37,909 bases of DNA, taken from a virus. This document shows positions 1 through 37,909 of the stretch, piece after piece. Below the pieces are notes generated by a model, which was not told the DNA's origin, ran no database searches, and was given only the letters and a program-made list of their open reading frames with translations. The position numbers were made by a program, and so were the translations under genes. Numbering within the stretch: position 1 is the stretch's first letter; the number at the start of each line of letters is the position of its first letter. The DNA lies in the IMG/VR virus record IMGVR_UViG_3300021364_000068, positions 1 through 37,909 of that record; one strand, 5' to 3'.

Positions 1-639
1 AGAACAACTATCCATATCTTTATTATTGTTTAGTATATCTTTAAAAATATCAGAATTAAATGGAACACTTAAAGTATTATCTTTAATTTCACCACCATTT
101 ACTTGGTATGAAATTTTATTTGAAAATCCTGTATTATCACCAAATATAAATTCACATATAGAATTTCCATCAAAATCATTAGTTGTAGTAATTAACATAG
201 AATCTACTTCTCCTAATGCATTTTTAGCTTTAATTAAAGCATCTACATCTTCATTTTCTAATTTTAAATTTATATCCCATTCATTAGGATCATCATACCA
301 AGTATTTTTACCTAATATTAATGTATCAGCTAATGAATAAGTTAAATCATAATTGGAATCCTGAATATGCATTTTAGTATAAATTGCTTTCATTTTTTCT
401 AATGTAATAATTAAATCACCATTAGTAATAGAAAGTAATTTATTTAATTTATTAGTATCAAATACTCCTAATTCAGCATCTTCTAATGGGAAATTATTAG
501 CTACTACTTTACATACTCTACCTGCTTCACCAGCATAAATTGTAAGTGTATTATCTTTAATTCTCCATTTGACCTGATTATTCAGACCATTTAGGTAATA
601 TTTTGATATAACACTGCTTAATTGATTTTTACTTATCAT
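1..639 (-). CDS. 45: DNA polymerase sliding clamp (gp45-like), 3' end cut by window
   Basis: The minus frame is open from an ATG at 639 to base 1 without a stop, giving 213 residues of a protein that continues outside the window. It looks like the T4 gp45/PCNA-type clamp: an N-terminal first-domain pattern (VFDTNKLNKLLSI, close to T4 IYDLNGFLGILSL) is followed by a second-domain pattern (NEWDINLKLENEDVDALIKA). The clamp tethers the replicative polymerase to DNA and, in T4, also activates late transcription. It follows the C-terminal piece of gp43 by 23 bases, as expected of a T4-type replication cluster. A promoter-like element ends only 6 bases before the ATG. No Shine-Dalgarno is visible. 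Identity rests on sequence resemblance and context. Confidence 0.82.
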   Translation of the reverse strand, partial: MISKNQLSSVISKYYLNGLNNQVKWRIKDNTLTIYAGEAGRVCKVVANNFPLEDAELGVFDTNKLNKLLSITNGDLIITLEKMKAIYTKMHIQDSNYDLTYSLADTLILGKNTWYDDPNEWDINLKLENEDVDALIKAKNALGEVDSMLITTTNDFDGNSICEFIFGDNTGFSNKISYQVNGGEIKDNTLSVPFNSDIFKDILNNNKDMDSCS

Positions 640-645
640 AACGGG

Positions 646-674
646 AATATACGAAATTTATTTTATATTTCAAA
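646..674 (-). promoter_or_regulatory. Predicted promoter P1 (TTTG-N19-TATATT) for the clamp gene
   Basis: On the minus strand TTTG (671-674) is followed after 19 bases by TATATT (646-651), preceded by TCG. The same arrangement occurs before four other genes in the window. It resembles the Bacteroidota -33 TTTG / -7 TAnnTTTG promoter. The start codon is at 639, so the transcript would be nearly leaderless. Confidence 0.6.
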
Positions 675-1619
675 GGATTTTAAGGCATTTACATAAGGAT
701 TTAAATTAAGAGACCAACCTAAGTCACTAAAAAACCCTTCTAACTTATTTAATAATATTGAATCAAATACTTTCTGTCTATCAGCATAGGTATCTAAGAA
801 ATCAACTATTTTATCTGGCATTTCATAATCAAAAAATGCTAATGCTTCTATTTTGTATGGATTATCTTTTAAATAAATCCATTTTACTTTATCTGCCATT
901 GTAATTAGATTATACTTTCTATCTAATTGCCATAATCTAAGTAAATCATTATAACGAATAGCAGCACGAACAGGAGCAGGAGCACCTTTTAATATTTCAG
1001 TAAACATTTCTCCAGCTCTAGCTTTATTACCACTATATTTATCTAATTTTTTAACAGCAGTAGGATTACCTAATTTAGTTAAAGGAATAGTACCATCTAA
1101 AATTTGGGTTTTAAATACTTTAATTTGATCAATAATACTTTTATGTTGTTCTCCTTTTAGGACTTGTTGTAAGATATTATTAAAAAAATCCCCTAATATT
1201 GGTGGGAAATTTGCTTTCATAAACTCTAAACCTTTAATATCTAAAGTTTCTTTAGCAATACCCTCTTGTTTAGTAATCCATTGGGCATATCTTCTAGTTG
1301 CTCTAAAATAAGCTGATCTTATTACACATTCAGTTTTCATTTCAAGCCAATGTGGTTTATCAAACCATTCAAACTGTTTAACATTAAAACAATCAGTAGC
1401 TAAATTATCATAATGTTCAGTAATAATATCTTGATATGCTAAAGCTACACCTTCTAACTTCTCATCTTTTTCTTCATCTGAAAAGGATTCAAAATTAGGA
1501 TATAAATGTAATAGTAAAGGTTCAGCGTTAAAGTAATTGGAATCAGTGTCTACATAAGCACAATAATTCGTATCTTCTTTATCACAAATAAACCAAGGTG
1601 TTTCTTCTAAATGCTTCAC
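663..1619 (-). CDS. 43B: DNA polymerase family B, C-terminal fragment (split gp43)
   Basis: 318 residues. They begin just before polymerase motif C (YVDTDS, residues 22-27, with catalytic Asp24 and Asp26) and continue through the RRYA element, the KGLEFMKANFP region and the thumb to a C-terminus like gp43 (LEGFFSDLGWSL). The exonuclease domain and motifs A and B are absent; they are in the separate protein at 3153-4856. The two proteins together match one gp43. The start is a GTG that overlaps the TGA of the upstream DUF6165 gene (GTGA), so translation is probably coupled. No intein-like sequence is present at the junction. The fragment should associate with the N-terminal piece to form an active replicative polymerase; that is inference. 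Confidence 0.88.
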   Translation of the reverse strand: MKHLEETPWFICDKEDTNYCAYVDTDSNYFNAEPLLLHLYPNFESFSDEEKDEKLEGVALAYQDIITEHYDNLATDCFNVKQFEWFDKPHWLEMKTECVIRSAYFRATRRYAQWITKQEGIAKETLDIKGLEFMKANFPPILGDFFNNILQQVLKGEQHKSIIDQIKVFKTQILDGTIPLTKLGNPTAVKKLDKYSGNKARAGEMFTEILKGAPAPVRAAIRYNDLLRLWQLDRKYNLITMADKVKWIYLKDNPYKIEALAFFDYEMPDKIVDFLDTYADRQKVFDSILLNKLEGFFSDLGWSLNLNPYVNALKSFEI

Positions 1620-2002
1620 TTATAATCTTTATATGATTTTTCTTCTACTAAACCTGATCCAGTTAATATATTAATTTCTTTTTTAACTTCACTTCTTCTA
1701 TCATTAGTAACATAAACTGATCGAGCTAATTGGATAAATTCTTCATCAAATCTTTTTTCACGTTCACAATCTCTAATCCAATCTTCAATATCCCAAAGTT
1801 GACCATTAATATTAGCTAACTTAAGATACAAATTTTGTAATTGGGATCCAAACGTTTCAAATAAAACTACACATAAAGGGTTTAATTCATCAAATTCTTT
1901 TTGAATATTAATTAATTTTTCTTTATCTTCAATTTTTAATAGTTTTAATTCTAAAATTGAAACTTTGTCTAATAACTCTCCGTTTGATATTTCTACTTTC
2001 AT
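1616..2002 (-). CDS. DUF6165-like protein
   Basis: 128 residues. The sequence has the pattern I recall for DUF6165: an N-terminal EISNGELLDKVSILELKL, a central LWDIEDWIRDCE, and a C-terminal LARSVYVTNDRRSEVKKEIN. The family is small, mostly helical, of unknown function, and often encoded among surface-glycan genes. Here it is the last of four genes lying between the two halves of the DNA polymerase. It overlaps the GTG of the polymerase C-fragment by 4 bases. With the neighbouring cupin and methyltransferase it looks like a small glycan-modification cargo rather than a replication gene. The family call is from memory of the motif. Confidence 0.7.
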   Translation of the reverse strand: MKVEISNGELLDKVSILELKLLKIEDKEKLINIQKEFDELNPLCVVLFETFGSQLQNLYLKLANINGQLWDIEDWIRDCEREKRFDEEFIQLARSVYVTNDRRSEVKKEINILTGSGLVEEKSYKDYK

Positions 2003-2005
2003 AAT

Positions 2006-2554
2006 TTATTTTTTAATTGCTAATCCCCAAATGTGGGATGTTGTTGATTCTAAATCTTTAAATGTAAAATATTTTGATAATTTTTCTATCCACCAATCTT
2101 TATCTTCTATAATTAAATGTAAATTTTGACCATTTGGAAATGTACCATATGATGCAATAGTACAAACAGAAAAATACATAACTTTATTTGTTTTATTGCT
2201 TATATGTTCTAATACTAAATCCAATTTTTCTGGTTCAATATGTTCTAATACATCTAAACAAACTGTCAGATCACTTACAGGTGGATCTTTAGCTAATTCT
2301 TTCCTACCAGGTTCATATTCATTAATAATAAAGGAATGATCAGGATATAATGTATTCATACCTTTTGTAAAATGGCGGCTTCCTGCCCCGTAATCTAAAA
2401 TAGATTTACAATCATATTCTAAAACATACTTATAGATAAATTTAATTTTATTATCCATATTTCCACCCCATCCTCCATCCCATTGAGAATGTCTTTCTTC
2501 TAATAATTTTCTATAATCATTAGAAATTAAATTTTCTAAATTAAAATCTTCCAT
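2006..2554 (-). CDS. Class I SAM-dependent methyltransferase
   Basis: 182 residues. A Rossmann methyltransferase glycine loop (SILDYGAGSRHFTKGM, about residues 55-70), an acidic residue after the second strand (NEYEPG), and the post-motif strand DLTVCLDVLEHIEPE mark a class I SAM enzyme. A C-terminal LHLIIEDKDWW segment is typical of phage and glycan-cluster methyltransferases. The substrate cannot be read from the sequence. It overlaps the upstream 88-residue gene by 14 bases and lies inside the interval that splits gp43. The cupin and DUF6165 neighbours suggest sugar or glycan methylation, but nucleic acid or small-molecule targets are equally possible. Confidence 0.85.
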   Translation of the reverse strand: MEDFNLENLISNDYRKLLEERHSQWDGGWGGNMDNKIKFIYKYVLEYDCKSILDYGAGSRHFTKGMNTLYPDHSFIINEYEPGRKELAKDPPVSDLTVCLDVLEHIEPEKLDLVLEHISNKTNKVMYFSVCTIASYGTFPNGQNLHLIIEDKDWWIEKLSKYFTFKDLESTTSHIWGLAIKK

Positions 2555-2807
2555 CTTCTCCAGGGATTGTAATTACTCCAATATCATGTTTTCCATCAGA
2601 TCTCATATTGGCTTTTTCTTCTATGTCAATTTCATATTTTATTCCTTTTATTTTAAAATGTCCTCCTTGTTTTAACATTTTTCTAAAAAAATTTTCTTGG
2701 GTTTCACTCCACCCTTCACTAATTAAAATTAATTCTTCCTTGCTGATTTCTTTTCCATCAACAACTATGCTCATATTTTTTCTAATTGATTGTTTACTTA
2801 AAGCCAT
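2541..2807 (-). CDS. Hypothetical protein, 88 residues
   Basis: I do not recognise this protein. It is basic at the N-terminus (ALSKQSIRKNMSIVVDGKEISKEE), contains a predicted helix (SEGWSETQENFFRKML) and a short strand-rich stretch (GGHFKIKGIKYEIDI), and has no Cys-rich, membrane or signal segment. It starts one base after the end of the upstream cupin gene and overlaps the downstream methyltransferase by 14 bases, so it belongs to the same transcript. It is one of the four genes between the gp43 fragments. A role in DNA or RNA binding is possible from its charge but not shown. Confidence 0.65.
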   Translation of the reverse strand: MALSKQSIRKNMSIVVDGKEISKEELILISEGWSETQENFFRKMLKQGGHFKIKGIKYEIDIEEKANMRSDGKHDIGVITIPGEDGRF

Positions 2808-2808
2808 A

Positions 2809-3156
2809 TTAATTTCTATTAAAATCGTCTTCTATTCTTACAATATCGTCCTCACCAAAGTAAGTGCCTGTTTGTACTTCTATAAATGCGACTGGTTCAT
2901 GTGTTTCATTCCAAGCTCTATGTTTTGCTCCTAAAGGTATTTTAACTGATTCACCAGGTGATCTAAATATCCTTTCATCATCTAGAATTACAGTTAATAA
3001 ACCACTAACAACTGTCCATTGTTCTCTTCGTTTATTATGGTACTGATATGATAATCTACTATAAGGATTAACTGTTATTCGTTTCACTTTAACATCAGGG
3101 GCATCTAGTAGTACTTCGTATTTACCCCAAGGTCTATTTTCTACTTCGTATTTCAT
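2809..3156 (-). CDS. Cupin, mannose-6-phosphate isomerase type II-like
   Basis: 115 residues forming a single cupin domain. The start NRPWGKYEVLLD and the motifs LSYQYHNKRREQWTVVSG and GESVKIPLGAKHRAWN match the C-terminal isomerase domain of ManC-type mannose-6-phosphate isomerase/mannose-1-phosphate guanylyltransferase. Metal-binding residues of the cupin motifs are visible: His in YHNKRREQW and His in AKHRAWN. Stand-alone versions occur in phages and glycan operons and interconvert fructose-6-phosphate and mannose-6-phosphate. Its ATG overlaps the TGA of the polymerase N-fragment (ATGA), so it is translated from the same message directly after the exonuclease/palm piece. The enzymatic call is by family. 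Confidence 0.82.
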   Translation of the reverse strand: MKYEVENRPWGKYEVLLDAPDVKVKRITVNPYSRLSYQYHNKRREQWTVVSGLLTVILDDERIFRSPGESVKIPLGAKHRAWNETHEPVAFIEVQTGTYFGEDDIVRIEDDFNRN

Positions 3157-4856
3157 AATGTTAATTCTCCTCTTAAAACTTTATTCATATGCCTATTAGC
3201 ACATAAAGCTGATTCTTGAATAATTCTGTGGCCTGATAAAGTAATTGCTTCACTTAATATAGATAAACTTAAACCGTACCTAAATGAAGGTAATGCTGTA
3301 GCACCATATAAACTGTTAAGCAAAATCTTCATTGTATACTGCATTAAATGGTAATAAGCACCTTTCTCTTTATCACCCGCAGTATAGGCTTCTTTCATTT
3401 TACCTTTATATAATTTACGTTCAGAAAACCATTTATCTAGTACTGTAGATAATGTTGATTGTCTATCAGTAGTAAACATAGAACCATTAGCAGATAATGT
3501 TAAGTTATTTTCTTCAACCATTCGAATTAATCTTCCAACATTAACTCTAGTTTGACGTCCTTTAGCATTTTCAACTAATAATTCTTCATCATAATCACGT
3601 TCTTTTAAATCACTAAGACCCAATCTATTATTACGATCATCAGCATCTATAATACGCCCTTTATAAGTTTCTCTTCCTATGTTTAAAGACATTATAATTG
3701 AAGGATATAGTGAAGTTAAATCCTCATCAAACATATATTTGTACAATCCAGCTTTAGGGCAAAAAAGGTAACCACCAGCATATCCTTTTTTACTTCTAGG
3801 ATTAGGATCTTTACCTGGTGGGATTATATTTTGGGACAGTAAATAAGCTGAAATTGCACCATCTTGGGTTTTACTATTTGCATAAACTTCACTATAGTTA
3901 TGTTTACCTTTATGAGATAGGTTTTTAGTTAAGGCAATATATTGAAGTTTTTCATCTAACAATTTTAATATTTCAACATCACGAAAGTTATACTGAATGT
4001 ATTTTTGTAGATCGGTTTCAAATAATTGATCAAGATTACCTTCATAATCAACTTTACCTATACCTGTATATTTTTCTCCAATAGCATCTAATTTCCAACT
4101 TGGTTCATCTTTCCAACTATATTTTTTATGTAATCTCATATAGTCTAAAGATTCAACCCCAATAATATCTACAAATTGGTTTTGTTTAAAAAAGTATTGG
4201 TTATTCTTTTTAGCATTTACTTTACCAATTGGAGATAATTGATCAGCCCATTCTTGACCTAATACATTACACATTCTGTAGTATAAATAAGGTATATCAA
4301 AGAAATCACTGTTATAACCAATTAAAATATCAGGATCAATTTCTCTAAAACGTTCTAAAAATTTAGCTAATATTTCTTGTTCTGTTCTACAAGGTACAAT
4401 TTCTTTATTTTTAGCTTTAGTACGTTTTAATTCACCTTTATCATCACGAACTAAAATAACCCAGTTATCTTCTGATTTATCCCAATACGCTATTGTAGTA
4501 ATAGGCATAGGGGCTCTTTCAATATATTCTTCAGTTAAAGCTCCTCCTATTTCACACTCAATATCAAAAAATAATTCTTTATGGCCTGTAGATGGATCAT
4601 CATTAATACCATATTTTTCAATTAAAAACTTTTGATAAGGAGTTATATCATGAAAATGTAAGTTAGGAGTGTTTTTATCCCATTTATAAATTTTACGAAG
4701 AGGCTCTCCACTTAAACCAGTGTAATTTGCTTCTTCCTTAGAACATTCTTGGTAAGCAGGGTTATGCCATTCAATTTCATCATAGCCACCTTCGTCCCAT
4801 AAATGAATTTTGTATTTATTATTTCCTAATCTAGTAGCATAACACTTTTTATACAT
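3153..4856 (-). CDS. 43A: DNA polymerase family B, N-terminal fragment (split gp43)
   Basis: 567 residues. The 3'-5' exonuclease appears intact: Exo I DIE (98-100), Exo II NSDFFD (182-187), Exo III YNFRD (289-293). Polymerase motif A (DLTSLYPSII, 379-388) and motif B (KILLNSLYG, 510-518) follow, then the fingers-to-palm helix, and the protein stops at residue 567 (RGELTL). Motif C and the thumb are missing and are encoded at 663-1619. Full-length T4 gp43 is about 900 residues, close to 567 plus 318. The ATG overlaps the stop of the MazG-like gene by one base (TAATG). The break falls between motifs B and C, so neither piece can polymerise alone. Confidence 0.93.
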   Translation of the reverse strand: MYKKCYATRLGNNKYKIHLWDEGGYDEIEWHNPAYQECSKEEANYTGLSGEPLRKIYKWDKNTPNLHFHDITPYQKFLIEKYGINDDPSTGHKELFFDIECEIGGALTEEYIERAPMPITTIAYWDKSEDNWVILVRDDKGELKRTKAKNKEIVPCRTEQEILAKFLERFREIDPDILIGYNSDFFDIPYLYYRMCNVLGQEWADQLSPIGKVNAKKNNQYFFKQNQFVDIIGVESLDYMRLHKKYSWKDEPSWKLDAIGEKYTGIGKVDYEGNLDQLFETDLQKYIQYNFRDVEILKLLDEKLQYIALTKNLSHKGKHNYSEVYANSKTQDGAISAYLLSQNIIPPGKDPNPRSKKGYAGGYLFCPKAGLYKYMFDEDLTSLYPSIIMSLNIGRETYKGRIIDADDRNNRLGLSDLKERDYDEELLVENAKGRQTRVNVGRLIRMVEENNLTLSANGSMFTTDRQSTLSTVLDKWFSERKLYKGKMKEAYTAGDKEKGAYYHLMQYTMKILLNSLYGATALPSFRYGLSLSILSEAITLSGHRIIQESALCANRHMNKVLRGELTL

Positions 4857-5374
4857 TAAAAGAATTGTTTTAAATCTGGTCTAAAATAATTAATTGATTT
4901 CATTACTTTTCTATCTCGAGTTCTGTATACTACAAATCTCTCCTCCACTTTTTCATAGTGACATGGCTCAGCTTGTTCTTTAGAGCGGATGGTGACAGTC
5001 TCCATGGCTTCTTCTTCAGTGCTGCAAGACTTCGACATATTGCTGGCTTGTACCTCTTGATAGGCTGGCCATATCTTATCTTTAAGGCCGTGTAACATAA
5101 CACCGTTCCCGAGGGAAACATAAGCAATATCACACAGAGCATCCAAAATTTCCACGATGTCTCCGTTTTCGCAAGCCTGTCTATATTCTTCCAATTCTTC
5201 AAGTACAAAGTCATATACGAATTGCCATTCTTTTTTTTCTGGTATTGTTGGTTCATAATTGTTTGGTTTGCCAAATGTGGCATTAAAAATTTCTACTTCA
5301 TTTACAAAAGGCACACTTGGGGGTGCTTCTATACCTCCGTTTAGTTCATCAAATATTGTTAATTGTTTACCCAT
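4856..5374 (-). CDS. MazG/PRA-PH-like nucleotide pyrophosphohydrolase
   Basis: 172 residues. The all-alpha NTP-pyrophosphatase metal site is visible as E59-E60-x2-E63 (LEELEEYRQ) and E75-x2-D78-x3-D82 (EILDALCDIAY), followed by the conserved SNMSK near residue 113. Such phage enzymes hydrolyse (d)NTPs or ppGpp-like nucleotides, or clean the nucleotide pool. About 4920-5260 has clearly higher GC and GC-ending codons (GCC, ACC, ATC, CGC) than the flanking genes, suggesting a recently acquired or exchanged segment. It lies between the phosphoribosyltransferase and DNA polymerase genes, overlapping them by 8 bases and 1 base. Confidence 0.8.
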   Translation of the reverse strand: MGKQLTIFDELNGGIEAPPSVPFVNEVEIFNATFGKPNNYEPTIPEKKEWQFVYDFVLEELEEYRQACENGDIVEILDALCDIAYVSLGNGVMLHGLKDKIWPAYQEVQASNMSKSCSTEEEAMETVTIRSKEQAEPCHYEKVEERFVVYRTRDRKVMKSINYFRPDLKQFF

Positions 5375-5780
5375 TTTTTTCTTTATTTAAATAATCTTGT
5401 ATTGGTTCTGAGTCGTGTTTTTCCCAAGGGAAAATTAACCATTCATCCCCTTCATGTAATTTAGAATATACATTAGGAGTAAAAACTGAAGTATGTGGTT
5501 TATGAAATAATACTGCTGTATATAATCCAGGCATTTTATTCATAGTAACTCCACTATCAGTCATATCATCTACTACTAAGGTGTGTGCCCCAATAGTATC
5601 TACTAAAGGTAATCCTGTTTGATGTGATAGCATAACCGCAGGAATTAATCCACCTCTAGGTATTCCATAAATTGAGTCTGCTAATGGAACCTCAAATGGT
5701 ATTTTTCCTGCTAAATCTTTAATTAGATCTGTTATATCCCACCAACTAACTGATATTTTTTTATCATTAAATCTTAACAT
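5367..5780 (-). CDS. Phosphoribosyltransferase-family protein
   Basis: 137 residues of type I phosphoribosyltransferase fold. The PRPP-binding motif is VVDDMTDSGVTM, and the upstream YGIPRGGLIPAVMLSHQTG matches the purine phosphoribosyltransferase beta-hairpin region. The best guess is xanthine/guanine phosphoribosyltransferase-like salvage, but the C-terminal purine-recognition part is too divergent to name a substrate. It sits between folE and the MazG-like gene in a run devoted to guanine and nucleotide metabolism, so it may feed or recycle purines for the 7-deazaguanine pathway or for DNA synthesis. It overlaps the MazG-like start by 8 bases. Confidence 0.78.
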   Translation of the reverse strand: MLRFNDKKISVSWWDITDLIKDLAGKIPFEVPLADSIYGIPRGGLIPAVMLSHQTGLPLVDTIGAHTLVVDDMTDSGVTMNKMPGLYTAVLFHKPHTSVFTPNVYSKLHEGDEWLIFPWEKHDSEPIQDYLNKEKNG

Positions 5781-5783
5781 AAC

Positions 5784-6479
5784 TTAAATATTGTGTCCTC
5801 CGTTATTAATTTTTAAACTATCAAAAAATTCTTTACGAGCTTGATTTGTATCATCTCTAAAGGCACCTGATGCTTTAGTTGTAACCATTGCTGCTCCTTG
5901 ATGTTTAACACCCCTACAAGATACACAATTATGGGTACCTACAATAGTTACAATAACACCTTTATTATTTTCAGTAATTTTATCTACTGCATTATGGATA
6001 GCTGAGGTTAATTGTTCTTGAATAGCTCCTCTTCTACCAAATAATTCTACTATTCTATTTAATTTAGAAAGACCAATTACTTGACCTTCAGTTCCTGCAA
6101 TATAACCAATATGAACTACACCCCCAATTGTTTGGTGGTGATGTGAACACATTGAATTTAACGGTATATTACGTTCTATAATTACACCATCATAACCATC
6201 TGATGGGAATGATGTAATAGGAGACATCGCAGTGTATCTACCAGCCCACAAATCATTGACATAAGCTTTAGCTACTCGTCTTGGTGTTTCCATTGAATTG
6301 GGATCATTTCTCCAATCACATTTTAAAGCATCTAAAAACTTACCATAAGCTTTTTCTGCTTGATTAATCATTTTATTTTTTTCTCTATCTGTAAGTGGAA
6401 ATCCTTCAGCAACACCATTTGCAAAACCAACTTGTACAACTTCTAGTTCTTCATGAACTTTTCTACGTTTATTCTCCAT
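5784..6479 (-). CDS. folE: GTP cyclohydrolase I (FolE)
   Basis: 231 residues. FolE converts GTP to dihydroneopterin triphosphate, the first step of both folate and 7-deazaguanine (preQ0) synthesis. The zinc site is intact: C111-x2-H114 in MCSHHHQTIGG and C185 in HNCVSCRG. The GLSKLNRIVELF and RRGAIQEQLT segments are classical FolE. It is the last pathway enzyme in a run that also encodes QueE, QueD, QueC and a DpdA-like enzyme, so here it most likely feeds DNA base modification rather than folate. The first ~35 residues are an N-terminal extension without recognisable features. It is 20 bases downstream of the oxygenase gene. Confidence 0.95.
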   Translation of the reverse strand: MENKRRKVHEELEVVQVGFANGVAEGFPLTDREKNKMINQAEKAYGKFLDALKCDWRNDPNSMETPRRVAKAYVNDLWAGRYTAMSPITSFPSDGYDGVIIERNIPLNSMCSHHHQTIGGVVHIGYIAGTEGQVIGLSKLNRIVELFGRRGAIQEQLTSAIHNAVDKITENNKGVIVTIVGTHNCVSCRGVKHQGAAMVTTKASGAFRDDTNQARKEFFDSLKINNGGHNI

Positions 6480-6499
6480 TTATTTAATTTAATTTATTT

Positions 6500-7108
6500 T
6501 TATCTATAACACAACCAAGTAGTTAAAATATACTTATCATCTGAAATTGGTTTATTTCCTTTATGAATATAAGGCCAACTAGCTGGGTGGATAATTAATT
6601 TACCCGCTTCTGGTTTAACTTTGAAGAAATCATTTTCACCTTCTTCTTTAAATAAAAATTCAGTTTCTCCACCTTCTTTAACATCATTTAGGTATAAAAT
6701 AAATACTAAATATCTATGTGTGGTGTTAAAATCTTGTTTTTCTAAATGCCAACCATTAAAATGACCTTCATTCATTTTATATTTCTGCATTTGAAGTAAT
6801 GGATAATAGGTTGATCCATCTATTGTTCTTCTATGAGTATATAAATTATTGTGAGGAAAATTTTCAAACCATTCTACATTCGCTTTATTAAATGCATTGG
6901 CTACTAAATTAATATGAAAACCATTTGCATCTTGATGTTGAAGCAAATTATAATCAGTAGAAACTTTGGCTGATTCTTTTCCTCCTAAAGTATGGCCTTT
7001 ATATGTTTCATTTTTTCTATCATAATCTTCAAACAGATTAATTAAACCATCACATTCTCCTTTAGTAAGAACATTTGGTATAATTCCTATAGTATCGCTA
7101 AATTTCAT
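6500..7108 (-). CDS. 2-oxoglutarate/Fe(II) oxygenase, prolyl 4-hydroxylase type
   Basis: 202 residues. The double-stranded beta-helix signature is present: GWHLEKQDF (first metal His with an acidic partner), YLNDVKEGGETEF, and GKLIIHPASWPYIHKGN with the distal His, followed by a TTWL strand. This is the P4H/PHD superfamily of phage oxygenases; substrates range from proteins to nucleobases. The ATG lies inside the end of the upstream 45-residue gene (about 11-base overlap), so translation is probably coupled. It sits between queE and folE in the 7-deazaguanine operon, which makes a role in base or cofactor chemistry conceivable but unproven. A second, different oxygenase is at 8933-9517. Confidence 0.85.
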   Translation of the reverse strand: MKFSDTIGIIPNVLTKGECDGLINLFEDYDRKNETYKGHTLGGKESAKVSTDYNLLQHQDANGFHINLVANAFNKANVEWFENFPHNNLYTHRRTIDGSTYYPLLQMQKYKMNEGHFNGWHLEKQDFNTTHRYLVFILYLNDVKEGGETEFLFKEEGENDFFKVKPEAGKLIIHPASWPYIHKGNKPISDDKYILTTWLCYR

Positions 7109-7235
7109 TTTCTAAATATTGTTTTAATTTATCTATTAGTACTAATACTTCATCTGGCTCCATTGTAATAGCACAGCAAGTATTTATATTTTCTTCTATT
7201 TCCTCCAATATACTAAGAGCTTCTTGCTTATCCAC
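7098..7235 (-). CDS. Small hypothetical protein, 45 residues, GTG start
   Basis: This short open frame fills the otherwise empty gap between queE and the oxygenase. It starts at a GTG whose G is shared with the TAG stop of queE (TAGTG) and stops 11 bases inside the next gene. The product (VDKQEALSILEEIEENINTC..., ending YLENEI) is acidic and helical, with a Cys-Cys pair at residues 20-21. No family is recognised. Support comes from tight coupling at both ends and gene-like composition; there is no second line of evidence. Confidence 0.55.
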   Translation of the reverse strand: MDKQEALSILEEIEENINTCCAITMEPDEVLVLIDKLKQYLENEI

Positions 7236-8023
7236 TATACTTCTCTTTTATCTTCAAAAGCAATGATATGTGGTCTCCAAGTCATTCTATAACCATTATC
7301 CCTAACCCAATCAAATAATACAGGATAAGATTTATATAACGCTTCTCTTGAATCTCCAGCGGGCATAAACCATACTTTATCAGGAGATACTTCTAGTTTT
7401 TCAATACAATCCATAATTTCAGCTAATGCACCTTCATCTTTACCATCCCAAACAGGTTTGATATGAAAATCAGAATGATAAGCTATTGATTGTTTTATAG
7501 CTTCATAATTTAATCTTTTCGAATTATGTTTTTTAACCATCCTTTCATCAGTAATTCCTCCTTGAGGAGTAGCAACACCAATAACGGGAACGCTATTACT
7601 AAATTTAGGAGAAATACTAAGAAGATTGATAGGATAATCAGTAGGAAGGAAATGGCTTCCTTCAGTCTCAATAGTAATGAATATATCGTTTTCATGTGCA
7701 AAGTGGGTTAACTCATTTACTAAAGCGGGATGCATAGTAGGAGAACCTCCTGTAAGCATCATTTCCTTAATATGAGGGTTATCTTTATACTTTTGGATAA
7801 TGTCATTAAAATTATATTGGCCTTTTTCTGGGTGAATACTTGTATACCAAGAATCACACCATCCTCCTTCTCCAAAATAACATCTATGAGTACAACCAGT
7901 AGTTCTAATAACTATTGTAGGGTAACCTGCTCTGGATCCTTCACTTTGTACTGCAGTATATAATTCTACAATTGGAAGGTTTTTTTCATAGTCTTCAATT
8001 CGTTTTAATTGTTTGTGTTCCAT
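7235..8023 (-). CDS. queE: 7-carboxy-7-deazaguanine synthase (QueE), radical SAM
   Basis: 262 residues. QueE converts 6-carboxytetrahydropterin to 7-carboxy-7-deazaguanine using an Fe4S4 cluster and SAM. The N-terminal substrate/SAM region LYTAVQSEGSRAGYPTIVIR precedes a cysteine motif at C44, C48 and C56 (GCTHRCYFGEGGWCD), that is CX3CX7C rather than the usual CX3CX2C. MMLTGGSPTMHP supplies the GGEP-like SAM-binding turn, and the C-terminal KVWFMPAGDS is typical of QueE. It lies 19 bases after queD and shares one base with the following small gene. The variant cluster spacing is a genuine oddity, but known QueE enzymes also vary here. Confidence 0.9.
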   Translation of the reverse strand: MEHKQLKRIEDYEKNLPIVELYTAVQSEGSRAGYPTIVIRTTGCTHRCYFGEGGWCDSWYTSIHPEKGQYNFNDIIQKYKDNPHIKEMMLTGGSPTMHPALVNELTHFAHENDIFITIETEGSHFLPTDYPINLLSISPKFSNSVPVIGVATPQGGITDERMVKKHNSKRLNYEAIKQSIAYHSDFHIKPVWDGKDEGALAEIMDCIEKLEVSPDKVWFMPAGDSREALYKSYPVLFDWVRDNGYRMTWRPHIIAFEDKREV

Positions 8024-8042
8024 AATTTTTTAAAGTGGTTTT

Positions 8043-8507
8043 TTATTCACTATAATATGCAGCATTTTTTCCATGCTCCATAAATTTTACTTTTGTAACT
8101 CTAACTCTATTTTCAGTTTCAGTTTTAACAAATTCATTAACCTTATTAAAAACAAACTCAGCAAATTTCTCTGCACCCGTTGCTTCCACAATTCTAACTT
8201 GAGCTGCTCCTGCTTCACCCATTTCTAAAAAAGCATTTTTAAATGGATCATCTTCTGCTACAACTAAAGTATGGTCAAACATATAGTCCATCCAAGCTTT
8301 AGGAGACATACCATCAATTTTAGTTTTAGCTCTTTTCATTCCACCAAAATCCCAAACCCAGTTACGTTCGTCTAATTCACCTTCAAAATAAATTTTAAAT
8401 GAAATACCATAACCATGTACAAATCTACAGTGTGTTTCTGTTGCTTTCCATTGACGGAACACTGTACTAAATCCGTCAAATACTTTACTTGATTGAAATT
8501 TACCCAT
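8043..8507 (-). CDS. queD: 6-carboxytetrahydropterin synthase-like (QueD)
   Basis: 154 residues. QueD converts dihydroneopterin triphosphate to 6-carboxytetrahydropterin. The family core is clear: FSTVFRQW, THCRFVHGYG with catalytic Cys27, the strand VWDFGGMKR, the DHT triad element (D78-H79) and EAT (E108). Two of the three expected zinc histidines are replaced: the HxxxH-like first ligand is Val16/Phe17, and the HGH motif reads H31-G-Y33. This may be a divergent QueD subfamily with another metal geometry, or an enzyme with altered chemistry. It lies between thioredoxin (8-base overlap) and queE in the preQ0 pathway run, which supports the QueD assignment. Confidence 0.85.
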   Translation of the reverse strand: MGKFQSSKVFDGFSTVFRQWKATETHCRFVHGYGISFKIYFEGELDERNWVWDFGGMKRAKTKIDGMSPKAWMDYMFDHTLVVAEDDPFKNAFLEMGEAGAAQVRIVEATGAEKFAEFVFNKVNEFVKTETENRVRVTKVKFMEHGKNAAYYSE

Positions 8508-8751
8508 TATAAAAATTTATTATGTCTTGTTTTGATTGTAATCCTACTTTTCTACCTTTAACTTCACCATTTTCATCTAGTAAAACTAAAGTTGGGATAT
8601 TTCTAACCCCATATTCTATAGATAGATCTTGATTTGCATCAACATCGATTTTTTCATATACTACTCCTTCTGTAGTAGATTCCTGAATAATAGGACCCAA
8701 TGTTCTACAAGGGGCACACCATGCTGCACTAAAATATAAAATTTTCTTCAT
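8500..8751 (-). CDS. Thioredoxin
   Basis: 83 residues, a compact thioredoxin. The redox motif WCAPC is at about residues 12-16 (FSAAWCAPCRTLGP), and the cis-proline loop VRNIPTLVLLDENGEV is intact. There is no signal peptide, so it acts in the cytoplasm. It could reduce the phage ribonucleotide reductase encoded at 23-26 kb, whose large subunit keeps a C-terminal Cys pair, or serve enzymes of the surrounding pathway. Its ATG shares one base with the stop of the upstream small membrane protein gene (TAATG), and its end overlaps queD by 8 bases. Confidence 0.93.
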   Translation of the reverse strand: MKKILYFSAAWCAPCRTLGPIIQESTTEGVVYEKIDVDANQDLSIEYGVRNIPTLVLLDENGEVKGRKVGLQSKQDIINFYNG

Positions 8752-8936
8752 TATACTAATTCTTCTATTATACCAATTACTTCGCTCAATATAAGAACCC
8801 CTGCTGCAATCTCCAAGCTAAATGGCAAGAGAATATAACCAGCTATTCTTATTCCTGATTTTATAAAACTTATTATTTGATGCTTTTTAGCATCTGGGTA
8901 TTTGTATTCTGTGTCGTATGTTGGTTTTTGTATCAT
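8751..8936 (-). CDS. Small membrane protein, 61 residues
   Basis: I do not recognise a family. Residues 1-20 are polar (YDTEYKYPDAKKHQ), and about 22-50 are hydrophobic with a Gly/Pro break (ISFIKSGIRIAGYILLPFSL...AAGVLILSEVIGII), suggesting one long or two short membrane segments. It overlaps the upstream oxygenase gene by 4 bases (ATGA) and the thioredoxin start by one, so it is firmly embedded in the operon. No link to base modification can be drawn from sequence alone. Confidence 0.7.
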   Translation of the reverse strand: MIQKPTYDTEYKYPDAKKHQIISFIKSGIRIAGYILLPFSLEIAAGVLILSEVIGIIEELV

Positions 8937-9517
8937 AACACTTTAAAATTAAAATTAATTACTACTCTATAATCAGAGGAAACTGGGAGCATTCCAGCAT
9001 GTAGATAATCTTGATTAAATACTACAAGTCTTCCTCTCTTATTTTGAATCCTTTTTTTAATAGATAATTCTTCTCCTGTTAAAAAGGGTTTCATTGTTTT
9101 TTCATTAAAAATAATTGTATCACCATCACTATCATTTATATAATAAACAGCAGTAAAACCTCCTGTATTCATATCACAGTGAGGGTGCATACAATAATCT
9201 TCATATATTTTAGATACTTTAGGATTAAAATTCACTTTTACTCTTTGTAATTCAAATTTAAAAGGTAAATAATTAAAAATTTCTTCTATCCATTGGGTAT
9301 TAGTACATAAGTCCCAACCATTTTCAAAAGCAATACATTGTAATAATCCTGGTCTGTTAATGTTAGTTAATTCACTATCTTTAACTGTTATTTTAATAGG
9401 ATCTTTCCAATTATTTTTAGCCCATCTAAATGGAATAAATTTAATATTATCCTCAAATTTATCCTCTATTTCAGGAGGTAAAAAATTATCAAAAATGTGT
9501 ATTTTATTATAATCCAT
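8933..9517 (-). CDS. 2-oxoglutarate/Fe(II) oxygenase
   Basis: 194 residues. The facial triad is readable as H-x-D in MHPHCDMNTGGFTAVYY and a distal His in FNQDYLHAGMLP, with an Arg of the 2-oxoglutarate site in YRVVINF. YINDSDGDTIIF and KRGRLVVFNQ are the expected strands. It is only distantly similar to the oxygenase at 6500-7108, so the two are probably not recent duplicates. It follows the tRNA-Ser gene by about 11 bases and starts the second half of the pathway run. The substrate is unknown; phage proteins of this type are often annotated as hydroxylases acting on proteins or nucleic acids. Confidence 0.83.
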   Translation of the reverse strand: MDYNKIHIFDNFLPPEIEDKFEDNIKFIPFRWAKNNWKDPIKITVKDSELTNINRPGLLQCIAFENGWDLCTNTQWIEEIFNYLPFKFELQRVKVNFNPKVSKIYEDYCMHPHCDMNTGGFTAVYYINDSDGDTIIFNEKTMKPFLTGEELSIKKRIQNKRGRLVVFNQDYLHAGMLPVSSDYRVVINFNFKVL

Positions 9518-9528
9518 ATTTTAAATTG

Positions 9529-9613
9529 CGGAAAGGGAGGGATTCGAACCCCCGGTACCTTTCAGTACGCTGGTTTTCAAGACCAGTGCATTCGACCACT
9601 CTGCCACCTTTCC
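9529..9613 (-). tRNA. tRNA-Ser (UGA anticodon)
   Basis: An 85-base type II tRNA. The 7-bp acceptor stem GGAAAGG/CCTTTCC is perfect, followed by a G discriminator. The anticodon loop CTTGAAA carries TGA with a 5-bp CTGGT/ACCAG stem, there is a long variable arm (GTACTGAAAGGTAC), and the T-loop is GTTCGAATC. CCA is not fully encoded. It lies between queC and an oxygenase on the same strand and is probably processed out of that transcript. It reads UCA, which suits the AT-rich phage genes. Confidence 0.97.
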
Positions 9614-9620
9614 TACCTTA

Positions 9621-10415
9621 TTAAGCTGCATATTCAGCTAATAATTTCTCCACGTGGGATTTTGCTACTTCGTAATCAACTTCTCCAGTTTCATCCTCAT
9701 ACTGTACAGGATCTTTTCTCCCCAGAGCAATAAAAGCCTCAATCCTCTCAACACTAGAAGCAGACTTATAATCACTATTTCCTGAAGGATATGGTTTATA
9801 AGAAGTATTTGTTCTCTTATAAACTTCATCAAATTCAATACCCAACGTATCAACCAAACTCTCTCCATCCTTTAAAATTCCTAATTTATCTGTGTCAATA
9901 TAAGGTATAAAAAATCCTACTTTATCAGCATCCCAATTACCAATTTTGAAAGCTTCATAATCAGCATCTCTAAATTCTTGTCTACAATCAGGATAGATAG
10001 CATGATCACCAGCATGGATACCTAAAGCAATATCACATTCATCTCCTGTTTTTTTAGATACAGATAATGCTACTGCTTGAGTTAATGAAGAAAAAATTTT
10101 ATTTCTATTAGGTACAACTGTTGCTACCATATTTTCTTCTTCATAATGGCCTTCTGGTACATCTTCTCCACCTTCTACAAGGTTAGAATCTAGTAGGTTT
10201 ACTAAACCATCTAATTTAATTACTTGATAAGTAACATTCTGACCATTAGCATTTAAATAATCTACTAATGATTGTGCTCTTTCAAGTTCCACTCTATGCT
10301 TTTGACCGTAATCAAAAGATAAAGCTGTTACATTGTCATACTCAGATAAACATCTAAGTAGTAAAGTTGAGGAGTCCATCCCTCCAGATAAGGACACTAC
10401 GACATTTTTTGCCAT
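9621..10415 (-). CDS. queC: QueC-like 7-cyano-7-deazaguanine synthase lacking zinc cysteines
   Basis: 264 residues. QueC uses ATP and ammonia to turn 7-carboxy-7-deazaguanine into the amide (ADG) and then the nitrile preQ0. The PP-loop [10 protein letters not shown] (8-17), [14 protein letters not shown] (34-47), [11 protein letters not shown] and the [16 protein letters not shown] block are all typical. The C-terminal zinc motif normally reads C-x8-C-x2-C-x2-C, but here the four positions are S205, S214, K217 and S220, with surrounding residues (TNTS..., SVERIEAF) still aligned. The enzyme may therefore bind no zinc there and could stop at the amide. It overlaps the upstream 74-residue gene by 19 bases. 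Confidence 0.88.
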
Positions 10416-10621
10416 GATTTAAAATAATTAATTAAATTTTGCCAGGTATTATTAAGCGTATAGGCAAACGCTGACTTTAAATGTGTGAATTTACATTTAA
10501 GATAAGATATAGTATAATGATAAATAGCCACTAATCCAAATCCTCCTGTAAGAAGAGTCCAAATATTTGGATGCCAGTGCTCTCCACAAAATCCTAATGC
10601 GTGTTTTATTATTTCTGCCAT
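10397..10621 (-). CDS. Small membrane protein, 74 residues
   Basis: No family recognised. The N-terminus is polar with a Cys/His-rich stretch (ALGFCGEHWHPN), one membrane segment follows at about residues 20-41 (IWTLLTGGFGLVAIYHYTISYL), and the C-terminal half is basic and aromatic. It overlaps the queC start by 19 bases, and its start lies one base after the stop of the next gene upstream, so it is co-transcribed with dpdA and queC. Nothing in the sequence assigns a function. Confidence 0.65.
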   Translation of the reverse strand: MAEIIKHALGFCGEHWHPNIWTLLTGGFGLVAIYHYTISYLKCKFTHLKSAFAYTLNNTWQNLINYFKSWQKMS

Positions 10622-10622
10622 A

Positions 10623-10820
10623 TTATTCGTTTTCTACAAATTCTACGTCACCGTAATCATCAATCGGTTTATCTCTTACCAGGTCCCAATCTGCATTATC
10701 TATTACCTCTTGTTGAAGGTCTTCATCACCTGTTTTCCACTTTTTAACTTCTTCTTCTGTTAAGATATATTCTTCCCATCTGAAATTGCAATAATTTACT
10801 GTTCTTGTTAATTTAGCCAT
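10623..10820 (-). CDS. Hypothetical protein, 65 residues, acidic
   Basis: No family recognised. It is soluble and acidic: MAKLTRTVNYCNFRWEEYI, then a helix (LTEEEVKKWKTGDEDLQQEV), and a C-terminal Asp/Glu-rich tail (IDDYGDVEFVENE). It overlaps the end of the DpdA-like gene by 8 bases and is followed directly by the 74-residue membrane protein gene. Its position between dpdA and queC makes a link to the modification pathway possible, but nothing in the sequence shows one. Confidence 0.65.
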   Translation of the reverse strand: MAKLTRTVNYCNFRWEEYILTEEEVKKWKTGDEDLQQEVIDNADWDLVRDKPIDDYGDVEFVENE

Positions 10821-11619
10821 ATTTATCTATTTTTGGTATTCCGTTAATTTCTCTAAATAGTGTTGTATTATGTAACACTAAACTATAATCTAATGATCTA
10901 AATTTTATTTTAAAATGATCATTCATATTTGCCTTAGGTTTTTCAATTAATCCATCTTCATGGTACATTGTTCCTTCTAAAGCAGCCATAACTGGATTAG
11001 AAGTATCAATTGATTCAATTTGTTTATATCCTCTATACCACCCAAATTCTTGTGGTACTGAACACCCTAACAAATGAATTCTATCAAATTTATCAATTAC
11101 TCCTGAAGAATATAATCTACTTATGAAACATAATCTACCTAAGGCTTTTCCTAAATCTTTATTTGGGTGAGGGTGTAAATCATTATACCAACTAGCACCA
11201 TAAGATATTGCTAGTTTTTCATAACCTAATTCTTTTAAATTTCTATAACAACCATAAGCTGCTCCCTCATTTTCACCTTGTACTACAGCTACAGGTGTGG
11301 TATTTTCAGGATAATTCATTTTCAACCAATATTTAGCTTGAGCATGTGTTTGGGCATAATTCATCCAAACATCAGGTACAATAAATTCATCTGGTTCTAA
11401 TTCTTTAATCCAATGATGTAATCTATCCCATTTATATGCTTCTCCTAATTCATGAAGGGAATTATCCATTATAATATAACGTCCCTCTTTTTTAGCATCA
11501 TAAAAATATTGTTTATATTCTTCATCTATATCTAAAAGATGAGGTAAACAATAATCATAATCGTTAAATTCATGAGATGCTCCTAAAAGGCATCTAGGTA
11601 CTTCGTGGCTTACTTTCAT
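10813..11619 (-). CDS. dpdA: DpdA-like DNA-guanine transglycosylase
   Basis: 268 residues. The protein resembles phage DpdA/TGT-type transglycosylases, which swap guanine in DNA for a 7-deazaguanine base. Visible TIM-barrel landmarks are YIIMDNSLHELGE (active-site Asp about residue 52), DEFIVPDVWMNYAQT (81-91, the PDV...T motif), VAVVQGEN, KLAISYGASW and the late strand IHLLGCSVPQEF. No CxCxxC-H zinc site of tRNA TGT is seen, consistent with the shorter phage DpdA forms. The complete preQ0 pathway lies downstream, and a glycosyltransferase overlaps its start by 4 bases (ATGA). The assignment is by motif and context, without alignment. Confidence 0.72.
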   Translation of the reverse strand: MKVSHEVPRCLLGASHEFNDYDYCLPHLLDIDEEYKQYFYDAKKEGRYIIMDNSLHELGEAYKWDRLHHWIKELEPDEFIVPDVWMNYAQTHAQAKYWLKMNYPENTTPVAVVQGENEGAAYGCYRNLKELGYEKLAISYGASWYNDLHPHPNKDLGKALGRLCFISRLYSSGVIDKFDRIHLLGCSVPQEFGWYRGYKQIESIDTSNPVMAALEGTMYHEDGLIEKPKANMNDHFKIKFRSLDYSLVLHNTTLFREINGIPKIDKYG

Positions 11620-12353
11620 ATATTTAATAAATGCATTAATTCTTTCATATGTCCATCGCAGTAATGTTGAACTGCTAAAAATGAATCTTTATTTCCTATA
11701 AAATTAATAGGTTTACCTGTTGGGTTTCCTATTGTTTGTTTATATGGAGATGAAAATAATAATCTGGAATCATGAAACAAATTAATTCCAGCATTATATA
11801 AAATTTCTCCTACTATTTTATCTTCAAATATTGTATCTTGATATTTGTTTCTATCAAAATCATGATATAAATGATACATTGATTTTTTACTTAATAAAAA
11901 TCCAGATCCTCCACTAGCCCATAAATTTTTACTATCAAATTCTTTTTGGACTAAATGGTCCCAATTTAATCCTGGGTAAGGTACAGCACACCCAACATAA
12001 TCTTTAGGATTATTTACTGTATAATCTTCTATAAATTTAATAAATCTATCTACATGGACAAAACTATCTGAATCAGTATGAAATCTAAATTCATAATCTG
12101 TTTCATCTAAAATATATTTTGAAATATAATATTCGGCTTTTAAATAGATATCATATTTTGTATCATCACATTTAGAAAAGAAAAAATTACCTATTAATTC
12201 ATAATCTTTATCTAAATAAGGATTAGACATTAAATAAATAACATCATAACCTTTTTCTCTTAATTTAGGAACCCAAGTTGTTTCACATTCAATCCAGTTA
12301 GAATAATAATCCTTTTGCCAATTTCCTGTAATAGTAATTAAGGTTTTACTCAT
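11616..12353 (-). CDS. GT31-like glycosyltransferase
   Basis: 245 residues. It resembles fringe/beta-1,3-galactosyltransferase (GT31-like) enzymes with a GT-A fold: a nucleotide-sugar site FRFHTDSDSFVHVDRF carrying a DxD (about residues 91-97), WASGGSGFLLSKKSM as the acceptor-side loop, and FEDKIVGEILYNAGI matching the conserved EDVxVG element. There is no signal peptide or membrane segment, so it acts in the cytoplasm, where DNA is an available acceptor. It overlaps dpdA by 4 bases and the upstream AT-hook gene by 8. In this position it may glycosylate the modified base, or it may act on host lipopolysaccharide. Confidence 0.72.
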   Translation of the reverse strand: MSKTLITITGNWQKDYYSNWIECETTWVPKLREKGYDVIYLMSNPYLDKDYELIGNFFFSKCDDTKYDIYLKAEYYISKYILDETDYEFRFHTDSDSFVHVDRFIKFIEDYTVNNPKDYVGCAVPYPGLNWDHLVQKEFDSKNLWASGGSGFLLSKKSMYHLYHDFDRNKYQDTIFEDKIVGEILYNAGINLFHDSRLLFSSPYKQTIGNPTGKPINFIGNKDSFLAVQHYCDGHMKELMHLLNI

Positions 12354-12861
12354 TTATAACTTTTTTAGGTCGTCCTCTACGCTTAAATGGATAGGGGGCA
12401 TGGATTATTTTATATTTTTCTTCTATAATATAATAAAGATCTATCAGGGAGCCACTACAATTTAACATTTCTTCTTCTACTTGTTCTCTATTACATCTAA
12501 AATGTATAGTGAAATTTTTTATAAGTGATTCTAACCTTTCATGTTCATCTTTTTCAAAATCTTCAATTAAACGCTTTCTACGAGCTCTCATTACAGCAGT
12601 TTTTTCTAAATACTTTTGATAATCAATTCCACATTCTTCTAAAATATCATTTAATTGGTATTCAACTAAATAAATTTGTGCCCTATAACATGAATAATCA
12701 AAATCACCATTTATTATACGATCACGAAGAGGTTTACGTGTATCTAATGGTTTGTTTTTTGGAGCATATAATCTCCACCATCTAAATTGGTTATAATTTA
12801 GTTTTTGATACTGTAATAATTGTTTTTCGACTTGTTTCCTTGATATAGGAATATTGAACAT
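12346..12861 (-). CDS. Hypothetical protein with C-terminal AT-hook
   Basis: 171 residues, no family recognised. It is basic and helical, with a probable coiled helix at about residues 90-115 (MRARRKRLIEDFEKDEHERL). It ends in PFKRRGRPKKVINE, a canonical AT-hook core (RGRP flanked by basic residues) that binds the minor groove of AT-rich DNA. It is the first gene after predicted promoter P2 and overlaps the GT31-like gene by 8 bases, so it heads the transcription unit that continues into dpdA and the preQ0 genes. A DNA-binding partner of the modification enzymes or a regulator are both reasonable guesses. Confidence 0.65.
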   Translation of the reverse strand: MFNIPISRKQVEKQLLQYQKLNYNQFRWWRLYAPKNKPLDTRKPLRDRIINGDFDYSCYRAQIYLVEYQLNDILEECGIDYQKYLEKTAVMRARRKRLIEDFEKDEHERLESLIKNFTIHFRCNREQVEEEMLNCSGSLIDLYYIIEEKYKIIHAPYPFKRRGRPKKVINE

Positions 12862-12880
12862 ATAACTTTTATTTATCCTA

Positions 12881-12910
12881 AATATACGACTTTTATTTAA
12901 CTACTCCAAA
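12881..12910 (-). promoter_or_regulatory. Predicted promoter P2 (TTTG-N20-TATATT) for the modification operon
   Basis: On the minus strand TTTG (12907-12910) is followed after 20 bases by TCG-TATATT (12881-12886). It lies in the 55-base gap between the glycosyltransferase at 12917-13561 and the AT-hook gene, 19 bases before that gene's ATG at 12861. It shares spacing and the TCGTATATT core with P1 and P4. Confidence 0.62.
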
Positions 12911-12916
12911 TTAAAA

Positions 12917-13561
12917 TTATGAAGCTTTAATATTATCTACTATTAAATTATACTTTATATCTTCAAAATCTTCTAAAGATTCATAAGCTTTACTAAATAA
13001 AAATACCCATTTAAAATAAGTTTCAAAAAACCACCCATCTCTTATTCCAGGAGGATTTTCATTATAATAAAAAATAGAATTAGGAGTTATAACATCAATA
13101 AATTTTTGAGTAGGGATTGAAAAAAAACTAGTACTTATACTATCTTCACCCCAATTATAATATAAAAATTTATAATCTTTAGATTTTTCTAGTAATCTAC
13201 TATATTCTCCTTTTTCTAGGGTTACATCATAATTAAAATGATGTACATAATCATAACCTAAAGTTTTGCAAATATTAAATCCTAATAACATTTGAGATAA
13301 ATGACCATACCCATAATCAGTTACTGTACCCTTATAGTTTACAACTAATCTTCTACTATTTATTGTTGTAGGGTTATCTGAGGTGTAATGGCATTCTTTA
13401 ACTTGTGGAAAATGTTGAATTATGTCAGGAATAGGGTAATTACCCACATAAATTATAGGTAATTTATTATTTTCTTTTTCAAAAAATTCTAATTGAGTTA
13501 TTGCTGCTCTTACTTTTTCTACTGTATTTAAGTGAGAGGTAATTAAAATACAACTATTCAT
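12917..13561 (-). CDS. Putative glycosyltransferase
   Basis: 214 residues with features of a nucleotide-sugar transferase: an N-terminal strand-rich MNSCILITSHLNTVEKVRAA, IIYVGNYPIPD, GYDYVHHFNYDVTLEKGE as a possible acidic metal site, and a C-terminal aromatic region (GIRDGWFFETYFKWVF). It resembles small phage-borne or capsule-cluster glycosyltransferases but is too divergent for a family number. It ends just before promoter P2 and starts 7 bases after the secreted nuclease gene. The leader AATAAAAGTTAC before the ATG resembles that of the AT-hook gene (AATAAAAGTTAT). Confidence 0.5.
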   Translation of the reverse strand: MNSCILITSHLNTVEKVRAAITQLEFFEKENNKLPIIYVGNYPIPDIIQHFPQVKECHYTSDNPTTINSRRLVVNYKGTVTDYGYGHLSQMLLGFNICKTLGYDYVHHFNYDVTLEKGEYSRLLEKSKDYKFLYYNWGEDSISTSFFSIPTQKFIDVITPNSIFYYNENPPGIRDGWFFETYFKWVFLFSKAYESLEDFEDIKYNLIVDNIKAS

Positions 13562-13568
13562 GTAACTT

Positions 13569-14138
13569 TTATTCTATTAAATAATCAATCCATTTTGTTC
13601 CTTTAGTATCTTCATTTGGAAAAGAAAATATATATTGTTTACCTCCAAAAGTTATTATTTTTTTAAAACTAGAAGGAATAGTAGCTCCCCCTGGTACTTT
13701 TTGATTAGAGAAATATACTTCAACTCTGACTTTTACTTCATAAAAATTAGCTAAATCTCTTTCAAATCCTTCTAATTCTTTCCAAACCCCTCTATTTAAC
13801 CCTTGATGTTGTAATGCTGAATTTAAATATGTAAATGTTTTGTATAGTGTTTCTTTATCACAATTAAATGAAGCTGCAGGTGCTAAATGACCTTTATCCC
13901 ATATATTATTTTTATAATCATCATTATCCGAGGTATGAATTTCATTATCTATATAAAAATCCATTCCTTGTCTAGAGGCATCTCCTCTAGGACATTGTAC
14001 TATATATTCAACCCATACAGGTTGTTCTTTTTCTTGATCATATTGAACAGTAAAAATGTCAGTTTCAATTAACTGACTTTGTAAAAATAAAGGAAATATA
14101 AATAATAAACTAATAAATTTTTGTTTCATCGTCTTCAT
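13569..14138 (-). CDS. Secreted NucA/NUC1-type DNA/RNA non-specific endonuclease
   Basis: 189 residues. A Sec signal peptide is clear (MKQKFISLLFIFPLFLQSQ, cleavage near residue 21), so the protein should reach the periplasm or exterior. The beta-beta-alpha-metal nuclease signature follows: NIWDKGHLAPAASF, where D-K-G-H (81-84) replaces the usual DRGH, with general-base His84, and LNRGVWKELE with metal-binding Asn115. The family cuts DNA and RNA without sequence preference. The start overlaps the upstream membrane-protein gene by 29 bases; Met4 is an alternative start. A secreted nuclease fits release of host nucleic acid at lysis or attack on extracellular DNA rather than intracellular host-chromosome breakdown. 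Confidence 0.85.
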   Translation of the reverse strand: MKTMKQKFISLLFIFPLFLQSQLIETDIFTVQYDQEKEQPVWVEYIVQCPRGDASRQGMDFYIDNEIHTSDNDDYKNNIWDKGHLAPAASFNCDKETLYKTFTYLNSALQHQGLNRGVWKELEGFERDLANFYEVKVRVEVYFSNQKVPGGATIPSSFKKIITFGGKQYIFSFPNEDTKGTKWIDYLIE

Positions 14139-15393
14139 TTGGTAAAGAACTTTTTATTTGGTTAATTTCACCTATAATTTTATTTGATCTAAAACTTGAT
14201 AATCCTGGTTTTAATTGTGATTGTAATTCATCAATCATTTTTTTAGCTGCTGCTATTTCATCTTCATCTATAATTCCATCTTCATTTAAATCTAGTATAT
14301 TTTTTTGTTTTTTTTTAATTAATTCTATTTTATCTAAATTTTCCATAAACTCCTTTTTCGTAGTTATTTCTTCAGCATCCCTAACTTCTATTTCTGTTAT
14401 AGGATTTTTAGGTGGAGTTGTGCCTCGGGCTTCATCATAGTGTTCCCCTTCATTACCATTTTGGCCTATAATATCCATTCTTCTTTCGTCTTCTTCATTG
14501 TAATTGTCAAAAACAGAAGGAGCTACCTTATCTTCTAAATCTTCAACTTTTTCCCCATATAAATTTTGTACATATTTTTTTCTAGGATAAGCTTTATTAA
14601 AAGCAAAATTAGCGGCAATTACTAAAGATATTGCTAAAGGATCAAATACAAAAATTATAATAAGTAATAGTATATTAATAATTTTATCCATAGGAGTACC
14701 TGTAAGTCCCGATAGATACTTAAGGGGACCTAATTCTCCAGCTACTTCGGTATTATTATCTAATTCTAGTACTTGTAATTGGAATTTTTGTAGACTATCA
14801 GCTGCTACTTCTCTTTTGGATTGTATATTTTTTCTATTTTCTTCCTCAACCGAAATACGATTTTGTGCCAAACGTAACTCAGCCGTGCTGATGGTGTTTC
14901 GAATGCCTCCAACCACACTGGTGTCCTTGATTTGTATAGACTGCGACTTGGCATTACTAAGAGTACTAATATTGTCCAATATTTGTTGAAGTTCTTTATC
15001 ATATCTATCTAAATCTGTTTGGTAAAAATCTACTTTTTGTTGAATAAACTTTTTTTCATTTTCAACAATAGTAAGTTCATTAAATGTTTCTTGATAAGCA
15101 GCACTTAAAAACCCATAAATACCCATACTAGTAATTAATACAAGTATTGTAGCAGCAATAGTTAAATAAGTTCTAAGAAGTTTATTAATTGTATCCCAAT
15201 ATTGATATAATAAGGAAGCAGTAACTAATTTAGCAAATTCTAAAGAACCAGCCATTATTATAACTTCAAATTGGGCTCCCGCAAAAAGTTTACTTAAACC
15301 ATAAACGGAATAAAAAGCCGCTGATGCACTTACAGACAATGCTGAAAATGCTATCATGAAAGGGAACAGGCCTTGTTTGAGATTCTTAAGCAT
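14110..15393 (-). CDS. Membrane protein with coiled coil and EF-hand
   Basis: 427 residues, function unknown. Three hydrophobic segments fill the first ~120 residues (LFPFMIAFSALSVSASAAFY; VIIMAGSLEFAKLVTASLLY; YLTIAATILVLITSMGIYGF). A long coiled coil spans about 130-220, a further membrane stretch lies near 235-265 (NILLLIIIFVFDPLAISLVI), and the acidic C-terminal domain carries a perfect 12-residue EF-hand loop, DLNEDGIIDEDE, at 368-379. Related architectures occur in marine myoviruses as hypothetical proteins. About 14870-14960, inside the coiled coil, is distinctly GC-richer than the rest of the gene. Predicted promoter P3 precedes it, with a near-leaderless start. Confidence 0.75.
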   Translation of the reverse strand: MLKNLKQGLFPFMIAFSALSVSASAAFYSVYGLSKLFAGAQFEVIIMAGSLEFAKLVTASLLYQYWDTINKLLRTYLTIAATILVLITSMGIYGFLSAAYQETFNELTIVENEKKFIQQKVDFYQTDLDRYDKELQQILDNISTLSNAKSQSIQIKDTSVVGGIRNTISTAELRLAQNRISVEEENRKNIQSKREVAADSLQKFQLQVLELDNNTEVAGELGPLKYLSGLTGTPMDKIINILLLIIIFVFDPLAISLVIAANFAFNKAYPRKKYVQNLYGEKVEDLEDKVAPSVFDNYNEEDERRMDIIGQNGNEGEHYDEARGTTPPKNPITEIEVRDAEEITTKKEFMENLDKIELIKKKQKNILDLNEDGIIDEDEIAAAKKMIDELQSQLKPGLSSFRSNKIIGEINQIKSSLPNEDDETKIY

Positions 15394-15400
15394 GATGATA

Positions 15401-15430
15401 AATATAGAAAAAAAATAGGGCTAAGACAAC
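15401..15430 (-). promoter_or_regulatory. Predicted promoter P3 (GTTG-N20-TATATT)
   Basis: On the minus strand GTTG (15427-15430) is followed after 20 bases by TATATT (15401-15406). The start codon it would serve is at 15393, only 7 bases further. It overlaps the intrinsic terminator of the holin gene, so termination and re-initiation are packed into about 35 bases. Confidence 0.5.
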
Positions 15431-15437
15431 CTATTTT
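15404..15437 (-). terminator. Intrinsic terminator after holin gene
   Basis: On the minus strand AAAATAGG, a 10-base loop, and CCTATTTT form an 8-bp stem (15412-15437) followed directly by more T residues. The holin stop codon TAG (15431-15433) lies in the stem, so it ends the lysis-like transcript. Confidence 0.65.
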
Positions 15438-15847
15438 CTAATCCCTTTATGCTTATCAATACGATCTAGTATATCATTTAAAACTTCTGTTTTAATAAAA
15501 CCAGCCATTGATGCATTTTTAAGGACACTTACTAATTGTAAAACTACAAGAGGCATGACCATGGTTTCACTTAACCATCCTGCCCCAGGTATACTTTTTT
15601 CTATTACTAAAACAACAGTTAACATAATAGTCCAGAAAAGAAGGGTTCTTAAAATCTTAATTGCTTTATAAGTTTTAAATCCTTCTCGTTTTATCCCAGC
15701 GATAATCCCAAAAAAACCATCTGCAAATACTAATGTAGCTATTGCTAAATATTGTTCTGCATTTTGCATGGTAAGTTCCATAAAATAGGAACATATAAAA
15801 GCTAACGACATACTTCCGCCTGATAAAATTATTTTTGTTGTTTTCAT
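15431..15847 (-). CDS. Phage holin (holin 4 superfamily-like)
   Basis: 138 residues with three or four predicted membrane segments: residues ~5-25 (IILSGGSMSLAFICSYFM), ~33-51 (YLAIATLVFADGFFGIIAG), ~66-84 (LRTLLFWTIMLTVVLVIEK) and ~95-110. The FADGFFGIIAGIKREGFKTYKAIKILR segment matches the D-x2-x-GI-A-x-K-x(n)-S pattern of the toxin-secretion/phage-lysis holins. It would permeabilise the inner membrane and release the endolysin. It is the last gene of the cassette and ends in an intrinsic terminator; the endolysin-like gene is 27 bases upstream. The assignment is by topology and motif. Confidence 0.7.
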   Translation of the reverse strand: MKTTKIILSGGSMSLAFICSYFMELTMQNAEQYLAIATLVFADGFFGIIAGIKREGFKTYKAIKILRTLLFWTIMLTVVLVIEKSIPGAGWLSETMVMPLVVLQLVSVLKNASMAGFIKTEVLNDILDRIDKHKGIRK

Positions 15848-15874
15848 TAGAATAACTATTCTTAATTTTTGTTC

Positions 15875-16510
15875 CTATTGTTTATGTGGTTCTAAACTTT
15901 CTATATAATTAATGTCTTTACTTTCTATTAAAGTATAAGTAAATGAATTACCCCAAACATCTTTAGCACTATTACAGATTTGCATAAATTCTGTAAAGTT
16001 ATCATTTGAAGCTATTACTTGGCAACCAGCTGACCATTTATCTACTTGAACAGAAGTAGCTCCTTCCCATTTAGTTGCTCTATGGATGTTAATACCAAAT
16101 ATTCCTTCCCAAATTCTATCTGGGTTCATATCATATCTCCCATCTCTGTTGTTATCTCTAAATACTTTTAATGGTTTCTTTTGTCTTAAAGCTTCATATT
16201 TGCCTTGGTGTAAACCAATTTCATGTGAACCTCTATATTGACCAGGTACTAAGATAGCTACACCATTGGGATTTAGTAAATTTTGTTCCCAATGTAATCC
16301 TGGGTCACAGGTTGCTTTGTATTCTTTGTACATTGGTACACCATCTACCATATAACTTACGGTTAACCAATCATCAAATTTATTTGTTACTTCATGATCT
16401 GTTCCTGAGTTTCTAACCCCAACTATATTAAGGTTATAATTGCCACTTTCGAACCAGGTATAACCTAAATGTTCTACTGCAGCTTTAATTTTCCAATCTT
16501 GCCAAGCCAT
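15875..16510 (-). CDS. L,D-transpeptidase-like enzyme, candidate endolysin
   Basis: 211 residues. The C-terminal half holds INIHRATKWEGATSVQVDKW and then SAGCQVI, which follows the YkuD layout of a His followed by [ST]-x-GC at the catalytic Cys (about residue 175), although the usual HGC histidine is Ala here. YkuD-fold enzymes act on peptidoglycan peptides. The N-terminal half has no recognised fold. No signal peptide is present, so release to the periplasm would depend on the adjacent holin. Its place between the holin and small membrane proteins suggests the cell-wall-degrading component of the lysis cassette. No other endolysin candidate lies nearby. Confidence 0.52.
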   Translation of the reverse strand: MAWQDWKIKAAVEHLGYTWFESGNYNLNIVGVRNSGTDHEVTNKFDDWLTVSYMVDGVPMYKEYKATCDPGLHWEQNLLNPNGVAILVPGQYRGSHEIGLHQGKYEALRQKKPLKVFRDNNRDGRYDMNPDRIWEGIFGINIHRATKWEGATSVQVDKWSAGCQVIASNDNFTEFMQICNSAKDVWGNSFTYTLIESKDINYIESLEPHKQ

Positions 16511-16535
16511 ATTTTATAAACTTTTTAATATTTAA

Positions 16536-16787
16536 TTAATCTTTTTTTCCTTCTAAGTATCCTTTTTCATACTGAAGTTCTTTTTCTATATCAACGATTC
16601 TTTCTTCTAAATCGTTAATTACTTTTATTTTTTTGTCTAACCTTTCATGTACAGTGGTTAGTTCTGATTTTAAAGCTGTAAACTCAGAAAATAAAGTTCC
16701 AGCAGTAAAAATCGCAGCCAATAATCCTACGACTATTGACCAGTTGTTTGTTAAAAACTTATTTAAATTCACCTCGTTATTTGGCAC
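16536..16787 (-). CDS. Small TM plus coiled-coil protein, spanin-like
   Basis: 83 residues. A short polar N-terminus is followed by one membrane segment at about residues 15-33 (WSIVVGLLAAIFTAGTLF) and then a continuous coiled coil (LKSELTTVHERLDKKIKVINDLEERIVDIEKEL...) to the C-terminus. This is the inner-membrane (i-spanin/Rz) topology, and the gene sits in the lysis-like cassette, but no small o-spanin lipoprotein gene is nested within or directly after it. A lipoprotein is encoded at 20104-20481. Other membrane-anchored coiled-coil roles are possible. Confidence 0.6.
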   Translation of the reverse strand: MPNNEVNLNKFLTNNWSIVVGLLAAIFTAGTLFSEFTALKSELTTVHERLDKKIKVINDLEERIVDIEKELQYEKGYLEGKKD

Positions 16788-16799
16788 TTTATCTTTAAT

Positions 16800-17054
16800 T
16801 TATTTTTTACCACCAAAGATTTTGCCTGCTTCTGCTATTCCAAAGCATCCTAAAGTAATGAATAGGAAAGAATCATAAATGAATTCTTGGATTACTAAAT
16901 CTTTACCCACAAATCCTGTAACAATATCAGCAGCAGCAAATATTACCATTACTGCAAATGAAGCAAAACCAACAACTGATTTTTCGTTGATGTCATTATC
17001 ATCTTTAAAAATATTTTTAAAAGCCATCCATTTATGTTTTAATTTTTTAAACAT
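16800..17054 (-). CDS. Small two-TM protein, holin-like
   Basis: 84 residues. The N-terminus is basic (MFKKLKHKWMAFKNIFKDD), followed by two membrane segments, about residues 27-48 (VVGFASFAVMVIFAAADIVTGF) and 57-78 (FIYDSFLFITLGCFGIAEAGKI), and a basic tail (GGKK). The size and layout suit a class II holin or antiholin, and the gene is 12 bases upstream of the spanin-like gene. It could act alongside the larger holin at 15431-15847. No family-level identity was recognised. Confidence 0.55.
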   Translation of the reverse strand: MFKKLKHKWMAFKNIFKDDNDINEKSVVGFASFAVMVIFAAADIVTGFVGKDLVIQEFIYDSFLFITLGCFGIAEAGKIFGGKK

Positions 17055-17101
17055 TTTATAACTAAATTTTAATGAAACATGATTTTTATCTGTTATACAT
17101 A

Positions 17102-18787
17102 TTAAAATTGGAACTTAGAACCAATAGTTGCTGACCAAGTTATTGGAATTCCTGGAAGAGTTGTTCCTACTATATTTCCCCCTATATTAAATCGGAATCT
17201 TTGAGTAATTCCAACATCAAAATTGGATCCTACTATATAAGTTACATGCTCATTCCACACAATTTCTCCTTTTCCTGGTTTTCTTATATCAAAATTATAT
17301 GATACTGGGTTGAGAGCTAATGCTAACATTGGAGAAATTGTAACTTTTTTAGTTGGAAATGGTTTAGTTCCAAATAATACTCCAGAGGGCATTACCATTA
17401 CTGTATTATCTATATTAATTATTGTGCCTGAAATTGCGTATCCTCCAACAAATCCTTTCCAGAAATTTTCTTTTTGTCCTAAATATACATTACTTATCCC
17501 ACCAGAAAGTACTTTAGTACCATAAATGTACATAAAATTAGCACTAACTGATTGTATCATCATTATACTCCCTCTATTGTAGATAGAACCAAAATATAAA
17601 TCTTCTTTTTTTGTTAGTGGATTGTACAAATATAATTTTTCTTCTTTATCATAATTAAAATATACATTAGATTGAGATAATCCTAAACTAAATTGTTCCA
17701 TATTATCCCAAATCATAACATTAGCAGAATAAGTAGTAGTTCCATTAAGTGATGATTGAGATAAACCAAAACTAGCTGCTCTACTAAAACTTCCATCTAA
17801 AGCTTGTTGTGTTAGTAAGTTAGCAGAAACATTTATAGGATTACGTTGCTTTTTTTCTTCTTCTTTTTCCTCTTCATCTTCACTTTCTTCTTCTTTCTCC
17901 TCTTCTTCCTCTTTTTCTTCCTCCTTTTCCTCCTCTTTTTCTTCCTCTTTCTCTTCCTCTTTTTTCTCTTCTTCTTTTTCTTCTTCTACCTTTTCATCAC
18001 TTTCTTCATCACTGCTTTCTTCACTGCTTTCATCCTTATTTTCTTCACTTGATGAATCTTCACTGCTTTCTTCTCCTTCACCACCTGAATCTCCTCCTTC
18101 TTCTCCTGACGAATTATCATCGCCGCCATCTCCATCCCCAGAAGAGTTATCATTATCTGATGAACCACTATCATTATCCGAGGAATTACCCCCAGACGTA
18201 TCGTCACTCCCAGAATTCCCGCTATCGCCAGAATTATCTCCTCCTGAGTTTCCTCCTGAGTCACTACCTGAAGAACTGCCTGAGTCCCCTCCTGAATTAT
18301 TTGATGAGCTTGAGCTTCCACTTGAGTTACTTCCAGAGGAACCTGAATTACTACTGTTTGATCCTGTATTTGTTGATCCTGTGTTTCCATTAGTATTAGT
18401 ATTAGTTGTGCCCGTATTATTAGTAGCGCTAGATGTAGCATTACTTGCAGCATTAGTTGCATTGCTAGTAGCATTACTAGTAGTCTGTTGTGTAGATTGA
18501 TTATTTGCTGTATTAGTTGAGCATGGGCTTAGGTTTGACCACCAGGCATAAGTTTCGTTGAGCCATGCTTCTAATGTACCATTAGTATATTCAGCCCAAG
18601 TAAATGTTTTTACCCTATTATAAAAAGCTACTGTGGCTGAGCCATTAACAAAATTTGCGGTTACTGTTTTTACTTCATTAGTACAACGATCTGTAAAATA
18701 TTGAGTAACAGATTGGGTTTGTCCTACCGTAGTAAAACAAACAAAGAAAAATAATATAAAATAAAGTTTTCGCACATTAATGATCAA
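17102..18787 (-). CDS. Exported protein: acidic low-complexity tether and putative outer-membrane barrel
   Basis: 561 residues. A signal peptide (LYFILFFFVCFTTVGQTQ) leads into a small domain with two Cys (DRCTNEVKTVTANFVNGSATV... to LSPC, about 25-90). Residues ~92-320 are low complexity in three zones: Thr/Asn/Ala/Ser, then Ser/Gly/Asn/Asp, then Glu/Lys with runs of EEEKEEEK. The C-terminal ~240 residues alternate hydrophobic and polar strands and end GSKFQF, the terminal Phe expected of an outer-membrane barrel. No family recognised. It overlaps the CsgG-like gene by 11 bases, so the two are translated together. It may display or anchor something at the outer membrane. Confidence 0.75.
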   Translation of the reverse strand: MIINVRKLYFILFFFVCFTTVGQTQSVTQYFTDRCTNEVKTVTANFVNGSATVAFYNRVKTFTWAEYTNGTLEAWLNETYAWWSNLSPCSTNTANNQSTQQTTSNATSNATNAASNATSSATNNTGTTNTNTNGNTGSTNTGSNSSNSGSSGSNSSGSSSSSNNSGGDSGSSSGSDSGGNSGGDNSGDSGNSGSDDTSGGNSSDNDSGSSDNDNSSGDGDGGDDNSSGEEGGDSGGEGEESSEDSSSEENKDESSEESSDEESDEKVEEEKEEEKKEEEKEEEKEEEKEEEKEEEEEKEEESEDEEEKEEEKKQRNPINVSANLLTQQALDGSFSRAASFGLSQSSLNGTTTYSANVMIWDNMEQFSLGLSQSNVYFNYDKEEKLYLYNPLTKKEDLYFGSIYNRGSIMMIQSVSANFMYIYGTKVLSGGISNVYLGQKENFWKGFVGGYAISGTIINIDNTVMVMPSGVLFGTKPFPTKKVTISPMLALALNPVSYNFDIRKPGKGEIVWNEHVTYIVGSNFDVGITQRFRFNIGGNIVGTTLPGIPITWSATIGSKFQF

Positions 18788-19487
18788 AGATCTTTTTACG
18801 TATCATCCTTTTAACTACTTTAGCAACTCCAGTTTCTAGAGCTTTTTTAGTTGAAGTACCGATAGATGATTGATTAAACTTAATTTCTTCTAAATTTTCA
18901 TCATTAAGTAAAGTCATTTCTCTTGTAGTTGTAGCTTTACCTAATCCTGATCCTGTCATATAAAGTCCTGTTTCTGCATCTACCATTTTAACTTGGAGAC
19001 CTAATCTTGTAACTAAGTTACTTTTTACTCCATCTTTTAAACTAATAGATTCATCTTCAGAGATAGAAAAATCATATACTTCTATATAACAAAAGTATTT
19101 AGCGAGCATAATTTTGCCCTTAATATTAATTTGGTTAGCTGTAAACCCTTTTTGAGATGCTTTATATTGAGTAACCATTCTATCTTTGATTTCGTCTTTT
19201 GTTTCAACGAATTCAAATCTAAATGTTTCATCTAAGAATGCTACTGTTATATTAGTTAATCCTAAACCTACTCTATAGTCTCCTAATTCTGGATATTGTG
19301 ATAATATTTCATCACTTACACCTATATTAAGTAGTGCTACTGTTACAGGATCGCCATTATATTCAGGTATTGACCAAATTGACTCTCTAGATTCAAACCC
19401 AGCAGTATAATCTTCTGTGGTTGTTTTACCTAGTACTTGACCAAATGCTACATTTAGCCCAAGTAAAAATACGATAAGGTATTTCAC
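18777..19487 (-). CDS. CsgG-like curli secretion pore family protein
   Basis: 236 residues with signal peptide MKYLIVFLLGLNVAFGQ. The CsgG-family core is recognisable: GLGLTNITVAFLDETFRFEFVE (the N-terminal strand-helix with the DETxRF motif), YFCYIEVYDFSI, RLGLQVKMVDAETGLYMTGSGLGKA and the C-terminal amphipathic helix KKALETGVAKVVKRMI. CsgG forms an outer-membrane pore that exports curli subunits. Unlike E. coli CsgG there is no lipobox Cys. No CsgA/CsgB-like repeat protein or CsgE/CsgF is seen beside it; instead the neighbouring genes encode an exported barrel-like protein and a cohesin-type protein. CsgG homologues in marine phages have been noted, from memory. Confidence 0.72.
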   Translation of the reverse strand: MKYLIVFLLGLNVAFGQVLGKTTTEDYTAGFESRESIWSIPEYNGDPVTVALLNIGVSDEILSQYPELGDYRVGLGLTNITVAFLDETFRFEFVETKDEIKDRMVTQYKASQKGFTANQINIKGKIMLAKYFCYIEVYDFSISEDESISLKDGVKSNLVTRLGLQVKMVDAETGLYMTGSGLGKATTTREMTLLNDENLEEIKFNQSSIGTSTKKALETGVAKVVKRMIRKKIFDH

Positions 19488-19489
19488 TT

Positions 19490-19747
19490 TTAGATATAGT
19501 CAAATACACCGAAAGTAGCATTTTCGAATGTGGATGGATCAGCAATAAAATTTATCACTAATGTAAACCACCCTACCCAAAATAGTAATATTAAGCTTGT
19601 TAGCCAAAACCATAAAACAAAATCTATTGGATTTTTAGATTTCATTGCGGTTTGCCATAACTCAACTATGGGATAAGAAAAATACAAGATAGCTTGGATT
19701 AGCCAAGTTTTCTTCGTACGTTGTAATAAATAATTCATGGTTGTCAT
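19490..19747 (-). CDS. Small two-TM protein
   Basis: 85 residues. Two membrane segments are evident: about 15-35 (WLIQAILYFSYPIVELWQTA) and 42-67 (FVLWFWLTSLILLFWVGWFTLV). It is rich in Trp and has a short polar C-terminus (FGVFDYI). No family recognised. It is the first gene after the bidirectional terminator hairpin at 19795-19818 and is followed by the CsgG-like gene 2 bases later, so it may belong to the same export module. A role in inner-membrane coupling is only a guess. Confidence 0.65.
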   Translation of the reverse strand: MTTMNYLLQRTKKTWLIQAILYFSYPIVELWQTAMKSKNPIDFVLWFWLTSLILLFWVGWFTLVINFIADPSTFENATFGVFDYI

Positions 19748-19794
19748 TTTAATTGTTATACTTCACTCTATTTTAATTTGACAGCAGAATAGAG

Positions 19795-19818
19795 AAAACC
19801 AGGTTGCCGCCTGGTTTT
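19795..19818 (-). terminator. Intrinsic terminator, usable on both strands
   Basis: AAAACCAGG, a 6-base loop and CCTGGTTTT form a perfect 9-bp hairpin flanked by A and T tracts, 6 bases after the stop of the 91-residue gene. On the minus strand the loop region reads GGCGGCAAC, resembling the hairpin at 22802-22831. The following gene starts 48 bases downstream. Confidence 0.75.
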
Positions 19819-19824
19819 CCATTT

Positions 19825-20100
19825 CTACCAGTCATACTCTTCTTTTCTTTCTTCTGTTTTTGTTTTTTCTTGTTTTGGTGGAAGAACTATAGTCTTAGAT
19901 ACTACAACAGTATCTTTAATTGATTCAGGAACAACAATTGTTTGTTCCATTGATGGTTGAATTTGATCTTCTGCTACTCCAAATATAGATTCCATATTAG
20001 TTATTACTAATCCACCTGCGGCTGTAATAATAAGACCAATTGTTGTAATTACTTGGTTTTTTATTTGACTAAAAAATCCTCCTTGTTTATCTTCACTCAT
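19825..20100 (-). CDS. Small membrane-anchored protein, 91 residues
   Basis: Residues 1-15 are polar, one membrane segment spans about 17-37 (VITTIGLIITAAGGLVITNM), and the C-terminal half is charged and extended (VVPESIKDTVVVSKTIVLPPKQEKTKTEERKEEY). There is no signal-peptide cleavage site, so the C-terminus would face the periplasm from an inner-membrane anchor. No family recognised. It is 3 bases downstream of the lipoprotein gene and is followed directly by an intrinsic terminator, making it the last gene of the cohesin/lipoprotein transcript. Confidence 0.65.
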   Translation of the reverse strand: MSEDKQGGFFSQIKNQVITTIGLIITAAGGLVITNMESIFGVAEDQIQPSMEQTIVVPESIKDTVVVSKTIVLPPKQEKTKTEERKEEYDW

Positions 20101-20103
20101 AAT

Positions 20104-20481
20104 CTAAAATTTTGAAAAAACTGTTATACCTATTACTGTATGGTCTTCTTTAGCTAGTTCTAATTTATAAGAACTTTTTTCTAAAGTATTTACATACACC
20201 TTTAATATATTATCACCTTCTTTACCATTAAGCCTTTCTTGAGATATTAATTCATTAGTCATACTATGTCTAATTTTTACTCTATAAACTCCATCTGAAG
20301 GTAATTTAACATTCATAGCTACTCTTTCTGATACGATAGCACTAGCTAATTTAACTCCTACCAAGTCTTCAATAAATAAAGCTTCTGGTACTTCTTGATT
20401 TTCATCTACCACAAGAAAATCTTCATCTTGTGCACATCCTAATACTAAAAATAATACTAATATTGATAATAATTTTTTCAT
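20104..20481 (-). CDS. Lipoprotein, 125 residues
   Basis: A lipoprotein signal peptide with lipobox LVLG-C at Cys16 (MKKLLSILVLFLVLGCAQDED) is followed by an acidic spacer (AQDEDFLVVDEN), the arrangement that in Bacteroidota favours export to the outer face of the outer membrane (LES-like S/A-D/E-rich signal; known from that phylum, inferred here). The mature protein is strand-rich (VYRVKIRHSM, DNILKVYVNTLEKSSYKLEL). No family recognised. It lies between the cohesin/dockerin gene (2-base gap) and the 91-residue membrane protein gene. It could act as an o-spanin-like or surface-exposed component. Confidence 0.75.
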   Translation of the reverse strand: MKKLLSILVLFLVLGCAQDEDFLVVDENQEVPEALFIEDLVGVKLASAIVSERVAMNVKLPSDGVYRVKIRHSMTNELISQERLNGKEGDNILKVYVNTLEKSSYKLELAKEDHTVIGITVFSKF

Positions 20482-20483
20482 TT

Positions 20484-22187
20484 TTATTGAATTATAAATT
20501 TAACTTTTTGACCATCAGCTTTAATTCCTTCTGTTAATTTAAAAGTAATTAATCCTGATGTGTTTTGTAATGTTTCATTTGGAGTGAATATTAATTTATA
20601 AGCATTTCCTGTTTTAATTGATACTTCTCCTGATTGATCTAAAGATCCTATATTTACTTTTGCTTGTTGTTCTTTATGATTTGCAAAATTAGTCATTGTA
20701 TTTCCTGTATCAAAAATTACATTATCTAATTCTAAAATAGTTTCATCATAATTTATATTAAATTGAGCACCTACTACTCCTTCTTCTTGTAAATTAATAG
20801 TAAAGTGTACTTTACCATCTACTAATTCAGAAACAACATCTAAATTAGATTCAATTTCATCTTGTAAAGCCATTGAAGTAACACTCATTCTTGCTTGAGA
20901 AGATTGAGCTGTACCTGTTTGAGCATAAGCACTTCCTTCTGCTGTTGGGACATATCCATGAGAAAAATCAACATCACCTATTAAAGAATGACCAAAACTA
21001 AATGCTTTATCTGCATCAGTAGGTTCTATGATGAATTTTTGTCCGAAATAATAATCATCAGTTGATACACCTAATTGTTCTATTCTACCCCAAACATTTT
21101 TAGATCCGTTAGTTGAATTAGTAAACCATTCACTTAATCCTTCTACACCTTGAACATGGCCTAAAGCTTGATAAGCATCTTCGGGTGTTATATTTCCTGA
21201 ATTATTTAATTCACCTAGCAAGTACTGAATAGCATAATCAAATGTATTTTGGTTACTTGTGTCTCCAGGTCCTCCTGCTCCAGTAGCATTACCTTGTTTA
21301 AAAATTATAAAGGCATCTGCTATTGTTAATATATCATCTAACCAAGAAGCTTGATCATTTACTTTAATTTCAAAGTAATATTTTTCATCTACAATTAAAT
21401 TACTAGTAATTACTTGCCCATTTGCATCAAAATTACCTGTTTCAATTGCATCTCCTGTTTTACCATTAACTCCATCAGCAGCATAAATTGCGTAAGTAAA
21501 ATCAGTAGCGTGATCAGCTTTAGCAGCTGAATTTAATGTTATAGTAACACTACCAGCATTTACCCCACTTACACTAGCTAATGAAATATTTTCTGTACCA
21601 GCATTTACATCTAATAATCCTGAGCTAGCACTTATATCTTCAAAATTAGCATAGTTAAGATCAGTAACGTTATTATAATTAGAATACCCTGTACCTTGTC
21701 TATCTTTAATTTTAAATTTAACATAGATCCAAGCAGTTGATAAAGGTAAATCTGAAGCTGATTGTATAATTACTCTACCTACGGACCAATCTGATACTGT
21801 AGAATAAGATCCTGCTCCAGCATTTAACCATCCTTGTTCATATTGAACATCTAAATCTGATTCAGCTATAGCTACACCAGCATAAGTGTTAATAGGATTA
21901 AACCTATACCCATTCCACATTGTCCAAGAATTTTGAGCATCTGAAGGTAAACCACTTGTTGGGTTAAATTCATGTGAAACATATTCTAATAATTTATTAT
22001 TCCATTCAAAGTCAAAATGAACACGATCAGGTGTCATTCCACTTCCATCTACTCCCTCAAATTTTACAGTAATAGTATCACCGACTACAAATCCATTTGT
22101 ATCTGCATCAATGTAACTGTGGCTTAAATATCCTTGTTGGGAAAAAGCCATAAAAGGTAACATTAATAAAAATAGTAGTTTTTTCAT
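20484..22187 (-). CDS. Exported cohesin/dockerin-type protein
   Basis: 567 residues with a signal peptide (MKKLLFLLMLPFMAFSQQ). Residues ~20-210 resemble a cohesin or carbohydrate-binding beta-sandwich (GDTITVKFEGVDG..., HFDFEWNNKLLEYVSHEF). A central region around 285-345 looks like a dockerin with two helix-loop repeats (ILTIADAFIIFKQ; GELNNSGNITPEDAYQALGHV). The C-terminal ~110 residues form a second cohesin-like domain (VHFTINLQEEGVVGAQFNINY..., ILELDNVIF). Cohesin and dockerin bind each other and build surface complexes. The ATG overlaps the stop of the 34-residue gene upstream. No PorSS C-terminal domain is evident. Confidence 0.7.
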   Translation of the reverse strand: MKKLLFLLMLPFMAFSQQGYLSHSYIDADTNGFVVGDTITVKFEGVDGSGMTPDRVHFDFEWNNKLLEYVSHEFNPTSGLPSDAQNSWTMWNGYRFNPINTYAGVAIAESDLDVQYEQGWLNAGAGSYSTVSDWSVGRVIIQSASDLPLSTAWIYVKFKIKDRQGTGYSNYNNVTDLNYANFEDISASSGLLDVNAGTENISLASVSGVNAGSVTITLNSAAKADHATDFTYAIYAADGVNGKTGDAIETGNFDANGQVITSNLIVDEKYYFEIKVNDQASWLDDILTIADAFIIFKQGNATGAGGPGDTSNQNTFDYAIQYLLGELNNSGNITPEDAYQALGHVQGVEGLSEWFTNSTNGSKNVWGRIEQLGVSTDDYYFGQKFIIEPTDADKAFSFGHSLIGDVDFSHGYVPTAEGSAYAQTGTAQSSQARMSVTSMALQDEIESNLDVVSELVDGKVHFTINLQEEGVVGAQFNINYDETILELDNVIFDTGNTMTNFANHKEQQAKVNIGSLDQSGEVSIKTGNAYKLIFTPNETLQNTSGLITFKLTEGIKADGQKVKFIIQ

Positions 22188-22288
22188 TTTTTGTTTTTCA
22201 TGTGTTTTGTTAATGAAGGGTACATTTCATATCCAATTTTTGTAAGCCATTCATCAACTTTAATTAATAATTGTTTTATTTTTTTCAT
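22184..22288 (-). CDS. Small basic protein, 34 residues
   Basis: This frame fills the gap between the second CsgG-like gene and the cohesin-type gene. Its ATG (22288) overlaps the TGA of the gene before it, and its TGA overlaps the ATG of the gene after it, ATGA at both ends. The product is basic and helical (MKKIKQLLIKVDEWLTKIGY..., ending HMKNKK). It may be a real small protein or a translational relay that keeps the downstream gene coupled. No family recognised. Confidence 0.55.
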   Translation of the reverse strand: MKKIKQLLIKVDEWLTKIGYEMYPSLTKHMKNKK

Positions 22289-22764
22289 AATTTTAATTTG
22301 TCAATAAGTTGTTCGCATACTTTTTTAAGTGCACTAGACACCCCTGCTTGTGAAAACTTACCTCCATCATCTATAATTAAAGTAGATGTAGAAATTGATT
22401 TTGAAGTTCCTTTAGCAGTTACTTCTTTGATTATTTCACCATCTACAAGTAACCTAGCACCTGCAATTATTTGAGTAATATCAGCTTTACGGCCATATAC
22501 TCCTAATTGCATGCTATTTTTCTTTACATCAAAATATAGTAATTCGACTCTGATACTTTTTGGTGCTTTATCACTCAGGTAGTAATCTTTATCTTGAATT
22601 ACTTCTTCTAATATATTTTTTACACCAAAAGCCAAGTCACGGTTACCCGCAAAAGGGCCCATAACAATGTTATTGGTAACTTTTTCTATGTGTATAGTCT
22701 CTTGACTATAACCATTAATGCCCAGTATTAGAGCAAAAATGAAACATAATGATTTCATATTCAA
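22285..22764 (-). CDS. Exported CsgG/YajG-like protein
   Basis: 159 residues with signal peptide MNMKSLCFIFALILGINGYSQ. The mature part has the alternation of strands and helices seen in the periplasmic core of CsgG and YajG proteins: a helix FGVKNILEEVIQD, strands IRVELLYFDVKK and QLGVYGRKAD, IIAGARLLVDGEIIKEVTA, and a terminal helix GVSSALKKVCEQLIDKL. It is too short to include the CsgG transmembrane barrel strands. It may work with the larger CsgG-like protein at 18777-19487. It heads the cohesin/lipoprotein transcript after a 140-base regulatory gap. Confidence 0.6.
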   Translation of the reverse strand: MNMKSLCFIFALILGINGYSQETIHIEKVTNNIVMGPFAGNRDLAFGVKNILEEVIQDKDYYLSDKAPKSIRVELLYFDVKKNSMQLGVYGRKADITQIIAGARLLVDGEIIKEVTAKGTSKSISTSTLIIDDGGKFSQAGVSSALKKVCEQLIDKLKL

Positions 22765-22801
22765 CTTTTTCGTTAAAAAAAAACGTTTTGAAAAACTTTA
22801 G

Positions 22802-22831
22802 AATTGAACAGTATTGCCGCACTGTTCGATT
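22802..22831 (-). promoter_or_regulatory. Leader hairpin with GCGGCAA loop
   Basis: AATTGAACAGT and ACTGTTCGATT pair over 11 bp with one G-T wobble around an 8-base loop that reads GCGGCAAT on the minus strand. It lies 38 bases upstream of the ATG of the CsgG/YajG-like gene and lacks a T tract, so it looks regulatory rather than terminating. Confidence 0.45.
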
Positions 22832-22839
22832 ATACTTCA

Positions 22840-22867
22840 ATTATACATATAAAAAAAGGGGGTCAAA
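22840..22867 (-). promoter_or_regulatory. Possible promoter TTTG-N18-TATAAT before the exported-protein operon
   Basis: On the minus strand TTTG (22864-22867) lies in the terminator stem and is followed after 18 bases by TATAAT (22840-22845). Spacing is one or two bases shorter than in P1-P5, so this is a weaker call. It would serve the CsgG/YajG-like gene. Confidence 0.35.
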
Positions 22868-22876
22868 TTGACCCCC
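22851..22876 (-). terminator. Intrinsic terminator after the 76-residue membrane protein gene
   Basis: On the minus strand GGGGGTCA, a short AAT-type loop, and TGACCCCC form an 8-bp GC-rich stem followed by seven T residues. It is the strongest terminator in the window and ends the replication/nrd transcript, 28 bases after the last stop codon. Confidence 0.88.
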
Positions 22877-22903
22877 TATCATTGTTATTTTACTTTATTC
22901 GCA

Positions 22904-23134
22904 CTATTTTTTAATAATGTGATATAAAACAAATGCGCCTACTAGACCGAGTAGACCTTCAGCACTTAGTGATCCTAAAATTCCCATAATGTTTTCTACT
23001 ACTGAAATTTCAGGCCAAAAAGGAATATTAACTCCTTTAAATAGTACTTCTAGTACTACTCCTAGTGCAATTAAACTGATGCCGATTTTTGTTAAATCAT
23101 CAGCCCAAGAACCAATTTTCTTTAATAAATCCAT
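22904..23134 (-). CDS. Small two-TM protein, 76 residues
   Basis: A polar N-terminal helix (MDLLKKIGSWADDLTKI) precedes two membrane segments, about 18-35 (GISLIALGVVLEVLFKGV) and 50-73 (MGILGSLSAEGLLGLVGAFVLYHI), and the protein ends in KK. No named family, though similar short proteins occur in marine T4-like phages as far as I recall. It is the last gene before the strong terminator, 68 bases downstream of nrdA. A holin-like role is possible but not supported by motif. Confidence 0.7.
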   Translation of the reverse strand: MDLLKKIGSWADDLTKIGISLIALGVVLEVLFKGVNIPFWPEISVVENIMGILGSLSAEGLLGLVGAFVLYHIIKK

Positions 23135-23202
23135 AATTAAAAGATTAAGTTATACAATAAATAACTTCCGGATTTTTGGCAATTGCGTGAAATAAATATG
23201 GA

Positions 23203-24918
23203 CTATCCGTCGCAAGACACACAATCTGCCATTCTTGAACCAAGATCACCCTTGATGACACTGTCAGTTCTTAGGTAATATAATGTTTTTATCCCAAGCT
23301 TCCACGCCTCTAAATGCACTTGATTTATCCATTTTGGCGAATCATTGGGATCAAATGACAAATTCAGAGATTGAGTTTGGTCAATATATTGTTGTCTTAT
23401 TGCAGCTTGGCGCACTAATTCTAACTGATTAATTTCAGGGAAAGTTAGAAATAATTCTTTTTCATCAGGAGTCAATACATTATCTGGTAAATCCATTACA
23501 GAACCCCCATCAGCTAACATTTGATCCCACCATTTATCTTTATCTTCTCCTTTTTCAATTAAAATTGATTGTAATACTTTATTTTTTCTAATAAAAGTAC
23601 CCTTAGCACCATTAAAAGTATAGATATTAGCTGGTAAAGGTTCAATACCTGCTGAAATTCCTCCTGTAATTACTGAATTAGAAACTGTAGGAGCAATTGC
23701 TAATAAGTGAGTATTTCTCATACCTGTTCCTCTACACCATAAAGGTTCTCCATATTCTACAGCTAAATCTCTAGATGCTTTTTCTGCTTTAGATCTAATA
23801 TCTGAAAATATATTATGAGTATGAGCAGTTGAAGCAATTGAATTAAATGGTAATTTCTTTTGTTGTAAAAATGTGTGCCAGCCCATTACTCCTAAACCTA
23901 AAGCTCTACCTTTAGAAGCATGTTTATGGGTTCTTTTTAATGAATCTCTACCACTAGATTTATCAATAAATTCTTGCATTACACCATCTAAAAACCACGT
24001 AGCTAATTCTACAGTATCAGTATCTTTCCACTCGTCATATTTAGCTAAATTTAAAGATGATAAACAACAAATAAATGAATGTTCTTCATCTGTAAATAAT
24101 GTAATTTCCGAACAAATATTAGTCATTGTTACATCTAAATTATGTAATCTATAAGCAATAGGATTATCTTTATTAACATTATCTTTATACATCACATAAG
24201 GTTCACCTGTTTCCATTCTAGATTTTAGAATAGTAGCCCAAGTGTTCATAGCATCAGGATCTCTAGTTTCTAATTTACGCATAAAAACATCATCTACAAC
24301 TACACATTGATGTAAATTTAAACATTGTCTATTAGGATCTCCTTTAGGTCTTCTAATTTGTAAAAATTCATATATATCTGGATGGTTAATATCTAAGTTT
24401 ACAGATGCAGCACCTCTTCTAACATTACCTTGATTAGTAGCAATAATTGCTGAATCGTAAATTTTACACCATGGAACAACACCTTCTGATTTTCCATTAC
24501 CTGTAATACCTTTTCCACGTGGTCTAATACGAGATACACTAATACCTACACCTCCACCAGATGCTGTTAATTTCATTAGTTCTGCGTTAGTTAAACCGAT
24601 TCCACGTATAGAATCAGGTGTATCAATACCAAAGCATGAAATTGGTAAACCACGATCTGTTCCCATATTTGATAAAACAGGTGATGCTAAACCAACCCAA
24701 CCATTCCAAAATAATTTGAAAAATTTATTGGCTAATTCTGGTTTTTTTAATCTCATAGCTGCTGCATTTGCAACTCTTCTATAAGCGGTTTTAACTGTTT
24801 CTCCAGGTAATAAGTATCCTTTAGATACTGTTGCTAAAGAAATTTCATCCATCCACTCAGGATATTGTTTTCCTGGTTCCCAATTTGTATAATCTACTTG
24901 TAATGCGTTATTTTCCAT
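23203..24918 (-). CDS. nrdA: Ribonucleotide reductase class I large subunit (NrdA)
   Basis: 571 residues. NrdA reduces ribonucleoside diphosphates to deoxy forms together with NrdB. The active-site residues are in place: Cys95 (ISCFG), the N267-x-C269-x-E271 radical/substrate triad (TNICSEI), the partner Cys284/285 (ICCLSSLNL) and C-terminal shuttle cysteines (DCVSCDG). At 571 residues it is much shorter than E. coli NrdA (761) because the N-terminal ATP-cone is missing, so dATP overall-activity feedback is probably absent, as suits a phage. nrdB lies 3 bases upstream. Confidence 0.97.
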   Translation of the reverse strand: MENNALQVDYTNWEPGKQYPEWMDEISLATVSKGYLLPGETVKTAYRRVANAAAMRLKKPELANKFFKLFWNGWVGLASPVLSNMGTDRGLPISCFGIDTPDSIRGIGLTNAELMKLTASGGGVGISVSRIRPRGKGITGNGKSEGVVPWCKIYDSAIIATNQGNVRRGAASVNLDINHPDIYEFLQIRRPKGDPNRQCLNLHQCVVVDDVFMRKLETRDPDAMNTWATILKSRMETGEPYVMYKDNVNKDNPIAYRLHNLDVTMTNICSEITLFTDEEHSFICCLSSLNLAKYDEWKDTDTVELATWFLDGVMQEFIDKSSGRDSLKRTHKHASKGRALGLGVMGWHTFLQQKKLPFNSIASTAHTHNIFSDIRSKAEKASRDLAVEYGEPLWCRGTGMRNTHLLAIAPTVSNSVITGGISAGIEPLPANIYTFNGAKGTFIRKNKVLQSILIEKGEDKDKWWDQMLADGGSVMDLPDNVLTPDEKELFLTFPEINQLELVRQAAIRQQYIDQTQSLNLSFDPNDSPKWINQVHLEAWKLGIKTLYYLRTDSVIKGDLGSRMADCVSCDG

Positions 24919-24921
24919 ATC

Positions 24922-25908
24922 TTAAAATAATGATGCTGCGTCCCAATTTTGAACACCTTTACTATAATTTGTTACTCTATTTGCAAAGAAATCTGTATGT
25001 TGTTTTCCAGCTGATAATGAATCAAACCATTTCATTCTTTGTACAGCTTCAGTATCAATTCCATTTACAATAGGACCATATCCTAAATCTCCCATTTTTG
25101 TATTTACTCTATGTTTAATAAATGATACTAAATCATATTTTGAACATCCTTCTAAATCTCCCATTTCATATACTTTATCAATAAAATCTAATTCTAATTT
25201 TAAAGATAAATGAGCAGCTTCTTCAATTTGTAATCTTAATTCAGGTGTATCTAATTCTGGGTGTTCTTTTAGAAGTGTTCTAAATAACCAACAACCGGCA
25301 TTTGAGTGTAAAGATTCATCTCTAATACTCCATTCTACTATTTGGCCTACTCCTTTAAGTAAATTTCTTAATTTAAATGATAATAAAACAGCAAAAGAAG
25401 AAAATAAATTAACCCCTTCTGTAAATGCTGAAAATATGGCTAATGATTTAGCTCTTTCATGCCAATCAGGAGTACCATCATGACTATCTCTTACATTCAT
25501 AAGGGTTTCAATTTTAGCCATTGTGGTTTCATCTTCTAAAAACTCACTAAAATCATCTAATCCTAATTCTTCATTTAATAAAGAATAAGCTTCGGCATGT
25601 ATCGTTTCAAAAGCACCAAATGTAACCGCCATTTTAATTACTTCAGGTTTTCTAAACCAAGAAGTTACTAAAGTAGACCAGTAATCGTTTACTACTGTTT
25701 CTGTTTGAGCAAATCCCTTAAGAATAGACCCAATTATATTTTTTTCTGTTTCATTTAAGTTTTGTTTCCAATCATTGACATCTGACATCATAGGCACTTC
25801 AGTGTGTAACCAATGTGCTTGTTGTTGTTTCATCCAATAATCGTGTGCTTCAGGGTATTCGAATGGTTTATAAACGATACGTTCCTGCAATAGAGATTTC
25901 TTTGCCAT
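24922..25908 (-). CDS. nrdB: Ribonucleotide reductase class I small subunit (NrdB)
   Basis: 328 residues, a ferritin-like diiron protein that generates the radical for NrdA. Metal ligands can be assigned as Glu70 (AQTETVV), Glu101 and His104 (ETIHAEAY), Glu164 (FTEGVNLF), Glu198 and His201 (RDESLHSNAG). The radical tyrosine is Tyr108, at the expected distance from His104. The first ligand is Glu rather than the Asp of E. coli NrdB. The C-terminus (NWDAASLF) is the docking tail for NrdA. It is transcribed with nrdA and lies 22 bases after the helicase gene. Confidence 0.97.
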   Translation of the reverse strand: MAKKSLLQERIVYKPFEYPEAHDYWMKQQQAHWLHTEVPMMSDVNDWKQNLNETEKNIIGSILKGFAQTETVVNDYWSTLVTSWFRKPEVIKMAVTFGAFETIHAEAYSLLNEELGLDDFSEFLEDETTMAKIETLMNVRDSHDGTPDWHERAKSLAIFSAFTEGVNLFSSFAVLLSFKLRNLLKGVGQIVEWSIRDESLHSNAGCWLFRTLLKEHPELDTPELRLQIEEAAHLSLKLELDFIDKVYEMGDLEGCSKYDLVSFIKHRVNTKMGDLGYGPIVNGIDTEAVQRMKWFDSLSAGKQHTDFFANRVTNYSKGVQNWDAASLF

Positions 25909-25930
25909 TTTTTTAATTTAATTCGTTAAT

Positions 25931-27301
25931 TTATTTTTCTAACTCGAAAAACTTTTTTCTTAATAACTGTTTGTCAAAAGTATCAACATCGGTATCAAAC
26001 TTATTAGATTGAGATGATGGAGCGAGTGTTTCATTATCCTCGCTATCTTGGTAATCAAATACTTCGAAGTGTCCTGTTGAAGTATCTGCATTTACAGAAA
26101 AAGTGAGACCATCCATCCCGTATCTATTTTTCATAATATGGAATCTACCTGTATTGTTTACTTTATCTTCTTTCTTACGAGAAAGAGACATTGCGAAGTC
26201 AGAAATCATCATTTTATCATATGATCCTGCTGCTTTATCTCCTTCAATTATTTTATCTTGAGCCCCAGCTCGATTTACTTGCGAAACTGACCAAATAGGA
26301 ATATTTAATTGTCTAGCAAGGCCTTTTGTGCTAGTATAAATATCATCAATTTCGTCCTTACGTTCACGATTTTTCTTTCTTGATGAAAGTAAATCAACGT
26401 AATCAATTATAACCATATCAGGTTTTATTCCCATTCCTGAGCATTTGTTAATATGAGATTCTATTGTTGAGATAGTTGCACGTCCTGTTGGGAATTCTTT
26501 AATTATCAACTGTCCTGGTAATTGAGGAATTGTTTCTTCTACTTTATCTCTAAATGAATCTATTTTATTAACTGGTACTTTGGTAAAAAAAGCGTCATAC
26601 CTTTTACCAACATAATCTTCTCCTAATTCAAGTGTATAATGGAGTACATTATATCCTAATCTAACAGCATAACCTCCTAGAGCAACAAGAGACCATGATT
26701 TACCACCTCCAGGATTACCAAAGATAAGACCAAAATCTCCGTTTCCAAGTCCACCTTGTAATAACCCATTAATACGTTCCCAAGGTGTTGGTATAGTTGT
26801 CCTTGAATTTTCTCTATATCTCTCTTCAATATCTTTAATATATTCATGTCCTATATTTTTATCTTGACCTGCTTTTAAAGCATTATCAATTAAAAAACGA
26901 ATACCATCAAAATCACCTCCTTTAAGTAAATCAACAGAAGACATTAATGCCTTTTTTAACTGTTGGTTCTTACAAAAGTTAGTAAATTCTTCTTGAACAT
27001 ATTCTAAATCATCATCTGAAGTTACATATGCTTCTTTAAGTTGTTCTTTAATTGAAATTTGTAAGACTTCATTATCTACTTTTTGTAGTTCAACCTTTAA
27101 AATATCTAATGAAGGAGTAGTATGATATTTGTCATAATAATTAAGTATTTCTTTTATAGCCCATTTTTGAGCGGGGTTTTCAAAATACTCATCTGAAATA
27201 ATATCATGTATATTGGTTAAAAATTCTTTATGTGTCAATAAAGAAGATAAAACCTTTACTTGAAACTCGTGTCCGTATTGATTTATACTATTTAATGTCA
27301 A
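25931..27301 (-). CDS. 41: Replicative DNA helicase, DnaB/gp41-like
   Basis: 456 residues. An N-terminal helical DnaB-type domain (about 10-130) precedes a RecA-fold ATPase with Walker A GNPGGGKS (195-202), the GE motif strand LHYTLELGED, Walker B MVIIDYVDLL, and the H3-like SVSQVNRAG. The length matches T4 gp41 (475). It unwinds DNA ahead of the leading-strand polymerase and couples to the primase, which is not in this window. The acidic C-terminus could bind partners. It overlaps the exonuclease gene by 4 bases. Confidence 0.92.
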   Translation of the reverse strand: MTLNSINQYGHEFQVKVLSSLLTHKEFLTNIHDIISDEYFENPAQKWAIKEILNYYDKYHTTPSLDILKVELQKVDNEVLQISIKEQLKEAYVTSDDDLEYVQEEFTNFCKNQQLKKALMSSVDLLKGGDFDGIRFLIDNALKAGQDKNIGHEYIKDIEERYRENSRTTIPTPWERINGLLQGGLGNGDFGLIFGNPGGGKSWSLVALGGYAVRLGYNVLHYTLELGEDYVGKRYDAFFTKVPVNKIDSFRDKVEETIPQLPGQLIIKEFPTGRATISTIESHINKCSGMGIKPDMVIIDYVDLLSSRKKNRERKDEIDDIYTSTKGLARQLNIPIWSVSQVNRAGAQDKIIEGDKAAGSYDKMMISDFAMSLSRKKEDKVNNTGRFHIMKNRYGMDGLTFSVNADTSTGHFEVFDYQDSEDNETLAPSSQSNKFDTDVDTFDKQLLRKKFFELEK

Positions 27302-28338
27302 TCTTTATAACCTTTAAACTGTGAAAATATATCTTTTAACCAAATATCTAAATTTCTAATCATACCACCCATTTTATCCTCATTATAAAATTGGATAAAC
27401 ATTTTAGGATTAAATTCAGGGAAATTATCTGTAATTAATTGATCTAAATACTCCTTTTCTCTTTCATCTATCATAGGAGTTCCTAAATCCATTACTCTAA
27501 AACTTGTCCTTAATTTATCTTCATCTTGTAATATTCTTGAATATACAACATGATCTTTAAACTTCCTAGTAGCTATATTAAAAATGTCTTCTAATATTAA
27601 ATCTTTTTCTTTTAATTCAGGGAACTTTTTAAATATGCCTTTTTCACCTAATCCTTTTACTCCTGGGATATTATCTGAATTATCACCTAATAATGTTTTG
27701 TATAAAATAAAGTTTTTAGGAGATACACCAAATTTTTCTTTTACTGTTTTAGGTGTATAATATTCTTTTTCCATTGGTCTATATAAAATAATTTTATCAG
27801 TAACCAATTGAACAAAATCCTTATCAGATGATACAATAAAACATGTAGAATTATGTTTTTTAACTAATTTTTTTGCTAATACCGCTATTATATCATCAGC
27901 TTCTACTTTATCAATTATAGTAGTTTTAACAGGTAATAATTTTAAATATTGTATTACACGTACTATTTGATCTACTTTTGAATCATGTTCTTCTTCTAAA
28001 CTATCAAATGCATCCCAATTAGTAACTCGTTGTAAATTTCTGCTTCCTTTGTATTCGGAGAGCAGGTTCTTGCGGTTGGCAGTTGAACCTGCTCCATCGA
28101 ATACTACATAAACAGAGGTTGGTTGGGTTTGTCGAATCATTGCACCTAAAGAACGAAAGAATCCACCTAACCCACCAATGTGAACTCCATCAGGATTAAC
28201 CATATTCATCATGGCAAAGTTTCTAAAAAATAGATTTAACCCATCTATTAGTAATACTTTATCGTGTTTTTTTAATATAGTTTCTTCCCCTTGCTCCTGG
28301 ACTTCGTCCAGCAACGCAAATAATTCTTTACGCTTCAT
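27298..28338 (-). CDS. rnh: 5'-3' exonuclease / RNase H, FEN family
   Basis: 346 residues from the preferred ATG at 28338 (MKRKELFALL). A longer frame to 28380 would overlap uvsX by 35 bases and add 14 residues with no family features. Domain evidence: LLIDGLNLFFRNF (first Asp), YVVFDGAG, EADDIIAVLA and SSDKDFVQLV (metal Asp residues), and the helix-3-turn-helix GDNSDNIPGVKGLGEKG. The family removes RNA primers and flaps, as T4 RNase H does. It is placed between uvsX and helicase genes. A short GC-rich patch occurs around 28040-28120. Confidence 0.9.
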   Translation of the reverse strand: MKRKELFALLDEVQEQGEETILKKHDKVLLIDGLNLFFRNFAMMNMVNPDGVHIGGLGGFFRSLGAMIRQTQPTSVYVVFDGAGSTANRKNLLSEYKGSRNLQRVTNWDAFDSLEEEHDSKVDQIVRVIQYLKLLPVKTTIIDKVEADDIIAVLAKKLVKKHNSTCFIVSSDKDFVQLVTDKIILYRPMEKEYYTPKTVKEKFGVSPKNFILYKTLLGDNSDNIPGVKGLGEKGIFKKFPELKEKDLILEDIFNIATRKFKDHVVYSRILQDEDKLRTSFRVMDLGTPMIDEREKEYLDQLITDNFPEFNPKMFIQFYNEDKMGGMIRNLDIWLKDIFSQFKGYKD

Positions 28339-28345
28339 AATGATT

Positions 28346-29419
28346 CTATTCTGGTTCTTTCTCGAATTGAGAAATATCATTTACTTCCTGATCTTCTTCT
28401 ACTACTTGAAAATCAGTTCCACCTAATACCGCTGCCCATTCTTTACCATGATCAGTTTTGTATTTTTTTAATTCATTTGGATCATCATTGATAAAACCAT
28501 GTGGGGTCATTACAATTCTTCCTCTTGTAGTAACACCATTAATATGGTTTTTATCAATTTGTAAGTTAGTTCTTTTAGCAAATTCAACCTGCTTACCATC
28601 TTTAATTGCTTTAATTTTAGATGTACCAGCAGACATAATATTACCAAATGTAACTACAAATGTTGAATCAAACCACATTGCATAACCACCCTTATTCATT
28701 AATTTAGGTTTACCCATAGGTGATTCTGGTTTTAATGTCCAAACTTTATTAACACATACTAATGTATTAGTAAAGGGTGAAGATTCTTTTCTGGATAATG
28801 TAATTTTTTGATTAACATTATTCCCAAATTGAGTTGACATAGCACCTGCATTCCATTCATTATTATTTTTATTGGATTTAAGTGACATTTCACAAGGCAC
28901 AGAACCAATACTATCCCATAAGAATAGTAAATCATAAGGTAAATTACCTTTTTTCTGTTCATCCATTAAATCTAAAATAAATGTTGCTACATCTTCAATT
29001 GAATTAATTGTTTCACGATCAACATAAATAAAATTACCACTATAATCAGTAATTTCTCCATTTTCATCTCGTTCAACATTAATATCTAATCCCATTTGAA
29101 TAGCATGTTCCCAATTCCATTTCATCTCAGTGATGATGAAGACTGGCAGTACCCCATTATTTTGAGCGGATACTGCAGCTTCGATCATTGCTGTTGTTTT
29201 ACCAGTGTCAGAATGACCTCTAAGTAAAACAATATGACCCATAGGAATTCCAGGTACGGAAGTAACATCACTAAAGGCCGGTGAAAGGGGGATCCATTCT
29301 TGATCCTTAAACTTAATATTTTTATCTAAACCTTTTTTAGATTTAAATTTAGATAAATCAAAGTTTGCTTTTATTTCAGCAGACACTGCTGCTGATAATG
29401 ATTTGCTTTTTCTTGGCAT
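28346..29419 (-). CDS. uvsX: UvsX/RecA-like recombinase
   Basis: 357 residues. It drives strand exchange and recombination-dependent replication. Walker A is GHSDTGKTT (68-76) and Walker B LLFLWDSIGS. The L1/L2-region residues follow (NEWNAGAMSTQFGNNVNQKI), and the NGVTTRGRIVMTPHGF tail resembles the T4 UvsX C-domain. T4 UvsX is 390 residues. The Glu after Walker A (FIITEMKWNW) is the expected catalytic acid. It is 2 bases downstream of the gp32-like gene, matching the functional pairing of UvsX with SSB. Confidence 0.93.
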   Translation of the reverse strand: MPRKSKSLSAAVSAEIKANFDLSKFKSKKGLDKNIKFKDQEWIPLSPAFSDVTSVPGIPMGHIVLLRGHSDTGKTTAMIEAAVSAQNNGVLPVFIITEMKWNWEHAIQMGLDINVERDENGEITDYSGNFIYVDRETINSIEDVATFILDLMDEQKKGNLPYDLLFLWDSIGSVPCEMSLKSNKNNNEWNAGAMSTQFGNNVNQKITLSRKESSPFTNTLVCVNKVWTLKPESPMGKPKLMNKGGYAMWFDSTFVVTFGNIMSAGTSKIKAIKDGKQVEFAKRTNLQIDKNHINGVTTRGRIVMTPHGFINDDPNELKKYKTDHGKEWAAVLGGTDFQVVEEDQEVNDISQFEKEPE

Positions 29420-29421
29420 AA

Positions 29422-30270
29422 TTAAAATGGTAAATCGTCAACTTTTTCCTTCTTATCATCAAACAAACTATCAAACTCATCAGTTTTATTTTGTTTTACT
29501 TTAGAAGTATCTAAGCTAAAATTTGATGAGTTATTTTGATGTGTATCTGAATCGAAATCAGAAGCTGGTTCAGAAATAATATCTCCTTCTTCAGCAGCAT
29601 CTTCAGGTGCTAACCATTTTTCTAGGGCAACTTTCATTTCATCAAAGGTGTAACGCTTAAATAATTCTTCAGGATTAGGTTGTTCCTTTAACCAAGTTTC
29701 TACAGTAGTAGAATCTTCACTAAGTGGTGAAGTCTTTAATCTAACACGTACTGATGATTTATTATAAGGAGTACCAGTTGACTCAGGTCCTACAGTTTCT
29801 ACTGTTAGATCTCGTCCCCCAGCTACATCTGTATAATCTCCAATTTCTTCATCTACAGCAAGTGCCAATAATTCTTCATAAACTTGTTTACCAAATTGCC
29901 ATAATCTAACACCTTTATCTTCTTCACCTCTAACAACTACAGGTACAAAGATTCTAGTTTTAGCATCAAGCTTTTTAGCTAGAATATAATTTTCTTTATT
30001 ATATTCTTCTCTAAGTTTTTGAGCAAATAAATAAATAGGGTCTTTTTCACCGAAATTAAGTGGTGAAATCATAACCTTGTTTGTGATCCCATAATAGAAT
30101 TTTAATTCTTTAAATGGGTTTTTAGAATCAAACGCAGATGGTACAATTCTAACTTGTTGTTTACCTACAGTTGGCCTCCAAAAAATCTTTGTATAATCTG
30201 TTTTTTGTCCGCTTGACTGTGGTTTTTGTTGGAGTCCGTCCAACTTCTGTTTAAGTAATGATAAATCCAT
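29422..30270 (-). CDS. 32: Single-stranded DNA-binding protein, gp32-like
   Basis: 282 residues. An OB-fold region resembling marine T4-type gp32 is seen: IFWRPTVGKQQVRIVPSA, KELKFYYGI, RIFVPVVVRGEEDKGVRLWQFGKQVYEEL. Basic residues dominate the core, and the C-terminal ~80 residues are acidic (DFDSDTHQNNSSNF...). The T4 zinc finger (His-Cys3) is absent. The last residues, KVDDLPF, resemble the DDDIPF tip of bacterial SSB rather than the T4 gp32 tail. Predicted promoter P4 lies 30-59 bases upstream, consistent with high expression. Confidence 0.88.
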   Translation of the reverse strand: MDLSLLKQKLDGLQQKPQSSGQKTDYTKIFWRPTVGKQQVRIVPSAFDSKNPFKELKFYYGITNKVMISPLNFGEKDPIYLFAQKLREEYNKENYILAKKLDAKTRIFVPVVVRGEEDKGVRLWQFGKQVYEELLALAVDEEIGDYTDVAGGRDLTVETVGPESTGTPYNKSSVRVRLKTSPLSEDSTTVETWLKEQPNPEELFKRYTFDEMKVALEKWLAPEDAAEEGDIISEPASDFDSDTHQNNSSNFSLDTSKVKQNKTDEFDSLFDDKKEKVDDLPF

Positions 30271-30299
30271 AATTTATAACTAATTTTAAATGTAACTCT

Positions 30300-30329
30300 A
30301 ATATACGAACCAAAATTTGGGGAGCCAAA
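30300..30329 (-). promoter_or_regulatory. Predicted promoter P4 (TTTG-N20-TATATT) for gp32-uvsX-helicase-nrd operon
   Basis: On the minus strand TTTG (30326-30329) is followed after 20 bases by TTCG-TATATT (30300-30305). The gp32 ATG is at 30270. This is the only gap of note between 32.1 and 23.2 kb, so the element probably serves the replication and nrd genes down to the terminator at 22851. Confidence 0.62.
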
Positions 30330-30794
30330 CTATAGTTCAATAATTTTAAAAATTTTTGTATTAAGCTGATTTAGCTCATTATGCTGGGTAAGTAAAATGC
30401 AATTTCTATAATGTTGCCAATCGACTTGAAATTTAGTATCTACTACCCCACCATTAAGCTTTTTAATTAATTCATTTAAAGCATTAATAGTGTATAAAGT
30501 ATTCGATTCTTTTTTTCTATGTACCAAAATGGTATTTTCAGGAATCGAACCTACATTAGCTTGTTCAACATTGTAAGTAACAACATACTCATCTTTACCA
30601 ACTATTTCTAAAACGAAAAGTTTATTGTAAATTATATTGTATTTGGTTGTTATACTCTCTATCAGTGAGTCTAGACCTTCTAAATCCGTGAAGGTGCAAA
30701 AAAGTTTATTATTCAAGTCGCCTAAATTTATTTCCGTTATAACATCGTAATTCGTGTTATACGTATTAAGCGGTTTTTCCAAAGTTGTAATCAT
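30330..30794 (-). CDS. Hypothetical protein, 154 residues
   Basis: I do not recognise a family. It is a soluble, mixed alpha/beta protein with alternating strands (KLFVLEIVGKDEYVVTYNV; NTILVHRKKESNTLYTI) and an amphipathic helix (ALNELIKKLNGG). A WQHYRNCILL segment near the C-terminus is the only aromatic-rich patch. The start overlaps the upstream polymerase-like gene by 29 bases, so a slightly later start is possible. It lies between the family A polymerase-like gene and gp32 and is probably translated with the former; a replication accessory role is a guess. Confidence 0.6.
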   Translation of the reverse strand: MITTLEKPLNTYNTNYDVITEINLGDLNNKLFCTFTDLEGLDSLIESITTKYNIIYNKLFVLEIVGKDEYVVTYNVEQANVGSIPENTILVHRKKESNTLYTINALNELIKKLNGGVVDTKFQVDWQHYRNCILLTQHNELNQLNTKIFKIIEL

Positions 30795-32043
30795 AACCTT
30801 CTATTTCTTTTATATTTAATTTATATTTTTTGAAAATTTTTCTAATATTTTCTAATAATTCGGATTCATTTTCATCGTAATCGAATAAAAAAGAATCATA
30901 TGTGTATAAAACCAATTTTGTTTTATATCCCCTCAACATACAAAAAATATCCCACAATATCAAAATATTTTGAGACGTTTCTAAATTTTGAAGTACATAA
31001 TTAAACAATTTTTGTGGCTTCATATCACCCAAACCTTCCTTCGTATATACAAAGTTTGAAATCGGGCATTTTATAAATCCTTTATCATTAAATTCATTCC
31101 AGGTGTTTTTTATAAACCCAGATACTCTTTTAAAGAATTCAAGTTCTTTGTAGTTTTCGAAAACCCCTCCATAGAGCTGTTTAAAAGTAAGCTCCTTCGA
31201 TTTTTTATAATCCACTTTATATAAGGAAGCAAAATGAGAGTGAATATCACTAGTGGGGAAATTATAATTAACGAGGCGAGCAGCCAAACTAGGATGGTAA
31301 GCAGAAATATCAATTTCCACAAATTTAGTATTACGAGGAATAAAACTTTTCCTAGATCCATTTTCTTTATTAAGCGCGGCATAATTTACATTTTTAAATT
31401 TATTTGACGGTCTAGTTGTTGTTGTTTTTAAGTTGTACTGAGTGTGTATGTATTCACTGTCAATGGGATGGAAATATCCTTCGAAGGTAGGAATATGTAC
31501 TCGTATTCCACTTCGCTCGATAGCGTTGAATACCACTGAGGTTTTACTGTTATAGAATTCATAATATTCATCTTTTTCTTTGTTTATATTGTCTTTTAGA
31601 TCTCCCCAAATCATTTCACATAATTCATAATGCTTTACAATAGGGATAATTTTATTTAACTCCGGATTATCACCATGTTGTCTATAGTATAATTCATGAG
31701 TTTGTGTTGTAGGTCGTATATACGTAGTAGGTGGTACATTAATGTCATAGAGCTCTTTTAGGCAAAAATAATGTAATATTTCCTTTTTATCTCTACAATA
31801 TAGCTTATCAAACTTATTTAGTATTTCGTTTATACACGTATTTGCTCCATTGAATGTTTCACTATGGTCAACACATAACATAAACCCTTTACTTGCTAAT
31901 AATGGTCTAATATACACCAAAGACACACTATTTTGTGTTGGATGTAATTTATCGTTAAATGGAATTATTTCAATGAATGCTTCTTTATAACCACTATTGT
32001 AAAAACCATTTAACTGCTCTTCATTTTCAATAAGCCAGTACAT
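30766..32043 (-). CDS. Family A DNA polymerase-like protein, compact
   Basis: 425 residues. The palm motifs of PolA enzymes can be aligned: TTTTRPSN (207-214, equivalent to TxTGRLSS), KNVNYAAL and GSRKSFIPR, motif A FVEIDISAYHPSLAARL (Asp245), motif B KELTFKQLYGG (284-293), and motif C TYDSFLF (Asp383), where HDE has become YDS. Both catalytic Asp residues are kept. The N-terminal ~180 residues should be a 3'-5' exonuclease, but the DxE of Exo I is not seen (EAFIEIIPF). The phage also has a split family B polymerase, so this may be a repair, translesion or primer-processing enzyme. It follows predicted promoter P5. Confidence 0.72.
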   Translation of the reverse strand: MYWLIENEEQLNGFYNSGYKEAFIEIIPFNDKLHPTQNSVSLVYIRPLLASKGFMLCVDHSETFNGANTCINEILNKFDKLYCRDKKEILHYFCLKELYDINVPPTTYIRPTTQTHELYYRQHGDNPELNKIIPIVKHYELCEMIWGDLKDNINKEKDEYYEFYNSKTSVVFNAIERSGIRVHIPTFEGYFHPIDSEYIHTQYNLKTTTTRPSNKFKNVNYAALNKENGSRKSFIPRNTKFVEIDISAYHPSLAARLVNYNFPTSDIHSHFASLYKVDYKKSKELTFKQLYGGVFENYKELEFFKRVSGFIKNTWNEFNDKGFIKCPISNFVYTKEGLGDMKPQKLFNYVLQNLETSQNILILWDIFCMLRGYKTKLVLYTYDSFLFDYDENESELLENIRKIFKKYKLNIKEIEGYDYNFGKTA

Positions 32044-32058
32044 AAAACCTTTTTCGCT

Positions 32059-32088
32059 AATATAAGAACCTTTATTTGCCCCTCCAAT
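32059..32088 (-). promoter_or_regulatory. Predicted promoter P5 (ATTG-N20-TATATT)
   Basis: On the minus strand ATTG (32085-32088) is followed after 20 bases by TCT-TATATT (32059-32064). It overlaps the end of the 219-residue tail gene and lies 15 bases before the ATG of the family A polymerase-like gene, at the junction of the tail and replication regions. Confidence 0.55.
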
Positions 32089-32731
32089 ATTTACTAAACT
32101 TCCCTTTAAAAGATTGAGTAAAACCTATAAGATGTTCTCTTTGTTCAGTTAAGGATACTATTCCTTTATTACTAAGATATACTTCTTCTTCTTTTCCTGT
32201 TAAGTCCCAAACAATGCTAATTGGGGTGTATAGATTAGATTGAACTTCTTCATTTTTTTCAGAGAACAATTTATATTCACTTCTAGAAATTTCTATAAAT
32301 TTATTTTCATTCCCTTTTTTTACAAAAAATCTTTCAAATTCTCCATTTTCATAGTCTTTATCTGTTGGGATTGTTATAGATTGGATTGGTGGTCTTGGGG
32401 CATCACCTCTATCTAACTCAAGATTTTTTGCCTTATAATAATCAACATCAATAATGTACATATTAGAACTTACTGGTTCAGAATCCTTTAATTCTATAAA
32501 TGAAGTTTTATTATCTTTTAGATTTGGTGTGATTGATGATACTTCAGTAACTGAAGGAGCTAATGCTACTAAAGGAGTATTAGGTTTATCTTCAGGGTTT
32601 CTTCCTGTAAAAAATTCACCATCTGAAGTTTTGAAATAGTATCCTTCATAATCATTTTTAGAATTAAAAGGAGTAAATTCCCCTCCAGAGGTATATAAAT
32701 CAGTTAATATTTGAGATTTAGGATAATACAT
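32072..32731 (-). CDS. Probable virion-associated protein, 219 residues
   Basis: The N-terminus TSGGEFTPFNSKNDYEGYYF and the repeat-like DGEFFTGRNPED resemble short Gly-Glu-Phe/Tyr-Gly motifs common in structural genes of marine myoviruses; I cannot assign a named T4 counterpart. The middle is rich in Pro, Ser and Thr, and the C-terminus is basic (FKGKFSKYWRGK). It is encoded directly after the 1136-residue baseplate protein (adjacent stop and start) and is the last gene of the tail block. Its function is probably a baseplate accessory, inferred from position. Confidence 0.6.
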   Translation of the reverse strand: MYYPKSQILTDLYTSGGEFTPFNSKNDYEGYYFKTSDGEFFTGRNPEDKPNTPLVALAPSVTEVSSITPNLKDNKTSFIELKDSEPVSSNMYIIDVDYYKAKNLELDRGDAPRPPIQSITIPTDKDYENGEFERFFVKKGNENKFIEISRSEYKLFSEKNEEVQSNLYTPISIVWDLTGKEEEVYLSNKGIVSLTEQREHLIGFTQSFKGKFSKYWRGK

Positions 32732-35700
32732 CTATGTTAATTTTACGTTTTTACCATCATCACCTCTCATACTTTCTAAAGAACCATATTTAGTAATAGC
32801 ATTTTCCACTGCTGTTTCTATTGAAAATGGATATTCAAAATGTACACTATCAGTATAATTTGAAAAATTACCCCCCCAAATTAACCCATGTTTTGAAGCT
32901 AATTTATCTATTCCATGGTTTATCCATGAAATTCTTTCTGCTTTTCTTAATACCGAACCATCAGGGGTTGTAATGTTTAAGTCTATAGCAGCGTAGTAAT
33001 TATGTTTTGATCTACCAGGATCAGCATTTCTAGAATCTTCTTTTTGTAATTCTATAGATTTTTCAATACTTCTTCCTATAGCATTAATATTCATAACATA
33101 CCCATCCCATTCACTAACAAATTCCCCTAGAAATTTTGAAAATGGTTCTCTAGCATCTATATTTAAAAATTCAGGAATTTTTGTTTTAGCATTTCCAGAA
33201 TACCCTTTTCCTTTATAATAAACCCAAGTAGCAGTAGATTTACCTGGAGGTAGAGGGTGTGGGCCTCTTCTTATTACTGGTAAAAGTTCACCTCCAGAAT
33301 TTTCTTTAATTCTTGTAATTAATTCTTTTCTATCTTCGGGGGACATTTTAGATGGTTTTACATTTGGGATAGATAAAGTATCTAAATCAGTTTCCCAAGT
33401 ATTATCTTGTATTTTGTGATCTACTTTTTGAATTAAAAATTTAAGAGCTTTAGGATAATTTTGGGGTAAAAATGTGTTATTAATATTTAATTTATTGTAA
33501 ATTTTAATCCCAGAAATTCCTTCTAATGTTAAATTAAACCCAACAGGAATAAATCCTATAGTATTTGATGGGCTTCTTTGATCTTGATTTTTTTCCCTAT
33601 CATAAGCAATTTGTTTGATTGTACTAATATAAGCTTTATAAGAAGCTTTTCCTCTTTTAATAACTTCTTCATCAAAGAAAGGATAAACTGCGTTTTTAGG
33701 TGGGATTGGATCAAGTTTTACTTCTTCTACTACATATTTAACCAAAAATCCCTCACTTTTTGGTACTGATTTTCTTATTTTTATGTCTGATTGACCCCCA
33801 AATGCCTGGATTAGGTAAAAGGCATAGTTTTCTTGTTTAAGATTAACTAAATCATTTGATGTTACTATATTTTTATTTGCTTGAAGATATTCAAACTCTT
33901 CTTCTTGTTTTTCTATATATTGTCTAATAGATACATCTCTATATTTAATAGCAGTTTCACTAGTAATATGTCTTCTTTTATTTTTATAATATGAGTCTTT
34001 ATAATATGGGGAAGGAATAGGATCATATGAATTATTTGTTACTACTGGGGTGGGAAGTCCAATTCCTACTGATCTAAATCCTTGAAAATCATAGTCAGGA
34101 AGAGCCCAAGTTGAGTTTTCATCAAACCATTCAATATACCCTTTAATTCTTTTTTCTTTAGCTTCTTTTTCTTTTTGGGATTGAGTTTTAGGACCTGTTT
34201 GTTTTTCGGTAGGGTCTACTATTTTAGGGGCAAATCTATCTCTTAATCCCTGATTCCAATATGAAAAAGCTGTTCCATCTTCTTTTGTAGAAGAACCACC
34301 AGCTGTAGTTCCTATACTAATCATTGAAGCTAAATCTGGGGTAATTTGGGTTTTAAAAGAAATATCTTTAACAAAATTAGATTGTTTTTTAGCACTATTA
34401 TACCCATATACTTCTAAATCAACAATATCAGTAGCTTTATTTTCTCCAACTTCTAAAAATCCTGGAATAGGGTTTTGATCTATAATAGTAATTACTTTAT
34501 CATCTTTTAAAATAGGTTCTAAATTATTTACCCCACCTAAAGCAACATTAATACCATCACATAGTTTTTGGAAAAATTTAAAAATAGTTACTTTACCATC
34601 ACTACCACTACTGTTTAAACATTTACTTACAAAATCATAATTTATGTATAAATTCATTAATTTCCCATAAATTACTCCTTCATCATTAACATCTACATAA
34701 GTTCTTAGACTATTTAAATATGAGGGTTGATTTATTCCTTTTATCCCAAACCCATCAGCATCTCCTAAATCACCTAAAACATATTTAAAAACACAAATTC
34801 GAGGATCTAAAGAAATTTGATTTGGGTAATAACTTATAATATTACCATCATCACTTCTTTCTATAGATAACATTGAAGAAATTTTATCTCCACATTGTTC
34901 AATACCAGGAATTACATTATTTTCGAATACTTTTAATAATTCTCCTAATCTAATAAAATAAGAATATTGTAATTGGGCTTTAACTGTTTTAGCAAAACTG
35001 TCAATACCTTTTTGTTTTGCATTTCCTTGCCCTGATTTTGTTGCTGCATCTAGAAAATCAAAATAATTGTCACCATCCCATAATTCTTTATTATCATTTT
35101 CATATATGGTTTGAAACAAATATTTACCTATTATATTGTTTTGAGAAGCTTTTACTAAAGGAGATTCTAATAAATTTTTATCAACTTTATCCTCTATAGT
35201 AGATTTAATACTTTTTATATCAAAATCATTTATAGGTGAATTTGCTGAAAAAGATTCTACTACATCCCCAACAGTAACTAATTTTAAATCAATATCGTAA
35301 CTACCATCAGCATTAAAAGTCCAAGTAAAATTTACTACTTTACCAAAAAATCCATCGTAATTACCTTCATATTTTTCTCTGTACTCTTCTATAGTACTCA
35401 ACATTGTAAGTTGGTTATAACAATCTTGAGTAAACCAAACATCTTCAATTATTGTGTTTCCAGTTTCCTTAAAAGCTCCTGAATTACTAATATATTTGTC
35501 ATTACCCCATTCAAGCATCATAGTAAATCCAATTCTTAAATAAAGAAGTTCTAAAATGGCAAATTGAAATTTATTATAACATTTTATTTGAATATTTGCT
35601 TCTTTAATAGAACCTCTATTTAATGATTTAGTAGTCATAGAGGTAATACCAGGCATAGGTTGTTGACCAAAGTCAGGTCCTCCTAATCCATATACTTTAC

Positions 35701-36142
35701 TAAAATTCCAAATACTTTGGTTTTTGCTATATCCTGATCTAGATGTGTATCCTAACCCTTTACCAACTCTTTGGAAATTATCTCCACCAAATTCAGGGTT
35801 ACCTTCATTATCATAACTTTCATTTTCTACTGCTCTATTTAAAAATGAGGTACCATTAAATAAAATTGTTTTTTCGGCTAAGTTTGTTCCTTTAAGTTGT
35901 GATAATATTTCATCATCTCCTAAAATCTCTTGTAGTCTAGTAAAACCATCAAATCCACTATCTTCTTCAACTATGAATTGCATACCAGAAGCTAGTTTTA
36001 CCCAAGCTGTTTTATTATTTAAATATTGGAGTTGTTCAGGAGTACGTTTAGAATCATAACCTGAGTATTGATCAGCTTGCCTTCTAGCTATCTGATTAAA
36101 TACATAACTTTCAAATTCTTCTCCTACTATATTACCTTTCAT
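32732..36142 (-). CDS. Baseplate hub-like protein with C-terminal M15 peptidase
   Basis: 1136 residues. Residues ~1-900 resemble a large marine-myovirus baseplate protein (MPGITSMTTKSLNRGSIKEA; LRIGFTMMLEWGNDKY). The last ~150 residues form a VanY/endolysin-type M15 zinc peptidase: SKHNYYAAIDLN gives His1047 and Asp1054 (H-x6-D), and the late motif DSVHFEY gives Asp1098 and His1101. M15 enzymes cut peptidoglycan peptides, so the virion probably uses it to open the cell wall during DNA entry, playing the part of the T4 gp5 lysozyme. A segment before the peptidase (PLPPGKSTATWVYYKGKG) is a Pro/Gly linker. It lies 2 bases after the LysM-type gene. Confidence 0.82.
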   Translation of the reverse strand: MKGNIVGEEFESYVFNQIARRQADQYSGYDSKRTPEQLQYLNNKTAWVKLASGMQFIVEEDSGFDGFTRLQEILGDDEILSQLKGTNLAEKTILFNGTSFLNRAVENESYDNEGNPEFGGDNFQRVGKGLGYTSRSGYSKNQSIWNFSKVYGLGGPDFGQQPMPGITSMTTKSLNRGSIKEANIQIKCYNKFQFAILELLYLRIGFTMMLEWGNDKYISNSGAFKETGNTIIEDVWFTQDCYNQLTMLSTIEEYREKYEGNYDGFFGKVVNFTWTFNADGSYDIDLKLVTVGDVVESFSANSPINDFDIKSIKSTIEDKVDKNLLESPLVKASQNNIIGKYLFQTIYENDNKELWDGDNYFDFLDAATKSGQGNAKQKGIDSFAKTVKAQLQYSYFIRLGELLKVFENNVIPGIEQCGDKISSMLSIERSDDGNIISYYPNQISLDPRICVFKYVLGDLGDADGFGIKGINQPSYLNSLRTYVDVNDEGVIYGKLMNLYINYDFVSKCLNSSGSDGKVTIFKFFQKLCDGINVALGGVNNLEPILKDDKVITIIDQNPIPGFLEVGENKATDIVDLEVYGYNSAKKQSNFVKDISFKTQITPDLASMISIGTTAGGSSTKEDGTAFSYWNQGLRDRFAPKIVDPTEKQTGPKTQSQKEKEAKEKRIKGYIEWFDENSTWALPDYDFQGFRSVGIGLPTPVVTNNSYDPIPSPYYKDSYYKNKRRHITSETAIKYRDVSIRQYIEKQEEEFEYLQANKNIVTSNDLVNLKQENYAFYLIQAFGGQSDIKIRKSVPKSEGFLVKYVVEEVKLDPIPPKNAVYPFFDEEVIKRGKASYKAYISTIKQIAYDREKNQDQRSPSNTIGFIPVGFNLTLEGISGIKIYNKLNINNTFLPQNYPKALKFLIQKVDHKIQDNTWETDLDTLSIPNVKPSKMSPEDRKELITRIKENSGGELLPVIRRGPHPLPPGKSTATWVYYKGKGYSGNAKTKIPEFLNIDAREPFSKFLGEFVSEWDGYVMNINAIGRSIEKSIELQKEDSRNADPGRSKHNYYAAIDLNITTPDGSVLRKAERISWINHGIDKLASKHGLIWGGNFSNYTDSVHFEYPFSIETAVENAITKYGSLESMRGDDGKNVKLT

Positions 36143-36144
36143 AA

Positions 36145-36447
36145 CTACCTTCCATTTAATGCTTTAAATTGAGAAATCACTGATCCTATATCTTGTGGGA
36201 TTCTAATTTGTCTGCCTTCTGGAATGTAATAAGAATTTTGGGGTAAATCACTGTTTGCCATAGAAATTATCCACCATAAAGAAGAATCACTATAATATTG
36301 TTCAGCAAGTAAATCAAATCTATCTCCTTGTGTAGTGTAAACATAAATATCTCCTAAAGATAGAGGAATTCTTGGGTACTTAGTAGTACCGTAATAATTT
36401 CTATTTTTAGAATCTTTTAATATTTTTGTTTCTTGATATCTTTTCAT
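36145..36447 (-). CDS. LysM-type baseplate protein, gp53-like
   Basis: 100 residues. The central segment GDRFDLLAEQYYSDSSLWWIISMAN and the following IPEGRQIRIPQD form a LysM-like tail fold seen in T4 gp53 and in phage tail-assembly proteins of the X/LysM type. It would join the baseplate wedges or hub. It shares one base with the stop of the upstream tail protein gene and is followed 2 bases later by the hub-peptidase gene. The named equivalence to gp53 is a best guess from fold and size. Confidence 0.7.
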   Translation of the reverse strand: MKRYQETKILKDSKNRNYYGTTKYPRIPLSLGDIYVYTTQGDRFDLLAEQYYSDSSLWWIISMANSDLPQNSYYIPEGRQIRIPQDIGSVISQFKALNGR

Positions 36448-37909
36448 TAGTCAATTCCGTTAAATTTACCGGTATAGTTATTATTAAAACCATTATCAAG
36501 GGCTATATATCTTTCTTTTCCAAAAGATCTTAATGTACCATTTTTATCAAATGTATTACTTTGTACTTTAGGAGTAAATTCATGTATCGGAATAAAGTTA
36601 AATCCTGATACTTTAATTATATGAGGCATTTCTTTTACCGATTTATCAGATTTAATTTTATTACTTCCCGCTCCTACTGTACTTTCAGGGTTAGTTGGTA
36701 TTGCTATTTCCCAAGGGCTTTCTTCAGGCACACTAAAAGATAAACCAGTAATAATTCCTGGTTGTTCATATAAGTATCCACCTACTGTTAAGGTAGCTAA
36801 ATTACCTCTCATATACCCAATGGATTTTGAATAGTCTGGGGCTAAACTTGAAGCCAAATAATTCAATTTTTGATACATTGGAATTAATTCCTGTTTAGAT
36901 TGGGCTACTACTGTCCAACCTAGAGAAATTTTTCTATCAAATCCATTATATCTGTAAAAATTTTCTCCCCTACCCATAAATTTATCAGATGACCAATCTG
37001 CAGTATAATCATCACTCATTGAATCTAAAAATGCCCTAAAATGTATAAATACTTTTTGTGAAGGATTATCATTTTGAATGATACCAATTCTAAATTTAAC
37101 TAAATCATTTTTTTCCTTATCTTGAGTTACTACTCCGGATTTATATAATCTAGAAGAATTTATTTTATCTAAAGGGCCTATTACATCTCCATTTAAATCT
37201 TTTTTACCTACTTGATAATTAGATACATTACCTTTTCTACCAGGATGACCTAAATTAACCCTTTGTTCAATATTACTATCTTTATAACTTAAACTAATAG
37301 TACCTTTTCTATAATCCTCTGCTATTGTGGGATTTCCTTTGTTAGATTCTCTATTAAGTATATCATCACTAACAGTAAAAGATTCTGGGTTGAGTTTTAA
37401 TTTACCATTACTAAGCCAACTTTCTTTAAATACATTTATGTGCTTGGTTATTAATTTAGGATTTGATGCATATTTTACAGAAGCACCTAATCTAAGAAAT
37501 TGGTCATTATTTATTTTTTCTTGAGCTTCTGGATCTGAAACCGTGGGGGAAACTGAACGAAATGGGATTATATCAGTTTTTCCTGTGGTTCCTACTATAA
37601 ATTGACCAGGATTAAAACTAAAATTACTTCCAAATGGATCTGTGTTTTGGGTAATATTAAGACTATTATTAAATCCAAACCCATTATCTTGGAAAGCAGC
37701 TTTAGTACTCCAACTAACTTTAGATGGGGTATAATTTCTATTTAATGATGTATTTTGATCATTAAATCTTCTTATTGAAGTTCTACCTATACCTAATTTA
37801 GAACCTGGACCTCCTCTGTAAGTATATAAAGTTGTTTTATTTGTATTTAATACGTTTTTCTTAAAATACTCTAATCTACTTTCATAATCTTCCTCTTTTC
37901 TTCTTGAGG
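36447..37909 (-). CDS. Large tail/baseplate structural protein, N-terminus outside window
   Basis: The minus frame is open from the stop at 36447 to base 37909, so about 487 codons are visible and the start lies beyond the window. The Met at 37019 is internal: the reading continues upstream through LVKFRIGIIQNDNPSQKVF and IHFRAFLDSMSDDY. The region AQSKQELIPMYQKLNYLASS and GGYLYEQPGIITGLSF is characteristic of large tail proteins of marine T4-like phages, probably of the baseplate or tail tube; I cannot fix a T4 number. The first visible residues are Arg/Glu-rich (SRRKEEDYESRLEYF). Confidence 0.75.
   Translation of the reverse strand, partial: SRRKEEDYESRLEYFKKNVLNTNKTTLYTYRGGPGSKLGIGRTSIRRFNDQNTSLNRNYTPSKVSWSTKAAFQDNGFGFNNSLNITQNTDPFGSNFSFNPGQFIVGTTGKTDIIPFRSVSPTVSDPEAQEKINNDQFLRLGASVKYASNPKLITKHINVFKESWLSNGKLKLNPESFTVSDDILNRESNKGNPTIAEDYRKGTISLSYKDSNIEQRVNLGHPGRKGNVSNYQVGKKDLNGDVIGPLDKINSSRLYKSGVVTQDKEKNDLVKFRIGIIQNDNPSQKVFIHFRAFLDSMSDDYTADWSSDKFMGRGENFYRYNGFDRKISLGWTVVAQSKQELIPMYQKLNYLASSLAPDYSKSIGYMRGNLATLTVGGYLYEQPGIITGLSFSVPEESPWEIAIPTNPESTVGAGSNKIKSDKSVKEMPHIIKVSGFNFIPIHEFTPKVQSNTFDKNGTLRSFGKERYIALDNGFNNNYTGKFNGID

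Follow-up and report, generated by a model that had tools for sequence, protein, structure and literature searches.

Gene content and surroundings of the block

The window, meaning the whole stretch of DNA analysed, was a 37,909-base IMG/VR virus record with T4-like replication and baseplate genes, in which all genes lie on the minus strand. The block occupies the interval between the nrd and lysis genes to which the preliminary description had assigned it: from nrdA (23203-24918, minus strand) onwards, all described genes were present on the minus strand. CsgG1 (22285..22764) encodes an exported protein of the YajG/CsgG superfamily with a signal peptide, and COH (20484..22187) an exported protein that is cohesin-like towards its N terminus, with a cohesin at the C terminus and a weak dockerin-like part. 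LIPO (20104..20481) encodes a lipoprotein with a lipobox (C-AQDED) and a domain akin to T9SS sorting domains. It is followed by sm19825 (19825..20100), a protein with one transmembrane segment, whose tail is rich in Pro, Lys and Glu and whose C-terminal D-W is almost invariant, and by sm19490 (19490..19747), a small protein with two transmembrane segments, recognised as an open reading frame with partial synteny and variable as a member of the block. CsgG2 (18777..19487), the best conserved gene of the block, encodes an exported protein with a predicted CsgG fold and without a lipobox, and BARREL (17102..18787) a protein with a signal peptide, a two-cysteine domain, a stalk and a predicted 12-strand barrel ending in Phe. 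COH and LIPO, LIPO and sm19825, and sm19490 and CsgG2 are spaced by 2-3 bases, and CsgG2 and BARREL, as called, overlap by 11 bases. Longer gaps precede COH (97 bases) and sm19490 (77 bases).

An intrinsic terminator (22857..22877, minus strand; a 9-bp stem with six G-C pairs, then a T run) parts nrdA and sm22904 from the block. This strong terminator (22877-22857) lies just upstream; no comparable one was found after the block. Beyond BARREL, still on the minus strand, lie sm16800 (16800..17054), a small membrane protein gene that in other phages often stands directly before CsgG2, and genes for an Rz-like lysis protein (16536-16787; phrog_739, E 4.6e-6), an endolysin (15875-16510; phrog_33083, E 7.8e-17), a holin (15431-15847; PF05105, E 3.8e-6) and an exported DNA/RNA nuclease (13569..14138; PF01223, 5.7e-24). 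In several relatives the nuclease lies inside or beside the module (L024-L031, L134, L136, L140, L141, L156 and gp12 of the cultured phage immuto). Residue W91 of sm19825 was invariant (alignment A5), and the immuto counterpart, in the same place, ends in ESW. A pairing of a basic sm19825 tail with the acidic BARREL stalk was considered and dropped, the net charge of sm19825 being -4.

Export signals could be read from five sequences, as had been described before: signal peptides in CsgG1, COH, CsgG2 and BARREL, and the lipobox in LIPO. Ig-like and lectin domains are present on some phage particles, and a lectin occurs in immuto gp13. Decoration of the virion by the block proteins was nevertheless rejected as highly improbable because of the export signals, to which the T9SS sorting domain of some relatives and the membrane barrel can be added; the block genes also lie outside the structural region.

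CsgG-like proteins and the predicted outer-membrane barrel

The two proteins initially described as CsgG-like differed in their affinities. For CsgG2 a CsgG fold was predicted, whereas the 159-aa CsgG1, probably starting at ATG 22758, appears by sequence to be nearer to YajG. Direct searches of Pfam, PHROGs and the PDB with the CsgG1 sequence gave nothing useful. The YajG family profile (PF03923) was matched by 30 of 33 CsgG1 relatives (best 4.3e-6), with no Pfam match for the window protein itself; unlike this family, CsgG1 has no lipobox. The bacterial gene triads described below contain two CsgG-like proteins, and the second of them was matched by the CsgG1 family (hhalign 6.3e-10).

The CsgG2 sequence gave no useful match in Pfam, PHROGs or the PDB, and PF03783 did not match the window protein or 24 relatives directly. 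Its AF2 model (pLDDT 75.5) had CsgG as the top match (Foldseek 5.5e-7; VIA Z 11.7, rmsd 4.1, 158 residues aligned), followed by PelC (VIA Z 10.2), LptE and FlgT, and a bacterial homologue from KSB1, 35% identical to CsgG2, cleared the PF03783 cut-off. On these two grounds CsgG2 is a member of the CsgG superfamily. The preliminary description had allowed that structure searches might reveal another fold; Foldseek and VIA both ranked CsgG first. An hhalign comparison of alignment A7 with CsgG of phage HTVC008M aligned 9 residues only, and an assignment of CsgG2 to CD3337_EF1877 (NCBIfam) was discarded at 22.7 bits against a cut-off of 120 bits.

At the CsgG2 cleavage site, Q17 was invariant in 25/25 phage copies (alignment A2) and the lipidated cysteine of CsgG is missing; bacterial CsgG2 homologues retain the cysteine. 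The long hairpin (131-170) is present with a conserved S-E-D-E, E144 and E146 of the first hairpin are invariant, and the second-hairpin region was modelled with pLDDT < 50. Because of the S-E-D-E motif and the poorly modelled second hairpin, it is doubtful that CsgG2 alone would form a membrane pore. As previously reported for the window, profile searches found no curli repeat subunit, CsgE or CsgF, and no block protein contained repeats. Loss of the lipobox, the invariant E144/E146 and the absence of curli partners leave curli-like export, the normal function of CsgG-type pores, unsupported for this block.

CsgG homologues in marine phages, mentioned in the preliminary description, are indeed known from pelagiphages (PMC7029224, PMC9599517), and clusters of CsgG/CsgF and curli genes have been reported from pelagiphages and phage Melnitz (PMC7029224, PMC9004378, PMC9599517). 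The phage curli (T8SS) cluster, e.g. HTVC008M gp14-gp18, resembles the block in that a CsgG-fold protein is encoded by a phage within a cluster of envelope genes. It differs in having CsgF, curlin-repeat proteins and FecR (PMC9599517), none of which occur in the block, where a CsgG2 without lipobox, a barrel and a cohesin protein are found instead.

For BARREL, GTG 18775 is probably the start codon. The protein comprises a conserved two-cysteine domain (aa 24-92), a stalk (aa 93-318) and a region (aa 319-561) ending in Phe and predicted to form a 12-strand barrel (AF2, pLDDT 90.5). The stalk consists of a Ser/Asn/Gly/Thr/Asp part with a net charge of -16 and a Glu/Lys segment with a net charge of -37, consistent with the barrel on a long acidic tether noted earlier, and its length is very variable among relatives (alignment A8). 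The best structural matches were the NalP translocator (VIA Z 21.5), KdgM and FapF (Z 19.8); in Foldseek, the query TM-scores of FapF (0.60-0.61) ranked near the top. A match to eIF3 was discarded as low-complexity. As modelled, the layout of BARREL is that of an autotransporter: it shares with NalP, a type V autotransporter, and with FapF the signal peptide, N-terminal domain, stalk and 12-strand barrel, whereas sequence identity is about 10% and exposure of the passenger is here a prediction. By analogy with FapF, the N domain may instead be held in the periplasm. The PelB-PelC exopolysaccharide exporter also combines a CsgG-fold ring protein (PelC) with an adjacent outer-membrane barrel, whereas the window contains no Pel genes. 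PelB, moreover, is 16-stranded and carries TPRs, and PelC is a lipoprotein.

The cohesin protein and its probable partner lipoprotein

The designation of COH as a cohesin/dockerin protein held for its cohesin, whose match to PF00963 (2.1e-5) exceeded the Pfam threshold, and was less secure for the dockerin part (Doc8, E 0.0034). Throughout, E-values obtained by searching small local sets are to be read as relative. In comparisons with PDB profiles, cohesin and dockerin matches both lay near 0.003. The cohesin was found in 21 of 31 COH relatives, and one COH contains a PA14 domain. A T9SS type-A sorting domain forms the C-terminal end of immuto gp15 (TIGR04183, 9.3e-12), and other COH proteins also carry a T9SS sorting domain (PF18962, 6.9e-10 and 1.9e-11). 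The window COH has no C-terminal T9SS sorting domain.

The sorting domain and LIPO replace each other. Of the 93 loci that had COH as well as sm19825, 13 had the sorting domain and 80 did not, a split that does not amount to 93 independent events, since the sorting-domain loci partly belong to one clade. Immuto was counted among the 80 via gp14; with its gp15 taken into account, the corrected split is 14 versus 79. In the 13 sorting-domain loci LIPO is absent and sm19825 begins 4-14 bases after COH. In the loci without the domain, the gap between these genes holds a lipoprotein gene, typically of 110-130 aa. There were no exceptions in this count: loci had either the sorting domain or LIPO, never both and never neither. 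Two loci of the lipoprotein group (L143 and L144) were rearranged, with a larger gap.

The sorting-domain profile aligned with LIPO (hhalign 6.9e-6, probability 84.5), and 14 of 34 LIPO proteins had sub-threshold matches to TIGR04183, one also matching PF18962 at 9e-4. At the level of sequence, the LIPO domain is related to the T9SS sorting domain, and LIPO appears to take the place of COH's own. Evolutionary distances of COH and LIPO covaried (rho 0.89; 0.91 with nrdA removed), and those of the neighbours CsgG1 and COH did not (0.05). For CsgG2 and BARREL, rho was 0.60 (0.50 given nrdA). The same initial value for CsgG1 and BARREL dropped to 0.15 given nrdA, for which reason it was not taken as evidence of contact. 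These Mantel tests covered 48 and 28 loci and allowed for kinship via nrdA only; as recombination can exchange adjacent genes together, covariation alone does not prove contact. For COH and LIPO, the swap and the shared domain are stronger evidence than the covariation.

In Bacteroidota, C-X-K-(D/E)2-X is the export signal of surface lipoproteins (PMC5080379). The window LIPO has the N terminus C-A-Q-D-E-D, in which Q replaces K of the signal. In the window's lineage, 12 of 51 LIPO N termini matched the strict signal and 22 of 51 the pattern C-X-[KRQ]-(D/E)2; in another clade the motif was found in none of 14. Both the T9SS and the lipoprotein route would place the cohesin on the cell surface, and in the window's lineage COH probably gets there by way of a surface-type lipoprotein. 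Cryophage is a known case of T9SS cargo encoded by a phage (PMC7468147). A phage protein with a type-A sorting domain is common to both (here immuto gp15 and 13 other loci); the block differs in that the cargo is a cohesin protein within a set module, in whose stead COH plus a lipoprotein can occur.

The swap also bears on an export role, in which CsgG2, CsgG1 and BARREL would be a FapF- or PelBC-like channel carrying COH or the BARREL N domain out. The likeness of the barrel to FapF and autotransporter translocators would suit such a channel, as would the export of fibre subunits by CsgG-type proteins. We consider it unlikely: phages whose COH has a sorting domain, and should use the host T9SS, still keep CsgG2 and BARREL, and the CsgG2 lipobox is lost.

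Distribution and possible role of the module

A synteny survey, proposed in the preliminary description, was carried out in IMG/VR. The order CsgG1-COH-(LIPO)-sm19825-CsgG2-BARREL was seen again in about 100 loci examined, with few exceptions (the rearranged L143, L144 and L022), and in immuto; a block repeated this often is not due to chance. The order holds at COH identities down to about 20%, and the block is intact where nrdAB lies on the opposite strand (L010-L013, L015, L041). Earlier scans with CsgG1 and CsgG2 matched dozens of viral contigs, and a scan with a more diverse alignment found a CsgG2 relative in at least 586, many of them fragments. Among 17 UvsX-bearing contigs surveyed, most of them fragments, two had CsgG2. 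Megablast against known phages gave no match; by tblastn, the only annotated phages with the block were the Immutovirus isolates on Flavobacterium sp. LMO8. Their module comprises gp13 (C-type lectin, 3e-15), gp14 and gp15 (cohesin), gp16 (small membrane protein), gp17 (CsgG2, 49%), gp18 (BARREL) and gp19 (CsgG1-like). The carriers are likely Bacteroidota phages.

The relative G539 (164 kb), whose nrdA is 89% identical to that of the window, has no CsgG2 anywhere in its record. At the equivalent place the other module genes are also absent, and sm16800, another exported protein, an endolysin and a holin are found. With its own lysis genes and neither CsgG2 nor the module, G539 indicates that the module is accessory and dispensable for lysis. 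This weakens the earlier suggestion of an outer membrane opened at lysis, which a CsgG ring and the barrel would bring about at a late stage of infection. Such a role was suggested for Melnitz CsgG (PMC9004378), and the window block does adjoin the holin, Rz-like and endolysin genes. However, the block is not beside the lysis genes in L010-L016 and L041, and a lysis role, which we regard as quite unlikely, would not account for the anchoring of COH at the surface.

The earlier view, that of an envelope module combining a CsgG-fold protein with a barrel and a cohesin protein, was supported. We favour, with a probability of about 0.5, an accessory operon with which the phage assembles a complex in the outer membrane and on the surface of the infected Bacteroidota cell. 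We infer its topology, assembly and purpose; gene content and order, predicted folds, the swap and the absence in G539 were obtained directly. COH would reach the surface through the host T9SS in relatives with their own sorting domain, and probably by pairing with LIPO in the window's lineage. BARREL would sit in the outer membrane, its long stalk carrying the two-cysteine domain, which is probably exposed to the outside in the manner of an autotransporter passenger. Beneath BARREL, CsgG2 and CsgG1 would probably make up a ring or adaptor in the periplasm and not a curli pore of their own; PelC under PelB is a precedent for such a ring (PMC12141448). In addition, sm19825, with its single transmembrane segment and invariant terminal tryptophan, would link the complex to the inner membrane.

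By analogy, the most likely purpose would be superinfection exclusion: the surface would be shielded or remodelled and the cell thereby closed to infection by other phages, and an exported nuclease in or beside the module would fit an attack on incoming DNA. We ranked adhesion second and lysis third. In the adhesion reading, cohesin, dockerin and lectin parts on display would make infected cells stick together or to particles, leaving more new hosts near a burst ("sibling capture"), an idea put forward earlier for pelagiphage curli (PMC7029224). The cohesin and weak dockerin-like part of COH, the lectin of immuto gp13 and the PA14 domain of one COH are in keeping with this. The cohesin-dockerin pairing is here putative, no clumping was seen with the CsgGF phage Melnitz (PMC9004378), and we consider adhesion rather unlikely. 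The cultured carrier immuto (on strain LMO8) makes surface display, superinfection and adhesion directly testable.

The usual picture is of a phage altering the host surface by means of a single small protein. In the present case, a fixed block of several genes seems to put an entire complex on the surface, using the host T9SS or the surface-lipoprotein route. The open-access literature searched contained no account of the module, the exchange of sorting domain and LIPO, the CsgG-barrel core or its bacterial counterpart, in line with the initial impression that the combination is new.

The bacterial counterpart is a triad of a CsgG2-like lipoprotein, a barrel and a CsgG1-like protein. A first genome scan returned no relative; a second, with a more diverse alignment, did. 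The triad was present in a KSB1 contig (L166) and four Fibrobacterota genomes, and in a fifth genome (L167) the CsgG1-like gene adjoins CsgG2 at the contig end. Similarity of the triad barrels to the phage BARREL is weak in sequence, so that this part of the triad rests mainly on gene order and layout, and the two-cysteine domain is missing in some of them. Through the phage block, an uncharacterised bacterial system of the CsgG-barrel-CsgG type has come into view. Tentatively, phages and Fibrobacterota/KSB1 chromosomes might share an as yet undescribed envelope machine, in which an autotransporter-like barrel is combined with two CsgG-fold proteins and with which the phages would coat the infected cell in a surface-anchored, possibly self-linking cohesin/dockerin layer. 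Among 296 Bacteroidota genomes, a close relative was found in one only (L164), on a short contig with a phage-type gene order.

Curlin-like repeats and FecR-like proteins near CsgG

Both gp16 and gp18 of pelagiphage HTVC008M (L208, 8871-9557 and 10638-11963) contained curlin-like N..Q.G..N repeats, in agreement with PMC9599517 and contrary to the earlier claim that such phages lack fibre subunits. Pelagiphage curli clusters also contained FecR, similar to the CsgG neighbourhood of Chitinispirillum (L167), where FecR-like and further exported proteins (5518-7932), read by eye, were located ahead of the CsgG pair.

Exported nuclease

An exported non-specific nuclease (PF01223) was recurrent in or beside the module. 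It was encoded on the minus strand of the window (13569-14138), was located within the module in L024-L031, L134, L136, L140, L141 and L156, and was found upstream of it in L131. This nuclease could attack the DNA of superinfecting phages.

Variation in and at the place of the module

In some relatives (L086, L088, L091, L096, L109, L113, L114 and L121), a second lipoprotein of approximately 160–225 aa, with the N-terminal start C-x-N-P-S-x-E-R-G, was present between the exported cohesin protein COH and the one-TM small protein sm19825. In L022, the N-terminal portion of the COH relative (7651-9528) contained a PA14/GLEYA domain for carbohydrate binding. In a close relative without the module (L291), the expected module position was occupied by a 400-aa exported protein (10420-11622), which had no PHROG match and is possibly an alternative surface protein.
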